Source: Clostridia bacterium (GTDB lineage Bacteria > Bacillota > Clostridia > Christensenellales > Pumilibacteraceae). From it: a stretch of 62,527 bases of DNA. The stretch covers positions 1 to 62,527 of the forward strand of contig JAGAPA010000035.1 in the NCBI GenBank assembly GCA_017623455.1, given 5' to 3'. Of the stretch, positions 1-62,527 are shown piece by piece; position 1 is the stretch's first letter; each line of letters opens with the position of its first letter. A program made the translations under genes and the position numbers. The notes beneath the pieces are model-generated. The model had not been told where the DNA came from. It worked only from the letters and a program-made list of their open reading frames with translations, and made no database searches.

Positions 1-177
1 CAAAATTCAATAACCCACTAAAGTTTGTACTTTTCTTTGTATAACATACTATTTTAGGTCAAGCGTTACGCTTGAAATATCAACCTACTGTTGTGTCAGA
101 GCCATACACATTGCTCTTTATTGCACTTTCTAAACTAAATAATATATAAAATAAACAATGTATAGTAATAAAATATA
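1..177. other. Intergenic DNA, no gene seen
   Basis: No convincing reading frame is visible in this AT-rich stretch at the left edge. It contains a short perfect inverted repeat at 59-75 (7-bp arms around TTA) without a following T-run, so it is not a clear terminator. The stretch could be the 3' region of a gene lying outside the window. Confidence 0.5.
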
Positions 178-204
178 AAGCGGACATCACAAAGATATCC
201 GCTT
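171..204 (-). terminator. Terminator of the ABC ATPase gene
   Basis: Read on the minus strand, the arms beginning AAGCGGA and ending TCCGCTT (178-204) form an 11-bp stem with one G-T pair, followed by a T-rich tail. It lies 23 bases after the ABC ATPase stop codon. Confidence 0.65.
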
Positions 205-226
205 AATGTTTTATTTTTTAGACCAA

Positions 227-2122
227 TTAGTCAGCACGCTTAATTCCTTCGGGATCTACGCAAACTTTAATTCTATCATTGATACTTACGTTGGGAGTTC
301 CGTCAATCAAAGCGGTAACATAAGTTTCGAAACCAAGTACGTTTCCGTAAAGAACGGTATGGTTACCGATGTTATCAGCATCACCAATGGGAAGAGAGAA
401 TACCATAGTAGGATTCTTAATCATCTGCTCTTTAGAAGTACTGAATGCCTTGAAGTCAATGACAACAGGGTATACACCGGGCTCAAATCTGTTTTCGTCG
501 TCATGGAATACAAACTTGATGTTGTTACCAATCTGGATAATTGCATCACCCTTGTTGTTCTTAGAAACCTTAGCGGTTGCTCTATTAGAAGTAATCGGAC
601 TGAATGCAACAAGCTTTTCATCGGTTTCGATATCAAAGATCATAATCTTCTTGGGATCTACGTAATAAGTAATCTCATCACCTGAGGAAAGCTCATCAGT
701 CTTGGGATGCTTAGCAATGTTATAGTTATCTTTTCCGATAACGTTAGAATAAACAGCGGTAAATCTGGGATAATGTGCAGTAAAGTCTGCAACAGCCTTA
801 ATTTCACACATTCCTTCAGCTTTCTCGGTCTTAAGATCGTCGGGAGCAATACCTACCTTAATCTTTCTGCCGTTAACGATAGTCATGTCAATAAATCTAT
901 CGATAAGGTCTTGAGGAATATCAAGTACGGTATTACCAAACTTAGCATACATTTTTCCATTTTCTTCAACAACGTTTGCTTCAAACGTATTGTACGCGGG
1001 CACACCCATAATGGTAAGCTCTGTATCAGGATCGAAGAAATGAACGTGATGAGCATCTACACCAAACTTAACGTCTTCGTTAGCTTTTACGGAAGTACGT
1101 GCATCTACACGGGCAACTGCATATTCTTCCTTACCACCGGTATACATATAAATAAAGGTTTCGTTACCGAGTTTTTCAAGTACGTCTACATGAGCTGTAA
1201 TTACAGTATTTGGAGAGCTTTCGATAAATATCTGTTCATCGTGAATATCCTCGGGACGGATACCCATAACTACTTCCTTACCGCCGATATACTTGTCGTC
1301 GATAATTCTCTTTGCCTTGTCGGGAGGAAGAAGAATATCATTTTCGCCAAATCTTGCATGAAGACCGTCGCTCTCTTTGTGAAGAGTTGCCTTAAACATA
1401 TTCATCTGGGGTGAACCAAGGAAGGTTGCAACGAATATATTTTCGGGTTCGTCATAAAGGAACTGAGGAGTATCAACCTGCTGCATAATACCGTCTTTCA
1501 TAACTACGATACGAGTACCCATTGTCATAGCCTCAATCTGATCGTGCGTTACGTATACGAAAGTGGTTGCAAGCTTCTGGTGAAGTTTTGTAATCTCCGT
1601 TCTCATCTGTACACGGAGTTTTGCGTCAAGGTTGGAAAGAGGTTCGTCCAAAAGGAATACTTTGGGTTCACGAACGATTGCACGACCAAGCGCAACACGC
1701 TGTCTCTGACCGCCGGACAAAGCCTTGGGTTTACGAGCAAGAAGATTGGAGATACCGAGGATAGAAGCAGCTTCCTGTACTCTGTCGTCGATTTCCTTAA
1801 TAGGCATCTTACGAAGCTTAAGACCGAATGCCATGTTGTCATAAACGGTCATATGGGGATAAAGTGCATAGTTCTGGAAAACCATTGCAATATCTCTATC
1901 CTTAGGTTCTACGTCGTTTACAAGTTTATCGTCGATGTAGAGCTCTCCTGCAGAAATTTCTTCCAAACCTGCAATCATACGCAAGGTTGTGGATTTTCCG
2001 CATCCGGAAGGTCCTACGAATACAATAAACTCTTTATCATCGATTTCAAGGTTGAAATCGCTTACTGCTTTTACATTTCCCGAGTAAATTTTGTAGATGT
2101 GTCTGAGCGATAAACTTGACAT
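227..2122 (-). CDS. ABC transporter ATP-binding protein, sugar-importer (MsmK/UgpC/MalK) type with long C-terminus
   Basis: This is the nucleotide-binding subunit of a carbohydrate-type ABC importer, powering membrane permeases that are not encoded nearby. Residues 37-45 form the Walker A motif GPSGCGKST, 135-139 the LSGGQ signature, and DE at 159-160 the Walker B end, followed by the D-loop. The MalK-like regulatory (TOBE/OB) domain follows, with the usual GIRPEDI motif. Family members are normally about 365-380 residues; this one has 631. The extra 250 or so residues after the first TOBE region include a second GIAPDDL motif, which looks like a diverged repeat of the regulatory domain. The start is the ATG preceded by AAGGAG. 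It is a stand-alone gene, as often seen for multitask ATPases such as MsmX that serve several importers. The ATPase assignment is firm; the substrate is unknown. Confidence 0.93.
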   Translation of the reverse strand: MSSLSLRHIYKIYSGNVKAVSDFNLEIDDKEFIVFVGPSGCGKSTTLRMIAGLEEISAGELYIDDKLVNDVEPKDRDIAMVFQNYALYPHMTVYDNMAFGLKLRKMPIKEIDDRVQEAASILGISNLLARKPKALSGGQRQRVALGRAIVREPKVFLLDEPLSNLDAKLRVQMRTEITKLHQKLATTFVYVTHDQIEAMTMGTRIVVMKDGIMQQVDTPQFLYDEPENIFVATFLGSPQMNMFKATLHKESDGLHARFGENDILLPPDKAKRIIDDKYIGGKEVVMGIRPEDIHDEQIFIESSPNTVITAHVDVLEKLGNETFIYMYTGGKEEYAVARVDARTSVKANEDVKFGVDAHHVHFFDPDTELTIMGVPAYNTFEANVVEENGKMYAKFGNTVLDIPQDLIDRFIDMTIVNGRKIKVGIAPDDLKTEKAEGMCEIKAVADFTAHYPRFTAVYSNVIGKDNYNIAKHPKTDELSSGDEITYYVDPKKIMIFDIETDEKLVAFSPITSNRATAKVSKNNKGDAIIQIGNNIKFVFHDDENRFEPGVYPVVIDFKAFSTSKEQMIKNPTMVFSLPIGDADNIGNHTVLYGNVLGFETYVTALIDGTPNVSINDRIKVCVDPEGIKRAD

Positions 2123-2155
2123 TAAACTTTCTCCTTATGTTGTTTGTACTTACTA

Positions 2156-2184
2156 ATTTTAACATTTTCCACCGATTTACACAA
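2156..2184 (-). promoter_or_regulatory. Possible promoter of the ABC ATPase gene
   Basis: On the minus strand TTGTGT (2179-2184) and TAAAAT (2156-2161) are separated by 17 bases, just upstream of the AAGGAG ribosome site. The -35 match is only moderate. Two direct copies of TTGCACAA lie 22 bases apart upstream (2202-2209 and 2224-2231) and could be operator half-sites. Confidence 0.4.
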
Positions 2185-2532
2185 TTCAAATATGCCTAAA
2201 ATTGCACAACAAAATTATAAAATTTGCACAAGCGCACATTTTCCTATAAGTTTATGCGGCGGGAAATCCGAATTCACGGATTTTTACTATATATAGTATA
2301 CACCAAACAAAATAAAAAGACAAACATTTTTAAGGGAAAATTGATAAATTTCACAAAAAAATTTATATTTTGAGCCTATTTTTTAATATCAAAAAGCAAT
2401 AGTTATACTTTATTTATTATATGTTTACTTTTTTCATTATTAAATTCATAACTATTTCTTGATTAAATTCACAACTATTTCTTGCGAAAAATAAAAAATT
2501 AATGAAAAATATCAAAGTGTGCTCGTTTTCGT
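2185..2532. other. Divergent intergenic region between ABC ATPase and argD-like gene
   Basis: No gene is visible. The region holds the TTGCACAA direct repeats, a small hairpin at 2264-2283 (arms AAATCCG and CGGATTT), a long AT-rich stretch, and the 23-bp tandem repeat described separately. Confidence 0.6.
2439..2484 (+). repeat. Tandem 23-bp direct repeat upstream of argD-like promoter
   Basis: Two adjacent 23-bp units (2439-2461 and 2462-2484) differ at a single base. Each has a core TTCAYAACTATTTCTTG. They end about 50 bp before the -35 box of the aminotransferase gene, so they may bind a regulator; the ATTCA element recalls ArgR half-sites but is not the palindromic ARG box. Confidence 0.6.
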
Positions 2533-2561
2533 TTGACTTAATATCAACTTTACTGTATAAT
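2533..2561 (+). promoter_or_regulatory. Sigma-A promoter of the argD-like gene
   Basis: TTGACT (2533-2538) and TATAAT (2556-2561) are separated by 17 bp. The start codon lies 50 bp downstream. Confidence 0.8.
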
Positions 2562-2610
2562 CTTTACCGCTTAGCTTATATATTACCAAATAAATTTTAA
2601 GGAAAATGAT

Positions 2611-3804
2611 ATGGATTTAAATGCAGTAAAAAATCTCACCTCGAAAAATTACATGAACGTCTTTTCGAGGCGTAACGTTTGCTTCGTGAAAGGCGAAGGA
2701 AACGTATTAACCGACATTAACGGTAAAGAATATATTGATTTTGTTTCCGGTATAGGCGTTAACACTTTAGGTTATAATCACCCAAAGCTCACCTCCGCCA
2801 TTATCAACCAAGCGCAAACTCTAATACACTCATCCAATCTTTTCTACAATAAAGAGCAAGCCATTCTGAGCGAGAAACTTCTCGAGGGAACCATATTTAA
2901 CAAACTCTTCCTTGTAAACAGTGGCGCCGAGGCAAATGAATGTGCTTTTAAGTTAGTGCGAAAATATTACAAACTGAAAAACACTTCCAAGCCCACAATA
3001 CTTACAGCAATCGGCTCTTTCCACGGCAGAACTCTTGCTACGCTTACCGCGACAGGACAGTCCAGCCACTACTCGCAATATGCTCCACTTCCGGAGGGAT
3101 TTAGACACGTACCGTACGGCGATTTTCAGGCGTTAAAGGAGTCTATTACTGACGACGTGGGCGCAGTTATGCTTGAATGTATTCAAAGCAGAAACAACAT
3201 AACCGTCGCCGAATACGACTACCTAATAAATGCTTATGCGTACTGTAGAAGCAAAGGAATACTTTTCATGCTTGACGAAATTCAAACGGGAATGGGAAGA
3301 ACCGGTAAAATGTATGCATTTGAGCATTTTGGAATACAACCCGATATTATAACGGTAGCAAAAGGTCTTGGTGGTGGAGTTCCAATCGGCGCGGTACTTG
3401 CTAGAGGAAGCGTTGCAAAAGCATTCAATATTGGCGATCATGGATCTACGCTTTCAGGTAATCAACTCGCTTGCTCCGCTGCAACCGCTGTTGTAGACGA
3501 ACTTAAAAACGGGTTATTGCTTCATGCTGAACAAATGGGTGAATATCTAAAAAACAAACTTGCATTCTTTTACAAATACAAATTCGTAGAAGAAATAAGC
3601 GGTTTGGGATTGCTTATGGGCGTTAGAATTTCCGATAAAATAAACGGCAATCACGTCGTATCTATGCTAATGAATAGAGGAATTTTAGTTAACGTAACCA
3701 AAAAGAACGTTATTAAACTCACTCCCCCCCTTACTATTACTAAAGAAGAAATTGACAAACTTATTTACGAACTGGATTTAATCTTTCAAAATACAAATTT
3801 ATAA
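2611..3804 (+). CDS. argD: Class III aminotransferase, probably acetylornithine aminotransferase
   Basis: This is a PLP-dependent class III aminotransferase, 397 residues, the normal length for ArgD. Visible motifs are NSGAEANE (103-110), FHGRT (138-142), the LDEIQTGMGRTG segment (221-232) that binds the cofactor ring, and the Schiff-base lysine K251 in TVAKGLGGG. In the arginine pathway ArgD converts N-acetylglutamate semialdehyde plus glutamate to N-acetylornithine; related enzymes act on ornithine, succinylornithine or 4-aminobutyrate. The gene is monocistronic, with its own promoter and a strong terminator, and no other arginine gene is near, so substrate specificity is inferred. The ATG lies a few bases after AAGGAAAA. 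Confidence 0.85.
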   Translation: MDLNAVKNLTSKNYMNVFSRRNVCFVKGEGNVLTDINGKEYIDFVSGIGVNTLGYNHPKLTSAIINQAQTLIHSSNLFYNKEQAILSEKLLEGTIFNKLFLVNSGAEANECAFKLVRKYYKLKNTSKPTILTAIGSFHGRTLATLTATGQSSHYSQYAPLPEGFRHVPYGDFQALKESITDDVGAVMLECIQSRNNITVAEYDYLINAYAYCRSKGILFMLDEIQTGMGRTGKMYAFEHFGIQPDIITVAKGLGGGVPIGAVLARGSVAKAFNIGDHGSTLSGNQLACSAATAVVDELKNGLLLHAEQMGEYLKNKLAFFYKYKFVEEISGLGLLMGVRISDKINGNHVVSMLMNRGILVNVTKKNVIKLTPPLTITKEEIDKLIYELDLIFQNTNL

Positions 3805-3868
3805 AACAAAAACCGCCATCCTATTTACCGAGTCCCTACAAGAGATTTAATATCTAAAACAAAAGTAT

Positions 3869-3912
3869 AGCACACTATATTTCGCAAAAGGCGAAATATA
3901 GTGTGCTTTTTT
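3869..3912 (+). terminator. Rho-independent terminator after argD-like gene
   Basis: A perfect 17-bp stem (3869-3885 with 3891-3907) around loop AAAAG is followed by a run of T. It is one of the strongest hairpins in the window. Confidence 0.9.
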
Positions 3913-3960
3913 TACTAATCAATTAAAATGAAAATAATCTGTGTTGTTAATTGATTTAAA

Positions 3961-4464
3961 CTAAATGTTGTAACTAAAGAAATTATTTATTAGCCCTTGA
4001 TAATATGATAAGCCACTAAAAGATCCCCAGAAAGACAAAACCGTTCCGTCAGCCGAATACTCACCTATATAACCAGCGAAAGAATTTTTCTTATAGTTAG
4101 ACCAAATAATTAAAAAATTGCCATTTTCATAATTTAATCTTATACAAATATCCACTGGTGAATCATAAGCGTAATACTTATACAGAATATCCGTCTGCAT
4201 AAAGGCATCTAAAAAATCCGACTTCCTTTCTTCCTGCAATATTTCAATAACCGTGGCTTTTTCAGTATCGAAAGGTTTTAAATCTTCAAAATGATTTGGC
4301 ACCCACGACGCAAAATGCTTTTGGTCTGGGTTTTTATAATCAATTAACTCGATGGTTTTAACACCTTCTAAACTGTTAGGGTTTATTATATATGTTCCTG
4401 GGTCACAAGAGCATAAGCAAAAACACATTATAATCAAACATAAAAAGCAGATTATTTTTTTCAT
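3961..4464 (-). CDS. Small lipoprotein of unknown function
   Basis: The 167-residue product begins with a basic, hydrophobic signal peptide and a lipobox LCSC, so cleavage before Cys20 and lipid anchoring outside the cytoplasmic membrane are expected. The mature part contains no motif I recognise; it is mixed alpha/beta in composition with several aromatic residues near the end. It lies 72 bases downstream of the phosphodiesterase-like gene on the same strand and may be transcribed with it. The start ATG is preceded by a weak AGGAAA. Confidence 0.75.
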   Translation of the reverse strand: MKKIICFLCLIIMCFCLCSCDPGTYIINPNSLEGVKTIELIDYKNPDQKHFASWVPNHFEDLKPFDTEKATVIEILQEERKSDFLDAFMQTDILYKYYAYDSPVDICIRLNYENGNFLIIWSNYKKNSFAGYIGEYSADGTVLSFWGSFSGLSYYQGLINNFFSYNI

Positions 4465-4536
4465 AAGATTATTTCCTAAATTTTCTTTGATTTATATAAT
4501 CCCTTACAGGGAACGCCTTTAAGGACGGCGGTTTTT

Positions 4537-5370
4537 TTATCTTCGATAACCTTTCTCTTTTAAATATGCATCACATTGCGTAAGCCAATCGGTTTGTATA
4601 ATATCAAACTTCTTCTCAGCAAGCCAACCCCAACCTGCATCGGGGTTTCCAAGCACGGACACGTCGTCAGTATGCGTGGACGCAATAACGTCTTTAAAGT
4701 TATAGACTATTGCATTTGCCCACACTATAAGGTTTTCTTTATGCAACTTATCAATAAACTCATCACTGCAGACCTCGCACTCGTCATTATCGAAAAGAAC
4801 TTCGCTACCGATATAATTTATGTTACGGCGTTTTATATCCTCATGTACTTTGCTTCCGCCTCTTGTGACGGACATATATTGCATATCGTAAGCATACTTT
4901 TCCACCTTGTCCAAAGTTGCTTTATCCGTTCCTGTTTTTACAAGAATCTGATCGGTCATGCCGTGAGCCCTGATACGCTCGGAAATACTTTTGGGATTAT
5001 TCCAGAATTTATCTACGTTTATGAAACACTTTCCCTTTAATTCTTCCAGCATTTCGTCAAAAGTAATTACCGGATATTGCGTTTTAGTGAGATCCTGATT
5101 TGCAAGAAAAATCTTTTTAACCTCACTTGAATGAACGTTAGCAATATTTATATCTTCTCTAAAATGAACTTTTTCCATTCCCGGATGCAACATAAACAAC
5201 TCACCGTCCATAGATGCAGTAACGTCGACTTCTATAATATCAGCTCCCCACAATTGGGCAATCCGATAGCATTGCAGGGAATTGCAAGGAATATTCCCAC
5301 CGTTTACGCCCCTATGCGCCGCAAGCAGAATTTTTCGCTCTTTCGCAGTTTCTCTAATATCAAATTTCAT
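4537..5370 (-). CDS. Glycerophosphodiester phosphodiesterase family protein
   Basis: The product resembles GDPD/PI-PLC-type TIM-barrel phosphodiesterases, which hydrolyse glycerophosphodiesters to glycerol 3-phosphate and an alcohol. The N-terminal AAHRG supplies the first catalytic histidine, EVDV the metal-ligand acidic pair, and MLHPG a likely second histidine. C-terminal IQTDWL corresponds to the usual final strand. No signal peptide is seen, so it is probably cytoplasmic. I prefer the ATG at 5370, which follows AGAGGTGG, over an in-frame GTG nine bases upstream. The gene begins 11 bases after the alpha-galactosidase stop, so the two are probably cotranscribed; the glycan link suggests glycosyl-glycerophosphate breakdown, but that is inference. 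Confidence 0.85.
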   Translation of the reverse strand: MKFDIRETAKERKILLAAHRGVNGGNIPCNSLQCYRIAQLWGADIIEVDVTASMDGELFMLHPGMEKVHFREDINIANVHSSEVKKIFLANQDLTKTQYPVITFDEMLEELKGKCFINVDKFWNNPKSISERIRAHGMTDQILVKTGTDKATLDKVEKYAYDMQYMSVTRGGSKVHEDIKRRNINYIGSEVLFDNDECEVCSDEFIDKLHKENLIVWANAIVYNFKDVIASTHTDDVSVLGNPDAGWGWLAEKKFDIIQTDWLTQCDAYLKEKGYRR

Positions 5371-5381
5371 ACCTACCACCT

Positions 5382-7133
5382 CTATGCTTCTTCTACAACG
5401 ATCATTCCGCCCATAGGAACATATACAGTAACCAAATCGCTCTTAATTCGCGACTTTCTGCTAACTCTTCCGCCAACGCAATCAAAAACCTCAACAAAAT
5501 ACTTATCACGCTTAGCCTTTACAACAAGCTCGTTTGATTGTGATAAATTTATAAAATAATTCTTTTTACATTTAGCCTCTGACACGGAATCAGAATAAAG
5601 AGTACTTATTTTTTCGTCATTTTTCTCTGCCGTCATCGACGTGTAAAGCAATTCCGGATTGGGAGCCGAAAGCGTTCCATTGATAAGAGTATCCCTGTGA
5701 CTACACCAAAAAGACATAAAATTCTTAAGCACGTTTCGATGAACGTCAGGCAGTTCTTCATAAACAACCGATATCTGAGGAATAAGAAATAAGCTACTGA
5801 ACAGCTGAACAGCAACGCTTTCGGGCGTATCAAATAAGTTCCAGCGAATCATATCTGAATGAACCGCGCACGATGACGACGTAAGTCGTAAATCCATACC
5901 GCTCTTCTTGTTGCTAAACTGGTCGTTAGGACAATCCGTTACTCTTATCATATTACCATATGCTGTTACAACAGGCCCCATATATGCCTGCCTAAACTCG
6001 ATAAGGACATCAGGGTTAATTTCTTTTAGAGCAGAATTAATATCGGCAAGCAAACGCTCCGTTGCATCTTCAACCGATACGTAATCCATTTCCTTCTCCA
6101 CTTTGCCGTTAGAGCGGAACATATCGATAAAATCAAGCTTAAGTCCGTCGAGCCCCCAGTCTTTTACCGCGGACGCATATGTACCGACAAGCCAATCCCT
6201 CACTTCCTTATATCTTGGATCTATAACGGAACACTTGAGATGTTCTACGTCGTAAAGATACTTGCCCTTAAATCTATTGTATACTTTAGAGTGAATTCCC
6301 ACGAGCGGAACGCAAAACCAAAGCATGACCTTCATGCCCACACCGTGAACTTTATCAACGAAATTCTTCATATCGTAGAATTTTTTACGGCAAGGTTTCC
6401 AATCCCCTACAAACTCATAATCATGAGTTTCGTTATCAGTTTGCCAACCGTCGTCTACAATAATAACCTTCATGCCGTCCTTTACGGCATACTTACACTC
6501 TTTCAAAAGCTGTTTTGCATAAATATTTTGTCTATAACTGTACCACGTTGAATATACGGGTTGCTTTGCATCGTCAGGCACATATGAAGGAGCGTAACCA
6601 AAACCATTATACCAATCACGCGCATTGCGAATTGCATCTTCATATGGTATTTCTCTGGAATCAATTCTTATGTATGCATCATATTCCGTCATTGGAGATA
6701 CTGTTGCTGTAAAGAATTTAATTTCCGTTTCTACGGTATTTAAGTCCTGATTTCCACCCATAGATATCGAAATCGGATTTTTAGCATCGGAAACAGAAAC
6801 AAGATGCCTGTTAAGTCCCTGCTTAGAAATAACCTGTTTAATCGGCATTCCATTAGCAAGACGAGATGCCGTTCTATTCTTTACCCAATATGGATTTATA
6901 TGTCTTTCTCTATTCAAACAATCCCACAAGCTGTAACAATCTATACAGTCGATTTGATACGTTATTTGTATCGGCGAAGGGATAACGGACTCTTCCCACT
7001 TAAAATTTACTTTATATAAAATTACTCCGTCGACCTCACTGACAAATCCAATACTTATATCTTTAACTTTTGGGCTATCCTCATAATCAAAAACAAAACC
7101 AATATTATTAACGTGAACTTCTTTCTTTAACAT
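5382..7133 (-). CDS. Alpha-galactosidase-like glycoside hydrolase (GH36 type)
   Basis: This 583-residue enzyme has an N-terminal beta-sandwich region (about 1-180), a TIM barrel and a C-terminal beta domain, as in GH36/GH-D alpha-galactosidases. The motif VDDGWQ (226-231), the nucleophile Asp in LKLDFID (about D334) and the likely acid/base Asp in RVTDCPND (about D400) are present. It lacks a signal peptide, so it would act on imported alpha-galactosides. It is the first gene of a probable two- or three-gene unit with the phosphodiesterase and lipoprotein, driven by a good promoter at 7167-7195. The start ATG follows AAGGAG with 9-10 bases of spacing. Exact sugar specificity cannot be told from sequence alone. 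Confidence 0.88.
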   Translation of the reverse strand: MLKKEVHVNNIGFVFDYEDSPKVKDISIGFVSEVDGVILYKVNFKWEESVIPSPIQITYQIDCIDCYSLWDCLNRERHINPYWVKNRTASRLANGMPIKQVISKQGLNRHLVSVSDAKNPISISMGGNQDLNTVETEIKFFTATVSPMTEYDAYIRIDSREIPYEDAIRNARDWYNGFGYAPSYVPDDAKQPVYSTWYSYRQNIYAKQLLKECKYAVKDGMKVIIVDDGWQTDNETHDYEFVGDWKPCRKKFYDMKNFVDKVHGVGMKVMLWFCVPLVGIHSKVYNRFKGKYLYDVEHLKCSVIDPRYKEVRDWLVGTYASAVKDWGLDGLKLDFIDMFRSNGKVEKEMDYVSVEDATERLLADINSALKEINPDVLIEFRQAYMGPVVTAYGNMIRVTDCPNDQFSNKKSGMDLRLTSSSCAVHSDMIRWNLFDTPESVAVQLFSSLFLIPQISVVYEELPDVHRNVLKNFMSFWCSHRDTLINGTLSAPNPELLYTSMTAEKNDEKISTLYSDSVSEAKCKKNYFINLSQSNELVVKAKRDKYFVEVFDCVGGRVSRKSRIKSDLVTVYVPMGGMIVVEEA

Positions 7134-7166
7134 TCCCTTATATTCTCCTTACGGCTCATATTTAAG

Positions 7167-7195
7167 ATTATACCACAACTTATTTTATAATTCAA
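7167..7195 (-). promoter_or_regulatory. Sigma-A promoter of the alpha-galactosidase unit
   Basis: On the minus strand TTGAAT (7190-7195) and TATAAT (7167-7172) are 17 bp apart, about 34 bp before the alpha-galactosidase start codon. Confidence 0.8.
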
Positions 7196-7224
7196 TGGTA
7201 AAACACAAATATAATGCTAATTTT

Positions 7225-8019
7225 TTAATTAATCCCCAAAAGGCGAGCAGCGTTTCCAAAAAGTATAGCATCCAGCTCTCTATCTGTCAAACCCAACGAA
7301 TATAAATAATTCAGCTCGCTTTTGGCATCCCACATCGGATAATCCGTTGCGAACATAAACTTTTCATATCCAAGCATATCTATTGCATCCTTTGCTATTT
7401 TCAGATCCGGCATAAACGCAAAGGACGACGACGTGTCAAACATAACGTTATCAAGTCCTTTATAGAGCGGTATTTTTTCATTACAACTATGCGAACCAAA
7501 ATGAGCACCAATAAATACCGTATTGGGGAACTGTTTAGCCATTTTTACAAGACGTTCGGGCTGAGAAAACTCTGTTCTTTTATCTCCCATATGCAATAAT
7601 ATTGGTAATCTTCCATTATTAACTCTATATATTTTCATTGCATCTTCCCCATCAACGTAAAAACGCTGAAAATCAGGATGCAATTTAATTCCTTTAAACC
7701 CGTTAGCTATTACCTTATCAAGTTCTTGCGCAATTTCATCTTCAGTCATACTGGGATGAAGTGTGCAAAAACCGATAAATTCAGGGTGCTTTTGTACCTC
7801 GGAATGTAAAAATGCATTTATAGAAGCAACCTGATGATGAGTAGTTGCGACAGAATGAACTAAATAGTGTGTTATTCCTGCATCTTTACCTTCCTTCAGT
7901 AGTTGAGCAACACTTCCGTTATAGTCCATATGATATCCATAAAAATCAGAGATAGCTTTGCTCGCCTTATCAGCTATAGCATCGGGATAAATATGTACGT
8001 GAGCATCTAATATTTTCAT
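7225..8019 (-). CDS. Amidohydrolase family protein
   Basis: The 264-residue protein is a metal-dependent hydrolase of the amidohydrolase (TIM-barrel) superfamily, the amidohydro_2 type. It opens with DAHVHIYP, the HxH metal site; GIKLHPDF supplies a further histidine, LLHMGD another, and FATDYPMW the catalytic aspartate near the end. Substrates in this group include decarboxylated aromatic acids and many small amides. It starts 13 bases after the aminotransferase stop with a GAGGATTAG ribosome site, so it is the last gene of the aromatic amino-acid operon. A role in aromatic metabolism is possible but not shown by the sequence. Confidence 0.85.
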   Translation of the reverse strand: MKILDAHVHIYPDAIADKASKAISDFYGYHMDYNGSVAQLLKEGKDAGITHYLVHSVATTHHQVASINAFLHSEVQKHPEFIGFCTLHPSMTEDEIAQELDKVIANGFKGIKLHPDFQRFYVDGEDAMKIYRVNNGRLPILLHMGDKRTEFSQPERLVKMAKQFPNTVFIGAHFGSHSCNEKIPLYKGLDNVMFDTSSSFAFMPDLKIAKDAIDMLGYEKFMFATDYPMWDAKSELNYLYSLGLTDRELDAILFGNAARLLGIN

Positions 8020-8032
8020 AATTGCTAATCCT

Positions 8033-9205
8033 CTATTTATATTCTTTCATAAGCTCGGTAAATGCAGGTAAAGAGGCATTAACGGTTTTCTCGCTGACAC
8101 AATAAGATATTCTCACATAACCGCTAACGCCAAACGACGTAGACGGAACGAGAAGAATATTATATTTTTTTGCCTTTTCACAAAACTCTTCTGCATTTAA
8201 AAAAGGAGCTTTAACAAACAAATAAAAAGCACCGTCGGGGTTAACGCAATCAAGCCCCAACTTTGTAAGATGGTTATAAAGCGTTTTTCCGTTATTGGCA
8301 TAAGTAGTAAAATCCGAAGTCTTATCAATGTTTTCAGCAACAGCAAACTGGAAAAGAGAAGGCGCGCAAACGTAACCTAAAGATCTACCAGCTCCGCATA
8401 CTGCCGAAAAATAATCATACGCGTTATCCATATTGGGAGATACCGCTACATAACCAATACGTTCGCCGGGCAACGACATTACTTTAGAATACGAATAACA
8501 TACTACGCTGTTTTTGCACATAGTAGGAATATACGGAACGTCAATATCTCCATACACAAGCTCGCGGTACGGTTCGTCACAAATTACGATAATCGGATGC
8601 CCGTATTCTTTCTCTTTCTTTTCCAAAAGATCAAATATTTCTTGCAAGTTCTCTTTAGGATAAACCGCGCCCGTTGGATTATTGGGAGAGTTTATAATAA
8701 GCGCTACGACGTTTTTATCAAGCGCCTTTTCAAGGTTGTCCCTATCGAGCAAGAATTTATCGTTACACATAACCTCTGATACTGTTGCTCCCGTTGCCTC
8801 AATAAATACCTTATACTCTGGGAAATATGGCGCGAATACTACTACTTTGTCATCTTTACATGCAACCGTAGCCGACAAAACGGAACAAAGCGACGCCGCG
8901 GCTCCTGCCGTCATATATATAAGCGAAGAGGGTTGAGCTAATCCAAATCTTGTACTAATACTATTTGCCACAGCTTCTCTTACACTTTGAGCTCCTGGAG
9001 CTGACGTATACGCGTGTACTGCCGGATTTTTTATAAGCTTCTCTAAAGTTTCCGTCAAGCAATCGGGAGCCGGCGGATATGGATTTCCCAAAGAAAAATC
9101 ATATACGTTTTCGGCTCCTATTTCCGCTCTTAATTTATTTCCAAACTCAAATATTTCTCTTATTGCAGAACGGTTCTTACCCAATTTTAACATTTTTTCA
9201 TTCAT
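8033..9205 (-). CDS. Class I/II PLP aminotransferase, probable aromatic or aspartate aminotransferase
   Basis: This 390-residue fold-type I aminotransferase has NSPNNPTG (172-179 region), the cofactor-binding CDEPYREL segment, the Schiff-base lysine in SYSKVMSLPGER, and the C-terminal substrate-binding arginine in YVRISYC. It sits directly downstream of aroQ in the aromatic operon. It is therefore well placed to convert phenylpyruvate and 4-hydroxyphenylpyruvate to Phe and Tyr, or to aminate prephenate; family members also use aspartate or alanine, so specificity is inferred from context. The ATG follows AGGAGAAAATGCA and lies 12 bases after the aroQ stop. Confidence 0.88.
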   Translation of the reverse strand: MNEKMLKLGKNRSAIREIFEFGNKLRAEIGAENVYDFSLGNPYPPAPDCLTETLEKLIKNPAVHAYTSAPGAQSVREAVANSISTRFGLAQPSSLIYMTAGAAASLCSVLSATVACKDDKVVVFAPYFPEYKVFIEATGATVSEVMCNDKFLLDRDNLEKALDKNVVALIINSPNNPTGAVYPKENLQEIFDLLEKKEKEYGHPIIVICDEPYRELVYGDIDVPYIPTMCKNSVVCYSYSKVMSLPGERIGYVAVSPNMDNAYDYFSAVCGAGRSLGYVCAPSLFQFAVAENIDKTSDFTTYANNGKTLYNHLTKLGLDCVNPDGAFYLFVKAPFLNAEEFCEKAKKYNILLVPSTSFGVSGYVRISYCVSEKTVNASLPAFTELMKEYK

Positions 9206-9216
9206 TGCATTTTCTC

Positions 9217-9648
9217 CTATTTGTACTTTTCAACAAGGTATTCTATTGCCATTTTATATCCGTCAAACCCATAGCCTACATACGTCTTCTCGCAGTACAT
9301 TCCCGGATATGATAATTGACGAAAAGCTTCTCTTTCGCTAACCTTACTCAAATGAACCTCCACCGCAGGAATCGCAACAGCCTTTAACGCGTCTAAAATT
9401 GCTACGCTGGTATGCGTATACGCGGCAGGATTGATTACTATCGCATCAAAAGTCTGATAGCACGATTGAATCTCGGTAACAATATCTCCCTCACTATTGG
9501 ACTGAAAAAAATCCACGTCGACAATATTTTCATTAGCACATTTAGTAATAAATTCAATAAGATCCTTATACGTCCTGCTTCCATAAATCGCAGGTTCTCG
9601 TATTCCAATCATATTTATATTCGGTCCATTAATAACTTTTATCTTCAT
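9217..9648 (-). CDS. aroQ: 3-dehydroquinate dehydratase, type II
   Basis: The 143-residue product is the small type II dehydroquinase, which removes water from 3-dehydroquinate to give 3-dehydroshikimate in the third shikimate step. It has the N-terminal INGPNINMIG motif, the active-site tyrosine in EPAIYG, the FQSNSEGDIV segment and INPAAYTHTS with the substrate-binding residues, followed by EVHLSKVSERE. Length and motifs match the family. It begins just after the aroE/K stop with GGAG upstream, in the middle of the aromatic operon. The lid arginine usually found near the tyrosine appears as the R of GSRTY. Confidence 0.95.
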   Translation of the reverse strand: MKIKVINGPNINMIGIREPAIYGSRTYKDLIEFITKCANENIVDVDFFQSNSEGDIVTEIQSCYQTFDAIVINPAAYTHTSVAILDALKAVAIPAVEVHLSKVSEREAFRQLSYPGMYCEKTYVGYGFDGYKMAIEYLVEKYK

Positions 9649-9650
9649 TT

Positions 9651-10886
9651 CTACTCCTTTGCGGAAATATTCAAAGCATTCTCTATTTGAAAAATAGAAT
9701 CATAAAGACTTCCACTGTTATCTATTTTTATATCACTTACGTCATTATAATATTTTTTTCGTGTTTCGTAAAGCGTTTTTAAGCGATCTATATCACCCGA
9801 AAGCGGTCTGCCGTTTGTAGCCAATACCTCCAGCGGCCTATCAATCCATATTACGGTTGCATTTTGTTTCATTGCAATGCGGTTTTCTTCTCTTATTACC
9901 GCACCACCACCCGTTGCTATTATTTTTTTACTTTGCTTGCAAACGTTTGCCACAACGCAACTTTCCTTATTCCTAAAATCTTGCTCGCCGTTGTTTTTTA
10001 TACAATCGGCAGGGGATATATCAAACGTTCTTTCAAATTCTTCATCGGTATCCACAAATTCGCGTCCCAAATTTTGTGCTAAAATTTTAGCTAACGTCGA
10101 TTTTCCGCACCCCGGCATTCCCACAAAAACTATATTGCGAGTCTTAAATGCAACAGCTTCTGTAATTCTATCAATTTTGTCGTCGTCGATCTTTATATCA
10201 ATAAAAAGCTCACACGCTTTTTTTGCTTGAGCTACCAGCATGGAAAGTCCGTTTACGTAAGCTATGCCCTTTGCTTTTGCTCTTCTTAAAATCTCAGTAA
10301 GTGACGGATTGTATACAAGATCCGCAATCCCTTCAAGATTGGGAAACGAGTCAAGATCAACCAAGCATTCACCCACGTTTGGATACATACCAACAGGCGA
10401 TGCGTTTACAATTACGTTAACATCTTTTACATTACTAATATTGGAATAATTGACTTCTCCCGATCGTGAAACAATTATTACTCTTTTTGCACCCAAATCG
10501 TTGAGCGTTGCTACAACGGTTTTAGATGCACCGCCACTGCCTAACACTGCAACAACTTTATTCTTGACCGATATTTTTCCATACTCAAGCATATACGAAA
10601 ATCCGTAATAGTCGGTATTATATCCGTAAAGCTTACCGTTCTTGTTTACAATCGTATTTACACTACCGATCTTTTTTGCCATATCAGAAATTACGTCAAG
10701 ATACGGCATAACCGTTTCCTTGTAAGGGATTGTTACGTTTATCGCCTTAAAACTTTTGTTTTTTATAAAATCCGGGACCTGCTCTAAAGTAAGTTCCTTA
10801 AGCTCGTATTTATAGTCGGCGAGTTGCTCATGTATCTCTTTAGAAAAACTGTGCGACAATTTTGCCCCGATAAGTCCATATTCCAT
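9651..10886 (-). CDS. aroE/aroK: Bifunctional shikimate dehydrogenase / shikimate kinase (AroE-AroK fusion)
   Basis: The 411-residue protein joins two consecutive or adjacent pathway activities. Residues 1-245 form shikimate dehydrogenase: SHSFSK binds shikimate, NVTIPYKE has the catalytic lysine K56, NTDYYG the aspartate D92, and VLGSGGASK (115-122) the NADPH-binding loop. From about residue 250 a shikimate kinase follows, with Walker A GMPGCGKST (256-264), DTDEEFE and the GGGAVIR and GRPL motifs. The kinase part has normal length, so both halves look active. I choose the ATG at 10886 because TGGAG lies at the right distance; an in-frame ATG four codons upstream overlaps that ribosome site. 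The fusion would give stoichiometric dehydrogenase and kinase. Confidence 0.94.
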   Translation of the reverse strand: MEYGLIGAKLSHSFSKEIHEQLADYKYELKELTLEQVPDFIKNKSFKAINVTIPYKETVMPYLDVISDMAKKIGSVNTIVNKNGKLYGYNTDYYGFSYMLEYGKISVKNKVVAVLGSGGASKTVVATLNDLGAKRVIIVSRSGEVNYSNISNVKDVNVIVNASPVGMYPNVGECLVDLDSFPNLEGIADLVYNPSLTEILRRAKAKGIAYVNGLSMLVAQAKKACELFIDIKIDDDKIDRITEAVAFKTRNIVFVGMPGCGKSTLAKILAQNLGREFVDTDEEFERTFDISPADCIKNNGEQDFRNKESCVVANVCKQSKKIIATGGGAVIREENRIAMKQNATVIWIDRPLEVLATNGRPLSGDIDRLKTLYETRKKYYNDVSDIKIDNSGSLYDSIFQIENALNISAKE

Positions 10887-10914
10887 ATTTTTCTCCATTA
10901 TCCTAAACGCATTA

Positions 10915-10939
10915 AACCGTGACGGTGAAAGTCACGGTT
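10915..10939 (-). other. Intercistronic hairpin between pheA and aroE/K
   Basis: A perfect 9-bp inverted repeat, AACCGTGAC and GTCACGGTT, encloses a 7-base loop. It lies in the only sizeable gap (about 58 bases) inside the aromatic operon and has no T-run on the transcribed strand. It may therefore stabilise or mark a processing site in the mRNA rather than end transcription. Confidence 0.6.
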
Positions 10940-10944
10940 AGTTG

Positions 10945-12087
10945 TTATATAACCTCGGAATAACTGCCAAAGTACCTAAATCCTGCTACTTTGTTCTCAA
11001 GTTCAAATATAAGCTGACTGAATTTATCCGAATATACGGGAGTATCCAAATCAAAATAGAAAGTAAATTCGAAGCTTCTACCCACTATAGGTCTACTTTC
11101 AAGCTTGATAATATTTATCCCTAAAGATGCAAATTTAGACATAACGTTATATAATGCACCGGGGGTGTTTGTCGTAGAAAGCACAATACTGCTACGGTTT
11201 GCACCCGGGTATATCTCCAAATTTTTAGCTATGCATATAAACTTTGTAAAATTACTCTCGGTATTTTGCAATCTTTTTTCCAAAATATCTAACCCGTACT
11301 GCTTTGCGCACTCCTCGGATGAAATTGCAGCTACGTCTTTTCTATCACTGTTCGCAACCATTTGGGATGCGATAGCAGTATTCGCTACAACGGTAACCTT
11401 AACTCCCTTAAGCGATCTTAAATACTCACTGCACTGATTAATTGCTTGCTCGTGCGAGAAAATCTCTTTTACGTCTGAAAGTTTTACACCATGTTTGGAA
11501 AGCAATACGTGGTTAACCTGCAAACGCAAGCTTCTAACAATATAAAAATCATGTTTTGCCAACAAATCATACGTTTGATTTACCGAGCCTGCCGTGCTGT
11601 TTTCAAGCGGAACTATTCCATATCTGCACATGCCGTTCTCAACTGCCGTAAAAACGTTTTCAAAGGTGTTTACGTAAGTAATATTGGGTAATGTGAAAAT
11701 TTTATCCGCAGCCTTTTGAGAATACGCGCCCTCTACGCCCTGACAACATACAGTTGCACGCTCCGGAAATATTTTAGGAGTATTATCAAGAGCTTTATTT
11801 ATTTCCTCCACAAGCTCACTCGCATTATAAAGCTTTTTGTTCTGGTACGATTTGCTAAGATCCATAATAGTCGTAAAAAGAACTCTGGCATACGTCTCAA
11901 ATTCCTCTCCTGCAAGGTCGGAAACCTTGTTCAAAAGCTGCCTTTCTCTTTCTGCATCCAAAACAGGCAAATTGTTAGCTCTTTTATAATCCGCAACCTG
12001 TTCTGCTATTTTCATTCTATCAGTAAAAAGCTTTACCAACTGTCTGTCTATACTGTCAATTTCATTTCTTAAATCTTTTATATCCAT
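10945..12087 (-). CDS. pheA: Bifunctional chorismate mutase / prephenate dehydratase
   Basis: The 380-residue P-protein converts chorismate to prephenate and then to phenylpyruvate. Residues 1-80 are an AroQ-type chorismate mutase helix bundle, with the RNEIDSIDRQLVKL helix and catalytic-type arginines and lysines. The prephenate dehydratase part follows, starting near CCQGVEGAYSQ and including VPLENSTAGSV and the NFTKFICI segment with the conserved Thr-Phe motif. The last 80 residues are an ACT domain (GALYNVMS, KLESRPIVGR), the usual site of Phe feedback inhibition. I choose the ATG at 12087, spaced correctly from GTGGAG, instead of a GTG four codons upstream. Confidence 0.95.
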   Translation of the reverse strand: MDIKDLRNEIDSIDRQLVKLFTDRMKIAEQVADYKRANNLPVLDAERERQLLNKVSDLAGEEFETYARVLFTTIMDLSKSYQNKKLYNASELVEEINKALDNTPKIFPERATVCCQGVEGAYSQKAADKIFTLPNITYVNTFENVFTAVENGMCRYGIVPLENSTAGSVNQTYDLLAKHDFYIVRSLRLQVNHVLLSKHGVKLSDVKEIFSHEQAINQCSEYLRSLKGVKVTVVANTAIASQMVANSDRKDVAAISSEECAKQYGLDILEKRLQNTESNFTKFICIAKNLEIYPGANRSSIVLSTTNTPGALYNVMSKFASLGINIIKLESRPIVGRSFEFTFYFDLDTPVYSDKFSQLIFELENKVAGFRYFGSYSEVI

Positions 12088-12099
12088 TTTTTTCTCCAC

Positions 12100-13161
12100 T
12101 TAAAGCATCATATCAAGAACGGCAATTGCACTGCACGCCTCAACAACCGGAACAGCTCTCACTACAATGCAAGGGTCGTGTCTTCCCGTGATTTCCAAAA
12201 ATTCCTCTTTCATTTCCTTAAGATTTACACTTTGTTGGGGTTTTGCAATAGATGGCGTTGGCTTAAACGCAACTCTAAACACTATTGGCATAGAATTCGT
12301 TATTCCTCCATTTATACCGCCTGCATTATTTGTAACGGTTTTCACTTTCCCATCTATTACGCATAGAGGATCGTTGTTCTCACTTCCGTACTTACTTGCA
12401 ACCTCAAAACCTGCACCAACCTCAAATCCTTTTACAGCAGGAATTGCAAACATTATTTGGGCAAGTCTATTTTCTACCCCGTCAAACATAGGATCACCAA
12501 GCCCTGCACCAAGCCCTACAATCTTAGCCTCGACGCATCCGCCAACACTGTCAAGGTTCATTCTTGCCGACTCTATAACAGACTTTATTTGCTCTGCTTT
12601 TTCTGCATTTATGCAAGAAAACCCACGCACGTTATTGGGAATTTCATCATTTACAAGATCATATCTATCGTCATGGATGTTCAAAACCGAGCTGATATGA
12701 GCACCGATTTTCACACCTTTTTCCGCCAAAAACTGCAAGCACAAAGCGCCTGCAATACATAAAGGCGCGGTAAGTCTACCCGAAAATTGTCCGCCGCCTC
12801 GGATATCCCTACTATCACCATACTTAATAAGTGAGGTATAATCACTGTGCGAAGGACGGGGTGTTATAGCAAGTGCGGAATAATCCTTAGAACGGGTATT
12901 GGTATTGCGAATTATAGCGCAAATCGGCGCTCCGCAAGTTTCTCCACTTGCATTAAGTCCTGACAAAAACTCCACTTCATCCGCCTCTTTACGCGGTGTA
13001 GACAACGCTTGCCCCGGAGCTCTTCTTGCCATAAAGGCAGACAAAAACTCCATATCGACTTTCATTCCAGAAGGAAATCCGTCAATAACAACACCAATAG
13101 CAGGACTATGTGACTGACCAAAAACCTGAACTTTTAATTTGTTTCCGTATGATGAGGACAT
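12100..13161 (-). CDS. aroC: Chorismate synthase
   Basis: The 353-residue enzyme makes chorismate from EPSP, using reduced FMN. It starts MSSSYGNKLKVQVFGQSHS, containing the GQSHS active-site motif, and carries RRAPGQ, the RPSHSDYT histidine segment, GGGQFSGR and the C-terminal GRHDPCIVVRAVPV signature. The length is typical. The ATG follows GGAGATTTAGT, one base after the aroA stop region, so translation is probably coupled. It is the central step shared by the Phe and Tyr branches in this operon. Confidence 0.96.
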   Translation of the reverse strand: MSSSYGNKLKVQVFGQSHSPAIGVVIDGFPSGMKVDMEFLSAFMARRAPGQALSTPRKEADEVEFLSGLNASGETCGAPICAIIRNTNTRSKDYSALAITPRPSHSDYTSLIKYGDSRDIRGGGQFSGRLTAPLCIAGALCLQFLAEKGVKIGAHISSVLNIHDDRYDLVNDEIPNNVRGFSCINAEKAEQIKSVIESARMNLDSVGGCVEAKIVGLGAGLGDPMFDGVENRLAQIMFAIPAVKGFEVGAGFEVASKYGSENNDPLCVIDGKVKTVTNNAGGINGGITNSMPIVFRVAFKPTPSIAKPQQSVNLKEMKEEFLEITGRHDPCIVVRAVPVVEACSAIAVLDMML

Positions 13162-13162
13162 A

Positions 13163-14431
13163 CTAAATCTCCTTTACGTTAGAGCCTATTTCTTTTATTT
13201 TTTCATAAAATTCCGGATACGATTTACTTACCGCATCTGCGCCTTGGATTGTGACTGAACCTTTACAAACAACCGACGCAACCGCTGCTGACATTGCAAT
13301 GCGATGATCGTTAAACGAGGAAACGATACCGCCCAAAAGATGCTTTCTTCCGTGAATAATCATACCGTCTTCCGTTTCTACGGCTTCGCCTCCAAGATTA
13401 TTAATCATCTCAACTACAGATTTTATCCTGTCGCTTTCTTTTATCCTAAGTCTTTGCGCGTTGTAAATCCTCGTAGTCCCCTTTGCAACCGAGGCAAGCA
13501 CACAGAGTGCGGGAACCATATCGGGGATATCTTTAGCATCTACGTCAATACCAATTAAATCTGATTTGGAAACAGTAAGCCCATTTTCGTCAAAAGTAAC
13601 GTCCGCACCAAATGCTTTTAAAATTTCGACGATTGCTTTATCTCCCTGCTTACTGTCCTTATCCAAACCTTTTACCGTAACTTTTCCGCCAATTGCTCCG
13701 GCAACAAGGAAAAAAGCTGCGTTCGACCAATCTCCACCTGCATTTATATCACCCGGACACACGTAATCAGCTTTTGGAACAATGTATTTGTTGCCAACCA
13801 CCTGAACGTCAACACCAAAGGCTTTCATTGCACCAACCGTTATATCAACGTAAGGTCGCGACTGAAAATCACCCGTAACCGTTATACTTCCGCCATTTTC
13901 AGTAAGAGGTAAAGCCATTAAAAGTCCGGTAATAAACTGAGAACTCACACTACCATCAATGCTTAAATCTCCACCAATAAATTTTCCGTGAACAGATAGC
14001 GGATATACACCGTTTTGCGATAACGTTACACCGTTTTCGGTTAAAAGTTCATACATGGGCGAAAGCGGTCTGGATGAAAGTCTGCCATTTACAAGCACCG
14101 TATATTTTTTCCCAAGAGCCGAGAATACGGGCAAAAGAAAACGCAAAGTCGATCCGCTTTCATTGCACGATACGGTTATAGGATAAAGCGGTCGATTGTT
14201 AATCGGCGTGGAATAAAATACGTTACCGTTTTGTACAATACTTGCACCGCCGATATTCATGCAGTCAACCGTAGCAAGCACGTCTTTGCTTGGTTTTCCA
14301 ACAAACGCTATTGCCGTTTCTTTACCATCCACACACAGTGCAGATAACATCAGTAGCCTATGAAGCTCAGATTTTGAAGACAAAATTTCAACGTTACCGT
14401 TATATTCTTCAGTTGTAATTACTACGCCCAT
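13163..14431 (-). CDS. aroA: 3-phosphoshikimate 1-carboxyvinyltransferase (EPSP synthase)
   Basis: The 422-residue enzyme transfers enolpyruvyl from PEP to shikimate 3-phosphate. The shikimate-binding SKSELHRLL segment, ESGSTLRFLLPV (family LXRXXGSXXRF-like loop), SSQFITGLLMALP, and the C-terminal LRIKESDRI and FNDHRIAMS motifs are all present. In the first loop the family lysine is K in SSKSE. The annotated start is the ATG at 14431, which overlaps the aroB stop codon by one base and has GGAGG upstream inside aroB; a longer frame reaches back into aroB but lacks a better ribosome site. The overlap implies translational coupling. Confidence 0.95.
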   Translation of the reverse strand: MGVVITTEEYNGNVEILSSKSELHRLLMLSALCVDGKETAIAFVGKPSKDVLATVDCMNIGGASIVQNGNVFYSTPINNRPLYPITVSCNESGSTLRFLLPVFSALGKKYTVLVNGRLSSRPLSPMYELLTENGVTLSQNGVYPLSVHGKFIGGDLSIDGSVSSQFITGLLMALPLTENGGSITVTGDFQSRPYVDITVGAMKAFGVDVQVVGNKYIVPKADYVCPGDINAGGDWSNAAFFLVAGAIGGKVTVKGLDKDSKQGDKAIVEILKAFGADVTFDENGLTVSKSDLIGIDVDAKDIPDMVPALCVLASVAKGTTRIYNAQRLRIKESDRIKSVVEMINNLGGEAVETEDGMIIHGRKHLLGGIVSSFNDHRIAMSAAVASVVCKGSVTIQGADAVSKSYPEFYEKIKEIGSNVKEI

Positions 14432-15474
14432 TATGCCTCCACAATAAAATCTCTCCACTCTTCTACAGTCATTTTTCTAAGCACGGCTTTGCCTTCGCTT
14501 TTAGGAAGAACAACCGTAATTGTATTACCTTTACGCTTTTTATCAACCGTTGTCGTAAGATAAAGTGTTGCGTTATCTATATCAATCGAGTCAGGTAAAT
14601 CATATAAAGCCAAAAGCCTGTCAAGAACATTCTGCACCGATTTGTCGCAAACGCCCTTTTTTACGGACACGTCGGTAATCAGCTTCATTCCTATCGCAAC
14701 CGCCTGTCCGTGAGGTATTGCAAAGCTCGTTTGCTTTTCAATAGCGTGAGCAAGAGTATGTCCAAAATTAAGAAGCTGTCTGTCCCCATGATCCTTTTCA
14801 TCGCGCTCAACGACTATTCGTTTTAGGTCCACACACCTTGCGATAATCTCTTCGCTGTTATCCGCCATTCCTTTCTCCAATAGCGAAAGCAGGTTCTTAT
14901 CAAATATCATTCCGTACTTAATAATCTCGCCCATGCCACACTTAAAATCGTCTGTAGAAAGCGTAGACAATACGTCAGTGTCAGCAACAACGAGATCGGG
15001 CTGACAGAATGCACCTGCAAGGTTTTTCCCTGCCTTTAGGTTAATTGCGGTCTTGCCACCAACAGAAGAATCAACCATTGCAAGCAACGTTGTGGGGATT
15101 TGAACAAACTTAATACCACGCAAGTAACAGGAAGCCACAAAGCCTGCAAGATCTCCTACTACTCCACCGCCAAGAGCTACAATAACGTCCGAGCGAGTGA
15201 GTTCGTTTTGCGCCAGAAATTCCAAAATATTGAGAAACTCTGCACCGCTTTTACTTTCTTCTCCGCCGTCGGTTACGTACTTAATGCAGTTATAGTTTGC
15301 TGAAAGAACACTTAAAACCTTATTACCGTACATTCTGTCAACGTTTCTATCCGTAATAATTGCCAACCTGCCGCTAATATTTGCATTGCTTAAAAGTAAA
15401 GCCAGCGAATCTAAAAGTCCTTTACCAATGATAACGTCATAGGTTTTTGATGCATTTACACTAATTTTTTTCAT
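14431..15474 (-). CDS. aroB: 3-dehydroquinate synthase
   Basis: The 347-residue enzyme cyclises DAHP to 3-dehydroquinate, using NAD+ and a divalent metal. It shows DGGEESKS, the NAD-binding GGGVVGDLAGFVAS motif, IPTTLLAMVDSSVGGKTAIN with active-site lysine, the GMGEIIKYG glutamate segment, and the metal-binding histidines in NFGHTLAHAIE and IPHGQAVAIG. I prefer the ATG at 15474, which gives the usual short N-terminus, over a GTG four codons upstream. It overlaps the tyrA stop by 14 bases and aroA by one, in line with a tightly coupled operon. Confidence 0.95.
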   Translation of the reverse strand: MKKISVNASKTYDVIIGKGLLDSLALLLSNANISGRLAIITDRNVDRMYGNKVLSVLSANYNCIKYVTDGGEESKSGAEFLNILEFLAQNELTRSDVIVALGGGVVGDLAGFVASCYLRGIKFVQIPTTLLAMVDSSVGGKTAINLKAGKNLAGAFCQPDLVVADTDVLSTLSTDDFKCGMGEIIKYGMIFDKNLLSLLEKGMADNSEEIIARCVDLKRIVVERDEKDHGDRQLLNFGHTLAHAIEKQTSFAIPHGQAVAIGMKLITDVSVKKGVCDKSVQNVLDRLLALYDLPDSIDIDNATLYLTTTVDKKRKGNTITVVLPKSEGKAVLRKMTVEEWRDFIVEA

Positions 15475-16306
15475 CGAATTTATCACACCTTTCTTTACAT
15501 TCTCTACCTTCTTTCAAAAGCGCGGCAAGAGTTTCGTAATCATCATTTTTAATTGCTTCGTCGTATTTAGTGAGCTCGTTTATTAAATGCTCTATCTCAA
15601 AAGAGATATTCTCCTTGTTCTGCAAAAAAAGTTGAGCCCACATTCTCTCGTTAAGCCAAGCAACTCTCGTAAGATCCTTGTATGAGCCTGCAGAAAATCC
15701 TTTGTGAATTTTTGCATTTGGACTTTTTACGTATGCGTTTGAAACAACGTGTGCAAGCTGTGACGTAAAAGCAATAACTTCGTCATGCTTTTCAGGTGTT
15801 GTTACACTTATAGAGCCAAACTGAGCAAGCATAACTACGTCGCGTAATTTCTGTAAGACGTTGATATCCTCGTCCTTTTTAGGAACGAGAACCATATTTG
15901 CTCCTTTGAATAAGTCTTCACGGCTATATTTAAGTCCCGAATGATGTAGACCTGCCATTGGATGACCGCCAACAAAGTGAAAACCGTTTTTCTCGGCAAC
16001 CTTAAAGCATGGTTCACAAACTGCAGTTTTTACACCACAACAGTCACATACAATACTGTCCTTCTTGAAACGCTCAGCATTTTCTTCTATATATTTTACT
16101 ACAGAATGGGCGTCTATGGCAAGAAAAATGAAGTCACATTCGCCAATTCTTTCAGATAAATCTCCATCTATAAAGTCAGACATCAAAGCAATCTGCGTTG
16201 TAAGCGGATTTATATCACATGCTAACACTGTTGCCTGTTCACTAAATTTAAATGCTTTTGCTAAAGATCCGCCTATAAGACCAAGTCCAACAATTCCTAT
16301 AACCAT
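15461..16306 (-). CDS. tyrA: Prephenate dehydrogenase
   Basis: The 281-residue TyrA-type enzyme oxidises and decarboxylates prephenate to 4-hydroxyphenylpyruvate with NAD(P)+. It opens with the dinucleotide fold VGLGLIGGSLAKAF, followed by GVKTAVC, the active-site histidine segment GGHPMAG, and the helical C-terminal dimer domain containing SQLAHVVSNAY. No chorismate mutase or ACT domain is attached, so feedback control may lie elsewhere, for example at the mutase of PheA or at AroF. The ATG has GGAGAATAATT before it, three bases after the aroF stop. Confidence 0.93.
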   Translation of the reverse strand: MVIGIVGLGLIGGSLAKAFKFSEQATVLACDINPLTTQIALMSDFIDGDLSERIGECDFIFLAIDAHSVVKYIEENAERFKKDSIVCDCCGVKTAVCEPCFKVAEKNGFHFVGGHPMAGLHHSGLKYSREDLFKGANMVLVPKKDEDINVLQKLRDVVMLAQFGSISVTTPEKHDEVIAFTSQLAHVVSNAYVKSPNAKIHKGFSAGSYKDLTRVAWLNERMWAQLFLQNKENISFEIEHLINELTKYDEAIKNDDYETLAALLKEGRECKERCDKFDEKN

Positions 16307-16308
16307 AA

Positions 16309-17316
16309 TTATTCTCCTAAAGCTTTTTTCATTGCGAATACGGATTTTGCTACATCGTCAAATTGCGCAGGCGTAAGCGATTGCGCTCCGTCACACAAAG
16401 CATGTGCCGGATCGTTATGAACCTCTATCATAAGTCCGTCAGCTCCTGCTGCAGCTGCGGCAAGAGCCATAGGCTTTACAAGTCTGCTCATACCCGTTGC
16501 ATGCGAAGGATCTACAACTACGGGAAGATGCGAAAGTTCTTTAAGCATAGGCACAGCTGACAGATCCAAGGTGTTACGTGTATAGGTTTCAAACGTACGT
16601 ATTCCGCGTTCGCAAAGAATAATATTCTCATTTCCGCCTGCCATGATATATTCCGCGCTCATCAAAAGCTCTTTCATTGTGTTTGCAAGTCCACGTTTTA
16701 ATAAAATAGGCTTCTGAGTTTTTCCAAGCTCTTTGAGAAGCTCAAAGTTTTGCATGTTTCTTGCTCCTACCTGAATAACGTCTACGTGTTCAAACAGTGG
16801 CAAGTGGTTTGCGTTCATAATCTCGGTAACAATGGGCATACCGGTAAGCTTTTTAGCCTCAAGTAATAACTCGATACCTTCTGCCTTTAAGCCCTGAAAA
16901 TCGTAAGGCGACGTACGGGGCTTAAACGCTCCACCTCTAAGCATTGTAGCGCCAGAAGCCTTTACTGATTTTGCAATCTCGCACACCTGATTTTCACTCT
17001 CAACAGAACATGGACCTGCAATAATATTAAAGCTTCCACCACCAATCTTTACTCCGTTTCCTATATCTATCACGCTATCGTCGGGATGAAACTTACGGTT
17101 TGCCTGCTTGAATGGTTCGGAAATCTTTTTTACGCCCTCAACGATTTCAAGTCCGCTTACAAGATCTGCATCTATTTTGTTTGCATCGCCAATAAGTCCT
17201 AAAATAGTGTTATATTCTCCCTTGGAAACGTGCACGCCCAAACCTTGATTTTTAATCCAGGAAATAAGGTTCTCTACCTGTTGCTCTTTACTATTTTGCT
17301 TAATTACGATAATCAT
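16309..17316 (-). CDS. aroF: 3-deoxy-7-phosphoheptulonate synthase, type I-beta
   Basis: The 335-residue DAHP synthase condenses PEP with erythrose 4-phosphate and is the committed step of the pathway. Residues 1-70 form a ferredoxin/ACT-like regulatory domain as in the Thermotoga-type enzyme. The barrel carries AGPCSVES (metal cysteine), [38 protein letters not shown], the [10 protein letters not shown] segment, and VVDPSHATG and MIEVHNDP, with conserved Cys, His, Glu and Asp metal ligands. It is the first structural gene of the aromatic operon. Its ATG follows AAGGAG and lies about 145 bases after the attenuator hairpin. Confidence 0.96.
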
Positions 17317-17461
17317 TTTTGTATTCTCCTTAATTGTTTTAATTTTGTATTTTAATATAGAAATTGTTCGTTACGTTGCTTCTCACAATGTCAACGCTGA
17401 AAATACCACCTTTAATTGCAGAAACATCTTTATATGAACTTGCAAAATTGATTGACAAAAT

Positions 17462-17491
17462 AAAAAAAACTCCAAGGATTACCTCGGAGTT
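17462..17491 (-). terminator. Attenuator terminator in the aromatic operon leader
   Basis: On the transcribed minus strand AACTCCGAGG and CCTTGGAGTT (17482-17491 and 17468-17477) pair as a 10-bp stem around TAAT, followed by eight T. The GTAATC inside it (17477-17482) is complementary to GATTAC at 17518-17523 just after the leader peptide stop, giving a candidate competing antiterminator. A second complementary pair links 17540-17547, inside the leader peptide gene, with 17493-17500. Confidence 0.85.
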
Positions 17492-17529
17492 TCTTGTCAA
17501 CGTGAAAAAACAGGGACGTAATCTTTCGA

Positions 17530-17577
17530 TTATTTCTCTTTGACAAGGATATAAAAATAAAAGTAAGTATGAAGCAT
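17530..17577 (-). CDS. Phe/Tyr leader peptide of the aromatic operon
   Basis: A 15-codon frame, MLHTYFYFYILVKEK, begins with ATG at 17577 and ends with TAA. AGGAG (17588-17592) lies 10 bases upstream of the ATG. Five consecutive aromatic codons (Tyr-Phe-Tyr-Phe-Tyr, 17551-17565) are followed after the stop codon by the pairing segment and the attenuator hairpin. This is the arrangement of amino-acid attenuators such as the classical pheA and trp leaders. Ribosomes stalled for lack of charged Tyr or Phe tRNA would leave 17518-17526 free to pair with the terminator stem and permit transcription of aroF and following genes. The frame is far too short to be an enzyme, and the function is inferred from position and codon content. 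Confidence 0.85.
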   Translation of the reverse strand: MLHTYFYFYILVKEK

Positions 17578-17607
17578 AAACCTTGCTCTCCTGTTTTTAT
17601 TGCACAT

Positions 17608-17636
17608 ATTATACTCCCTCATTTTGCATTTGTCAA
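17608..17636 (-). promoter_or_regulatory. Consensus sigma-A promoter of the aromatic operon
   Basis: TTGACA (17631-17636) and TATAAT (17608-17613) on the minus strand match consensus perfectly with 17-bp spacing. Transcription should begin near 17601, so the leader peptide start lies about 24 bases into the RNA. A perfect promoter suits control by attenuation rather than by activator. Confidence 0.93.
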
Positions 17637-17755
17637 TACTTTTTTAAAAATTTCTTAAAATTTTTTTACAATGCATAAATAATGATTATAACCGCATCAC
17701 TCTGCGCAAATAAGAAGAAATTATTTAACCAATATGAATTTTTATTCAAAAAAGC

Positions 17756-17785
17756 TTGACCGTAACATACTAAATATTATATACT
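17756..17785 (+). promoter_or_regulatory. Promoter of the MBL-fold hydrolase gene
   Basis: TTGACC (17756-17761) and TATACT (17780-17785) are separated by 18 bp. An AGGAGG ribosome site and ATG follow 36-49 bases downstream. Between this and the aromatic promoter (17637-17755) I see only AT-rich DNA. Confidence 0.65.
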
Positions 17786-17833
17786 GTAATAAGTTGAATT
17801 TTAACTTAAAACCATTATTTTAGGAGGAAAATT

Positions 17834-18724
17834 ATGAAAGTTAAATTTTGGGGAACAGGCGCTGCAGAGGGTATTCCTTGCGGATTTTGCGGATGTCCCG
17901 TATGCCAAGAAGCAAGAAGAATGGGAGGCAGATACCAAAGAACAAGAGCTCAGGTTATGATTGACGACCAGCTTCTCGTTGACATGGGGCCGGACACTTA
18001 TACAAACGCAAACAGAGCAGGTTACGACCTTTCGCAATTGGAAAACGTGCTTATCACGCACTCGCATTGCGACCACTTCTACCCCAACGAGCTCCATAAC
18101 CGACAGATTGAGTTTTCGTACGATATGAAATATCCTACGCTTAAACTTTACGGCTCGCAGGACGTGTACGATCAATACTTCAACTTTATGGGAGCAGACA
18201 ACGTTTCTAATATAGGCAATATTTCAAAAAGTCGCGGAAAGTATCTCATCGACCAAAAACGCGTTGCATTAAACGTTTTGGAAGAGTATAAAACTTATGA
18301 TATCGGTGAGTTTAAGGTTACTCCGCTTCCCGCAACTCACGGAGGTCAACCGTTCGTTTATATTATTGAAAAAGACGGGAAAGGCATTTTCTATCTTAAT
18401 GACTGTGGAACGCTTAAGGAAGAAGTTTTCGAGTGGCTCGCTAAATCCAACTTTAAGTTGGACCTTGTTATTTACGATTGCACACACGCAATGCGCAACA
18501 CCCTTACCGATCAGGAAGGCAAATACTGGTCGCATATGGGTCAGCCCAACAATATCGTGACTCGTCAACGCTTAACCGAAATGGGACTTTGTTCGGATAA
18601 AACTATCTCAGTAGAAACACATTTCTCACACAACGGAATCTCCGTAGGCTACGGCGACTTTGCTCCGCTTGCCGAAAAAGCAGGATTTATCTGTGCATAC
18701 GACGGTATGGAGCTTGATATTTGA
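17834..18724 (+). CDS. MBL-fold metallohydrolase, PhnP-like
   Basis: The 296-residue protein has the metallo-beta-lactamase fold: THSHCDHFYP gives the HxHxDH dinuclear metal site, PATHGGQPF and YDCTHAM supply further His/Asp ligands, and VETHFSHNG a late histidine. Near the N-terminus CGFCGCPVCQEARR resembles the small Cys-rich zinc insert and following arginines of PhnP-type phosphodiesterases. A cyclic-phosphate or nucleotide phosphodiesterase activity is therefore plausible, but substrate is unknown. It is cytoplasmic (no signal peptide). The ATG has an AGGAGG site; the gene is monocistronic between its own promoter and a bidirectional terminator. Confidence 0.85.
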   Translation: MKVKFWGTGAAEGIPCGFCGCPVCQEARRMGGRYQRTRAQVMIDDQLLVDMGPDTYTNANRAGYDLSQLENVLITHSHCDHFYPNELHNRQIEFSYDMKYPTLKLYGSQDVYDQYFNFMGADNVSNIGNISKSRGKYLIDQKRVALNVLEEYKTYDIGEFKVTPLPATHGGQPFVYIIEKDGKGIFYLNDCGTLKEEVFEWLAKSNFKLDLVIYDCTHAMRNTLTDQEGKYWSHMGQPNNIVTRQRLTEMGLCSDKTISVETHFSHNGISVGYGDFAPLAEKAGFICAYDGMELDI

Positions 18725-18791
18725 TAACTATAAACATCAAAATCTAAATGCAAAGTGTTAAAAAATGCCAGATTATTTTTTGCAAAATACA

Positions 18792-18827
18792 AAACCACTA
18801 AACCGATAAAAGTTTAGTGGTTTTTTT
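18792..18827. terminator. Bidirectional terminator
   Basis: AAACCACTAAAC (18792-18803) pairs perfectly with 18812-18823 around an 8-base loop, with seven T after it on the plus strand and a T-rich tail on the minus strand. It separates the converging MBL hydrolase and surface-protein operon. Confidence 0.88.
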
Positions 18828-18828
18828 G

Positions 18829-19392
18829 TTATGCTACTGATACTATATTTCCATTTTGGTCTAAAGTTGCGTTCCAGCTATTTTTAACAGCATCCGCAGT
18901 GTTTGACTGTACGCCTGCAAAAACATATGTAGAAACCAACTTGTATTCTTGCTTATGCTCGTCACCCGGAAGCAAGTTCCGCGAAATTTGAGGAAGAACA
19001 GTTGTGGCTTGACCTATAGCAACAGGCTTTGTGTAGTAATAAAAGCCATCTGCACCTTTAATCCAATCTGCAACATCAATTATCGTGTAATCAACACCCT
19101 CAATTGCTCCTTCGTGATAAATAGAATTATCATCATAATCCTGATAATTAACAACTATTGCTACCCTTATGTACGCACCTACGTCAGACTGTGTAGTATT
19201 GGTTATTGTTGTATACTCACCGTCCGTATTTGCTTCAAGAACGATTTTACCGGGCTGAAAACTATTGCTCACGGATGAGCTCTTAGTTACCATTTTTGCT
19301 AAAGTCGGCACAAACCCGGCAACAAGCAACAACACGACGGCAAGTATTAAAATAATAACTTTTGTATTACCAGTTTTATTCTGTTTAGCCAA
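18829..19392 (-). CDS. SipW-dependent-type (TasA/camelysin-like) secreted protein 4
   Basis: The 187-residue protein begins with basic residues and a long hydrophobic segment ending ...VPTLAKMVT, then SSSVSNSFQPGKIVLE, the Asn-Phe-x-x-Gly-x-Ile pattern seen in the other three small proteins of this locus. Such N-termini are cleaved by SipW-type signal peptidases, and the mature jelly-roll proteins can form fibres in Bacillus. A conserved late part, RNLLPGDEHKQEYKL, matches the expected conserved PGD element. It starts with TTG, supported by a strong GGAGG nine bases upstream. It is the last gene of the locus, directly after the large secreted protein, and ends in the bidirectional terminator. 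It is more diverged than its three paralogues. Confidence 0.75.
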   Translation of the reverse strand: MAKQNKTGNTKVIILILAVVLLLVAGFVPTLAKMVTKSSSVSNSFQPGKIVLEANTDGEYTTITNTTQSDVGAYIRVAIVVNYQDYDDNSIYHEGAIEGVDYTIIDVADWIKGADGFYYYTKPVAIGQATTVLPQISRNLLPGDEHKQEYKLVSTYVFAGVQSNTADAVKNSWNATLDQNGNIVSVA

Positions 19393-19417
19393 GTTTTAAG
19401 ACCTCCTTTTTGTGTTT

Positions 19418-19822
19418 TTAACTATGAACAACATGGTGATCAACTATATCTATATAACCGTAACCATAAAGATACTTATTATCGTTATAAATATAATTGA
19501 ATGTAATCGTATGAGTTTTCCCGTCCTCAATCGCAACGTCAATATAAGTATCGGAAGAGGAATACAAGGTATCCCAAGCACTTATGGGCGTAATTCTATA
19601 CATTCCTACGGGAAGATTTTTGATAACTGCTATTCCGTCCGCAGGTACAACACACATAATGGGAGTGAAATTTTCTACGTCGAAAATTTGCGATGAGATT
19701 GCAGTAATCTTAAAAATATACGCTTCGTTTTCGTGTCCGTTATTAGCTCTAAGCTCTATACCGGCAAGTGGTGGTCTATAGTAGTTAAAGAACTGACACA
19801 CCGTTGAATGTGACACTGACAT
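19418..19822 (-). pseudogene. C-terminal part of the large secreted protein, out of frame with its upstream part
   Basis: This frame contains a beta-rich segment of 134 residues from its first Met (LAGIELRANNGHE..., then DGIAVIKNLPVGMYRITP, a prealbumin-like pattern typical of Gram-positive surface proteins). There is no ribosome site at its Met. The same frame stays open upstream to 20041, reading ...GAVDCDYITVHSDHISLIL and DGESVRFNNVPVFGN, which joins smoothly to LADIASG of the upstream gene. I therefore regard it as the true C-terminus of that gene, separated by a one-base shift at the GGGG run (20041-20044). No sortase motif or membrane anchor is seen at its end. Confidence 0.8.
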
Positions 19823-19908
19823 TACTGCAGGAATAGTCTGTGTATATACACTGGCACCGTCAACAACAGAATAATGATGCTGATGATCCTCATCCGTAAT
19901 GTTTTCAG

Positions 19909-22023
19909 TTACACTGTAAACAGACTCGCCGTCATCATTATTTCCAAATACGGGAACATTGTTAAAACGAACAGACTCGCCGTCATAAAGAATGAGTGAG
20001 ATATGATCGGAATGAACTGTGATATAATCACAATCAACAGCCCCGAAGCTATATCAGCGAGATTCAAATCAATCGTTTGTATCGTTGCTCCGCCCATGCC
20101 GTTTGCAATATACTTATTCGCTTCTACCGTTACAAGACGGAATTCATCAGTGTACACAAGGTCAAAAGTAAAGTGGAACGGTACAAAATCAACAGTGCCA
20201 TAAACCGGTACCAATGGGTGACTATCGTGGTCTGAAACAAGCAACACGTCTTTATAAATTGTTATAGAATTAACGTCTGTTTTTAAGCTGTCAGAAACGT
20301 TCCATATAGCGTACAAAACAGTATTTGGTTCAGATAATATTATTTGCCCCGTAGGCTGAATTAGCTGATCGTCTGTTGCGGTAGGAGTTTTCGCCCAACC
20401 CTTAAACTGAATCGTACCCTTTTCATTGGTAACTTTGTGATAAACGTTAAAAACTGTATTTTTATATGCCCAGTCATCCAAATTTACATAAATAATTTTA
20501 TCATCGTCTTCGGGACACTCCATATAAACGTGAGAATCAGGAAGAACCAATCTGTAGTTTCCATCAAGCGTATAATCTTCCATGTTAAGATTATAACCCA
20601 AAACGTATGCATCACCACGAACAAGTGCTACGTCTACGTGCCATACTCCGTCTGTCATATACTTGATAACGTAAGGAATAAGACGGAATTCCGCATAATA
20701 TACAGGTAAATCATCAATATAACTGATACCTTGATCGCTATAATACTTAATAGTTTTTGTATCGTCAGTTGTAAGATATACGCTGTGTGTTTCAATTACT
20801 GCTCCTGCAACAGGATCGGAAATCTCCTGCTTATACATAAGCCTTATATCATTGTTAATTCCGTTGTGTCTATCGTTCCACTCTGCAACGAGGCTTGCAA
20901 TCTGAGCCCAATTAACCGTTTGCTCTCCAAGCTCATTTTCAAACGCTGCCAAGGTAGAACGGCCTGAGGCGTCAACTACACCGTAAATTTGAGTTCCTTG
21001 TACGTCGTACATCCAAGCGGACGAGCTACTCATTGCATCGGCGTTAAGATACTGATCTGCATTATTATTGAAATTACAGGTTGCTTCTTGTAGTGAATAC
21101 GTGCCGTTTCCGTCCAAATCGTTTACGTGATAATACTGACCTGACGTATTAGTAGGCTCTGAGGGGAAATTTCCCGAAGACTGATCGAGAATTGCAATCA
21201 TTATTTTACCGTTATCAACGATATTTCTTACAATTTCTTGTCTTGTCTTTACAACAAAGGTGACAACCGACGTCCAGCTATTCCACCAACCGCTGGTTTT
21301 AACTGTTACGGTTGCAGAATCTCCTGACTTAGCTAAAGCACTGATTGTCATTACCTTGTTCGAATAAGATATAGAGCTTACCTGCGAGGAAAAAGTACCG
21401 GTTCCCGAGAAATTAAGCGACAATACAGTACCAGGCTCCAGATAATAAATATCTCCGTCACTATTAGCATTAATATTAAATGAAAGGTCGCCTTTTAAGT
21501 AATAGTACTCCGAAAAAGAGTCCGTTTCAAATACAATTTCGCCGTTTTCTACGGTAAGAGGTCCAATGGTTTTATACGTCTTTGTTCCGTCTGCCTCTTC
21601 GTGCATATGGATTACGTATACCTGATCTCCGCTAAACAATCCGAGTTCGCCCGCTTTGGTTGTAACGGTTACTGTCTTACCGTCCTCCGGCTGCCAATCA
21701 CGTCCGTTATACTCCACAGCAATATCGTACGCACCAAGAATATCACCCATACTGTTAGTTTGTTGCGAGGTAATTCCTTCGTCGTAATTTCTCTCATCAA
21801 TCTTTGTCAAACTAAGCGTAGAATTTACCGGAGCACCACTAACGGATACTGACGCACCCGTAATTGTTGTACTGGAAATCTCACCGTCTAAAACTACTGT
21901 TTCTTCGGTGTTATTAGGAACGTATTCAGTTGTTACGTCATCCGCTATAGCAACCAATACTCCGTGAGGGGTAAGATTGATTATCATTAACAAGCAGACA
22001 ATAAAAGCAATTAATCTTTTCAT
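19909..22023 (-). CDS. Large secreted surface protein (frameshifted near its end)
   Basis: The product has a signal peptide (MKRLIAFIVCLLMIINL...), then a region with a ZU5-like or beta-rich pattern (DILGAYDIAVEY, TVTVTTKAGELGLFSGDQVYVIHM, FSEYYYL). A central portion of about 300 residues is rich in Tyr, Asn and Asp. An InlB/Listeria-Bacteroides-type repeat ends WAKTPTATDD...YAIWN. The last 55 residues of this frame become hydrophobic and unlike a surface protein, because the frame shifts at the GGGG at 20041-20044; the correct continuation is the fragment at 19418-20041. The repaired protein would have about 868 residues. It lies between two groups of TasA-like proteins and probably forms part of the same surface structure, but its exact role is unknown. 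Its ATG is preceded by AAAGGAAC. Confidence 0.8.
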   Translation of the reverse strand: MKRLIAFIVCLLMIINLTPHGVLVAIADDVTTEYVPNNTEETVVLDGEISSTTITGASVSVSGAPVNSTLSLTKIDERNYDEGITSQQTNSMGDILGAYDIAVEYNGRDWQPEDGKTVTVTTKAGELGLFSGDQVYVIHMHEEADGTKTYKTIGPLTVENGEIVFETDSFSEYYYLKGDLSFNINANSDGDIYYLEPGTVLSLNFSGTGTFSSQVSSISYSNKVMTISALAKSGDSATVTVKTSGWWNSWTSVVTFVVKTRQEIVRNIVDNGKIMIAILDQSSGNFPSEPTNTSGQYYHVNDLDGNGTYSLQEATCNFNNNADQYLNADAMSSSSAWMYDVQGTQIYGVVDASGRSTLAAFENELGEQTVNWAQIASLVAEWNDRHNGINNDIRLMYKQEISDPVAGAVIETHSVYLTTDDTKTIKYYSDQGISYIDDLPVYYAEFRLIPYVIKYMTDGVWHVDVALVRGDAYVLGYNLNMEDYTLDGNYRLVLPDSHVYMECPEDDDKIIYVNLDDWAYKNTVFNVYHKVTNEKGTIQFKGWAKTPTATDDQLIQPTGQIILSEPNTVLYAIWNVSDSLKTDVNSITIYKDVLLVSDHDSHPLVPVYGTVDFVPFHFTFDLVYTDEFRLVTVEANKYIANGMGGATIQTIDLNLADIASGLLIVIISQFIPIISHSFFMTASLFVLTMFPYLEIMMTASLFTV

Positions 22024-22153
22024 ATTTAGTTCCTTTTACACGGGTTAAACAACTTTTCTTGTACAACTTTACTTCTTGCGTTTGTATTTGTTTGTCTAAA
22101 AATCTATTCTATATTATATAAACAAATACACACGCAAAAAACAAAATATTGCA

Positions 22154-22190
22154 CTTAGTATTACACCTCAAAATCGGGTGTAATACTAAG
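22154..22190 (-). terminator. Strong intercistronic hairpin, possible partial terminator
   Basis: A perfect 14-bp inverted repeat, CTTAGTATTACACC and its complement, encloses a 9-base loop in the 211-base gap between the third TasA-like gene and the large secreted protein. On the transcribed strand it is followed by TGCAATATTTTGTTTTTT, a T-rich but interrupted tail. It may lower expression of the large protein relative to the upstream subunits. Confidence 0.65.
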
Positions 22191-22234
22191 TCGCATATCT
22201 ATAATTTTTTGGAATTGAAGACCACTCTCTTGAT

Positions 22235-22936
22235 CTACGCAAACGGATGATGCGTTGCGGTAATTTCTCCAAACGCTTCGTTAAGTGCATATTCTGCCGT
22301 TACGTCTTCAAAACCGCCATGCTGAACAGCCTGAGATACAACCGAAATAGAAAGGTTTGTAATACCCTCAAGATCTGCAGATGTTGCTGTTTTATCAAGA
22401 TAGAACTGCAATAAGCTTGGAGCTGACAACTCACCGGGCTCTAAATAATCAACGTACGTACCTATCCATATCGTATTTTGTACGCCATTTATGGTTACAC
22501 TATCAATCTTTTTCCATCTAATAAGAGCTGCATATTCGTTCTTTACTATCTTAATCAAATCGTTACCAATCTTAGGCACAGCGATGATCGTGCGAACGTA
22601 AGCATTATTAGAACCGACGTTCTCTAAACTTATTACACGCTCTATCAGGTTTTTATGTGTGTAGAAATTATAAACAACTCCGCCAATAGCGTGAGTCACG
22701 CTTCTGTCAGCCTCGTTCTTTGCCTCCACAACAGGAAGTAATGACGTACCTGCAACAGTAACATCCTGACCTATTCTGTTTGTTTCATTTTGAATAATTT
22801 TAATTTTACCAGCAACAACTACGTTGTTAGTAGACGTTGTAGTATCGGTAAAGTATGCAAACGATACGCCAACAAAAGCACATATCAGCATTACTACCGC
22901 CACTACCGATAAAATAATTTTCTTTTTATGCTTCAT
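22235..22936 (-). CDS. SipW-dependent-type (TasA/camelysin-like) secreted protein 3
   Basis: The 233-residue protein has MKHKKKIIL, a hydrophobic core, then SFAYFTDTTTSTNN and VVVAGKIKI, very close to the TasA/CalY signal region AYFTD...N...G. Cleavage by the neighbouring SipW-type peptidase is expected. The mature part includes IERVISLENVGSNNAYVRTI, the conserved segment for the first jelly-roll strands in TasA-like proteins, and a LEPGELSAPSLLQFYLD element. It follows protein 2 by 21 bases and precedes the strong hairpin at 22154-22190. Of the four small proteins it is the best match to the canonical SipW-type signal. Confidence 0.85.
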   Translation of the reverse strand: MKHKKKIILSVVAVVMLICAFVGVSFAYFTDTTTSTNNVVVAGKIKIIQNETNRIGQDVTVAGTSLLPVVEAKNEADRSVTHAIGGVVYNFYTHKNLIERVISLENVGSNNAYVRTIIAVPKIGNDLIKIVKNEYAALIRWKKIDSVTINGVQNTIWIGTYVDYLEPGELSAPSLLQFYLDKTATSADLEGITNLSISVVSQAVQHGGFEDVTAEYALNEAFGEITATHHPFA

Positions 22937-22957
22937 AAATTTTTCCTACCCTTTAAA

Positions 22958-23512
22958 TTAAGAATAGTTTGCAGGATTGCTAACTTCTGCCCAAGCCTCT
23001 TCTACCGTTTCTACGCTCAGCTGTTGACAAGCATACGCAGTAAACGTAAGCGTTGGATTTTGAACGTTTTGCAGTTTTTTAGTCGTTACGTCTTTTACTG
23101 TAACAATATTATCCTTTAGCACGTAGAACTCTTGAATAGTTTCGGCATAAGAAACCTTTCTATACCACAAGCTTCCTTGACCGGTATACCCTAGATATTT
23201 CTCCCAGCCGTCAGCGAGCTCATACTCCAATACTTCGCTAAGTCCGTCCGACTCGTCAATCTTTATGAAAAGCCAACAATCTTCGCTACGAGCTTTTACG
23301 GTAACCTTAGGATCTTTAGGTATTTCAGCACAAGCAACAAGCTTGTAAGTATTATTAGTTTCGGTAAGTTCAATTTCTATATTACCAACCGTAAAAACGT
23401 TTTCTATCGTACCGGTTCTATCGAAAAGAAACGCAAAAGACGTACCTACCGCCACACCAATTACAAGGACAAACGAAAGCACAAGAAGAAGTAGTTTTGT
23501 GCTTTTCTTCAT
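22958..23512 (-). CDS. SipW-dependent-type (TasA/camelysin-like) secreted protein 2
   Basis: The 184-residue product opens MKKSTKLLLLVLSFVLV and ends its signal region SFAFLFDRTGTIENVF, followed by TVGNIEIELTET, the shared N-x-F-x-x-G-x-I pattern. The mature portion has KVTVKARSEDCWLFIKIDES, a strand pair conserved in such proteins, and two unpaired-looking cysteines. AAGGAG lies before the ATG. It sits 16 bases downstream of protein 1, so the three are cotranscribed from the sipW promoter or an internal one. Probably a minor or major fibre subunit; which one cannot be told. Confidence 0.82.
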   Translation of the reverse strand: MKKSTKLLLLVLSFVLVIGVAVGTSFAFLFDRTGTIENVFTVGNIEIELTETNNTYKLVACAEIPKDPKVTVKARSEDCWLFIKIDESDGLSEVLEYELADGWEKYLGYTGQGSLWYRKVSYAETIQEFYVLKDNIVTVKDVTTKKLQNVQNPTLTFTAYACQQLSVETVEEAWAEVSNPANYS

Positions 23513-23528
23513 AAACGTTCTCCTTTAA

Positions 23529-24254
23529 TTATGCAGTAAATACACCTGATGCAACTTCCCAAGCGTGTGGAGCACCTTCTAGATTATCAAAACCTTGAGC
23601 CTGAATTGCATACGCAGTAACAGCAATTGTCTTTCCTTTGTAATTTACACCATCGTGATTAGAAAAATCTGCTATGGCACTGCTGATATAAACCTTTTCA
23701 AATACATTGTAATCTTCTTTTGCAACAGCTAAATCGCCTTTAACTTTATCCGTTATTCCATAGAAATAAACATTCGCAACACGTTCACTGGCTTCTAATT
23801 CTCCGTTATCATTGCTATCAATGTATAAAGGGTTCCAACCATTTGCTTCCATTTGTTTTTCAATAGTAGGATATCCTGCACTAACTCCACCGTCAGCAAC
23901 TTCATATCCTGCTTCAAGCGGTACAATTTCATTTACTACCTTAACGAACAAATATGCATTTTCAGATCCTTCATCCACATGAATAATGGGATCTTTATCG
24001 TAAGAAGCGCCAGGGATAAGCTTGAAACCTTGACCAAACATTACACGCTCAATTACATCATGTTCATTTTTTTTATGTTTTCCGTCTGTTCCAACGAAAC
24101 CTTCAGTTAACGTAATACCTACGTCACCAATGGTAAACGTGTTAGTTAACGTACCCGTTTGAGAAGTAAGATATGCCAAAGTACCGAAGACACTTCCGCA
24201 CACAAGCAATACAGCACACAACATTACTGCCATAACTTTTGCAAATTTTTTCAT
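23529..24254 (-). CDS. SipW-dependent-type (TasA/camelysin-like) secreted protein 1
   Basis: The product (about 241 residues) has a signal region ending GTLAYLTSQTGTLTNTF, then TIGDVGITLTEG, the shared TasA-like pattern. The mature part contains KLIPGASYDKDPIIHVD and SENAYLFVKVVNEI, the conserved PG-x-x-x-x-K/DP element of this fold, and a C-terminal AVTAYAIQAQGF strand. I choose the ATG at 24254, nine bases after GGAGG; an ATG three codons earlier abuts the ribosome site. It follows sipW after a 140-base gap that contains no gene. It is the first substrate downstream of the peptidase, as tasA or calY is of sipW in Bacillus. Confidence 0.83.
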   Translation of the reverse strand: MKKFAKVMAVMLCAVLLVCGSVFGTLAYLTSQTGTLTNTFTIGDVGITLTEGFVGTDGKHKKNEHDVIERVMFGQGFKLIPGASYDKDPIIHVDEGSENAYLFVKVVNEIVPLEAGYEVADGGVSAGYPTIEKQMEANGWNPLYIDSNDNGELEASERVANVYFYGITDKVKGDLAVAKEDYNVFEKVYISSAIADFSNHDGVNYKGKTIAVTAYAIQAQGFDNLEGAPHAWEVASGVFTA

Positions 24255-24394
24255 TTTTTGCATCCTCCAAAAAAAATTTAATTTATTTTATGTAATACGG
24301 CGATAAAGCCGACGTTACCGTGATTAATTTATCAAATACGTCTTATCTTGCTTGTCCGCTTTTATTTCCCAAGAAACGAACAACGCATATAAGG

Positions 24395-24922
24395 CTATTT
24401 TGCGGTGTCACCTTTCGGTGATTTATCAGATTTGTCGTCCTTTCCGAAAAGTATATCGGGAAGAATGATTAACGCTATTAAAACAAATATTATTGCTATC
24501 GAAGTAAATCTTCCTGCCTTAGACTGCAAGAAAGCCGCAATATATCCGATAAGCGGAATATGGAACTGAACCTTGCCGATAATAGAGCTTGGGGCAACAA
24601 GTGCTCCGTCTGCCGTATTGTTATTGTCGCCTTTCGTCCTGAACATTACGGAAGAGGGATCGTCAGTAACTACATCTTCTATTCGATGCGTTACGATTGT
24701 ATCGCCCGCAACCCTGAAAGTTATTACGTCGCCTTTTCGCAAATCGTTTGCATTAACCTTTGTTACGTATACTATCGAGCCTACGGGGTAGTTTGGCTCC
24801 ATAGATCCCGAAACGATTGTATACGGTTGTAGCCCAAAGAGTTTCAAACCAAACAGCAACACTGCTAAAAGCGCTACGATAGCAACCAAAACCCAAGTGC
24901 ATATATTCCATACTTTTTTCAC
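24395..24922 (-). CDS. sipW: Signal peptidase I, SipW (ER/archaeal) type
   Basis: This 175-residue membrane peptidase removes signal peptides from TasA-like proteins. A first membrane span (about 10-30) is followed by IVSGSMEPNYP with the catalytic Ser40, VGSIVYV, GDVITF and TIVTHRIE, where His79 takes the place of the lysine found in ordinary bacterial type I peptidases. GDNNNTAD and GKVQFHIPLIGY follow, and a second membrane span at about 140-157 precedes a charged, Lys/Asp-rich tail. It starts with GTG, preceded by GAGG, which itself lies in the loop of a small CAAAG/CTTTG hairpin that may limit translation. It heads the locus and is transcribed from the promoter at 24990-25018. Confidence 0.92.
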   Translation of the reverse strand: MKKVWNICTWVLVAIVALLAVLLFGLKLFGLQPYTIVSGSMEPNYPVGSIVYVTKVNANDLRKGDVITFRVAGDTIVTHRIEDVVTDDPSSVMFRTKGDNNNTADGALVAPSSIIGKVQFHIPLIGYIAAFLQSKAGRFTSIAIIFVLIALIILPDILFGKDDKSDKSPKGDTAK

Positions 24923-24989
24923 AAAGCAAAGCCTCTTTGTTATATAATAACAATGCCCTTAAGCCTAAGCTCTCGAACACCATATATAT

Positions 24990-25018
24990 AATATACTCCT
25001 ATTTTAAAGCAAAGTCAA
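24990..25018 (-). promoter_or_regulatory. Promoter of the sipW / TasA-like locus
   Basis: TTGACT (25013-25018) and TATATT (24990-24995) on the minus strand are 17 bp apart, about 60 bases before the sipW start codon. The stretch from 25019 to 25140 shows no gene and no repeated operator that I can recognise. Confidence 0.75.
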
Positions 25019-25144
25019 TAGTTTTGCTGTATTTTTACATGTAGAAAAGACAAATATTTTTAATTTTCTCAGTTAAAAACACCTGATATTGAACAAAAAC
25101 TATTTTGAACGATTACGCTACTGTCATTAAGTGTTTTTTAACAC

Positions 25145-25184
25145 AAAACTCCGCTCTCTTTCCAAAGGAAGAAAACGGAGTTTT
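25145..25184. terminator. Terminator at the end of the permease gene
   Basis: AAAACTCCG (25145-25153) pairs with CGGAGTTTT (25176-25184); inside, CTTTCC and GGAAG pair to extend the stem. A T-rich tract follows on both strands. It ends the long redox operon on the minus strand. Confidence 0.75.
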
Positions 25185-25205
25185 TGTTTACGTTTTTTGC
25201 TTAGA

Positions 25206-26564
25206 TTACATAAGAGTGATCATAAGCTGACAAGCAAGTACGATAAGAACGAGTGCGATGGGGTAGGTAGATGCGTAAGCAGATGCTACGTCGTCCGTTC
25301 CTGCGGTTTTGCAAAGAGTACCGAGAGCGGGAGTAGAAGTCATACCACCCGTGATAGAGCCAAGGTTGTTGAGAAGAGGCAACTTCATAAGGTACTTTGC
25401 TACGAAGAATCCAACTACCATAGGAACGATGGTCATAAGCGCGCCACCAACAAAGCCCCAGGCTACGATTGCTCCGCCGTGCTTACTGATTTCGCCTACA
25501 AGCGATACGCCACCCTCAAAGCCTGCGCCAAGAAGGAAGAGCATAAGACCAAACTCACGAAGAATTTTGGTGGTTTCGGCGGGGATTTGAAGAGAAAGTT
25601 TGCCGATACGTCCAAAGTGACCAAATACAAGACACATAATAAGAACGCCACCAGTTGTTCCTAAACTAAAGCAAGATCCGTCATAGCCTGCGCCGGTAAG
25701 AGGAATCTTGATGGAACCAAGGAGCAAGCCTGCTACTACTGCAAGACCAAATGCGGTAAGTCCAAGAGGATCGGGCATAAAGAGTTTGCTATAGTCTTTC
25801 TTTTCTTCGTCGCCACCAATCTTAAGGAGTTCTCTCTCGTGTTCCATATTAGATTTAAGGAATTTGGGCATAAGTTGAACGAAAAGTACTACACCAATTA
25901 CGCCGAAAGGATATGCGATTGCGTGTCCAAGCGTGATAAGAGCCATATTTTCGGTTGCCGCGTCTTGCGCTGCGGAGAAACCGGGAGTAGAGGTAAGCGC
26001 TCCGGAAAGAATTCCCGACCAAAATTCAGGGCCGTACTCGGGGGTAAGAAGTGTGCAAACAACTGCAACTGCCGTTCCCGAAAGAATTACGATAATACCG
26101 ATTACGATATAGGTTTTGAAGTTCTTTGCGAGGTTTTTGAAGAAGTTAGGGCCTGCAATAAATCCAACTGCGCCTACAAAGAGGATAAGACCAATATTTT
26201 GGATAGGTCCTTTAAGATTCTTTACAAGTGCGTCGCCTACACCGTTAACGTGGAACGCGCCAAGAAGGGGAACGTCACCAAAGTCAAGAGTGCAAAGCCA
26301 TCCGAATAGGATTGCAACAAGGAATACGCCTGCGGTTCCAAGAGATACTCCCTTAACTTCAATGCCGCCAAGCAAATAGCCAAGCGCCATGATTACGAAT
26401 AAAAGCACAAACATTGCAAACGTGGACGAGAAGTTGAAAGGTCCTTTTACTCCACCATCAAAATTGATTGCGCTAATTGCGCACCAAACTGCAATACCTG
26501 CAACTACTACGAGCGCAATAACAATCCAAAGCCACTTAAGGCTCTTTTTTTGATTATTTTCCAT
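25206..26564 (-). CDS. AspT/YidE-type permease, probable dicarboxylate exchanger or exporter
   Basis: The 452-residue membrane protein consists of two similar halves of about five to six membrane spans each, as in the AspT/YidE/YbjL duplication family. The motifs GILSGALTSTPGFSAAQDA and ITGGMTSTPALGTLCKTAG mark the repeated re-entrant regions, and HAIAYPFGVIGV and AYASTYPIALV the paired following helices. AspT exchanges aspartate for alanine, and relatives carry succinate. Because the gene follows the fumarate reductase-like pair, export of succinate or exchange with malate/aspartate is a reasonable inference. The best ribosome site (AGGAG) lies 15 bases before the ATG, longer than usual. An imperfect hairpin (ATGCCACGAT/ATCGTGACAT) lies in the 96-base gap to the upstream gene. 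Confidence 0.85.
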   Translation of the reverse strand: MENNQKKSLKWLWIVIALVVVAGIAVWCAISAINFDGGVKGPFNFSSTFAMFVLLFVIMALGYLLGGIEVKGVSLGTAGVFLVAILFGWLCTLDFGDVPLLGAFHVNGVGDALVKNLKGPIQNIGLILFVGAVGFIAGPNFFKNLAKNFKTYIVIGIIVILSGTAVAVVCTLLTPEYGPEFWSGILSGALTSTPGFSAAQDAATENMALITLGHAIAYPFGVIGVVLFVQLMPKFLKSNMEHERELLKIGGDEEKKDYSKLFMPDPLGLTAFGLAVVAGLLLGSIKIPLTGAGYDGSCFSLGTTGGVLIMCLVFGHFGRIGKLSLQIPAETTKILREFGLMLFLLGAGFEGGVSLVGEISKHGGAIVAWGFVGGALMTIVPMVVGFFVAKYLMKLPLLNNLGSITGGMTSTPALGTLCKTAGTDDVASAYASTYPIALVLIVLACQLMITLM

Positions 26565-26660
26565 GATTATTAAATTTTTCTCCTAAAATATTACGTTTTA
26601 TACGTGGTTAATGCCACGATAGTTTTTCCATCGTGACATTTCCCCGTTTTTAACTTTTAA

Positions 26661-28274
26661 TTAGATGTCTTTTCTGTTTCTTGCGTAGTTGGGAAGAAGC
26701 TTGGGAGATACGAGCTTTGTATCTACGCCTGCCTCTTTAAGTTCTTTCTCGTATTTTGCAACGTGAGAAAGAGTGAGCTTTGCAAGTTTAACGTCTTTAG
26801 CCGCCTTTGCGGATTCCTTACCTGCATTTCTACCGAATACGATAATATCAAGCAAAGAGTTTCCCATAAGTCTGTTTCTTCCGTGGATTCCTCCAACTGC
26901 TTCGCCTGCTACGAAGAGGTTGGGGATACCGGTCATGCCGTTGGGAGAAATTTCAAGTCCACCGTTTTGATAATGAAGAGTGGGGTATACGAGGATAGGC
27001 TCTTTACGAATATCAATACCGTATTTTGCGAACATTCTGTGCATTGCGGGAATTCTCTTCATGATTGTTCCCTCACCGCCAATCATTTCAATCATAGGCG
27101 TATCAAGCCATACAGCCTTGCCTGTGCCGGTATCAACACCGTTATCTCTGTCAGAACATTCTCTGATAATTCCGGATGCGTTTACGTCACGAGTTTCAAG
27201 TGGATGAATGTATGCTACACCGTTCTTGTTAACGAGCTGTGCGCCCAAAGAACGTACTTTCTCGGTAACGAGTGCGCCAAGAATCTGCTCGGGGAACGCA
27301 GCTCCAGTGGGATGATACTGAAGAGTATCTGCGTAAAGAAGCTTTGCGCCTGCTCTGTAACCAAGCACAAGTCCGTCTGCAGTTGCACCGTAATGGTTAG
27401 ACGTGGGGAAGTTCTGATAGTGCATTCTTCCTGCTCCACCTGTTGCAATTACTACGCACTTAGCGCGAGCAACCATAATCTCTTCGGTTTCCATATTCAT
27501 AAGAACAGCTCCGGCGATCTTGCCTTCGGTATCCTTAATAAGTTCGATTGCAGATGTAAACTCTACAACGGGAATACCGCGGTTAAGAACTTCGTCGCGG
27601 AGGGTACGCATAATTTCTGCGCCCGAGTAGTCCTTACAAGCGTGCATACGCTTTCTGGAAGTTCCGCCACCGTGAGTGGTTACCATCGTTCCGTCTTCAG
27701 TCTTATCAAACTCTACGCCAAGGTGGTTAAGCCACTGAATAGCGTCGGGAGCTTCGGTAACGAGTTTGTGAACAAGTTCGGGCTTGTTAGCAAAGTGTCC
27801 ACCACCCATAACGTCGATATAATGGATAGCAGGGCTATCGTTGGGCTTGTCTGCAGCCTGAATTCCGCCTTCTGCCATCATGGAGTTAGCGTCACCGATA
27901 CGAAGCTTGGTTACAATCATAACGTTTGCGCCTGCTTCGTGCGCTTCGATTGCAGCGGAAGAACCTGCTCCACCACCACCGATTACGAGTACGTCAACGT
28001 CGTATGCGGGCTTAGTAAGATCAATCTTCTTGCCCTTGATACGGGAATGAGCCTGAAGGTAAGCTGCAAGCTCGTGGGGAACTTTGTCACCCTTGTTAAC
28101 ACCTACGGTAAGGTTAACGAAATTTTCTTCCTTATAGTCGGGATGGTATGCCTTTAAGATAGCATCCTTCTCGTCTGCGGTCATTCTTGCGATATTATCT
28201 TTGTTTGCGAATCTTTCCTGACGGGTAGCCTCTACCTTCTTCAAAGATTCAAGTATTTCGGGATTGTGATACAT
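26661..28274 (-). CDS. Fumarate reductase-like flavoprotein subunit (TfrA/FrdA type)
   Basis: The 537-residue flavoprotein belongs to the succinate dehydrogenase/fumarate reductase/aspartate oxidase family. The FAD fold is VDVLVIGGGGAGSSAA, with AEGGIQAA after it. In membrane FrdA a histidine before this AEGG segment links FAD covalently; here the residues are NSM, so FAD should be bound non-covalently, as in soluble enzymes. Substrate and proton-transfer residues appear in YHPTG, LVTEKVR, HYQNGG and NRLMGNSLLDIIVFGR. No membrane-anchor gene accompanies it. It follows the Fe-S subunit at 28289 by 14 bases and resembles the methanogen thiol:fumarate reductase TfrA in its context. Reduction of fumarate to succinate is the likely direction because malate dehydrogenase and fumarase are in the same operon. 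Confidence 0.88.
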   Translation of the reverse strand: MYHNPEILESLKKVEATRQERFANKDNIARMTADEKDAILKAYHPDYKEENFVNLTVGVNKGDKVPHELAAYLQAHSRIKGKKIDLTKPAYDVDVLVIGGGGAGSSAAIEAHEAGANVMIVTKLRIGDANSMMAEGGIQAADKPNDSPAIHYIDVMGGGHFANKPELVHKLVTEAPDAIQWLNHLGVEFDKTEDGTMVTTHGGGTSRKRMHACKDYSGAEIMRTLRDEVLNRGIPVVEFTSAIELIKDTEGKIAGAVLMNMETEEIMVARAKCVVIATGGAGRMHYQNFPTSNHYGATADGLVLGYRAGAKLLYADTLQYHPTGAAFPEQILGALVTEKVRSLGAQLVNKNGVAYIHPLETRDVNASGIIRECSDRDNGVDTGTGKAVWLDTPMIEMIGGEGTIMKRIPAMHRMFAKYGIDIRKEPILVYPTLHYQNGGLEISPNGMTGIPNLFVAGEAVGGIHGRNRLMGNSLLDIIVFGRNAGKESAKAAKDVKLAKLTLSHVAKYEKELKEAGVDTKLVSPKLLPNYARNRKDI

Positions 28275-28288
28275 AATTTTTCTCCTTC

Positions 28289-28960
28289 TTATTTCTCGAT
28301 TTCTCTGTTGTTGTAGAGTTCCTTAAGTTCTTCTAAGGGCTTTTGCATAAGAGCCTCCATAGTTGCCTTAAAGTCGCCTCTTGCGATTTCTTCTACACGG
28401 ATATCAAGATGCTCGCAGTTGGGAGCGATGTACTTTCCGGTAAGACGACGAGCAAGCATTGCTACCTGAGGATGAGAGATGCCTGCAGGACATCCTGACG
28501 AACAGCATCCGCACATTACGCAGTCGAAAGACTCTTCTGCGCACTTTTCGAACTCTCCACGCTGTGCATAAGCAATATACTGCATTACGTTAAGTCCCTG
28601 AGTACATCTCTTTGTACAAGCGTTACATCCGATACAAGCGTAAATTTCGGGATAAAGTTGCATCATAATCTGCTCGGTGGGCTTTACCTTTTCGATATCG
28701 TACACCTGCTTTACGAGGGGGAAGTAAGGAAGTGTTGCAATGTACATTCCGTCTTCTACCTGAGTAGAGCATGCAAGGCAAACCTTAAGCTCGGTTTCGC
28801 CCTTAATTCTATAAATGGTTGTACAAGCTCCACAGAAGCCGTTACGGCATCCGCAACCTCTCAAAAGCTGATAGCCTGCATATTCCATTGCCTTCATAAT
28901 TGTAAGGTTTGACGGTACTTCGTATTTCTTTCCCATCAAATAAATTGTTACCATTTCCAT
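28289..28960 (-). CDS. Fumarate reductase-like iron-sulfur subunit (TfrB N-terminal type)
   Basis: The 223-residue protein has an N-terminal 2Fe-2S ferredoxin domain (RGCGCRNGFCGACT and a later CLAC) and a C-terminal domain with CIGCNACTKRCTQG and CVMCGCCSSGCPAG for 4Fe-4S clusters. It should pass electrons between the flavoprotein at 26661-28274 and the Hdr-Flx proteins. Methanogen TfrB continues into HdrB-like CCG domains; here they are absent and a separate HdrB is encoded 6 kb upstream in the same operon. The ATG follows AGGAG with nine bases of spacing. The N-terminal domain is shorter and more CoxS-like than in SdhB. Confidence 0.87.
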   Translation of the reverse strand: MEMVTIYLMGKKYEVPSNLTIMKAMEYAGYQLLRGCGCRNGFCGACTTIYRIKGETELKVCLACSTQVEDGMYIATLPYFPLVKQVYDIEKVKPTEQIMMQLYPEIYACIGCNACTKRCTQGLNVMQYIAYAQRGEFEKCAEESFDCVMCGCCSSGCPAGISHPQVAMLARRLTGKYIAPNCEHLDIRVEEIARGDFKATMEALMQKPLEELKELYNNREIEK

Positions 28961-28977
28961 TGTTTTTTCTCCTGATA

Positions 28978-29808
28978 TTAATATTCGTTAGGAAGTTCGT
29001 CAAGTTGGTCGCATCTAAATACGGGACCGTCTTTACAAACATATTTGTCGCCTACATTACATCTTCCGCACTTACCTACGCCACACTTCATGCGAAGCTC
29101 CAAGGTTGTGTATACCTGCGTCTTATCAAAGCCAAGCTTGATTAAAGAAGCAAGGGTAAACTTAATCATGATGGGAGGTCCGCAAAGCACTGCCGTTTTG
29201 TTTGTATCAAAGCCAAGCTCTTCTACAAACGCAGGTACGAAGCCTACGTGTCCGTCCCATTCGGGTTGAGGTCTGTCGATGGTGAGATGAACGTTGAAGT
29301 CGGGTTCGTTCATCCACTCTGTCTTGATTTCGTTGAAGTCTACGAGGTCGTCCATAGAACGAGATCCATATACGATATCTACTTTGCCGTAGTTTGCTCT
29401 GTTATCTCTTATATAGTTGATAACGGAACGCAAGGGCGCAAGACCGATACCACCTGCAATGAAGAGCATATCTTTACCCTTAAACTCGGTTTCTACGGGG
29501 AAGGGATTGCCGTAAGGTCCTCTTACGGTTACTTCCTGTCCTACTTCCATTGCATGAAGCCATGTTGTAAGGCATCCGCACTTTTTAATGGAGAACTCCA
29601 AGAATTCTTTATTTGTGGGGGAAGAAGTGATAGAGAACATTGCCTCGCCAACGCCGGGGATGGAAACCATCGCACACTGACCGGGCTTGTGAATAAAGGG
29701 CTTTTGACCTTCTCTTGTCACAACTCTAAACGTCTTAACGTCGGGAGTGTCTTTTCTGATATCGGTAACTACTCCTATAACCGGAATCAAAGTTTCAAAA
29801 TCAGTCAT
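28978..29808 (-). CDS. flxA: FAD/NAD(P)-binding oxidoreductase, FlxA type
   Basis: This 276-residue protein is of the ferredoxin-NADP reductase type found in anaerobic sulfite reductase B, hydrogenase gamma and FlxA. It shows a flavin-binding barrel (GQCAMVSIPG, SITSSP), GPYGNPFP, the nucleotide-binding GGIGLAPLRSVI and CGPPIMI, and a Cys-rich C-terminus (LRMKCGVGKCGRCNVG) for a 2Fe-2S cluster. It would oxidise NADH (or NADPH) and feed electrons to the Hdr module. I choose the ATG at 29808, eight bases after GGAGG; it overlaps the FlxB stop. Gene order hdrBCA-flxDCBA matches the Desulfovibrio-type hdr-flx operon in reverse or forward sense. Confidence 0.88.
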   Translation of the reverse strand: MTDFETLIPVIGVVTDIRKDTPDVKTFRVVTREGQKPFIHKPGQCAMVSIPGVGEAMFSITSSPTNKEFLEFSIKKCGCLTTWLHAMEVGQEVTVRGPYGNPFPVETEFKGKDMLFIAGGIGLAPLRSVINYIRDNRANYGKVDIVYGSRSMDDLVDFNEIKTEWMNEPDFNVHLTIDRPQPEWDGHVGFVPAFVEELGFDTNKTAVLCGPPIMIKFTLASLIKLGFDKTQVYTTLELRMKCGVGKCGRCNVGDKYVCKDGPVFRCDQLDELPNEY

Positions 29809-30835
29809 TGTTCTTACCTCCAATCGTCTTTATTACTTTTGCAATATTCATGGAGATTGGGCACTTCTTAACGCATCTACCGCATCCTACGCACGAATAA
29901 ATTCCTTCGTTGTTGGAGGGATAGTATACAAGTTTGTGCATAAATCTCTGTCTGAAGCGCTGAAGTTGGAAGTTACGGGAGTTGCCGTGCGCCATCTTAG
30001 TAAAGTCCGCGTACATACACGAGTCCCAACAACGGAATCTCTTTACGCCGTCATTCGTCTTAAAGTCTTTAATGTCATAACACTGACACGTAGGACATAC
30101 GAACGTACAAGAACCACAGCCCAAGCAAGCTTCGGAAAGCTCTTCCCACTTAGCGTCGTTGAAAAGCTCGTTAAGCTTATCGGGAGTGAAACCTGAAAGG
30201 TCAACGTTTGCATAAGGAAGCTTGGACAAAATTTCTTTGGTATTCTTCTTTTGCTCGTCGATTTTCGCCTCATCGTTGCTATCAGCTTGAGCGAACAAAT
30301 CCTTAACTGCATCGGTAAGCGCATTACCTTTGTCGGTGTTTGCGTTCCAATAAAGGAAACCGTCGGCAATATAAGTGGTTACGTCACCAAGAGGATTGGT
30401 TGCGTCGATTCCAAAAGCAGAACAGAAGCAACTTTCTTCGGGACGAGAACAAGCAAGCGTTACGATTACGCCCTTTTCTCTCTTTGCCTTGTAGTAAGTA
30501 TCAATAGGATCTACAAGGAACACTCTGTCAAGGATTTCGAATGAACGGTAGTCGCAAGCGCGTACACCGAACAGTACGAAAGACTCAACTTTTTCTCTTA
30601 CGTCAATGATATCAATCTTCTTTCCCTCGGTCTTAAATTTCATAAGATCTTCAGCTTGGGGGAAGAAAGAATCCTTTGCGCTCTTTACGGTCTGAACGGA
30701 AAGATTAACTTCTGCGCCGTCTTCATACTTTGCAAAATTAGTTTCGCCTGCTACGGTGACGGGCAATATAAGATCGGTTGAAGAAGAGATCTTAGCGAAC
30801 AAATCATTAAGTTTATTAAGTTCGATTTTTAACAT
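29801..30835 (-). CDS. flxB: 4Fe-4S oxidoreductase subunit, FlxB / sulfite reductase A type
   Basis: The 344-residue protein belongs to the family of anaerobic sulfite reductase subunit A and hydrogenase beta subunits. Its N-terminal half contains VRACDYRSFEILD and ACSRPEESCFCSAF, cofactor or cluster-binding elements; the C-terminal half has CLGCGSCTFVCPTC and CVGCGRCVKKCPI for two 4Fe-4S clusters. It would move electrons from FlxA to FlxC/FlxD and HdrA. The ATG follows the FlxC stop directly and uses GGAGG inside the FlxC coding sequence, and its end overlaps flxA, so the three are translationally coupled. Confidence 0.85.
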   Translation of the reverse strand: MLKIELNKLNDLFAKISSSTDLILPVTVAGETNFAKYEDGAEVNLSVQTVKSAKDSFFPQAEDLMKFKTEGKKIDIIDVREKVESFVLFGVRACDYRSFEILDRVFLVDPIDTYYKAKREKGVIVTLACSRPEESCFCSAFGIDATNPLGDVTTYIADGFLYWNANTDKGNALTDAVKDLFAQADSNDEAKIDEQKKNTKEILSKLPYANVDLSGFTPDKLNELFNDAKWEELSEACLGCGSCTFVCPTCQCYDIKDFKTNDGVKRFRCWDSCMYADFTKMAHGNSRNFQLQRFRQRFMHKLVYYPSNNEGIYSCVGCGRCVKKCPISMNIAKVIKTIGGKNND

Positions 30836-31819
30836 TTATTTACCCTCCTTCAAGTTTGATCCGGGCTCGATATCAGAGGTTGTAAAGGCAGTAAGTGGCG
30901 CTTTGCTTTCGGTATCCGCGCCTGCCTGATACTCTCCGTAAAACTCATTGATATCCTTGATATACTTACGATTGATGAGGTGAAGAGGAATATTTTGAGG
31001 ACAAACTCTGCTACACTCACCACAGTCGGTACATCTTCCGGTTACGTGGAAAGAACGAATGATGTGGAAAAGCTTCTCTTCAAACTTGTCCGCATTTGCC
31101 TTAGCGTCAACACCCGATTCGGGGTTATCGAATACACACTTGGTGCAAGTACAAGCAGGACAAACATTTCTACAAGCATTACAACGAATACACTTAGAAA
31201 GTTCACTCTTCCAGAAAGCAAATCTCTCATCGGCAGTCATTGCTTCGAGCTCTGCAACTTTAGAGAATCTCTTCATAGAGTCTGCTTCGGGCATTTCGTT
31301 TACAATAATAAGCTCGTCGTAAGCAACGTGCTTCTTGCTCTTACAAGAAAGGCACTTTTCAAGCATTACTTCGCCACGAACAACGGTCTTGTCGCCATAA
31401 ATACTCTTTACGGTAACTTCTTCACCATTCTCTTCAAGTCCAACTACGCCGTCAATTCCTTTTGCTTTGATAGCTTCGATGGAAAGATGACCCTGACACT
31501 CAATACCTACAATATAGATATTATCTTTGTTTACTCTATGCTCTTTTACAAGCTGATTAAAGCTGTATGTATCGCATGGCTTGAGGAAAACAAGAATCTT
31601 TCCTTCGTTTTTACGCTCTTTTACAAGGTATTTGGAGAGATTTGCTCCGCAAAAACTATTGTAAACAAAGCTTTTTTCAATTTCTTCTTTGCTGTTGAAG
31701 ATTGCAGGGGTATTATCGTAGTAGAAATCGCCTGCAGTCCAACCGAGTACTCTGTTAACAGTTCCGTTTTCAAGCAACTCGATCGCCTTCGCCTTCATGA
31801 GGTTTTCTATTCTTTGCAT
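30836..31819 (-). CDS. flxC: 4Fe-4S oxidoreductase subunit, FlxC type
   Basis: The 328-residue protein is similar in plan to FlxB: an alpha/beta N-terminal part with LKPCDTYSFNQLV and IECQGHLS, a middle CLSCKSKKH, and two C-terminal ferredoxin motifs, CIRCNACRNVCPAC and CTDCGECSRVCPQ. It resembles coenzyme F420-reducing-hydrogenase beta-like proteins and Flx subunits. I place its start at the ATG at 31819, seven bases after GGAGG; a longer frame starting at 31858 would begin inside the preceding gene without a ribosome site. It overlaps the flxD stop by 13 bases. A direct role as an electron carrier is inferred from motifs and operon context. Confidence 0.83.
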   Translation of the reverse strand: MQRIENLMKAKAIELLENGTVNRVLGWTAGDFYYDNTPAIFNSKEEIEKSFVYNSFCGANLSKYLVKERKNEGKILVFLKPCDTYSFNQLVKEHRVNKDNIYIVGIECQGHLSIEAIKAKGIDGVVGLEENGEEVTVKSIYGDKTVVRGEVMLEKCLSCKSKKHVAYDELIIVNEMPEADSMKRFSKVAELEAMTADERFAFWKSELSKCIRCNACRNVCPACTCTKCVFDNPESGVDAKANADKFEEKLFHIIRSFHVTGRCTDCGECSRVCPQNIPLHLINRKYIKDINEFYGEYQAGADTESKAPLTAFTTSDIEPGSNLKEGK

Positions 31820-32247
31820 CTTAAATCCTCCAATCTCTTGTTTTCGCCGAGTTCGCAAATTTTTGCAGCAAATTCGTTCATTACGTTAGAGAACTTAACG
31901 CCTTCTGCAGCGGAAACCCATTCTACACGGGTTCTTTCTTTCTCAATGCCGAGATAATCGAGCATATCGAAAAGAAGCGTCATTCTTCTTCTTGCATAAT
32001 AGTTACCTGTCGTATAGTGGCAATCTCCGGGATGGCATCCACACATAATTACGCCATCAGCTCCACGCTGGAAAGCTTTGAGGATGAACATCGGATTTAC
32101 TCTACAAGAGCAGGGAACTCTGATAATCTTTACGTTTGCAGGATAGGAAAGTCTGCTACTTCCCGCAAGGTCTGCACCTGCATACGAACACCAGTTACAG
32201 CAGAAAGCCACGATAAGGGGCTGATATTCTTTATTTATCTCTTGCAT
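31807..32247 (-). CDS. flxD: FlxD/MvhD-type iron-sulfur protein
   Basis: This 146-residue protein matches the delta-subunit family (MvhD/FrhD/FlxD). It contains AFCCNWCSYAGADLAG, RVPCSCRVNP and GCHPGDCHYTTGNYYA, whose cysteines bind the 2Fe-2S cluster, and RMTLLFDMLDYLGIEKER. MvhD links a hydrogenase to HdrA in methanogens; FlxD links an NADH module to HdrA in bacteria. Here it sits between hdrA and flxC, as expected for the second arrangement, and no hydrogenase is present. It overlaps the hdrA stop by 13 bases, with GGAGG before its ATG. Confidence 0.9.
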   Translation of the reverse strand: MQEINKEYQPLIVAFCCNWCSYAGADLAGSSRLSYPANVKIIRVPCSCRVNPMFILKAFQRGADGVIMCGCHPGDCHYTTGNYYARRRMTLLFDMLDYLGIEKERTRVEWVSAAEGVKFSNVMNEFAAKICELGENKRLEDLRCKE

Positions 32248-34226
32248 ACTGCTTCTACCTCCGCCATAATCTGTTTAGTTGTGAATCCCTTAAGATCGAT
32301 TGCTCCGCTCGGACACGCTACGGTACAAGCACCGCAACCCTGACAAACAGCTTCGTTAACCGATGCAACTCTTCTCACCTCGGTCTTTCCACCGCCAAGA
32401 CGGAATTCCTTATCAACGTAAGTAATTGCTCCGTAAGGACAAACGTTTGCGCAAGTTCCGCAACCGATACACATACTATCGTCGGAAATAGATACGCAAG
32501 GATTGCACTTAAGCTTGTCTTTTGCCAAAAGTCCGATAACCTTTGCCGCACATGCAGACGCCTGCGATACGGTTTCGGGGATATCCTTAGGTCCTTGACA
32601 CATACCCGAAAGGAAAATTCCTGCCGTGGGGCTCTCTACGGGACGAAGCTTTGCGTGAGCTTCGGTGAGGAAGTTATTTGTATCGATAGAAGTCGTAAGA
32701 AGTGTTGCAATCTTACGAACGGAAGGTTCGGGCTCGATAGCAGCGGCAAGAACTACAAGGTCAGAAGCAATCGTGATCTGCTCGTTGGAAAGAAGATCAG
32801 AGCCTTGAACCATAAGTTTGCCATTTTCATTATATACCTTACCAACCATACCCTTAATGTAGTCTACGTCGTACTGCTCTACTGCTCTACGGTAGAATTC
32901 GTCGTAATTCTTTCCGGGAGTACGTACGTCTATATAGAATACGTGAACTTCGGTATCGGGATATTTTTCTCTGATAAGCATTGCGTGCTTTGCAGTATAC
33001 ATACAGCAAATCTTGGAGCAATAGGGCTTACCGCATCCGGAGATATCTCTACTTCCTACGCATTGAATAAAGGTAATAACGTGGGGATGAGTATTATCGG
33101 AGGGACGAAGAAGAGTTCCTTTAGTAGGACCGGCTGCATTCATAAGACGCTCGAGCTCCAAAGAGGTAATAACGTCTTTATTGTCTGCGTATCCGTACTC
33201 GTTAAAGTACTTAAGGTCTGCAATCTTAAATCCTGTTGCTACAACGATAGCACCATAATTTCTCTCAACGAAAGAATCCTGCTGAGTATAGTCGATAGCC
33301 TTTGCTTCACACTTCATAGAACAAAGTCCGCACTTACCGGTCTTGAGTTTAATACACTGCTCGGGATCGATAACTGCAACGTTGGGGATAGCTTGCGCGA
33401 AAGGAATGTAAGCTGCAGGACGGTTATTAAGGTTCATATTGAACTCGTTAAGTCCCTTCTTAGAAGGACAAACGCTCATACAAATTCCACAGCCGGTACA
33501 CTTCTTTTCGTCTATGTATCTTGCCTTTTTGCGGATCTTTACGGTAAAGTTACCTACAAAGCCCTTAACTTCTTCAACCTCGGAATATGAAAGGATATCA
33601 ATCTTTTCATTCTGCGCGCAGTCTACCATCTTGGGGGTAAGAATACAAGCCGCACAGTCGAGGGTGGGGAAAGTTTTGTCAAGCTGAGCCATTCTTCCGC
33701 CGATTGTAGGACGCTGTTCTACGATATCAACTTCATAGCCAGCCTCTGCAATATCAAGAGCGGTCTGAATTCCTGCAATACCTCCGCCAATTACGAGAGC
33801 ACGCTTAGTTACGCCCGTTTCTCCTGCGGTAAGAGGAGTGTTGAGTAAGAGTTTTGCAATTGCAGTTCTTCCCAAAATGATTGCTTTTACGGTTGCTTCT
33901 TCGATATCCTTATGAATCCAAGAAACTTGCTCACGGATGTTTGCAATTTCAACCATATAAGGGTTAAGTCCTGCGCTTTCTGCTGTCTTACGGAAAGTTG
34001 CTTCATGCATTCTGGGAGAGCAAGAGCAAACTACGATACCCGTAAGTCCATGTTCTTTTATAGCGGTCTTAATCAGTTGCTGTCCGTTTTCGGAACACAT
34101 ATACTGATAGTCGGCAGAGTATACTACGCCGGGCTCTTGACCAAGCGTTTCAGCTACTCTTTTGACGTCAACCGTTGCGGCTATATTGCTGCCGCACCAG
34201 CATACAAATACACCTATTCTTTGCAT
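32235..34226 (-). CDS. hdrA: Heterodisulfide reductase subunit A-like, bifurcating flavoprotein
   Basis: The 663-residue HdrA homologue carries an N-terminal domain (VFVCWCGSNI, VVCSCSPRMHE), a FAD-binding thioredoxin-reductase-like core (VIGGGIAGIQTAL, TIGGRMAQLDKTFP), inserted clusters (CTGCGICMSVCP; CIKLKTGKCGLCSMKC) and two C-terminal ferredoxin clusters (CIGCGTCANVCP and CQGCGACTVACP). In methanogens HdrA is the flavin site that bifurcates electrons between ferredoxin and a disulfide. The protein contains all expected cysteine groups, with ordinary Cys codons in the sites where some relatives use selenocysteine. It lies between hdrC and flxD in the expected order. Electron bifurcation in this organism is inferred. 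Confidence 0.92.
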   Translation of the reverse strand: MQRIGVFVCWCGSNIAATVDVKRVAETLGQEPGVVYSADYQYMCSENGQQLIKTAIKEHGLTGIVVCSCSPRMHEATFRKTAESAGLNPYMVEIANIREQVSWIHKDIEEATVKAIILGRTAIAKLLLNTPLTAGETGVTKRALVIGGGIAGIQTALDIAEAGYEVDIVEQRPTIGGRMAQLDKTFPTLDCAACILTPKMVDCAQNEKIDILSYSEVEEVKGFVGNFTVKIRKKARYIDEKKCTGCGICMSVCPSKKGLNEFNMNLNNRPAAYIPFAQAIPNVAVIDPEQCIKLKTGKCGLCSMKCEAKAIDYTQQDSFVERNYGAIVVATGFKIADLKYFNEYGYADNKDVITSLELERLMNAAGPTKGTLLRPSDNTHPHVITFIQCVGSRDISGCGKPYCSKICCMYTAKHAMLIREKYPDTEVHVFYIDVRTPGKNYDEFYRRAVEQYDVDYIKGMVGKVYNENGKLMVQGSDLLSNEQITIASDLVVLAAAIEPEPSVRKIATLLTTSIDTNNFLTEAHAKLRPVESPTAGIFLSGMCQGPKDIPETVSQASACAAKVIGLLAKDKLKCNPCVSISDDSMCIGCGTCANVCPYGAITYVDKEFRLGGGKTEVRRVASVNEAVCQGCGACTVACPSGAIDLKGFTTKQIMAEVEAVCKR

Positions 34227-34244
34227 TATGTCACTTCCTATATA

Positions 34245-34628
34245 TTATCTATTGTATTTTCTGAACGCGCTTACAAGAATCTGCTGAGGGAACTCAGGAT
34301 CCACAAACTGAGGAACCTCCTCCGCCTTCAACTGATTTTGACCTTGTACTCTGATTACGGATTCTCTTACTGCCTCTATAACCGCTGCAGGAGCTACGCC
34401 TCTGGGGCATCTCTCTACACACGCCATACAAGAAAGGCAATACCAAATGGATTTACTTTCCAAAAGTTTATCTGTCTGTCCTTTTGCAATAAGCGACACG
34501 AATTGATGAGGTTTGATATCCATGCTGTCAAACATAGGACATCTACCCGAACACTTTCCGCACTTCATGCACTGTTTTGCGTTAGTTCCGCTCAATTCGC
34601 TAATAATTTTAGCCTGTTCGTTATTCAT
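34245..34628 (-). CDS. hdrC: Heterodisulfide reductase subunit C-like 4Fe-4S protein
   Basis: The 127-residue protein has two CxxCxxCxxxCP motifs, CMKCGKCSGRCP and CLSCMACVERCP, and a helical tail, as in HdrC. It should shuttle electrons between the HdrA flavin and the catalytic HdrB. It starts 13 bases after hdrB, with GAGG before its ATG, and is followed by hdrA after 18 bases. Length is normal for a soluble HdrC; no membrane segment is present, so the whole complex is expected in the cytoplasm. Confidence 0.9.
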   Translation of the reverse strand: MNNEQAKIISELSGTNAKQCMKCGKCSGRCPMFDSMDIKPHQFVSLIAKGQTDKLLESKSIWYCLSCMACVERCPRGVAPAAVIEAVRESVIRVQGQNQLKAEEVPQFVDPEFPQQILVSAFRKYNR

Positions 34629-34641
34629 ATTGCTACCTCAC

Positions 34642-35439
34642 TTAAATTAAGCCAAGAGCTTGAGCAAGCAACTCGGTTAAGTATTTAACAGGCAAGGAAC
34701 CGTCACTGTTGTGGTTGAGATTATACCAACAAGCAGGGCAAGCAGTAATAAGCATATCTGCTCCGTTTGCTTTTGCATTATTAACGATTCTATTCGCCGT
34801 CTTTTTAACAACTTCCTTATCCTTTAAAGATACGTAAGCTCCGCAACATTCGTTTCTCATTGCGTATACAACGGGAGTTGCGCCTATCGCTTTGATAAAA
34901 TCTTCCAAAATCGTGGGATTTTCGGGATTATCAAACTGCAATACGGAACTTGGTCTTAAAAGCAAGCATCCGTAATAAGCACCAATCTTTACTCCCTTTA
35001 GGGGATTTACTACCTTAGCTTTAAGGTTTGCCCAGCCTACCGTGTCACGAAGCATTTCAAGATAATGAATAACCTCGGTTTCTCCGTTATACTCGTCGCC
35101 TTCGGCAAGATATCCGGTAGCCTTAAGATAGTTGTTAGCCTTGAGATTAATGTTTTCATCGTTCTTCATATCATTGTTAACACGCTTGATAACGTTATAA
35201 CAAGCAGAACAAAGTGTAAGAAGCTTTCCGTCCTGTTTTTTAGCGCTGTCAAGCGCTCTTACTGCGGACAATTTACGAGCGATTTCGTCCTTTGCTTGGG
35301 GATAAACCGCACCGCAACACTGCCAATTCTCGATTTCTTCCATATCGATTCCAAGCGCTTCTGCGCTCTTTCTCGCATAGATATCAAGATCTTTACCTTG
35401 TGTTTTGAGGGTACAACCCGGATAATAACTAAATTTCAT
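34642..35439 (-). CDS. hdrB: Heterodisulfide reductase subunit B-like CCG-domain protein
   Basis: The 265-residue protein has both CCG domains of HdrB. The first contains YPGCTLKT, NWQCCGAVYPQ and LCSACYNV; the second contains YYGCLLLRP, NECCGAYVSL and ACPACWYNL. In methanogens these cysteines hold two noncubane 4Fe-4S clusters at the disulfide-reducing site. Because both motifs are intact, the protein may reduce a disulfide-like substrate, or serve as an electron connector to the fumarate reductase-like pair in this operon. The methanogen disulfide CoM-S-S-CoB is not expected here. Its ATG follows AAGGAAAG, 22 bases after the fumC stop. Confidence 0.9.
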   Translation of the reverse strand: MKFSYYPGCTLKTQGKDLDIYARKSAEALGIDMEEIENWQCCGAVYPQAKDEIARKLSAVRALDSAKKQDGKLLTLCSACYNVIKRVNNDMKNDENINLKANNYLKATGYLAEGDEYNGETEVIHYLEMLRDTVGWANLKAKVVNPLKGVKIGAYYGCLLLRPSSVLQFDNPENPTILEDFIKAIGATPVVYAMRNECCGAYVSLKDKEVVKKTANRIVNNAKANGADMLITACPACWYNLNHNSDGSLPVKYLTELLAQALGLI

Positions 35440-35461
35440 CTTTGTCTTTCCTTAATTTATA

Positions 35462-36835
35462 TTATTTTTTGTATGCCATATCTTCGGGGTGGAATACTTC
35501 ATCAAACTTTGCGGAGGTAAGGAATCCGAGAGATACGCAAGCCTCTTTAAGTGAAATATTCTCCTTGTATGCCTTCTTAGCCGTCTTAGCCGCATTTTCA
35601 TATCCGATATAAGGATTAAGCGCGGTTACGAGCATAAGAGAATTGTAAAGATTATGATTCATCTTATCCTTATTAGCCTTAATTCCGCTTACACACTTAT
35701 CGTGGAAGGAATTAATTCCGTCTGCAAGAAGTCTTACGGACTGAAGGAAATTGTAGATAATAACGGGCATAAATACGTTAAGTTCGAAGTTGCCCTGAGA
35801 AGCTGCCATTCCAACGGCTGTATCGTTTCCGATAACCTGTACTGCAACCATCGTCATAGACTCACACTGGGTGGGATTAACCTTACCGGGCATAATGGAC
35901 GAACCGGGTTCGTTTTCGGGAATGAATATCTCTCCAAGACCGCAACGAGGACCGGATGCAAGCCAACGAATGTCGTTTGCAATCTTCATAAGGTTTGCAG
36001 CCAACGCCTTAAGTGCTCCGTGAGCAAATACGAGCTCATCCTTTGACGTAAGAGCATGATACTTATTCTCCGCGGTTACAAACTCTTTTCCGGTAAGTCC
36101 GCTTACCTGCTTTGCAACTTCCTCTGCAAAACCAACGGGAGCGTTAAGACCGGTTCCTACTGCTGTTCCGCCAAGAGCAAGCTCCTTAAGGCCGCCAAGA
36201 GCAAGTGTAAGCATACCCTTGGTTTTTTCAATCATATTTCTCCATCCGCTGATTTCTTGCGAGAAAGCAATTGGAACTGCGTCCTGAAGATGAGTTCTTC
36301 CGCTCTTTACAATACCTTCGTTTTCTGCCTCCAAACGCTTGAACGTCGCAATAAGCTTATCCATTGCGGGGAAGAGTTTGTCTTCAATTGCAAGAACAGC
36401 AGCTATATGCATTGCGGTGGGGAAAGTGTCGTTAGAGCTCTGGCTCATATTGATATGATCATTGGGATGAAGAATCTTTTCGCCTGCAATCTCATTACCA
36501 CGGTTTGCAATAACCTCGTTCGCGTTCATATTAGACTGAGTTCCACTACCTGTCTGCCATACAACGAGAGGGAAATGCTCGTAGAGCTTACCTGCAATTA
36601 CCTCGTCACAAGCTTTGCAGATAGCCTCGAGTTTCTTCTCGTCGAGTTTGCCAAGCTTATTATTTGCAAGAGCAGCAGCCTTTTTGAGGATTCCGAATGC
36701 GTGAGTGATTTCTCTGGGCATAATTTCGTCACCGATAACAAAGTTCTCGTGGCTACGCTCAGTTTGAGCTGCCCAATACTTGTCAGCAGGAACTCTCATT
36801 TCGCCCATTGTGTCTTTTTCTATACGGTATTCCAT
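35462..36835 (-). CDS. fumC: Fumarate hydratase, class II
   Basis: The 457-residue enzyme reversibly dehydrates malate to fumarate without an Fe-S cluster. It shows the family motifs [30 protein letters not shown] (B-site and A-site residues), TGLNAPVGF and the signature [13 protein letters not shown] with the catalytic serine. Length and motifs match class II fumarases rather than aspartase or argininosuccinate lyase. It is placed between malate dehydrogenase and hdrB, linking malate to the fumarate reductase-like enzyme downstream. AAGGAG precedes the ATG by about ten bases. Confidence 0.95.
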
Positions 36836-36893
36836 TTTTTAGGACTCCTTAAATTAAATTTTTCTGTTTTGCCATACCCTTTTATAGGGCTAA

Positions 36894-36918
36894 TCGCAGG
36901 ACGGTTCTCCTCCTGCGA
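36894..36918 (-). other. Intercistronic hairpin between mdh and fumC
   Basis: TCGCAGGA and TCCTGCGA form a perfect 8-bp stem around a 9-base loop in the gap between malate dehydrogenase and fumarase. There is no T-run after it on the transcribed strand, so mRNA processing or stability is a likelier role than termination. Confidence 0.55.
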
Positions 36919-36939
36919 ATAATTGTCTTACTTATAATA

Positions 36940-37887
36940 TTAGTTCAAAGCTTCTGCAATAACTTTCTTAAGAGCGTCTGCAGATGCTACAAGCTTAAGT
37001 CTTTCTTCTTCGGTGATGGGGGCTTCAATCGTAGTCTTAATGCCGTTGCAATTTACGATAGCCATAATGCTTACGCAAACATCCTCGATTCCATATTCGC
37101 CCTGCATAAGAACGGAAACGGTAAAGATAGAATCAATATCGGAAGAAAGGCACTTAACGAGCTGACAAACGGACGCTGCTATACCGTAGTTGGTTACGCC
37201 TTTGTTTGCAATAATCTGTCCACCCGACTTTCTTACGTACTCAACAACTTCGTCTTCGTTGAATTCCTTTACGCCTTCGGGAATTTCCTTAAGGCTCTTG
37301 GTGTACTGTTCAAGAGGAATACCTGCAACGGTAGCCATAGACCAAGGAACAAAAGAGGTATCGCCGTGCTCGCCGAACACGTTTGCGTCAACCTGATTCT
37401 GATTAACCTTGAAGAATTCTGCAATTCTGGTACGAAGTCTTGCGGTGTCAAGCAAAGTACCCGAACCAATAACTCTTTCTGCAGGAAGTCCGGTTTCTTT
37501 GATAAACACGTAGGTAAGGATATCTACGGGGTTAGCAACGAGAATATACTTCGCGTCGGGAGCATGCTTTGCAATCTGGGGTGCTATGCTCTTAATAATT
37601 TTTACGTTAGCCTGAACGAGGTCAATTCTCGTCATACCGGGCTTTCTGGGCATACCGGACGTGATGATTACGATATCCGAACCCTCTGCGTCCTCGTAAG
37701 AACCAGCTCTTACTACTGCAGGTGAAAGGTAAGGAGTAGCTTGGAAAATATCCATTGCTTCGCCTTTCGCTTTTGCTTCGTTGATATCAATAAGCAAAAT
37801 GTCAGATGCAAGATCTCTTGCTGCGAGTGTGTAAGCGATAGATGCGCCTACGGTTCCTGCGCCGATGATTGTAACTTTGTTTTTCAT
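36940..37887 (-). CDS. mdh: Malate dehydrogenase (lactate/malate dehydrogenase family)
   Basis: The 315-residue enzyme interconverts oxaloacetate and malate with NAD(H). The Rossmann motif is GAGTVGASIAYTLA and the aspartate in DILLIDI favours NAD. The specificity loop reads SGMPRKPGMTR; arginine in this loop selects malate, whereas lactate dehydrogenases have glutamine, so malate is the expected substrate. NPVDILTY, GSGTLLDTAR and the catalytic GEHGDTSF histidine follow. I place the start at the ATG at 37887, eight bases after GGGAG; the ATG five codons upstream overlaps that ribosome site. It lies 22 bases after rex and is the first enzyme of the redox operon. Confidence 0.93.
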   Translation of the reverse strand: MKNKVTIIGAGTVGASIAYTLAARDLASDILLIDINEAKAKGEAMDIFQATPYLSPAVVRAGSYEDAEGSDIVIITSGMPRKPGMTRIDLVQANVKIIKSIAPQIAKHAPDAKYILVANPVDILTYVFIKETGLPAERVIGSGTLLDTARLRTRIAEFFKVNQNQVDANVFGEHGDTSFVPWSMATVAGIPLEQYTKSLKEIPEGVKEFNEDEVVEYVRKSGGQIIANKGVTNYGIAASVCQLVKCLSSDIDSIFTVSVLMQGEYGIEDVCVSIMAIVNCNGIKTTIEAPITEEERLKLVASADALKKVIAEALN

Positions 37888-37909
37888 TGTTTTATCTCCC
37901 ATTTATAAT

Positions 37910-38530
37910 TTATTTTTCTTTTAACTGTTTTGATAGAACTGCCAGCGATGCCGCTAAGTTCTCGTTTTTAACTACAACCGTATCCGGTACCACAATATGA
38001 GTAGGTGAAAAATTCCAAATAGCTTTTATTCCTACGCTAACTAACTTATCTGCCGTGGACTGCGCAAAAGACGCCGGAACCGTTATAATTGCCATTGCTA
38101 TTCCGTTATCTTTAACGTAGCCTGAAATTTGTTTTTCGTCGAAAATAGGTTTACCGCCAATATTCTTTCCAAACAACTCTTCTCTTACGTCAAAGCCTGC
38201 TACTATTTCCAAACCGAACTGCGCAAATCCATCGTATTCGAGTAAAGCCTGTCCAAGCCTTCCTACTCCTACTATTACTGCGCTATTCTCGTCGTTTGCC
38301 CCAAGATAACTTTCAAGCTCGTTTATTAACTTGTGAACTTCATACCCAACTTTAGGTTTTCCGCCACAACTGATAGATGCAAGGTCTTTTCTAACTTGTA
38401 CTTCACCCAAGTTCAAAGCTCCAGCAATTTGAGTTGCGGATATATTAGGTTGAGATACGTCCAACGATTTAAGATAGTGCAAATATATTGGCAATCTGCG
38501 AATCGTGGACAACGAAATCTCAGTTTTCAT
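37910..38530 (-). CDS. rex: Redox-sensing transcriptional repressor Rex
   Basis: The 206-residue protein has an N-terminal winged helix (TIRRLPIYLHYL, SATQIAGALNLGEVQVRKDLASIS) and a Rossmann domain (VIVGVGRLGQALLEY, then GFDV) that senses the NADH/NAD+ ratio. The C-terminal helix is swapped in the dimer. Rex represses fermentative and reductive genes when NADH is low. It is the first gene of the malate-fumarate-Hdr-Flx operon and so probably controls it and itself. A classical Rex operator (TTGTTAA-N4-TTAACAA type) is not obvious at its promoter; other palindromes nearby are listed separately. The ATG follows AGGAGAAGTT. Confidence 0.94.
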   Translation of the reverse strand: MKTEISLSTIRRLPIYLHYLKSLDVSQPNISATQIAGALNLGEVQVRKDLASISCGGKPKVGYEVHKLINELESYLGANDENSAVIVGVGRLGQALLEYDGFAQFGLEIVAGFDVREELFGKNIGGKPIFDEKQISGYVKDNGIAMAIITVPASFAQSTADKLVSVGIKAIWNFSPTHIVVPDTVVVKNENLAASLAVLSKQLKEK

Positions 38531-38572
38531 AACTTCTCCTGTTCTCTGTTTGTTCTCTGATTATTTTCGCCT

Positions 38573-38629
38573 ATCGATATTTTTTTATCGATTCTAATTT
38601 ATTATAGCAAATACTTAAACAAAAATCAA
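38573..38629 (-). promoter_or_regulatory. Promoter of the rex-mdh-hdr-flx operon with downstream palindrome
   Basis: TTGATT (38624-38629) and TATAAT (38601-38606) on the minus strand are 17 bp apart. Just downstream, in the presumed 5' UTR, lies the 20-bp palindrome ATCGATA-N6-TATCGAT (38573-38592), a possible operator or mRNA hairpin. Confidence 0.8.
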
Positions 38630-38717
38630 CAAAATAAATGAAAATACTGTGCACTTTTTAAATTTTTTTTGAAAATTTTTTTAGCAAGTATATATATAAT
38701 ATATAAAATCGTAGAAA

Positions 38718-38766
38718 GTTAGCGGTTGCTAACCAATTTTAAGGGCAATAGTTAGCGGTTGCTAAC
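38718..38766. repeat. Two copies of a 16-bp palindrome GTTAGC-N4-GCTAAC
   Basis: Copies at 38718-38733 and 38751-38766 are identical, with the same flanks (AGTTAGCGGTTGCTAACCAA), and are 33 bp apart, about three helical turns. They lie between the divergent rex and deoxyinosine-glycosylase-like promoters. A third copy with a different 4-base centre is upstream of the copper ATPase promoter (54513-54528). The form suggests a dimeric repressor; the half-site spacing is two bases longer than that of Rex. The regulator is unknown. Confidence 0.75.
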
Positions 38767-38832
38767 CAAAAATTTAACGATTTTTCAATAAATATTTGAT
38801 TATATTAAAATTTTAATTTTTTTGTAAATAAG

Positions 38833-38861
38833 TTGATTTTTCGTGCGTTTTAGCGTATAAT
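38833..38861 (+). promoter_or_regulatory. Promoter of the deoxyinosine-glycosylase-like gene
   Basis: TTGATT (38833-38838) and TATAAT (38856-38861) are 17 bp apart, 28 bases before the start codon. A TTGAAA/TATAAT-like pair upstream, overlapping 38690, is a weaker alternative whose product would run through the paired palindromes. Confidence 0.78.
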
Positions 38862-38889
38862 ATATGAAAATTTATTAGGGGTAAAAATT

Positions 38890-39366
38890 ATGATAATACA
38901 TCCTATACCTCCGCTTTTCGACAAAAACTCTAAAACGTTAATACTAGGAAGTTTTCCGTCCGTAAAATCTCGTGAAAGCTCATTTTTTTACGGTCATAAA
39001 CAAAACAGATTTTGGCAAGTAATTTCAAAAATTTTCGATGAAAAAACACCTGTAACAATAGAAGAAAAGAAACAACTGATACTTTCCAATAATCTTGCAT
39101 TATGGGACGTTATAGGTAGTTGTGATATTGACGGAAGTGCCGACTCCTCTATTAAAAACGCGAAAGCAAACGATCTGACGATCATTCTTAACACCGCCCA
39201 AATCCAACGTATCTTCGTTAATGGAAAAACAGCGCTAAAATACTACGATAAGCTAATCAAACCAACGATAAATCGTCAAGCAGTTTTATTGCCGTCAACA
39301 TCCCCCGCCAATGCCGTATACTCGTTAGAAAAGTTGGTTGAAGAGTGGAAAATAATTAAAAATTAA
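38890..39366 (+). CDS. Uracil-DNA glycosylase superfamily protein, probable DNA-deoxyinosine glycosylase
   Basis: The 158-residue protein matches the short UDG-superfamily members annotated as hypoxanthine/deoxyinosine glycosylases. LILGSFPSVKSRE corresponds to motif 1, FYGHKQNRFW to the region that binds the flipped base, ALWDVIGSCDIDGSADSSI to a conserved strand, and LPSTSPANA to motif 2 near the C-terminus. It would remove deaminated adenine from DNA, opening base-excision repair. It is monocistronic, with a strong promoter and a terminator. The ribosome site is TTAGGGG. Substrate range (hypoxanthine, uracil) cannot be fixed from sequence. Confidence 0.85.
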   Translation: MIIHPIPPLFDKNSKTLILGSFPSVKSRESSFFYGHKQNRFWQVISKIFDEKTPVTIEEKKQLILSNNLALWDVIGSCDIDGSADSSIKNAKANDLTIILNTAQIQRIFVNGKTALKYYDKLIKPTINRQAVLLPSTSPANAVYSLEKLVEEWKIIKN

Positions 39367-39368
39367 CA

Positions 39369-39416
39369 AAAAAGTCCGATACGTATGCGAAATTTTCGTA
39401 CAATATCGGACTTTTT
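39369..39416. terminator. Bidirectional terminator
   Basis: AAAAAGTCCGATA (39369-39381) pairs perfectly with 39404-39416, enclosing a smaller hairpin. T-runs occur on both strands, so it can end both the glycosylase gene and the converging SGNH hydrolase gene. Confidence 0.88.
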
Positions 39417-39425
39417 CATAATTTA

Positions 39426-40403
39426 CTAATCTATATAATTTTCTAAAATTTTACACAACGAAAACGCATATTGCGTTCCTCCCAAATCGTTCGGATGTAT
39501 TTTGTCGGGAGAGAAAAATTCAGGCAAATGCGGTACTAAATTCCAACCGTAAATATAAACGCAACCGTATTTATTCGCAGTTTTCTCAATTATTTTTTCA
39601 GCTACGTCTATACTTCCCATATCTGTCAAACTCTTATCTCCGCGCCATATAGGAGAAATTAAAAATATTTTTGCATTTGGATAAAACTCACAGAGCTTTG
39701 CAACGTAGTCGTCGTAGTCTTTTGCAAACGCTTCCTCCGTTTTGCTAGACCAGTCGTTAGTTCCGTACGCTACGGTAACGTAGTCGATATTACTCTCTTT
39801 TGCTAACTCTAATTCGTGTGCCCTTGCTCCACCTATCGCTTGATTTATCACTTCCACGTCAAACCTTCTAAACAGTATGTTTGTATATGCCAAAGAAGTA
39901 TACATTTGATCATATCCGTGAGTTATACTATCACCAAGAGCCAGCAATCTCGCCTTTTTTATAATAGGAACAAGTTTTGCCCCATCGTCTATCTCAATAT
40001 AGTTAAGCGTATAACCCATAAGCGTGGGAGAAAAAACGGTTATCCTATTAAGTTTTCCGTCTAAATTAATTTCTATTTTTCCACTTCTGTTTTCGCAAGG
40101 ATTTTCACCAACGTGCATAGTCAGTACGTCGTTAACGTATATGTCGAAATAAAAAATACTACGCGACGATCCTTCAAACAAATCCGAGTATGATATCACC
40201 ACGCTTTTACTGTCAGTATAAAAATCATAGTTAACACACGAAGACGACGAACATTTAGGACGAAAAAAGTTAGCGCCTTCTGTCGCGCAAAAACCACCTA
40301 TGGACTTTTCGCTCATACGATGAAAAACTATGCCGTTTTCTTTATCTTCTATTTTTACGTAACCAAACGTTACTGATAGTATTTGAGATTTATTTAGTTT
40401 CAT
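39426..40403 (-). CDS. SGNH/GDSL-family hydrolase
   Basis: The 325-residue protein has an N-terminal beta-sandwich (about 1-140) and a C-terminal SGNH domain: LALGDSITHGYDQ holds the catalytic serine, IGGARAHE block II, AYGTNDW block III, and FFSPDKIHPNDLGG the Asp-His pair. Such two-domain forms are common among carbohydrate esterases that remove acetyl groups from glycans. There is no signal peptide, so it should act in the cytoplasm. The start is the ATG 4 bases after the Dabb-protein stop; no separate ribosome site is seen, which implies translational coupling. Confidence 0.85.
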   Translation of the reverse strand: MKLNKSQILSVTFGYVKIEDKENGIVFHRMSEKSIGGFCATEGANFFRPKCSSSSCVNYDFYTDSKSVVISYSDLFEGSSRSIFYFDIYVNDVLTMHVGENPCENRSGKIEINLDGKLNRITVFSPTLMGYTLNYIEIDDGAKLVPIIKKARLLALGDSITHGYDQMYTSLAYTNILFRRFDVEVINQAIGGARAHELELAKESNIDYVTVAYGTNDWSSKTEEAFAKDYDDYVAKLCEFYPNAKIFLISPIWRGDKSLTDMGSIDVAEKIIEKTANKYGCVYIYGWNLVPHLPEFFSPDKIHPNDLGGTQYAFSLCKILENYID

Positions 40404-40406
40404 AGT

Positions 40407-40691
40407 TTAGATATCATAATCCACAGCCACTGAAGACTGCACAACTGCGTGCATATGCTTTTTAACAACCGAGCAATGATACTCGTCTTTTTGATATACG
40501 TCAAGCTCTTCTCTACTGTTGATTGTTACCTGTAAAATAATGTCATAAGAACGCGCCGAATGAAGAAAATCTTTACCAACTTCAATCTTTAGAGCTGATG
40601 GAACTTTTCCTTCCATAGACTTTAATACTTCTACGGCTTTGTCTACGCTTTCGCCTTCCTTTAACTTAAAACAAACTATATGTTTAATCAT
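40407..40691 (-). CDS. Dabb (stress-responsive A/B barrel) domain protein
   Basis: The 94-residue protein opens MIKHIVCFKLKEGES and contains GKVPSALKIEVGKD and SYDIILQVT, closing with HCSVVKKHMHAVVQSSVAVDY. This is the ferredoxin-like dimeric A/B barrel pattern of Dabb proteins. Their roles vary and are mostly unknown; some catalyse aromatic cyclisation, others are stress-induced. AAGGAG lies before the ATG. It is followed within 4 bases by the SGNH hydrolase, so the two likely share a transcript. Confidence 0.85.
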   Translation of the reverse strand: MIKHIVCFKLKEGESVDKAVEVLKSMEGKVPSALKIEVGKDFLHSARSYDIILQVTINSREELDVYQKDEYHCSVVKKHMHAVVQSSVAVDYDI

Positions 40692-40752
40692 AAATTTTTC
40701 TCCTTGTTTTATGTTTTTTACTTAAAATCATCAATACGTATTGCAAAACACG

Positions 40753-41508
40753 TTACAATTCAACGTCCGCATATACTGCAAAATGGTCGGAAGCAAAGCC
40801 GTCTTTTTCAGCTTTTGCATATATATTATACGATTGAACTTTAACGTCTTTAGATACCATAATATAGTCGATAGGCTGACCGTTTTTATTATATGGAATT
40901 GCGCCGTAATTATGGAAAGTATTACCGCTTTCAGCTTGCTTTGCAATATACTTACTATCTTTTAGCATTGTCGTTGCTTTTTTATAAGTTACGTCTGTTT
41001 CGAACACGTTAAAATCCCCGGTAAGAAACATACTTCCACCCACTTCACTCATCTTTTTTACCATAAGCTCAATACCTTTAATTTGAGCCTGTTTCCCAAC
41101 GTGATCAAGATGCGTATTAAAAAACGTGAAAATCTTACCGCTCTTTTTCTCTTTCAAAGTTGCATAAGAAGCCACTCTTAAACAGCACGCATCCCACCCA
41201 ATTCCCGGAGTATTTGGGTGTTCATTAAGAAAATAACTACCCTGAGCAACAAGCTCAAACTTGCTCTTTTTATAAAACACAGGCGTTCCTTCCGCATCAA
41301 TATCATCTCTGGAACGATATACACTATCATACTCTAAAAGAATATCTGCTACGTCTTGATACTGTTTTTTTGTAAGCTCCTGAAACCCATACAAATCACT
41401 ATCAATAACTTCAAGCTGATTTGCAATGCGCGGTAGTCTTTTTTCCCAATAATTATTGGAATCTTTCTCGTTGCATTTTACCCTTAAATTAAAAGTTGTA
41501 ATTCTCAT
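40753..41508 (-). CDS. Endonuclease/exonuclease/phosphatase family protein
   Basis: The 251-residue protein belongs to the EEP metal-dependent phosphoesterase superfamily. It begins MRITTFNLRVKCNEKD (strand with catalytic Asn), has IDSDLYGFQELTKKQ with the metal-binding glutamate, FFNTHLDHVG with histidine and aspartate, FLTGDFNVFE with the active-site Asp/Asn, and ends FASDHFAVYADVEL with the final His. There is no signal peptide or lipid-binding tail, so nuclease, sugar-phosphatase and sphingomyelinase-like activities all remain possible. GAGG precedes the ATG. The Dabb gene follows after a 61-base gap. Confidence 0.87.
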   Translation of the reverse strand: MRITTFNLRVKCNEKDSNNYWEKRLPRIANQLEVIDSDLYGFQELTKKQYQDVADILLEYDSVYRSRDDIDAEGTPVFYKKSKFELVAQGSYFLNEHPNTPGIGWDACCLRVASYATLKEKKSGKIFTFFNTHLDHVGKQAQIKGIELMVKKMSEVGGSMFLTGDFNVFETDVTYKKATTMLKDSKYIAKQAESGNTFHNYGAIPYNKNGQPIDYIMVSKDVKVQSYNIYAKAEKDGFASDHFAVYADVEL

Positions 41509-41628
41509 ACGTCTACCTCGACTTAAAACTTTATTTAGTTTAGCACAATCTTAGCTCAAAAGTCCACCGTTTTTTTGCTTTTTTAGTATTTTTTTAATCA
41601 TATTTATTATATTATCCACAAAATCAAG

Positions 41629-41657
41629 TTGACATATTGAAAACATAGTGATATAAT
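41629..41657 (+). promoter_or_regulatory. Consensus sigma-A promoter of ppa
   Basis: TTGACA (41629-41634) and TATAAT (41652-41657) match consensus exactly with 17-bp spacing. A small inverted repeat, GATAAATTTTTATC, lies just downstream. High constitutive expression is expected. Confidence 0.92.
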
Positions 41658-41698
41658 TTAATCGATAAATTTTTATCAATATAAAAGGACGGTAGCAT

Positions 41699-42232
41699 AT
41701 GAATATCTGGCACGATATCAACCCCGAAAGAATAAAAGCAGATGACTTCGTTATGATTGTTGAGATTCCCAAGGGCAGTAAATGTAAATACGAGTTGGAT
41801 AAAGAAACAGGTATTATGAAGCTTGACAGAATACTGTATACTTCCACCCACTATCCTGCAAACTACGGATTTATCCCACGCACTTACGCCGATGACGGTG
41901 ACCCACTCGACGTTCTTTTGCTATGCTCCGAAACGCTTCAATGCATGACTCTCGTTCAATGCTACCCCATCGGTGTTATAACAATGATGGATAACGGCAA
42001 AAACGATGAAAAAATTATTGCAATTCCGTTTGAAGACCCCACGTACAATATGTACAAATCCATTTTCGAAATTCCTTTTCACATCTACGAGGAAATGCAA
42101 CACTTTTTCAAAGTATATAAAGAACTTGAAGGTAAAGACACCGCTATTAATGAAACGTTGGGCCCAAGTGCCGCTATAAAAATCATAAAGAAGGCAATCG
42201 AACATTATAAAGAATGTTTTGAAACCAAATAA
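41699..42232 (+). CDS. ppa: Inorganic pyrophosphatase, family I
   Basis: The 177-residue soluble enzyme hydrolyses pyrophosphate to phosphate. It carries IPKGSKCKYELDK, the substrate loop STHYPANYGFIPRTY, and the signature DDGDPLDVLLL with three metal-binding aspartates, followed later by FFKVYKELEGK. All residues expected for family I are visible. It has a perfect promoter and its own terminator. Its presence along with a PPi-dependent phosphofructokinase at 61129 means that two enzymes compete for the cell's pyrophosphate. Confidence 0.95.
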   Translation: MNIWHDINPERIKADDFVMIVEIPKGSKCKYELDKETGIMKLDRILYTSTHYPANYGFIPRTYADDGDPLDVLLLCSETLQCMTLVQCYPIGVITMMDNGKNDEKIIAIPFEDPTYNMYKSIFEIPFHIYEEMQHFFKVYKELEGKDTAINETLGPSAAIKIIKKAIEHYKECFETK

Positions 42233-42236
42233 CTTT

Positions 42237-42272
42237 AATCCCTCCGCTATGCATGCGGTGGGATTTTCTTTT
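42237..42272 (+). terminator. Terminator of ppa
   Basis: AATCCCTCCGC pairs with GCGGTGGGATT with one central mismatch (42237-42265), followed by TTCTTTTC. Confidence 0.8.
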
Positions 42273-42322
42273 CTTTACTCTCAAAATAATAATTTTAAGA
42301 ATTTTTTTCACACTTTTGACTA

Positions 42323-42351
42323 TAGACAAAATGAAAACTTTGTTGTATAAT
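42323..42351 (+). promoter_or_regulatory. Promoter of the GH78-like gene
   Basis: TAGACA (42323-42328) and TATAAT (42346-42351) are 17 bp apart, 23 bases before the start codon; AAGGAGG precedes the ATG. Confidence 0.72.
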
Positions 42352-42374
42352 ATTTAAATCAAGGAGGCAAAACC

Positions 42375-44468
42375 ATGTTTGATAAAGCCATAGCAATAAC
42401 AATACCCGAAATTGCAACAGAACCCAACGTATTTGCAACTTTCCACGCAAATTTAAACAAACTTGAAAATTGCGAATTGCGAATATGCGCTCACTCATTC
42501 TATCAGATATATCTAAATGGAAAATTCATAGCGTTTGGCCCTGCAAGAACGGCAAAAAACTATGCAAGAACAGATATAATCCCACTTAATTCCGACGAAC
42601 CTAAAAACGAATTAATAATTATACTTGTCGGCTACAACTGCAGATGTCTGTCTACAGTTTTACAACCAATGTTTATTCAAGCCGAAGTTGTAGCAAACGA
42701 AAAAGTGATTGCTTATACAGGTAAGGATTTTAATGCCTACACCCCAATTTGCAAAGTACAAAAAACAGAGCGTTATTCATGGCAAAGGCATTATACAGAG
42801 ATCTGGGACTTTAGAAATGAAAACATATTCTCCACCTCCCGTAAAGCAAATATTACCACTGTTAAAAATCCACCTAAACCAATATATCGCAATGCGCCGT
42901 ATCCCAATTATTCAGAAGTCTTATTACCTGCGGTTTGTTCTAAAGGAAAACTTTTATTAAATAACAACAGACCCGTAAGAAGAAACTTATTTTCAGGAAC
43001 AATGACTGATTACTGGGTTCGTTTCAACCCTGCAAAAAATCCGTACAATCCACATGAATGGATCCAGTTGCAAGAACAAATAAAAGAATCAAACGAACAA
43101 AAACTCCCTGTAACGTTGAAAGAAAGCACCTACGTCATATTTGATTTTAATCGCATAGAAACAGGATTTTTCAAAATAATTGCGGACGTTTTGGAAGATA
43201 CCGAGCTTATTGTTGCTTTTTCAGAAACATCCACTCGCGATGAATTCTCTTTCAGTAATATGAACGTTCACAACGTAATACAGTATAACCTTAAAAAAGG
43301 TGACGAACTAAACTGTCTCAGCTTTGAACCGTACACTGCTAAATTTGCAATAGTTGCGGTTAAAACCGGCTCCATAAAACTAAACACGTTTGGCATAAAA
43401 ACATATGAATTTGACACAAGCCATATTAAAATCCCCGACTGCAAAGACGAAACGTTGAACGCCGTATACAAAGGCGGTCTGAGAACCTTTGCTCATAATG
43501 CGGTAGATATTTATACAGACTGCCCATCAAGAGAAAGAGCAGGATGGCTGTGCGACTCGTATTTTACTGCAAAAACAGAATACGCTCTTACAGGCAACAC
43601 ACGAGTTGAAGATGACTTTTTGGAAAATTACGTATTATTTAAAAATGCGGGCGAATATCCGGATGGAATGATACCAATGTGCTTTCCATCTGATATTGAG
43701 GAAAGCGGAAAATTTATTCCTCAATGGTCAATGTGGTTTATTTTAGAAGTTGAAGACTACGTTAACAACCGTAAAGGAAAGTTTAGAAAGGAATTCTTCA
43801 AAGAAAAAATCAGTGGTCTGTTGAGTTTTTATTCAAAATACGAAAACGAGGACGGTCTGCTTGAAAAATTACCAAGCTGGAACTTTGTTGAATGGAGTAA
43901 AGCAAACGAATGGACTCAGGATGTAAATTACCCCACAAACTTCCTCTACGCTCGTGTTTTACATGCCGTATATAAATTATATGGTGATGAAAATTACCTA
44001 AAAAAGAGTATACGTATTGCTCAAACTGCAACAAAACAATCTTTTGACGGAGAACTTTTTTACGACCATGCCGTAAGAAATACAAAGGGCGAACTTGAGC
44101 TTGTAAAAACCGATTGTACGGAAATATGCCAGTACTACGCTGTACTTTATGCAAACATTGATCTTTCTGATAAAAAATACGTCTATCTTCTCAATCTTAT
44201 TAAAAACGTCTTTGGCGCAATACGCAAAAAAACGATGAATGATATTGTAGAGATTAATGCCTTTATTGGAATTTACTTGCGACTCGAAGCATTGTTAAAA
44301 CTCAAAGAATACAATCTCGCAATTCAAGACATAAAAGACTTTTTTGGCCACATGGAACAAAGTACCGGAACGCTATGGGAATACCGCCAAGAAAAGGGCA
44401 GTAAAGATCACGGATTTGCTTCATACGTTATTTCTGTAATTGAAGAGTGTGTGAAAAATTCAAAATAA
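42375..44468 (+). CDS. Alpha-L-rhamnosidase-like glycoside hydrolase (GH78 type)
   Basis: The 697-residue protein has N-terminal beta domains (about 1-360) and a C-terminal (alpha/alpha)6 barrel. The early segment IYLNGKFIAFGPART matches the beta-domain pattern, and TDCPSRERAGWLCDS is the GH78 motif containing catalytic acidic residues and substrate contacts. A later QWSMWFILEVEDY continues the barrel. It lacks a signal peptide, so it should work on imported rhamnosides. It is shorter than many GH78 enzymes and has no extra carbohydrate-binding module. It is monocistronic; specificity for rhamnose is inferred from the family. Confidence 0.83.
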   Translation: MFDKAIAITIPEIATEPNVFATFHANLNKLENCELRICAHSFYQIYLNGKFIAFGPARTAKNYARTDIIPLNSDEPKNELIIILVGYNCRCLSTVLQPMFIQAEVVANEKVIAYTGKDFNAYTPICKVQKTERYSWQRHYTEIWDFRNENIFSTSRKANITTVKNPPKPIYRNAPYPNYSEVLLPAVCSKGKLLLNNNRPVRRNLFSGTMTDYWVRFNPAKNPYNPHEWIQLQEQIKESNEQKLPVTLKESTYVIFDFNRIETGFFKIIADVLEDTELIVAFSETSTRDEFSFSNMNVHNVIQYNLKKGDELNCLSFEPYTAKFAIVAVKTGSIKLNTFGIKTYEFDTSHIKIPDCKDETLNAVYKGGLRTFAHNAVDIYTDCPSRERAGWLCDSYFTAKTEYALTGNTRVEDDFLENYVLFKNAGEYPDGMIPMCFPSDIEESGKFIPQWSMWFILEVEDYVNNRKGKFRKEFFKEKISGLLSFYSKYENEDGLLEKLPSWNFVEWSKANEWTQDVNYPTNFLYARVLHAVYKLYGDENYLKKSIRIAQTATKQSFDGELFYDHAVRNTKGELELVKTDCTEICQYYAVLYANIDLSDKKYVYLLNLIKNVFGAIRKKTMNDIVEINAFIGIYLRLEALLKLKEYNLAIQDIKDFFGHMEQSTGTLWEYRQEKGSKDHGFASYVISVIEECVKNSK

Positions 44469-44471
44469 CGA

Positions 44472-44509
44472 AAAAATCATTCGACCGTTTTATTGGTCGA
44501 ATGATTTTT
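44472..44509. terminator. Bidirectional terminator between GH78 and recO
   Basis: AAAAATCATTCGACC (44472-44486) pairs perfectly with 44495-44509 around an 8-base loop, giving T-runs on both strands. It overlaps the recO stop codon by two bases. Confidence 0.9.
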
Positions 44510-45149
44510 ATAACTGCTTTATAAATTTTACGGCATTAAGAGATGTTTCATACAGTTTTTCAAAACGAATAAGCTCATCCACTGCACAGTCCATAGCAAG
44601 ATTATTGTCTGCCGATATCTTTGCTACCTCGTCAAGATACTTAGTGGCAATATACGAAAGCATTCCATTTGTCGTCGAAAGATCCGGCTCAGCAATTACT
44701 CGCGTTCTTGCAAACCCCGACATAGATAACACTTTTTGCACATATTTGGCAAGGATAAGATACGGACTTGCATTGTTACCGTACAGCATAGCTTTAAGAG
44801 TTTTGAGCACAACAACAAAAAGTTCACCGCAACTTATCGACGCCCCTACTGATTTTACAATCTCCATTACTGCGCAAGCGCAAAAATAAACGTCTGTATC
44901 TTTTGTCAATGCAAACATATCTTCAACGGTTGTTGCTCCCGTTACCACGTAATTTTTATTATGTTCCGAAAGCTCGTAAATACAGAACGAAAAAGGCTGA
45001 CACGCAAACTTAAGCTTTGCATTAGCCTTTTTTATCCCACGCATAGTTACTGTAACGATACCCTCTTCCACCGAAAATAATTCGGCACGTTTATCATTAT
45101 CCTTATAATCGTATGCACGTATTAAAATCGCGGTTAGATTTTTGTCCAC
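44508..45149 (-). CDS. recO: DNA repair protein RecO
   Basis: RecO helps load RecA onto SSB-coated DNA in the RecFOR pathway. The product shows an N-terminal OB fold (TAILIRAYDYKDNDKRAELFS, GIVTVTMRGIKKANAKLKF in two strands), QPFSFCIYEL and a helical C-terminal part. I place the start at the GTG at 45149, which gives the normal RecO N-terminus and begins eight bases after the preceding small gene; a longer frame would overlap that gene. The zinc-finger cysteines seen in many RecO proteins are missing from the C-terminal half. It ends the conserved era-recO gene block. Confidence 0.85.
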   Translation of the reverse strand: MDKNLTAILIRAYDYKDNDKRAELFSVEEGIVTVTMRGIKKANAKLKFACQPFSFCIYELSEHNKNYVVTGATTVEDMFALTKDTDVYFCACAVMEIVKSVGASISCGELFVVVLKTLKAMLYGNNASPYLILAKYVQKVLSMSGFARTRVIAEPDLSTTNGMLSYIATKYLDEVAKISADNNLAMDCAVDELIRFEKLYETSLNAVKFIKQL

Positions 45150-45156
45150 TTTTCCT

Positions 45157-45339
45157 CTACCTGAATATATTATACCTTTCATCGTAGCCGTAGAAATGCC
45201 CATAAAAATTATCAAGTCCTGCCCTTTGTTCGCTTATCTCAGGGTCAAGAACTGCCAACCCGAAAGCAAAATCGGTATGCGACAAATGATCGGTTCCAAA
45301 ATTTAGGGACAACGGCGATGAAAAATAGTCGTTTATCAT
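45157..45339 (-). CDS. Small protein between era and recO
   Basis: A frame of 60 residues from ATG (45339) has a correctly placed AGGAG and fits exactly between era and recO. It is polar and rich in aromatic residues, with LDNFYGHFYGYDERYNIF at the end. I do not recognise a family. In Bacillus a small gene of unknown function (yqzL) occupies the same place, so this may be a positional counterpart, although no convincing similarity is visible. A GTG three codons upstream is a less likely start. Confidence 0.6.
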   Translation of the reverse strand: MINDYFSSPLSLNFGTDHLSHTDFAFGLAVLDPEISEQRAGLDNFYGHFYGYDERYNIFR

Positions 45340-45393
45340 AAGCTTCACACTCCTTTCGTTAAAGCATGTGCAAAGCCAATAAAATTATACCTT

Positions 45394-46311
45394 TTATTTG
45401 AGATTTTTGGGATCGTAACCCACGTCGTTCATTACAACGTGATCGTTACGCCAATTATCTCTTACCTTTACAAACATTTCCATATAAACTTTTGTGTCAA
45501 GAAGTTTTTCTATGTCGCGCCGTGCTCTCTCTCCAATAGCTTTAAGCTTCTCTCCGCCTTTTCCTATAACGATAGCTTTATGGCTATCCCTCTCGACAAC
45601 GATATCGCAAATAATATGTGCAACTCCATTATCTTCATAAAACATTCTTTGAATATAAACAGCAATGCCGTGAGGAATTTCGTCATTTAGGAGCATAAGC
45701 GCTTTTTCTCGCACGGTTTCGCAAATCATGTATCTTTCACTCTTATCGGTATACTCGTCGGCAGGAAAAAACATTTCACCTTCGCCAAGCTCACTCTTCA
45801 ATGCACTTTTCAAAATGTCAATGTTCTTACCTTTTTTTGCAGACGTTGGGATTATATCTTTCACAGGTCTAATACCGTCGTGCTCCTGAAGCATAAACGA
45901 AAGCTTTTCCAAAATAGGATACACTTTCTCGTAAGATGCTTCGTCGGTTTTGTTGACAACAACGTATATCGGTGCCTTTGATACCTTAAGATATTTATCA
46001 ATAAAATCGATATCACTCTCACCCACTCTTCTCGTTCCGTCCAAAACTATAACGATAACGTCTGTATCAACCGTTGCATTTTTTACACATTTTTCCATGT
46101 ATTCGCCAAGCTTATTAGTCGGCTTATGCACTCCGGGCGTATCGACAAAAACCATCTGACATTCATCATCTGTAAGAATACCCATTATTCTATCCCTTGT
46201 AGTCTGTGCTTTGGGTGAAACAATAGACACTTTTTCACCTACAAGTGCATTAATAAGGCTGGATTTGCCTACGTTTGGTCTACCTAAAATTGTTATAAAT
46301 CCCGTTTTCAT
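45394..46311 (-). CDS. era: GTPase Era
   Basis: Era binds 16S rRNA and aids maturation of the small ribosomal subunit. The 305-residue protein has G1 GRPNVGKSS, G2/effector TTRDRIMG, G3 DTPGVH, G4 NKTDE and G5 TSAKKG, then a C-terminal KH domain with VIGKGGEKLKAIGERARRDIE. Length is normal. GAGG precedes the ATG. The neighbouring ybeY also acts on rRNA, so the two form a ribosome-maturation pair. Confidence 0.97.
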   Translation of the reverse strand: MKTGFITILGRPNVGKSSLINALVGEKVSIVSPKAQTTRDRIMGILTDDECQMVFVDTPGVHKPTNKLGEYMEKCVKNATVDTDVIVIVLDGTRRVGESDIDFIDKYLKVSKAPIYVVVNKTDEASYEKVYPILEKLSFMLQEHDGIRPVKDIIPTSAKKGKNIDILKSALKSELGEGEMFFPADEYTDKSERYMICETVREKALMLLNDEIPHGIAVYIQRMFYEDNGVAHIICDIVVERDSHKAIVIGKGGEKLKAIGERARRDIEKLLDTKVYMEMFVKVRDNWRNDHVVMNDVGYDPKNLK

Positions 46312-46320
46312 TTGCTACTG

Positions 46321-46782
46321 CTACCTCGTAATTCCTATTCCCGAAAGTATTTTCTCTTCCTGTTCTCTCATTATTTTCTTATCGTCTTCTTCAATATGAT
46401 CATAACCCAAAAGATGCAAAAGACCATGTAAAAACAAATATGCCTTTTCTCTTTCTTCGCTATGCCCATACTCTTCTGCCTGACTTTTTGCTACAGCTTC
46501 GCATATCACGATACTGCCAAGACCCACTTGTTTTGTTTCCGCATTATACTCATAAGGATAATTCTGAGCCGTAAACGGAAGAATTTCATCCAATGCCGGA
46601 TACGACAGCACGTCGGTAACCTTATCAATATTGCGTGTTTGAGCGTTAAGTTCTTTTATTTCGTCCTCGCTGACAAATTCGACTTCCACGCTACATTCTC
46701 CTGACAAACCAAGAATACTATATGCCGCATCTGCTACCTTTTCAAAAAGCGAAAGCTTGTTTTCACTGTCAATTATTATCAT
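46321..46782 (-). CDS. ybeY: Endoribonuclease YbeY
   Basis: The 153-residue metalloprotein takes part in 16S rRNA 3'-end maturation and ribosome quality control. It has the arrangement NIDKVTDVLSYP and the zinc-binding signature HGLLHLLGYDHIEED with three histidines. Nine bases separate it from era. The ribosome site is AAAGGAA. The motif and length match the family well. Confidence 0.95.
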   Translation of the reverse strand: MIIIDSENKLSLFEKVADAAYSILGLSGECSVEVEFVSEDEIKELNAQTRNIDKVTDVLSYPALDEILPFTAQNYPYEYNAETKQVGLGSIVICEAVAKSQAEEYGHSEEREKAYLFLHGLLHLLGYDHIEEDDKKIMREQEEKILSGIGITR

Positions 46783-46793
46783 TTTGTATTCCT

Positions 46794-48239
46794 TTATTTT
46801 CCGGACGGATACTTAACTCTGCTATGAACGTGACCGCCGTAAACATTAATTATTGTATTTTTTATAATATTTAGATCTTTTAGAGTAATATCGCAATTAT
46901 CAAATTGATGCTTGGAAATACGGTCGTTGATAATATTTGTAATCAGCTTATCAACTTCTTCCGCCGTGGGTTTTCCGCTCGCTCTAATCGCCGCTTCCGC
47001 AGCATCGCAAATCATCATAATAGCCGCTATCTTACTGACCGGAGTTGTTCCGTGATACTCGTAATCGTAAATATCAACGTCACTGTCAGTAAGGTTTTTT
47101 GCCTTGTAATAAAAGACCGCCATAGGAAGAGTTCCGTGATGCTGAACGGTTACGTTACGTATTTCCGCCGGTATTCTGTATTTATCACAAAGTTCATATC
47201 CATCAGTTGTATGTTTTCTGATAATTTCCGCAGAAACTTCGGGCAGTAAGCCGTCGTGATAATTTACATCTCCCTGATTTTCACCAAAATACTTAGGGTT
47301 TTCAAGTTTGCCTATATCGTGATAATACGCACATGCTTTAGCAAGGTGAGGATTTTCTCCTATTGCAATTGCGCACACCTCCGCATAAGAAGCAACAGAC
47401 AAACAGTGATTAAACGTTCCCGGAGCCTCGTTTATAAGCCTTTTGATAAGGGGCGAACTATGATCTGTAAGCTCGTACAATTTAGTGTTGGAAAGTATAT
47501 TGAAAGAGCTTTCAAATATCGGCTGAAGCATCAATGCAATCAACACGGGAGCGTACGTACAAATAATAGTAAGAACCATGTTTGATATAAGCGATTCATA
47601 CGAGAAATTAATAGCAACACAGAAAATAAGAGCAAGTGCCACGGACTCAAGTATGATTCCCATAAATATCGATACCGTTCTTTTGTTACTTTCCGGAATA
47701 ACGGCTGTTATTATAGAGCCGACAAACACGTCAATTACGGCAAGTGACACTAAAGCAACGTAATCGTCTGTTGCAACGCCCATATAAAGTGCATTTGAGA
47801 ACAGCGTTACCAACACAAATAAAATCGACATCGTATTCGCTACAAAAACATCCTTTCTTGCCACCAACGGCGCAAGAACTAAAGCTGTAAGTGCAACGAG
47901 AATGTAATAATAATTGAATGTTGCCAACACGATATTTGCAACGTAAGCAAATACAACCGTTGTCAATATTACAGCAAGTTTCTTCGGAACGTTAACAAGA
48001 TCTTGTCTTGACACAAACACGTGCGTTGCATACGCGATTACCAATAATGCTAATCCGCTCAAACAAAACAAGAATGCCAACGTAACGTCAAAACCTTTTG
48101 CCGGCGTAAAATTAAGCACAAAAAACTTAAGCGCAGCTCCGCCAACAAGTAATCCATACGTTACTATAAACATAATAACGCATAATACTCTTTTCTTATT
48201 AAGTTCGGTTTTTTCATTAACTTCTTTCTTCAAATTCAT
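46794..48239 (-). CDS. 7TM-HD (PgpH/YqfF-like) phosphohydrolase without the extracellular domain
   Basis: The product (481 residues) has seven or eight membrane spans followed by a cytoplasmic HD domain: GTFNHCLSVASYAE, YYHDIGKLENPKYF and later VQHHGTLP, as in PgpH enzymes that hydrolyse cyclic di-AMP. Typical PgpH/YqfF proteins (about 700-800 residues) carry an N-terminal transmembrane helix and a large extracellular domain; here only a short N-terminal segment comes before the membrane region. The ATG at 48239 follows GGAG by seven bases and overlaps phoH by 23 bases; a longer frame is not supported. Position between phoH and ybeY is that of yqfF. c-di-AMP cleavage is inferred. Confidence 0.88.
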   Translation of the reverse strand: MNLKKEVNEKTELNKKRVLCVIMFIVTYGLLVGGAALKFFVLNFTPAKGFDVTLAFLFCLSGLALLVIAYATHVFVSRQDLVNVPKKLAVILTTVVFAYVANIVLATFNYYYILVALTALVLAPLVARKDVFVANTMSILFVLVTLFSNALYMGVATDDYVALVSLAVIDVFVGSIITAVIPESNKRTVSIFMGIILESVALALIFCVAINFSYESLISNMVLTIICTYAPVLIALMLQPIFESSFNILSNTKLYELTDHSSPLIKRLINEAPGTFNHCLSVASYAEVCAIAIGENPHLAKACAYYHDIGKLENPKYFGENQGDVNYHDGLLPEVSAEIIRKHTTDGYELCDKYRIPAEIRNVTVQHHGTLPMAVFYYKAKNLTDSDVDIYDYEYHGTTPVSKIAAIMMICDAAEAAIRASGKPTAEEVDKLITNIINDRISKHQFDNCDITLKDLNIIKNTIINVYGGHVHSRVKYPSGK

Positions 48240-49188
48240 CTTTTTTCTCCAGATTTGAGTACGCAAGTATTATTTTTTGAACAAGCTTATTTCTTACGAC
48301 ATCTCTGTCTGTTAAAAAACAAACCGCCACGTCCTCAGTATCTTTAAGTATTTTGCTCGCTTCTATCAATCCGCTTTTTGCCGAATGCGGTAAATCTATC
48401 TGTGTTACGTCGCCTGTAACAACAACCTTGCTTCCATCTCCAAAACGGGTAAGAAACATTTTCATTTGCTCGCTCGTTGCATTTTGTGCTTCGTCAAGTA
48501 TAATAAATGCGTCAGATAACGTTCTTCCTCTCATATACGCAAGTGGCGCGATTTCAATTATTCCTCGCTCCATCAGCCTGTTATAATGGTCGGTTCCAAA
48601 CATCTCGGACAACGCGTCGTACAAAGGTCTTAAGTATGGATCAACTTTATCTTGTAAATCTCCGGGCAAAAATCCGAGTTTCTCTCCCGCCTCTATTGCA
48701 GGACGCGTGAGAATTATTTTTTGAACTTGTCCACTCTTGTATGCGCTTACTGCCATTGCTACTGCAAGATACGTTTTTCCCGTACCTGCAGGACCAATAC
48801 CAAAAGTTAAAGTATTATGTTTTATTTCGTTAACGTAATATCGCTGTCCGACGGTTTTGCATTTTATATGTTTTCCTTTGGCTGTAATTGCAATCGTATC
48901 AGTGGCAAGAGCAAGAATCTCTTCCGTCTTATCCTCTTTTGCCAAAGCAACACCCGTTTCAACTCTGTTTTCGTCAACATCATAACCTCTTTTTATTAGA
49001 ACAATCAAAGTTTCTATCAACGTTGCGGTCTGATCAACAATTTTTTCATCTCCGCTTTCAATTTTAAGAGCTCCACCCTCAAGTCTGACTTTAACTTTCA
49101 GTTTATCTTCAATAATACGCACGTTGCGATCGAGCGTTCCAAAAAGTTTTTGAGCGGTTTCGCTATCAATTTCAATAATTTTCGTCAT
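48217..49188 (-). CDS. phoH: PhoH-family ATPase
   Basis: The 323-residue PhoH-like protein has an N-terminal KH-like region (about 1-100) and an ATPase core: GPAGTGKTYLAVAMA (Walker A), TRPAIEAGEKLGFLPGD, IILDEAQN (Walker B) and TGDVTQIDLP. It probably acts on RNA with YbeY, next to which it is usually encoded. AAGG lies before the ATG. It begins eight bases after the yqfD stop. Confidence 0.94.
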   Translation of the reverse strand: MTKIIEIDSETAQKLFGTLDRNVRIIEDKLKVKVRLEGGALKIESGDEKIVDQTATLIETLIVLIKRGYDVDENRVETGVALAKEDKTEEILALATDTIAITAKGKHIKCKTVGQRYYVNEIKHNTLTFGIGPAGTGKTYLAVAMAVSAYKSGQVQKIILTRPAIEAGEKLGFLPGDLQDKVDPYLRPLYDALSEMFGTDHYNRLMERGIIEIAPLAYMRGRTLSDAFIILDEAQNATSEQMKMFLTRFGDGSKVVVTGDVTQIDLPHSAKSGLIEASKILKDTEDVAVCFLTDRDVVRNKLVQKIILAYSNLEKKDEFEERS

Positions 49189-49196
49189 AAATAACC

Positions 49197-50297
49197 TTAT
49201 ACTCCGATTCCTATTTCCGTTATGATTTTCACGTAAAGTGAAACCTCGTACTGCTCTCTTCCGTTATCTTTGTATGAATACAAAGCTTCTTCTCCTACCT
49301 GTCCACATTCCGCGATAAAATCTTCAAGCGCGGTTTTTGCAAAACTCTCCACATTCGTTTCAATAACCCTTTCCTCAAGCTCTATAAACTCTGTTTTTGT
49401 ATAGCAAACGGGAAAGAATAAATTAAATGTGTTGTTCGTTACTTTTTTATTGTATAATTTGTAAGGCGACGGCACAAACTGAGGCTTTAGCGAAAATGAT
49501 AAAAACACAGACCTGTTACCGGTATTTACAAATTCGATTCGGAACTTATCTACCGTAAGAGTTTTCCTGAGGACCACTTCACCTAAAACCTTTCCGCTGA
49601 TACCCGTATATATAATCTCTTCACCGTTTTCATCGCAAGCTATTGGCGATATAAGAGGTGTTCCTGCAAAAACACGATCTCCGCTTTTTATCAACGGCTT
49701 TCCTTTGTGCGCAACGACCGAAGTTACCGTCGCATCATACTTCGCAACGTAAGACGAATACACTGAGAGCCTTTCTTCCTCATTTGGATTCGTTATTACG
49801 TCTATCTCAATAAAATTGCCAACCATCTTGACTGCGCAATCGGCAACGCCTTCCACGCTACAAATTTCGGACTTAAGCTGTTGCAGATCAATAGAACTTT
49901 TGAAAATCAAGCAAGATTCCTTAATCAAACCAAGCGACATAATTTTGTCTTTAACTCGGTTATCTTCTGTTTTTACTCTTACACCTACAATTAAGTAATT
50001 ACAAACTACAATAACGAATGTTGCAAGAAGAGCGCCAACAAGCAAACCTATGCGACCTAATAAACTTTTTATCGAGTTTTTTAGGTCTTTGCGCTCACAT
50101 ACACTATAATTATAACACATATTTTTTAAAATAGCAAAAGTTTTCGCTAAATCTTTAATTTTGAGTGTAAAAGTAATGTAATTACTTTCGGTTTTTACGT
50201 CCCAAACAGTAATTTTAGCGTTACTTAGAGCTGTTAGCAGTCTTGATTTTTGCGTGCACTGCACTTTTACGGTACAACTAAACAATCTATTCAACAT
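49197..50297 (-). CDS. yqfD: Sporulation protein YqfD
   Basis: This 366-residue membrane-associated protein is required for efficient sporulation in Bacillus. It has a short N-terminal domain, one membrane span (about 90-110: LLGRIGLLVGALLATFVIVV), and a large external beta-rich domain (IEIDVITNPNEE, GKPLIKSGDRVFAGTPLIS). I choose the ATG at 50297, which overlaps the yqfC stop and has GGTGG upstream, in place of an upstream TTG. With yqfC it indicates that the organism can form spores or descends from a sporeformer. Confidence 0.88.
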   Translation of the reverse strand: MLNRLFSCTVKVQCTQKSRLLTALSNAKITVWDVKTESNYITFTLKIKDLAKTFAILKNMCYNYSVCERKDLKNSIKSLLGRIGLLVGALLATFVIVVCNYLIVGVRVKTEDNRVKDKIMSLGLIKESCLIFKSSIDLQQLKSEICSVEGVADCAVKMVGNFIEIDVITNPNEEERLSVYSSYVAKYDATVTSVVAHKGKPLIKSGDRVFAGTPLISPIACDENGEEIIYTGISGKVLGEVVLRKTLTVDKFRIEFVNTGNRSVFLSFSLKPQFVPSPYKLYNKKVTNNTFNLFFPVCYTKTEFIELEERVIETNVESFAKTALEDFIAECGQVGEEALYSYKDNGREQYEVSLYVKIITEIGIGV

Positions 50298-50544
50298 GAA
50301 AACCACCAATTTTACCAACAATCACACATGAAAATTCTTCCATTTTTTTGATAAATAAGTTCTCTCCAATCACTTTTAATTTGTGTTTTTTTGTTTCAAA
50401 CAACACTTCACTTATGCTAAACGACAGTATTTTCTTGAACCCATCGACGTAAATAGCTGTACCGTTAATAATAGTTGCTGAAAAGCCAAACGGGGAAATA
50501 AAGTCTTCGGACACACCCTTGAAAAGCTCTTTGGAAAAACTCAT
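50287..50544 (-). CDS. yqfC: Sporulation protein YqfC
   Basis: The 85-residue protein matches the small YabP/YqfC-type family: a beta-rich sequence with FSISEVLFETKKHKLKVIGE and VIVGKIGGFHVE at the end. It acts with YqfD in sporulation. AAGGAG precedes its ATG, and the stop overlaps the yqfD start, so translation is coupled. A likely -10 TATAAT is found upstream at about 50660 (minus strand), but no convincing -35; a sporulation sigma factor may be used. Confidence 0.85.
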   Translation of the reverse strand: MSFSKELFKGVSEDFISPFGFSATIINGTAIYVDGFKKILSFSISEVLFETKKHKLKVIGENLFIKKMEEFSCVIVGKIGGFHVE

Positions 50545-50676
50545 ATCTTTGCTCCTTTATACTTCCTAAATATATGCCTCTCTTTTTAAATTAATAACGT
50601 CGATTGCACAAAACGGACATTTGGAGAAAATTCTTAAATTTTGTATCAAATTTGCCAAATTATACCGCTTTTGATA

Positions 50677-50705
50677 TTTACTTTGCATCAAGCGTTTGCT
50701 ATACT
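50677..50705 (+). promoter_or_regulatory. Possible promoter of the epimerase gene
   Basis: TTTACT (50677-50682) and TATACT (50700-50705) are 17 bp apart, followed by AAGGAG and ATG 30 bases downstream. The -35 match is weak. Confidence 0.5.
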
Positions 50706-50734
50706 TATCGCACAGCACAAACAAGGAGATTATT

Positions 50735-51736
50735 ATGAAAAAAGTTTTAGTTGTCGGTTCTACGGGAGCCATGGGAAGATATCTTGTTCCATTTTTTGCA
50801 AATAAAGGATATAAAGTCACAGCCCTATCTTTAGACGATCAAAAGCCTTATAACGAAAACGTTACGTGTATTAAGGGAAACGCTAAAGATAAAGAATTTT
50901 TAACGAAAGTTTTAGAAGAAAAATTTGACGGAATCGTGGATTTTATGTGCTATCACAACCAAGATTTTCCCGATTTTTATCAATTATATTTAGGGAACAC
51001 TAGCCATTACATATTTTTGTCCTCATGCAGAGTATATGATGATAAAGAGCATCCAATAACTGAAAATTCTCCACGCTTACTTGACAGTAGCGACGACGAA
51101 GTGTTGAAGCAATCAAACGATTACTGTATTCACAAAGCAAAAGCGGAAAACATATTGAGAGAATCAAAGTACGACAACTGGACAATCGTCCGCCCTGCTA
51201 CAACTTTCTCTACAATGCGTCTTCAGCTTGTAACGTTAGAGCTTGTAAACGCTGTAGGCAGAGCTTTGAAAGGTAAAAAGGTCGTACTTCCCATTCAAGC
51301 TAAGGACAAGCCCGCAACACTTAGCTGGGCAGGCGACGTTGCAAAAATGATCGGAAGCTTACTCTTTAACGAAAATGCAAAAAGAGAAACGTACAACGTA
51401 TGCTCTTCCGAATGGAGAACTTGGGCAGAAATTGCCGAGTACTATCACGAGCTTGTCGGTCTTGAAGCCGTTTGGGTAGATAAAGAAGATTACCTTGCAA
51501 TACTTAACCCCGAAATACCTCTTGGTGTACGTTGGCAACTTGAGTACGCAAGAATGTTTACACGCATTACTGACAATTCTAAAGTTTTGAAAGCTACGGG
51601 GTTAAAACAAGAAGACTTCAAGACGATGTATGACGGACTCAAATACGAAATTGGAAACATACCCAAAGGCTACGTTTTCCCCGACACCGAAGTTGGTAAA
51701 AGAATGGACGATTACCTTGCTAAACACAATTTGTGA
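50735..51736 (+). CDS. NAD-dependent epimerase/dehydratase (extended SDR)
   Basis: The 333-residue protein is an extended short-chain dehydrogenase with the nucleotide fold VVGSTGAMGRYLV. FLSSCRVYDD and a YCIHKAKAE segment (Tyr-x-x-x-Lys) provide the active site, and WTIVRPATTF and LSWAGDVAKMIG are typical later motifs. Family members act on nucleotide sugars or aromatic acid derivatives; the substrate is unknown. I choose the ATG at 50735, six bases after AAGGAG, over an in-frame TTG upstream. The gene stands alone, ended by a strong bidirectional terminator. Confidence 0.83.
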   Translation: MKKVLVVGSTGAMGRYLVPFFANKGYKVTALSLDDQKPYNENVTCIKGNAKDKEFLTKVLEEKFDGIVDFMCYHNQDFPDFYQLYLGNTSHYIFLSSCRVYDDKEHPITENSPRLLDSSDDEVLKQSNDYCIHKAKAENILRESKYDNWTIVRPATTFSTMRLQLVTLELVNAVGRALKGKKVVLPIQAKDKPATLSWAGDVAKMIGSLLFNENAKRETYNVCSSEWRTWAEIAEYYHELVGLEAVWVDKEDYLAILNPEIPLGVRWQLEYARMFTRITDNSKVLKATGLKQEDFKTMYDGLKYEIGNIPKGYVFPDTEVGKRMDDYLAKHNL

Positions 51737-51743
51737 TATATAC

Positions 51744-51778
51744 AAAAATCCCACCGATTAATTTTCGGTGGGATTTTT
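51744..51778. terminator. Bidirectional terminator between epimerase and copper ATPase
   Basis: AAAAATCCCACCGA (51744-51757) pairs perfectly with 51765-51778 around a 7-base loop, with T-runs on both strands. Confidence 0.9.
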
Positions 51779-51790
51779 ATGTTGTTTAAG

Positions 51791-54322
51791 TTACGCTTCG
51801 TATCCTGCGTCAATTATTGCGGACTTTATAACACTTTCGTCAACGTCCTTACTAAGGGTTACCGTTGCTGTTCCACTCTCGTGCGATGCAGTTGCATCAG
51901 CTACACCGTCAATCTTCTTAAGGGCGTCACATACGTGCTTTTCACATCTGGGACACATCATTCCTTCTACTTTTACTGTCACTGTTTTCATTGTTGTTTT
52001 CTCCTTTATTTCAAATTCAATACTTTCGGTCTTTACGTTTATTTTTTCGTTATTTGTCACGTTTTGCGCAATACGTTTGGGCTTAAAGAAGTTAATCGTA
52101 AGGGCAGAGGCTACTACACATACAGATGAAAAGCTCATTGCAAGCGCCGCAATTTCAGGCGTCAGGCTAAGCCCTGCGAAAGCAAACGCACCGCACGCAA
52201 ACGCAATACCGATCACGTTGTAGAAAAATGCCCAGAACAGACAAATCTTGATTGTGATAAGCGTTCTTTTTGATAGCGCAATAACGTTGTAAACGTCACT
52301 TAAATCATTTCTTACAAGTACGATATCAGCACTGTCAACAGCAACGTCAGCACCCTTTCCTATTGCAATTCCAACGTCTGAAGTTGTAAGGGCAGGAGCA
52401 TCGTTTACTCCGTCACCAACCATAGCAACAACTTCACCGCTTTGCTGAAGAGCTTTAACCTTCTCTCCCTTTTGTGAGGGAAGAACGTCGGCTACAACCT
52501 CGGTTATTCCCACGTCTTTTGCAACAGCTTGTGCCGTTCTTGCATTATCGCCCGTGAGCAAAACCACCTTGATTCCACTTTTCTTAAGTTTGTCTATTGC
52601 GTAAATACTACTTTCCTTAACCTTATCCTTTACGGATATAATTCCCAAGATCTCGTTTTCAGATAAGAACGCTAAAGGCGTTTCGCCGTTTGAGGCAAGC
52701 TCGTTGATTTTTGATATTTCTGCAAATCCCAAGGACGTTACGAGAGCGTTATTTCCGCCGTAATACGTTACTCCGTCTACCTCACCTTTTATGCCTTTCC
52801 CTTCGATATCTTTATAATTTGTTACGGTTTTGAGCGATACGTTTTGCAATTTACAGTACGTAGTTATAGCAACGGACAGCGGATGCGACGATGAATTTTC
52901 GAGCGAGTACGCCACGGTCAGCAATTTGTCAACGTCCTTTGCATACACACCGCAAACCTCGGGCTTACCCTCTGTTACCGTTCCCGTTTTATCTAAAACC
53001 ACCATCGTTATCTTGTGTGCCGTTTCAAGCTTTTCTGCACTCTTTATAAGCAATCCGTTTTCAGCACCTTTGCCTGCCGATACCATTATCGCAACGGGTG
53101 TTGCAAGCCCTAAAGCACAAGGACAAGCAATAACAAGCACCGATATACCGTAAGTGAACGCCGTTGCAAAGCTTCCGCTTATTATCCACCAAACGATAAG
53201 GGATACGATAGCTATTGCAAACACAGTGGGAACGAACACTCCGCTTATTTTATCTGCAAGACGAGATACGGGGGCTTTTGACGAACCTGCTTCTTTTACA
53301 AGCCTTATTATTGTGTTTATGGCTGTGTCTTCGCCAACCTTTTCCGCTTTGTACGTTACTATGCCGTTAAGGTTTGTGGTCGATGAAATTACTCCGTCAC
53401 CTGCTTTTTTTTGTACCGGAATACTCTCGCCCGTAATATTGGCTTGATTTACAGAACATTCTCCACTCAACACCGTTCCGTCAACGGCAAACGCCTCTCC
53501 GCTCTTGCAAACAAGAATATCTCCAAGTTTTATATCCTTTACGTTAACAACGATTTCCTTTCCGTCAACAAGCTTTGTTGCAGAGTCGGGAGCAAGCGCC
53601 ACAAGCGATTTTATCGCGTCGGTTGTACGTTCCTTGCTCTTTGCTTCCAAAGTTTTGCCAAGTCTTACAAGCGTAAGAATCGTTGCACTGCTCTCAAAAT
53701 ACAACTGCATATGCAGTGCGTGCAAGGTTGTTTCATCTCCGTTAGCTAAAGCGTAAGACAACGCAAACGTAACATACAAACCGTACACAAGCGACGCAAG
53801 CGAGCCTACTGCAATCAGGCTTTCCATATTTGGAGCAAGGCGGAAAAGCTTCTTGAATCCGTTTATAAAATACTCTCTGTTAGCATAAACTACGGGAAGT
53901 GCAAGAATAAACTGCAATAACGCCTTAGTTACCGAATTATTATGCCCCTTCAAAAAATCAGGTGTCGGCAAGCTAAGCATTTCACCCATTGACACGTACA
54001 TCAAAAGCAACGTGAAAACAGCGGAAAATATAAGAATCCCCAGTGATTTCTTAAACTCCGAGCCCTCGTTTTCGCTCTTTTCTTCCGCCACTCTCACAGT
54101 ATCCGTGCCGTTTTCGCTGATTGCAGACGCACCGTACCCTGCCTTTGTAACAGCGGTTATTATTTGATTGTCGGTAACGTTTTCGCTACACTCAACCATC
54201 ATGCTTCCGTCCAAAAGGTTTACCTGAGCCTCTTTTACTCCGTCCACCTTTTCCGTGGCTTTCTGCACGTGCGAAGAGCATGCCGAACACGTCATACCCG
54301 TAACATTAAACTTTCTTTTCAT
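51791..54322 (-). CDS. copA: Copper-type P1B ATPase with N- and C-terminal metal-binding domains
   Basis: The 843-residue membrane pump exports copper(I), or silver. Residues 1-70 are an HMA domain (GMTCSAC). Membrane spans, the TGES actuator loop, VIACPCALG (CPC metal site), DKTGT phosphorylation site, HP segment (SSHPLSV) and GDGVNDAPAL hinge follow in order. Unusually, a further HMA domain closes the protein (GMMCPRC), joined by a 40-residue linker; its methionine is preceded by an AAGGAG (see separate entry). This part resembles a CopZ chaperone, so the gene looks like a copA-copZ fusion that kept the chaperone start. The gene is alone; copper regulator genes are not seen nearby. The ribosome site of the main ATG is weak (AAAGG). 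Confidence 0.94.
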   Translation of the reverse strand: MKRKFNVTGMTCSACSSHVQKATEKVDGVKEAQVNLLDGSMMVECSENVTDNQIITAVTKAGYGASAISENGTDTVRVAEEKSENEGSEFKKSLGILIFSAVFTLLLMYVSMGEMLSLPTPDFLKGHNNSVTKALLQFILALPVVYANREYFINGFKKLFRLAPNMESLIAVGSLASLVYGLYVTFALSYALANGDETTLHALHMQLYFESSATILTLVRLGKTLEAKSKERTTDAIKSLVALAPDSATKLVDGKEIVVNVKDIKLGDILVCKSGEAFAVDGTVLSGECSVNQANITGESIPVQKKAGDGVISSTTNLNGIVTYKAEKVGEDTAINTIIRLVKEAGSSKAPVSRLADKISGVFVPTVFAIAIVSLIVWWIISGSFATAFTYGISVLVIACPCALGLATPVAIMVSAGKGAENGLLIKSAEKLETAHKITMVVLDKTGTVTEGKPEVCGVYAKDVDKLLTVAYSLENSSSHPLSVAITTYCKLQNVSLKTVTNYKDIEGKGIKGEVDGVTYYGGNNALVTSLGFAEISKINELASNGETPLAFLSENEILGIISVKDKVKESSIYAIDKLKKSGIKVVLLTGDNARTAQAVAKDVGITEVVADVLPSQKGEKVKALQQSGEVVAMVGDGVNDAPALTTSDVGIAIGKGADVAVDSADIVLVRNDLSDVYNVIALSKRTLITIKICLFWAFFYNVIGIAFACGAFAFAGLSLTPEIAALAMSFSSVCVVASALTINFFKPKRIAQNVTNNEKINVKTESIEFEIKEKTTMKTVTVKVEGMMCPRCEKHVCDALKKIDGVADATASHESGTATVTLSKDVDESVIKSAIIDAGYEA
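51989..52006 (-). promoter_or_regulatory. Internal ribosome site and ATG for a free CopZ-like domain
   Basis: Within copA, AAGGAG (52001-52006) lies nine bases before an in-frame ATG (51989-51991) that begins MKTVTVKVEGMMCPRC. Translation from here would give a 66-residue HMA protein, the exact size of CopZ-type copper chaperones (51791-51991). Either two products are made or the site is a relic of a recent gene fusion. Confidence 0.6.
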
Positions 54323-54457
54323 AAAATATAACCTTTATTATATTATTTGTAATTATAAGATATTAAATCTTTTAGCTGTAAATAAAAGATTTTCTTTATT
54401 ATATCGGCAATAATGCTTGCCACGCAATGACAAACCCGATACTGTTTTCCTTAATAT
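54323..54457 (-). other. Long 5' UTR of copA with hairpin
   Basis: This stretch holds no gene. AAATCTTTTA and TAAAAGATTT (54365-54392) form a 10-bp stem close to the start codon, and a longer-range TATCGG/CCGATA pairing lies upstream. Structure in the leader may affect copA translation. Confidence 0.45.
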
Positions 54458-54486
54458 AATATATCACACCAATCCAATAAAATCAA
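54458..54486 (-). promoter_or_regulatory. Promoter of copA
   Basis: TTGATT (54481-54486) and TATATT (54458-54463) on the minus strand are 17 bp apart. No CsoR- or CopY-type operator is evident; the palindrome at 54513-54528 lies 27 bp upstream of the -35 box. Confidence 0.7.
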
Positions 54487-54512
54487 GTATTAAAGCAAAA
54501 TTACTGAAAATT

Positions 54513-54528
54513 GTTAGCCACCGCTAAC
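54513..54528. repeat. Palindrome GTTAGC-N4-GCTAAC upstream of copA
   Basis: This 16-bp site has the same 6-bp arms and spacing as the pair at 38718-38766, with a different centre (CACC). It lies between the copA promoter and the terminator of the TIR gene. Confidence 0.75.
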
Positions 54529-54539
54529 TAAGAATATAA

Positions 54540-54577
54540 AACAAACGCTCTACCGAACATTCGATAAAACGCTTGTT
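54540..54577 (-). terminator. Probable terminator of the TIR-LRR gene
   Basis: On the minus strand AACAAGCG and CGTTTGTT pair with one G-T, with an inner CGAA/TTCG stem, then a short T tail. It lies about 84 bases after the TIR-LRR stop codon. Confidence 0.55.
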
Positions 54578-54660
54578 TTTTTGCTTTAGTCAAGCTTTTG
54601 CGATATCAACCAACACAACAGCTCGTCATTCTACGTGCATAACTTAACTCCTCAAAAACA

Positions 54661-57600
54661 CTAACCTTTATATCCCCAAACAACGGGACGGTTTGAAGAA
54701 TTCCACCAACTGTCCCAACCACTAGGCTTGTTTGCTATTTCACAATAGATTGTAAGATTATTGCAATTATAGAACGCACTATTTCCTATACTTGTTACAC
54801 TGTCAGGAATTTCTATACTTGTTAAACTATCACAATCGTAAAACGCACTATTTCCTATGCTTGTTGCACTGTTAGGTATTTCTATGCTTGTTAAACTATC
54901 ACAATCGTAAAACGCACTATTTCCTATGCTTGTTACACTGTTAGGTATTTCTATGCTTGTTAAACTATCACAATCGTAAAACGCACTATTTCCTATGCTT
55001 GTTACACTGTTAGGTATTTCTATGCTTGTTAAGCTTGTGCAATAAGAGAAAGCATTATCTCCTATGCTTGTTACACTATCAGGAATTGTAAACGAAGTAT
55101 CTTTTTTACCTATCGCATATTGAATTAAAGTCTTTCCGTCCTTCGCATATAAGTTTCCGTCTATATCTTTATAATTTTTATTATTTTCATCTACTTCTAC
55201 ATAGACTAGGCTATCACAACCATAAAACGCACCTTCATTTATATTTTCCACAGCATTGCCAATTGTAACACTTGTGAATCCTATAAATGCATAATCCTTT
55301 ATCTCGGTTACAGTATTTGGTATCACTAAATCTGTTAGTAATTGACCTTTTATGTAAAAATTATCTGCATAATATAGCGGATTAGAATGAAAACCATCAA
55401 ACTCAATATTACACCAATTTTCTACTGTTCCTTCATAATATACGTTTATTAAGCTACTACAAGCATAGAACGCATAACTCCCTATACTTGTTACACTGTT
55501 AGGAATTTCTATGCTTGTTAAGCTACTACAACCAGAGAACACACTAATTCCTATACTTGTTACACTTGTAGGGATTTCTATGCTTGTTAAACCACTACAA
55601 CCAGAGAACACACTAATTCCTATACTTGTTACACTGTTAGGAATTTTTATGCTTGTTAAACTACTGCAACCAGAGAACGCTCTATTCTCTATACTTGTTA
55701 CACTGTTAGGGATTTCTATGCTTGTTAAGCTATCGCAATTTGAGAACGCAATAGATCCTATACTTGTTAACTTGCTATTTTCTCCAAACGTTACATTTAT
55801 TAAACTATCACAATCATAGAATGCATATTCTCCAATACTTGTTACACTGTCAGGGATTGTTATGCTTGTTAGACTATTGCAATATCTGAACGCACTAGAT
55901 CCTATACTTGTTAACTTGCTATTTTCTCCAAACGTTACATTTGTTAAACTATCACAATCATAGAATGCATATTCTCCAATACTTGTTACACTGTCAGGGA
56001 TTGTTATGCTTGTTAGACTATTGCAATATCTGAACGCCTCATATCCTATGCTTGTTACACTGTTAGGGATTTCTATGCTTGTTAAGCTACTGCAACCAGA
56101 GAACGCACTAGATCCTATCCTTGTTACATATTTACCATTGTACATTGATAGAATTGTGTAACTATCTTTTGTTACATTTATGCCTGTTACTGAATAGGTG
56201 ATTCCATACAATGTATACTCAAGCTCCGTATTCCACTTTGCTACAAGCGTAATGGATGTTGTTAAATTCCATTTATCACTTGTAAAAGCTTCACCATTAT
56301 GTTCCCAACAAACAAACTCATATCCTAATCTTTCAGCAGTTGCTAATGTAAAATTACTCTCATAAGTTGCAACATCTTCAGTTTTGCTTGCTGTACCACC
56401 GTTTGCATCATAGGTAACTTTATATGTATTTGCAACCCAGTTTGCGGTATACTCACGATTACCATAACTACCTTTAGGAATTGTTACGGTCATTGTTTTT
56501 TCTGTAAGGTCAGTTCCTGTCCAGCCTGTGAACGTATATCCAGTCTTTGTTGGGTTGTTGAGGGTAAAGGTTTCGTCCTCGGTATTATAGCCTATTGCGT
56601 TGTTTGCCGTACCGTTTTGCAGATTGTATGTAATAGAGTAATTTTTTAACGACCACTGTGCCCTAAAAACAATTTTAACCTTGCTTTTATCCAGACTAAT
56701 AGTTGGCTTGCAAGATTTTATTGTCCACTTTACAAAATCATATCCATTACGTGTTGAGAAATTCAGTCCATTAAACTCTTTTGCCGTTTTATAAACAAAG
56801 ACGTTTTTACTATTATTAATATTATCCGTTCGAGTTTCGATAGATGAAGTTTTAACACCTATTGTAGATGGCGAAATATAACCGCCCATACAGTCATATT
56901 CTACAGTTACTTCAGCTCCGGTACCTAAAAGATCTTCTATTCCTTCTTCGTACTTACTATAATCATACATTCCGCTTTTTACAGTACGTATGCCTTCAAT
57001 AACGTCAATTTTACTTTCGCTTTCTCCCCATCCGCCAAGCTCTTTATATATAGCCTTAGCCTCATCATAGCTTCCTGCATTCATAAGTTCATTTGCTCTA
57101 TTAAAATTAATAAGCGGAATTATGAGGTTAAGCAAAAGCACCACAACCGTTACTATAGCAACTGCTGCAGATACTGATATTACTAATATCTTTTTAATAA
57201 GTTTGTTACGCTTTATCTTACGTTCAAGTTGTTGCTCTCTTTTATTGGGTAATTCATCCAAAAGCCTTTTAGCATCCTTATAATCATCTGCTTTTGTAAG
57301 ATACTCTTTAGCTTTGTTATAATTATCTTCAACCGTTAAATCGGACTTAAGGAGAGGTAGAGCAAGCTCATAATTTCTCTTCTTTTCGGCAAGAATTTTA
57401 GCGTCAATCTGCTCTTGCTTTCTTTGTGGCAAACTTTCTAAAAGCTGTTTAGCGTCCTTATAATCATCCGCTTTTGCAAGCAACTCTTCAGCTTTGTTAT
57501 AATTATCTTCAACCGTTAAATCGGACTTAAGGAGAGGCAAGACAAGCTCGTAATTACTCTTCTTTTCGGCAAGAATTTTTGCGTCAATTTGCCTTTGTCT

Positions 57601-59115
57601 CTCTTTGGGTAAAGAATCTAATAATTTACAAGCTTCGTCCAACACTAAAGCTTTTTCTAAATAATTTTTAGCGTTCTTATAGTTTTCATCAACAGTCAAA
57701 TCTTTAGACAAATACTTTTTTGCACAAACTAAATTCTTTTCTGCTTTCTGCTTTTCATATTTTTCAGAAATTTGAATTAAAAGATTTTCTGCTTTTTTAT
57801 ATCCTTGTGCTTTCCTTAAATACTCAACTGCTTTTTTATAGTTATCACTAACTGTTAAATCTAACTTGATATATGGTAAAGCTAAGTCATAATAGTATGA
57901 CTTTTCCTTGTTTTCAAACCGAATCAACAACTCTTTGTCTGCATATTTTTTAGATTTAAGATAATTAGAATTATTTATCCAATCTTCAATCTTAGTTAAA
58001 TCCTCTATATTTGTTACCTTAAAATCAATATATGCCTTTGCCAAATAAGCCTTTGCGTACTCGGGGTTTATATCAAGTATTTTTTCAGCGTATTCATCCG
58101 CTTTTTCCCAATTCGCATCCTCCATAAATATCTTAATACGCTTAAGATATGATTTAATAGTTTCATCTTTTTCAGATAAATTTGTCACGTTTTCATCGAT
58201 ACGTATGGGGGAAACTGCGTCATGCTTACCAAACTTATTGTCTATTTGTCTAAGCAGATTTTCGGTAAAGTCAAGCTCGGAGATTTCGGCTACTTGGTGG
58301 GAAGAAAGTTCTTCGGGGAGATCGTAAACGTCCATTTTAGTTATGCAGGGAACTATTACCTTATCCATATCGCTCTGCATAAACTCCAAATATCTGCTCC
58401 ACTCGTTTCTAACCCATGGGGAGTTGAGATATTCTGCCGAGGTTGACACTAAAAGCATTACTTTAGCGGTATTCAATGCCGAATAAATAAGAGGCTCGAA
58501 CTCTGCACCAAGCTTATTTTTGAGCGTAACACGTGAAAAGAACACCTTATATCCTTTTGCGGTAAGGTGAGTATAGAGCTTGCTTGCATACTGAGAATCT
58601 ACCGTACGCTTGTTATTTTCATCGTTCTCCTTAAAGCAAATAAAGATATCGTACGGCTCTTCCTTGTCGGCTTTTGCAAGAATTTCCTTTTGTATTCTGT
58701 CAATCTCTTTAGCCTCTGCTTCATAAATTGTTTTTTCTTCAGTTGTTGCTCTTGCAATTATAAATTTATAGTCTTTGTTGTCAAAAATACTTTCTCTTAC
58801 CGTTCTATGACAAGTGGGAAGCTTTTTCTCGGTAGCAAAATCATCCACGTACTCAATTCCGTACTCGCACAAAAGTTTGCACCAATATGCTTCGTTATCG
58901 TCGGGGTACTGTGCAATTATGTTTTCATACTGCTTTTTTGCCACGTCAAACCTGCAAGACATACGGTGTTCGTTTGCCTTGATAAGCAGTTCAAGTTTTT
59001 TAGGATCGTTAACTTTAGGAAGGGTTTGTTCCATACCGCAAAGTTCGCAAACGGTTGTTTTTTCACCGTCTGCAAAGCTAAGCACCGTTCCGCAATTTTT
59101 ACAAAAAAGCTCCAT
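54661..59115 (-). CDS. Zinc ribbon-TPR-TIR protein with membrane span and external InlB/BspA-type LRR region
   Basis: This 1484-residue protein has many parts. Residues 1-30 form a zinc ribbon (Cys 5, 8, 23, 26); 35-95 a TPR-like helical stretch; 155-290 a TIR domain (PYDIFICF, then GAEFEPLI with the glutamate corresponding to the NADase residue, about E207, and STSAEYLNSPWVRNEW). Four related helical repeats of about 60 residues follow (about 405-625, NYELxLPLLKSDLTVEDNYNKA type). A basic segment and single membrane span lie at about 642-669. Outside come about 800 residues: a short helical piece, three InlB/Listeria-Bacteroides repeats, and about 20 BspA-type leucine-rich repeats of 23 residues (TSIEIPNSVTSIGxxAFxxC). 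With positive residues before the span, the TIR side should be cytoplasmic and the LRR side external, like a Toll receptor in reverse order. Function is unknown; it is monocistronic. Confidence 0.85.
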   Translation of the reverse strand: MELFCKNCGTVLSFADGEKTTVCELCGMEQTLPKVNDPKKLELLIKANEHRMSCRFDVAKKQYENIIAQYPDDNEAYWCKLLCEYGIEYVDDFATEKKLPTCHRTVRESIFDNKDYKFIIARATTEEKTIYEAEAKEIDRIQKEILAKADKEEPYDIFICFKENDENNKRTVDSQYASKLYTHLTAKGYKVFFSRVTLKNKLGAEFEPLIYSALNTAKVMLLVSTSAEYLNSPWVRNEWSRYLEFMQSDMDKVIVPCITKMDVYDLPEELSSHQVAEISELDFTENLLRQIDNKFGKHDAVSPIRIDENVTNLSEKDETIKSYLKRIKIFMEDANWEKADEYAEKILDINPEYAKAYLAKAYIDFKVTNIEDLTKIEDWINNSNYLKSKKYADKELLIRFENKEKSYYYDLALPYIKLDLTVSDNYKKAVEYLRKAQGYKKAENLLIQISEKYEKQKAEKNLVCAKKYLSKDLTVDENYKNAKNYLEKALVLDEACKLLDSLPKERQRQIDAKILAEKKSNYELVLPLLKSDLTVEDNYNKAEELLAKADDYKDAKQLLESLPQRKQEQIDAKILAEKKRNYELALPLLKSDLTVEDNYNKAKEYLTKADDYKDAKRLLDELPNKREQQLERKIKRNKLIKKILVISVSAAVAIVTVVVLLLNLIIPLINFNRANELMNAGSYDEAKAIYKELGGWGESESKIDVIEGIRTVKSGMYDYSKYEEGIEDLLGTGAEVTVEYDCMGGYISPSTIGVKTSSIETRTDNINNSKNVFVYKTAKEFNGLNFSTRNGYDFVKWTIKSCKPTISLDKSKVKIVFRAQWSLKNYSITYNLQNGTANNAIGYNTEDETFTLNNPTKTGYTFTGWTGTDLTEKTMTVTIPKGSYGNREYTANWVANTYKVTYDANGGTASKTEDVATYESNFTLATAERLGYEFVCWEHNGEAFTSDKWNLTTSITLVAKWNTELEYTLYGITYSVTGINVTKDSYTILSMYNGKYVTRIGSSAFSGCSSLTSIEIPNSVTSIGYEAFRYCNSLTSITIPDSVTSIGEYAFYDCDSLTNVTFGENSKLTSIGSSAFRYCNSLTSITIPDSVTSIGEYAFYDCDSLINVTFGENSKLTSIGSIAFSNCDSLTSIEIPNSVTSIENRAFSGCSSLTSIKIPNSVTSIGISVFSGCSGLTSIEIPTSVTSIGISVFSGCSSLTSIEIPNSVTSIGSYAFYACSSLINVYYEGTVENWCNIEFDGFHSNPLYYADNFYIKGQLLTDLVIPNTVTEIKDYAFIGFTSVTIGNAVENINEGAFYGCDSLVYVEVDENNKNYKDIDGNLYAKDGKTLIQYAIGKKDTSFTIPDSVTSIGDNAFSYCTSLTSIEIPNSVTSIGNSAFYDCDSLTSIEIPNSVTSIGNSAFYDCDSLTSIEIPNSATSIGNSAFYDCDSLTSIEIPDSVTSIGNSAFYNCNNLTIYCEIANKPSGWDSWWNSSNRPVVWGYKG
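54773..55048 (-). repeat. Four tandem 69-bp units in the LRR coding region
   Basis: Units begin at 54773, 54842, 54911 and 54980 and are nearly identical; each encodes one 23-residue LRR (SVTSIGNSAFYDCDSLTSIEIPN type). Such identity suggests recent duplication and possible change of copy number. Confidence 0.9.
55752..56037 (-). repeat. Tandem 144-bp duplication in the LRR coding region
   Basis: Segments 55752-55893 and 55896-56037 are almost identical over 142 bases (one difference seen). Each encodes two LRR units including the NVTFGENSKLTSIGSxAF variant. The period (48 residues) is in frame. Confidence 0.88.
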
Positions 59116-59146
59116 TTGCTATCCTCTTTTAAGTATATTACTTATA

Positions 59147-59176
59147 ATTATAACATAAATATATATCTATTTGCAA
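59147..59176 (-). promoter_or_regulatory. Promoter of the TIR-LRR gene
   Basis: TTGCAA (59171-59176) and TATAAT (59147-59152) on the minus strand are 18 bp apart, about 30 bases before the ATG, which has GAGG upstream. Confidence 0.68.
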
Positions 59177-59225
59177 TTAATTTTTTGCATATTTGCGGTT
59201 TTTGTTAAATTTTAGCTTTAGCTAT

Positions 59226-59256
59226 AAAAAACGGTACAGCGTTTAGCCGTACCGTT
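59226..59256 (-). terminator. Terminator of guaB
   Basis: On the minus strand AACGGTAC and GTACCGTT (59230-59256) form a stem with an inner GGC/GC pairing, followed by six T. It lies eight bases after the guaB stop. Confidence 0.85.
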
Positions 59257-59263
59257 ATGATAT

Positions 59264-60766
59264 TTAGTTATGATTTTTCGCGTCTTTTACGAGAACGTCG
59301 TGTGCTCCGCCTTCTACGATTGATACAGAGCTTACGAGTGTTATCTTTGCTTTTTCCTGAAGCTCGGGAATTGTGAGAGCTCCGCAGTTACACATAGTAG
59401 ACTTAACCTTGGAAAGCGTGAGTGCGAGGTTGTCGTGCAGAGGACCTGCGTAGGGAACGTAGCTGTCTACACCTTCGACAAAGGAAAGCTTTTGCGCTCC
59501 GCCCATATCGTAACGTTGCCAGTTTCTTGCTCTTGCACTGCCTTCGCCCCAATACTCTTTCATATAGCTTCCGTTAACGAAAACCTTTTGTGTGGGGGAC
59601 TCGTCAAATCTGGAGAAGTATCTACCAAGCATACAGAAGTCTGCACCCATCGCAAGGGCCAAAGTGATGTGATAGTCGTGAACAATACCGCCATCGGAGC
59701 AGATGGGAACGTAAACGCCGGTTTTTTTGAAGTATTCGTCTCTTGCCTTAGCGACCTCGATTACTGCAGTAGCCTGTCCTCTTCCAATACCCTTGGTTTC
59801 TCTGGTAATACAGATAGATCCGCCACCGATACCAATCTTAATAAAGTCTGCACCGGCATCTGCAAGGAAGTTGAAGCCTTCTGCATCAACGATATTTCCC
59901 GCGCCTACCTTAACGGAATCGCCATACTTTTCTCTGATCCACTTAATGGTTCTGCTCTGCCACTCGCTGTATCCCTCCGAAGAGTCGATACAAAGCACGT
60001 CAACGCCAGCCTCTACAAGTGCGGGAACACGGGTTTCGTAGTCACGGGTATTGATACCTGCGCCTACGATATATCTCTTATGCTCATCCAAAAGCTCATC
60101 GGGATTGGACTTGTGCTGTTCGTAGTCTTTTCTGAATACAAACGCAACGAGATGATCGTCTTTATCGATAATGGGAAGGGAGTTGAGTTTGTTTGCCCAG
60201 ATGATATCGTTAGCCTCGGCAAGCGAAACGCCTTCTCTTGCGCAAACCAGCTTCTCAAACGGGGTCATAAACGAAGCTACAAGTTCATCGCCCGTCATTC
60301 TCGTTACTCTGTAATCCCTGCTTGTTACGATACCAACAAGCTTACCCTTTGCAGTTCCATCTTCGGTTACCGCAATGGTAGAATGTCCGTATTTTTCCTT
60401 AAGCGATATAACGTCGTTAAGCGTTGCGTCGGGCTTAATGTTGGCATCTGAGGTTACAAAACCAGCCTTATAGGACTTTACCTTTCTTACCATTTCAGCC
60501 TGACGCTCAACAGTCTGAGAGCCGTAAATGAAAGATACACCGCCTTCCTTCGCAAGAGCGATTGCCATAGTATCGTTTGATACGGACTGCATAATTGCAG
60601 ACACAAGCGGAACGTTCATTGAGATTTTAGGTTCTTCACCCTTCTTGAATTTTACAAGAGGAGTTTTTAAGGACACCTTAGAAGGAATGCAATTCGAATC
60701 CGAATATCCCGGAACTAAAAGATACTCACTAAAGGTATGAGAAGGTTCGTCGTAATAATAAGCCAT
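59264..60766 (-). CDS. guaB: Inosine-5'-monophosphate dehydrogenase
   Basis: IMPDH oxidises IMP to XMP, the first step to guanine nucleotides. The 500-residue protein has a TIM barrel interrupted by two CBS domains (about 95-220). The active-site loop is [17 protein letters not shown] with the catalytic cysteine, then [22 protein letters not shown] and the mobile flap with NWQRYDMGG (catalytic Arg-Tyr). The loop [10 protein letters not shown] and the following GRGQATA differ from the common bacterial GPGSICTTR and, as I recall it, closely match the Tritrichomonas foetus enzyme. I place the start at the ATG at 60766, five bases after GGAGG; a longer frame lacks a ribosome site and would start upstream of the promoter's -10. 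Confidence 0.94.
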
Positions 60767-60793
60767 GTTTGCCTCCGAAAAATTATTTTTACT

Positions 60794-60821
60794 ATTATAG
60801 CACAAAAATAAAATAAAGCAA
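60794..60821 (-). promoter_or_regulatory. Promoter of guaB
   Basis: TTGCTT (60816-60821) and TATAAT (60794-60799) on the minus strand are 16 bp apart, 28 bases before the ATG. The short leader leaves no room for a purine riboswitch. Confidence 0.72.
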
Positions 60822-61033
60822 ATAAATTTAATCGCAAAATTGAAAATTTTAGCGGAAATTTTGGTTTTTTTACTAAAAGTAAAGATTTTGCAAAGATTGC
60901 GCACAATTTAAAACACACTGATATGCTCATTTCAGCTTTTAAACGCGCAAAATTCTGCTTTAAGTTTATTTAACTTTTTCGCTCTTTTTGAGCTCTTTGA
61001 GCAACTTGTATGCTTATTCGGCATTAAAATGCT
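60822..61033. other. Divergent intergenic region guaB-pfp
   Basis: AT-rich DNA with no gene, hairpin or repeat that I would rely on lies between the two promoters. Confidence 0.55.
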
Positions 61034-61062
61034 TGCTATTTACCACTTAATTGTGTATAATA
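61034..61062 (+). promoter_or_regulatory. Promoter of the phosphofructokinase gene
   Basis: TTGCTA (61034-61039) and TATAAT (61057-61062) are 17 bp apart, 66 bases before the start codon. CGGAG lies before the ATG. Confidence 0.75.
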
Positions 61063-61128
61063 GTATGCGTGTTTGCTTGATAAATGAGCAACAACTCTTG
61101 CAAAACCAAAATCGGAGTATAAAAACTT

Positions 61129-62358
61129 ATGAAAAACTATGCGCTTTTATATGCACAATCCGGCGGTCCTACGTCTGTTATTAACGCATCTGCTTACGGT
61201 GTTATTACAGAAGCTAAGAAACGCGGAATTAAAACCTACGTTGCTCTTAACGGAATTGAAGGCTTGCTTAAAGGTTCTATATCCGACATTGACAACGAAA
61301 GCGATCAAGAAATTGAGAAACTTCGCTACACCCCTGCTTCCGCTTTCGGTAGTTGCAGAGTTAAACTTCCCATTCATACTCAGGATAAAACTCAGTACGA
61401 GAAGATACTCGAAATTTTTAAGAAACTTAATATTCACTACTTTGTTTACAACGGTGGCAACGATAGCATGAATACTTGCTCTAAGATTGCCGACTTTATG
61501 CAAGAAAGCGGTTACGAGTGTTACGTTTGCGGTGTTCCCAAAACCATAGATAACGACCTGCTTTGCACCGATCACTGTCCGGGGTATGGCTCTGCCGCAA
61601 AATTTATTGCTACTGCTTGCAGTGAAATAGCTCTCGACACAAACGTTTATGCTCACGGCAGAATTACGGTTGTTGAAATTATGGGAAGAGATGCAGGCTG
61701 GCTTACCGCATCCTCCGCTCTTGCCTCTGCTTACGGAACCGGACCTGATCTTATTTATTTACCCGAACGCCCATTTGATATTGAGGATTTTTGTGTAAAA
61801 TGCAAGAACGTGTATATGAAAAAACATTCTTGCCTCGTTGCGGTTTCGGAGGGCATTAGGGACGTAAACGGAAAATACATATGCTCGTACGCAACCGAAG
61901 AAAAGAAGGATATGTTTAACAATACCCAGCTTGGTGGCGTTGGTATTTATCTTGCAAACCTCTTAACTCAAAAAACCGGCATCAAAACACGAGCAATAGA
62001 ACTTTCGCTAATGCAACGGTGTGCTGCTCATATTGCTTCCCTTACTGACAACGAGGAGGCTGTTTTAGCAGGACGCAAAGCCGTAGAAGCCGTTTCTGAC
62101 GGCATCACAAACAAAATGGTTACGTTCAAGCGCGAAAGCAACTCTCCATACAAAATGACGTGCTCTTTATCTCCGTTATGCGACGTTGCTCATGGAACAC
62201 AGAGTATGCCGGACGAATTTATCGGAAAAGACTGTTGCTCGGTAACAGACAAATTTATAGCCTATGCTACACCGTTAATTATGGGTGAGGTTAACATTAA
62301 ATACGAAAACGGTTTACCCGTATTCGCCTCGCTCAAAAATAAAATTATTACTTTTTAG
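61129..62358 (+). CDS. pfp: Pyrophosphate-dependent 6-phosphofructokinase
   Basis: The 409-residue enzyme phosphorylates fructose 6-phosphate, reversibly when PPi is the donor. The N-terminal YAQSGGPTSVINAS is the nucleotide/PPi loop; GGNDSM (109-114) has Asp where ATP enzymes have Gly, and PKTIDND (137-143) has Lys in place of Gly. Both changes mark PPi use. EIMGRDAGWL provides the substrate arginine segment. The length is typical of the PPi-type found in anaerobes. It is monocistronic; a weak hairpin (62365 region) follows without a T-run. The PPi-dependent glycolysis would conserve energy in a fermenting anaerobe. Confidence 0.92.
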   Translation: MKNYALLYAQSGGPTSVINASAYGVITEAKKRGIKTYVALNGIEGLLKGSISDIDNESDQEIEKLRYTPASAFGSCRVKLPIHTQDKTQYEKILEIFKKLNIHYFVYNGGNDSMNTCSKIADFMQESGYECYVCGVPKTIDNDLLCTDHCPGYGSAAKFIATACSEIALDTNVYAHGRITVVEIMGRDAGWLTASSALASAYGTGPDLIYLPERPFDIEDFCVKCKNVYMKKHSCLVAVSEGIRDVNGKYICSYATEEKKDMFNNTQLGGVGIYLANLLTQKTGIKTRAIELSLMQRCAAHIASLTDNEEAVLAGRKAVEAVSDGITNKMVTFKRESNSPYKMTCSLSPLCDVAHGTQSMPDEFIGKDCCSVTDKFIAYATPLIMGEVNIKYENGLPVFASLKNKIITF

Positions 62359-62415
62359 CATATAATCATACCTCTGAAGATTATATACACGGTAAAAGCG
62401 GAACCGAAATTGATG

Positions 62416-62527
62416 TGAACCCAAAAGTTTAGACAAAAAATTAAATTAAATATATTGGAATTGAGTTCGGTATTTAACTGGACTCATTTTCAATTTTAAA
62501 GATATTCTTTCATTGTTGTAATAGTAA
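62416..62527 (-). mobile_element. End of an IS3-family insertion sequence, cut by window edge
   Basis: TGAACCCAAAAGTTTAGACA (62416-62435) has the TG-start form of an IS3/IS150-type terminal repeat, and the end of a transposase frame lies next to it. The other end and the target-site duplication are outside the window. Confidence 0.75.
62446..62527 (-). CDS. IS3-family transposase (OrfB), C-terminal 27 residues only
   Basis: Reading the minus strand inward from the window edge gives YYYNNERISLKLKMSPVKY followed by RTQFQYI and a stop. YNNERI...K...MSP...YR is the C-terminal signature of IS3/IS150-group integrase-type transposases. The gene is partial because the window ends. It points toward the pfp gene, whose stop lies about 90 bases away, so the element inserted downstream of it without breaking a gene here. 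Confidence 0.85.
   Translation of the reverse strand, partial: YYYNNERISLKLKMSPVKYRTQFQYI

Follow-up and report, generated by a model that had tools for sequence, protein, structure and literature searches.

It is unsettled by what means Clostridia that ferment in the gut and rumen conserve energy as they form succinate, and a recent study of Blautia luti still assigns the step in its model to an ordinary NADH-dependent fumarate reductase (PMC12773636). An operon in a 62,527-bp stretch of DNA from a Clostridia bacterium (the window, meaning the whole stretch analysed) raises the question of whether fumarate reduction may be coupled to the reduction of ferredoxin by electron bifurcation. If so, succinate formation would yield extra reduced ferredoxin, and the ATP and H2 balances of gut and rumen fermentation would change.

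The operon lies on the minus strand (25206–38530) and runs from rex to frdA, followed by an AspT/YidE-type antiporter. The twelve genes rex-mdh-fumC-hdrB-hdrC-hdrA-flxD-flxC-flxB-flxA-frdB-frdA are all on that strand and where the first-pass annotation had placed them; its description as a twelve-gene unit holds for the genes it listed but missed the antiporter (25206–26564). From fumC to frdA the intergenic spacing is -52 to +22 bp and rex and mdh are 7 bp apart, with wider gaps between mdh and fumC (104 bp) and between frdA and the antiporter gene (96 bp). The operon genes have a GC content of 40–47%, compared to 36–42% for nine flanking genes, a difference that is suggestive only, and horizontal gain judged from base composition was set aside.

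The first three genes encode Rex (37910–38530; Pfam PF06971 and PF02629, Put_DNA-bind_N and CoA_binding), an NADH/NAD+-sensing repressor, malate dehydrogenase (mdh, 36940–37902), and a class II fumarase (fumC, 35462–36835; Pfam Lyase_1 and FumaraseC_C). The mdh product has the MDH/LDH fold (Pfam Ldh_1_N/Ldh_1_C) and a PRKPGMTR loop, which we take to be the MDH-type signature. HdrB (34642–35439) contains two stretches of the Pfam CCG domain with 10 cysteines for two non-cubane [4Fe-4S] clusters, and HdrC (34245–34628) was assigned by family matches and has eight cysteines for two [4Fe-4S] clusters. HdrA (32235–34226), the flavin and Fe-S subunit and predicted site of bifurcation, matches the HdrA of structure 5odc (E 2.3e-199). 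FlxD (31807–32247) belongs to the MvhD/FlpD family (Pfam FlpD, 188 bits against a cut-off of 22.3), FlxC (30836–31858) is kin to the beta chains of F420-dependent formate dehydrogenases (9t1s, 7bkb, and 8rvu), and FlxB (29801–30835) has a Fer4_22 domain and a kinship to sulfhydrogenase beta subunits that scores below the cut-off. FlxA (28978–29823; NAD_binding_1, FAD_binding_6, and DHODB_Fe-S_bind) is the FAD- and NAD(P)H-binding entry subunit. The listed flxC frame begins with TTG and an ATG 13 codons further in is a more likely start; likewise, an ATG five codons inside the listed flxA frame is more likely. FrdB (28289–28960) has cysteines for one [2Fe-2S] and two [4Fe-4S] clusters and weak TfrB/SdhB matches, and FrdA (26661–28274) is a fumarate reductase flavoprotein by its match to SdhA/FrdA structures (best E 1.8e-64). 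The neighbours of frdBA are flxA and the antiporter gene, and no membrane anchor genes (frdCD/sdhCD) are beside them. The antiporter scores 140 bits against a cut-off of 72 for TIGR01625 and is perhaps an exchanger of C4-dicarboxylates such as succinate; a relative is encoded on the same strand in 40 of the 61 informative named loci.

The window thus encodes together all seven subunits of FlxABCD-HdrABC. Reportedly, Ramos et al. in 2015 proposed DsrC as the high-potential acceptor of this complex in Desulfovibrio vulgaris. The subunits, the NADH donor, and ferredoxin as the low-potential acceptor would be the same in both bacteria, whereas the high-potential acceptor in the window would be fumarate, reached via FrdBA, and DsrC was not found. 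The best explanation of the gene set is a soluble, electron-bifurcating, NADH-dependent fumarate reductase, to which we give a probability of roughly two in three on the evidence of sequence comparison; the gene set probably makes succinate and charges ferredoxin with the energy released. We infer that the Flx-Hdr and FrdBA proteins form a complex in which FlxA would accept hydride from NADH and FlxB, FlxC, and FlxD would pass the electrons on to the flavin of HdrA. There the electron pair would be split, one electron going to ferredoxin and the other through HdrC and HdrB to FrdB and FrdA, where fumarate would be reduced to succinate, with direct HdrB/C-to-FrdB transfer that may need no thiol. 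The predicted net reaction is 2 NADH + fumarate + 2 Fd(ox) → 2 NAD+ + succinate + 2 Fd(red). Oxaloacetate would be supplied by PEP carboxykinase (PEPCK) and converted to fumarate by Mdh and FumC, succinate may leave through the antiporter, reduced ferredoxin may feed an ion gradient via Rnf, and high NADH would lead Rex to turn the operon on.

The proposal of the first-pass annotation that Hdr-Flx is joined to fumarate reduction is supported by conserved gene order, by co-occurrence of FrdA and HdrA, and by retention of the HdrA Glu/Lys pair and the fumarate-site residues of FrdA. The expected conservation of order is borne out by the block hdrBCA-flxDCBA-frdBA. Of 80 named loci, 19 were too short to judge, and 60 of the other 61 keep the block; of 30 loci from the window's order, Christensenellales, and family, 4 were too short and all of the other 26 keep it. 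Combined, 86 of 87 informative loci follow this order, with one contig present in both sets and hence counted twice. The exception is L162, in which flxB and flxA are fused in one reading frame; this was the sole fusion in our scans of the loci, which found no Frd-to-Hdr fusion, a point against the proposed complex. The largest gap within the nine-gene block is at most 264 bp in 85 of 86 loci and 734 bp in L152. The order from hdrB to frdA is far beyond chance, and the block is conserved as a unit across dozens of clostridia from animal guts, among them Ruminococcus flavefaciens FD-1. This strain is a culturable succinate producer, so the question is open to testing. Literature searches found no account of this spread of the operon in gut Clostridia, R. 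flavefaciens FD-1 included.

Co-occurrence, also called for by the first-pass annotation, was scored across 296 Christensenellales genomes: 35 have both FrdA and HdrA, two FrdA only, one HdrA only, and 258 neither (Fisher p 6e-42, treating genomes as independent of kinship and scoring the four best HdrA candidates per genome). Such data bear on the idea that the two enzymes are co-regulated but separate, with FrdBA fed by ferredoxin or another donor and Hdr-Flx serving a different role in redox balance. HdrA accompanies FrdA in 35 of 36 Christensenellales genomes (the exception, G301, has a different HdrA, 45% identical), which together with the conserved order argues against separate enzymes and makes this alternative improbable, although half of the informative loci from the wider phylum (14 of 28) have no Hdr gene near FrdBA. 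Correlations of pairwise distances between subunits (0.36–0.83; 0.75 for HdrA/FrdA and 0.40 for HdrB/FrdB) were set aside as not discriminating.

These wider comparisons cover loci fetched for 28 of 36 other Christensenellales genomes and 30 of 39 other places in the phylum. The 14 loci without a nearby Hdr gene (13 with frdBA and one with frdA only, most of the stretches reaching about 3 kb downstream) imply that FrdBA does not everywhere need an adjacent Hdr. In the three of them that were examined, either pyruvate carboxylase or malic enzyme is encoded nearby, the latter in some cases together with fumarase; the four neighbours scanned in L102 include no C4-acid genes. In four of the 28 loci HdrCB adjoins FrdBA with no HdrA or Flx in the fetched stretch, and four loci outside Christensenellales have the rearranged order frdBA-hdrBCA, with flxDCBA confirmed next in all three that were extended. 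Operons also seem to have exchanged the frdBA pair, which counts against the proposed complex, as does the low distance correlation of HdrB and FrdB. Literature searches found no account of such graded attachments of Hdr to FrdBA. It is about an even chance that HdrB-HdrC is a wire, formerly a disulfide reductase, whose non-cubane clusters lead to fumarate reductase with fumarate as the high-potential acceptor, that HdrA and then FlxABCD were added to an FrdBA and HdrCB core, and that the resulting enzyme, run by Rex, is a main way in which succinate-forming gut Clostridia save energy.

Residues at the cofactor and active sites were counted in sequences that passed 80% coverage and 40% identity, the window included and one contig counted twice. 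FrdB retains its 12 cluster cysteines in 106 of 106 sequences, and HdrC its eight in 90 of 90. FrdA, the only FrdA/SdhA-type match in its own genome at E ≤ 0.001, retains Q319, E338, R341, R362, D363, and H434 in 111 of 111 sequences, and H321 and R468 each in 110 of 111. H321, R362, H434, and R468 presumably correspond to the substrate-site His and Arg residues of the Escherichia coli enzyme, as aligned by eye (the HMMER gap near R362 differs). FrdA has an N-terminal extension of about 90 residues, and its FAD is probably bound non-covalently. In HdrA, E359 and K413 occur in 89 of 89 aligned sequences; from other operon types only copies with 70% coverage were entered, which left out the longer second HdrA of type D. 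The two residues align with E356 and K409 of M. thermolithotrophicus HdrA, which have been tied to bifurcation (PMC12054007). The same complex might work without bifurcation, as a plain NADH-to-fumarate reductase that loses the energy, since the case for bifurcation consists of the HdrA residues and homology. We consider this very unlikely, as the Glu/Lys pair is invariant, Rnf genes are present, and HdrA would be superfluous in a plain NADH:fumarate reductase.

HdrB retains all 10 cluster cysteines in 90 of 90 aligned sequences of the Christensenellales clade and in 15 of 15 from other operon types, so HdrB may still have a disulfide site, which counts against the direct route. In methanogens, thiol:fumarate reductase receives its electrons from coenzymes M and B. 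By analogy, Hdr-Flx may bifurcate electrons from NADH to ferredoxin and a protein or small disulfide, the dithiol of which would feed FrdBA, an option consistent with the HdrB cysteines and with the proposal of DsrC as the partner of D. vulgaris Flx-Hdr (PMC10084766; PMC5296606). The first-pass annotation found no DsrC partner in the window, and its family (PF04358) was likewise not detected in the three genomes of the window's genus (77.6–94% complete) in a search that covered DsrC as the sole disulfide partner and was positive in the E. coli control; the operon is therefore classed with Flx-Hdr as a variant and kept apart from the DsrC-linked enzyme. Moreover, FrdB, at 223 aa, lacks the CCG part of TfrB, CCG matches are confined to HdrB in all three genomes, and HdrCB stands beside FrdBA with no nearby HdrA or Flx in the four phylum loci above. 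A soluble thiol link is thus unlikely.

The bifurcating fumarate reductase would have a driving force of -18 to -53 kJ/mol, computed from standard potentials, and its proposed surroundings are encoded: PEPCK and an RnfD/NqrB-family gene are found in all three genomes of the genus, with rnfC and rnfD above cut-offs in the window's own genome and in G059. The complex might also run in reverse, oxidizing succinate while ferredoxin drives NAD+ reduction, as such complexes are reversible in principle and D. vulgaris Flx-Hdr is proposed to run backwards in fermentation (PMC10084766). This direction would be uphill by the same potentials; the operon contains mdh, fumC, the antiporter, and rex, and the bearer of an equivalent operon, Pseudoclostridium thermosuccinogenes, makes succinate (PMC7282089). 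Reverse operation is accordingly the least credible of these options.

The idea of a bifurcating fumarate reductase is not new, as it was already proposed for one related bacterium, P. thermosuccinogenes, in a 2019 preprint (10.20944/preprints201912.0288) cited in PMC7282089. According to that paper, its 'succinate operon' joins a fumarase in one row to seven locus tags for Flx-Hdr, a pair of fumarate reductase genes, and a putative transporter of succinate, and by gene list it shares the gene row and the proposed coupling with the window; the figure legend lists neither rex nor mdh, whereas the window operon has both. The equivalent operon is up about 4-fold in CO2 limitation, with some subunits not significant (PMC7282089). 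Thioflavicoccus and tubeworm symbionts also cluster tfrAB with flxABCD-hdrABC, and a complex has been proposed, but those clusters belong to the autotrophic rTCA cycle with korABCD (PMC6315080; PMC11636981), whereas the window has a fermentative setting of rex, mdh, fumC, and the antiporter. In a tubeworm symbiont the expression pattern of tfrAB differs from that of the flx-hdr cluster (PMC11636981), which counts against a complex.

FrdA, FrdB, HdrA, and HdrB do not reach the curated cut-offs for TfrA, TfrB, HdrA2, and HdrB, which also weighs against the proposed reading. Among NCBIfam families, FrdA scores best with methanogen TfrA (341.6 bits, under the cut-off of 718), and FrdB reaches 35.6 bits with TfrB (cut-off 385), covering positions 19–94 of the 488 in the model, whose C-terminal end (413–487) matches HdrB. 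A TfrB split over FrdB, HdrC, and HdrB was considered and dropped, because the ferredoxin part of TfrB also matches FlxC. HdrB scores highest with the model of SdhE (159 bits, cut-off 500), the HdrB-related subunit with 10 cysteines of the Wolinella 8-methylmenaquinol:fumarate reductase SdhABE, which takes electrons from quinol at the membrane (PMC2680327), whereas the window would encode a soluble NADH-linked module.

Control of the operon by Rex is suggested by a TCGATA-N6-TATCGA palindrome (38574–38591) between promoter-like hexamers (38629–38601) and rex, which is a probable Rex operator; the promoter scan itself was at chance level (25 found against 23.1 expected). The palindrome is the sole exact copy in its own genome as assembled, while G060 has two further copies elsewhere in the genome. 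With at most one mismatch, 15 of 85 loci have the motif upstream of the operon's first gene, compared to 0.11 in shuffles that keep base composition only, the motif having been discovered on the same loci as were counted. It goes with the window's type of rex (13 of 15 against 6 of 75), and L063 was scored as lacking the site since its called rex start overlaps it. Literature searches found no account of a lineage-specific palindrome upstream of rex.

Two other patterns were rejected as Rex boxes. TTGTGAANNNNNNTTCACAA has four matches in the window at up to three mismatches, against 6.5 expected, none of them upstream of rex, and GGTTAGCNNNNGCTAACY is confined to the window operon and, elsewhere, to L062 of the same genus, and was therefore set aside in favour of TCGATA-N6-TATCGA. 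A different palindrome, GGTTAGCAACCGCTAACT, is a putative regulator site with two copies 33 bp apart (38717–38767), which are the only two in the window's own genome. Neither this palindrome nor the TCGATA one is found in 54 of 90 loci. In L062, related palindromes occupy the same place as GGTTAGCAACCGCTAACT.

The operon is read from the minus strand and begins with rex (37910-38530), followed by mdh, fumC, hdrB, hdrC, hdrA, flxD, flxC, flxB, flxA and frdB in that order, frdA (26661-28274), and an AspT/YidE-type antiporter gene (25206-26564, minus strand). Gene calls and family assignments in the window agree with the gene order and coordinates of the first-pass annotation, whose sole omission was the antiporter, and gene content and order bear out its placement of Hdr-Flx and a fumarate reductase-like pair in one unit. 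From fumC to frdA, neighboring genes overlap or lie at most 22 bp apart, with gaps of approximately 100 bp at mdh-fumC and frdA-antiporter. The presence of the operon is confirmed, and its interpretation as an NADH:ferredoxin/fumarate bifurcating system is supported at the genomic level.

The window HdrA aligns with HdrA chains of solved structure (best E 2.3e-199) and its HdrB with HdrB chains of methanogens. FlxC shows homology to beta chains of F420-formate dehydrogenase, and FlxA combines domains for FAD, for NAD and for a DHODB-type Fe-S cluster. FrdA is the only SdhA/FrdA-type match in its own genome at E ≤ 0.001; the structures it matches are SdhA/FrdA, flavocytochrome c and L-aspartate oxidase, and its top NCBIfam model is TfrA (341.6 bits, below the cut-off of 718). 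In the structure-match alignment, N130 of FrdA occupies the position of the FAD-linking His of E. coli FrdA; because Asn replaces this His, the FAD is probably non-covalently bound. FrdB is short, lacks a CCG domain, and carries Cys sets for one [2Fe-2S] and two [4Fe-4S] clusters, its 12 Cys being kept in 106 of 106 sequences. The TfrB model has 488 positions, of which FrdB covers 19-94; the stretch that HdrB matches is the model end (413-487).

According to a passage of PMC12054007, K409 and E356 of Methanothermococcus thermolithotrophicus HdrA are proposed marks of bifurcating forms. The aligned residues of the window HdrA, K413 and E359, are kept in 89/89 sequences, and both marks also occur in all 10 HdrA proteins from other arrangements that entered the comparison. 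All ten HdrB cluster Cys are kept in 90/90 sequences and in 15/15 from other arrangements, so that the sequence alone fits disulfide reduction or electron relay alike; in a relay, HdrB might pass electrons directly into FrdB. In line with the first-pass annotation, which saw no disulfide partner such as DsrC in the window, DsrC was not found in three genomes from the genus (completeness 77.6, 94 and 88%), in each of which CCG matches are confined to HdrB. An RnfD/NqrB-family gene and PEPCK occur in all three and a [FeFe]-hydrogenase gene in two, and rnfC and rnfD score above cut-offs in the window's own genome and genome G059. With standard redox potentials, the coupled reaction is computed to release 18 to 53 kJ/mol.

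Hdr-Flx-linked fumarate reductase is already known as a hypothesis, and the window operon is a further case, not a new kind, since such a link has been proposed for P. thermosuccinogenes and for TfrAB with Flx-Hdr in passages of PMC7282089, PMC6315080 and PMC11636981. The first of these describes a 'succinate operon' of fumarase, Flx-Hdr, fumarate reductase and a putative succinate transporter, crediting the bifurcation proposal to a 2019 preprint; the second suggests that TfrAB and OGOR form a complex with Flx-Hdr in Thioflavicoccus and in the symbionts of tubeworms; the third reports this cluster to be co-expressed except for tfrAB. Among the open-licence PMC papers listed in our searches, we found neither a report of the operon's spread in gut Clostridia or Ruminococcus flavefaciens nor biochemical proof.

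Searches for FrdA gave hits in 3 of 74 family genomes, all of the window's genus (E ≤ 1e-60), in 37 of 296 sampled order genomes (E ≤ 1e-100), and in 39 of 398 genomes of the phylum sample, own genome counted throughout. The first-pass annotation had suggested looking for co-occurrence, which is strong: HdrA is present in 36 of the same 296 order genomes (E ≤ 1e-120), and 35 have both (Fisher p 6e-42, relatedness ignored). Two genomes have FrdA only (G093, on a 4.5 kb contig, and G236) and one HdrA only (G301, no FrdA found, HdrA only 45% identical). From named genomes, the 80 best matches out of no fewer than 584 relatives were kept. Most bear the labels Clostridia, Oscillospiraceae, Lachnospiraceae or Ruminococcus, animal gut samples are the source of many, and R. 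flavefaciens FD-1 (locus L180) and Ohessyouella blattaphilus (L182) are among them. The operon order is conserved: 61 of these best 80 were informative, with sequence out to 9 kb upstream of frdA, and in 60 of them the block of nine genes from hdrB to frdA keeps its order, as it does in all 26 sufficiently long loci of 30 fetched from the order and family (one contig is common to both sets). The largest gap within the block is at most 264 bp in 85 of 86 loci and 734 bp in L152. The 61 loci also carry mdh (49), fumC (44), the antiporter (40) and rex (12). In the 61st, L162, flxB and flxA form one 587-aa reading frame (7509-9269), the sole fusion seen among the subunits, either real or an assembly error. 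Loci L161, L166 and L197 place the operon on contigs labeled Bacteroidaceae, Treponema and Spirochaetaceae, by either mis-binning or horizontal transfer.

For other ARRANGEMENTS, 30 of 39 non-own phylum places were fetched and 28 were informative. Four have frdBA followed by hdrBCA, with flxDCBA next in all three that extended further, which is the operon's gene set in a different order; L117 has hdrCBA-flxDCBA-frdBA. In five (L095, L096, L099, L105 and L112), frdBA comes after hdrCBA, an additional HdrA-like protein, flxD and a FlxC-like protein that has diverged. The additional HdrA-like protein is longer; in L096 it and the FlxC-like protein lie at 7287-10562, the latter had no Pfam match at 1e-8, and a POR-type gene follows frdA. 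Another four have hdrCB-frdBA as the sole Hdr set, and 14 lack any Hdr gene in stretches mostly reaching only ~3 kb downstream. Pfam searches of 20 chosen neighbors identified malic enzyme in L092 (together with fumarase), L096 and L098, pyruvate carboxylase in L094, and fumarase with a DctM transporter in L109, and no C4-acid genes among four neighbors in L102 and two in L101, where a fumC relative adjoins frdB. The range of arrangements is consistent with FrdBA being a fumarate-linked unit and with HdrC and HdrB being its first Hdr partners, and shows that FrdBA does not always need adjacent Hdr.

Upstream of rex, the palindrome TCGATAAAAAAATATCGA (TCGATA site, 38574-38591) lies between rex and promoter-like hexamers (38629-38601), the promoter scan overall being at chance (25 sites vs 23.1 expected). 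The assembled own genome contains no other exact copy, and exact sites number one in G059 and three in genome G060. The TCGATA motif (≤1 mismatch) precedes the first operon gene in 15/85 loci vs 0.11 in base shuffles, and TTGTTAANNNNTTAACAA, the clostridial Rex motif in a passage of PMC9600882, does so (≤2 mismatches) in 19/85 vs 0.53; either is present in 36/90. Window-type rex occurs in 13/15 loci with the TCGATA site vs 6/75 others (relatedness ignored), and we infer from these patterns a candidate lineage-specific Rex operator. Two copies of GGTTAGCAACCGCTAACT lie at 38717-38767, and the assembled own genome has no others; a second regulator may act on the operon via them.

With L122, a goat colon MAG (RGIG2224), the window shares 91% protein identity in FrdB and FrdA and 74% in HdrA. 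Segment by segment, DNA identity to L122 is 0.74-0.85 between 28926 and 26777 and mostly 0.63-0.73 in the segments to both sides, although two antiporter segments reach 0.79 and 0.81. The frdBA region (26777-28926) thus stands out by its higher identity, most of the operon being far more diverged. HdrA, FlxD and HdrB of the two operons differ by a mean of 29%. This contrast suggests that frdBA, the terminal reductase, was swapped as one module from operon to operon.

Elsewhere in the window, three small proteins (22235-24922), labeled by eye as exported and perhaps TasA-like, adjoin a putative SipW-like signal peptidase; the 23529-24263 product had no Pfam match at 1e-10. A 1484-aa protein (54661-59115) combines a TIR domain, BspA-type leucine-rich repeats and a Listeria-Bacteroides repeat, and an aromatic amino acid gene cluster (9651-17316) includes a shikimate dehydrogenase-shikimate kinase fusion.
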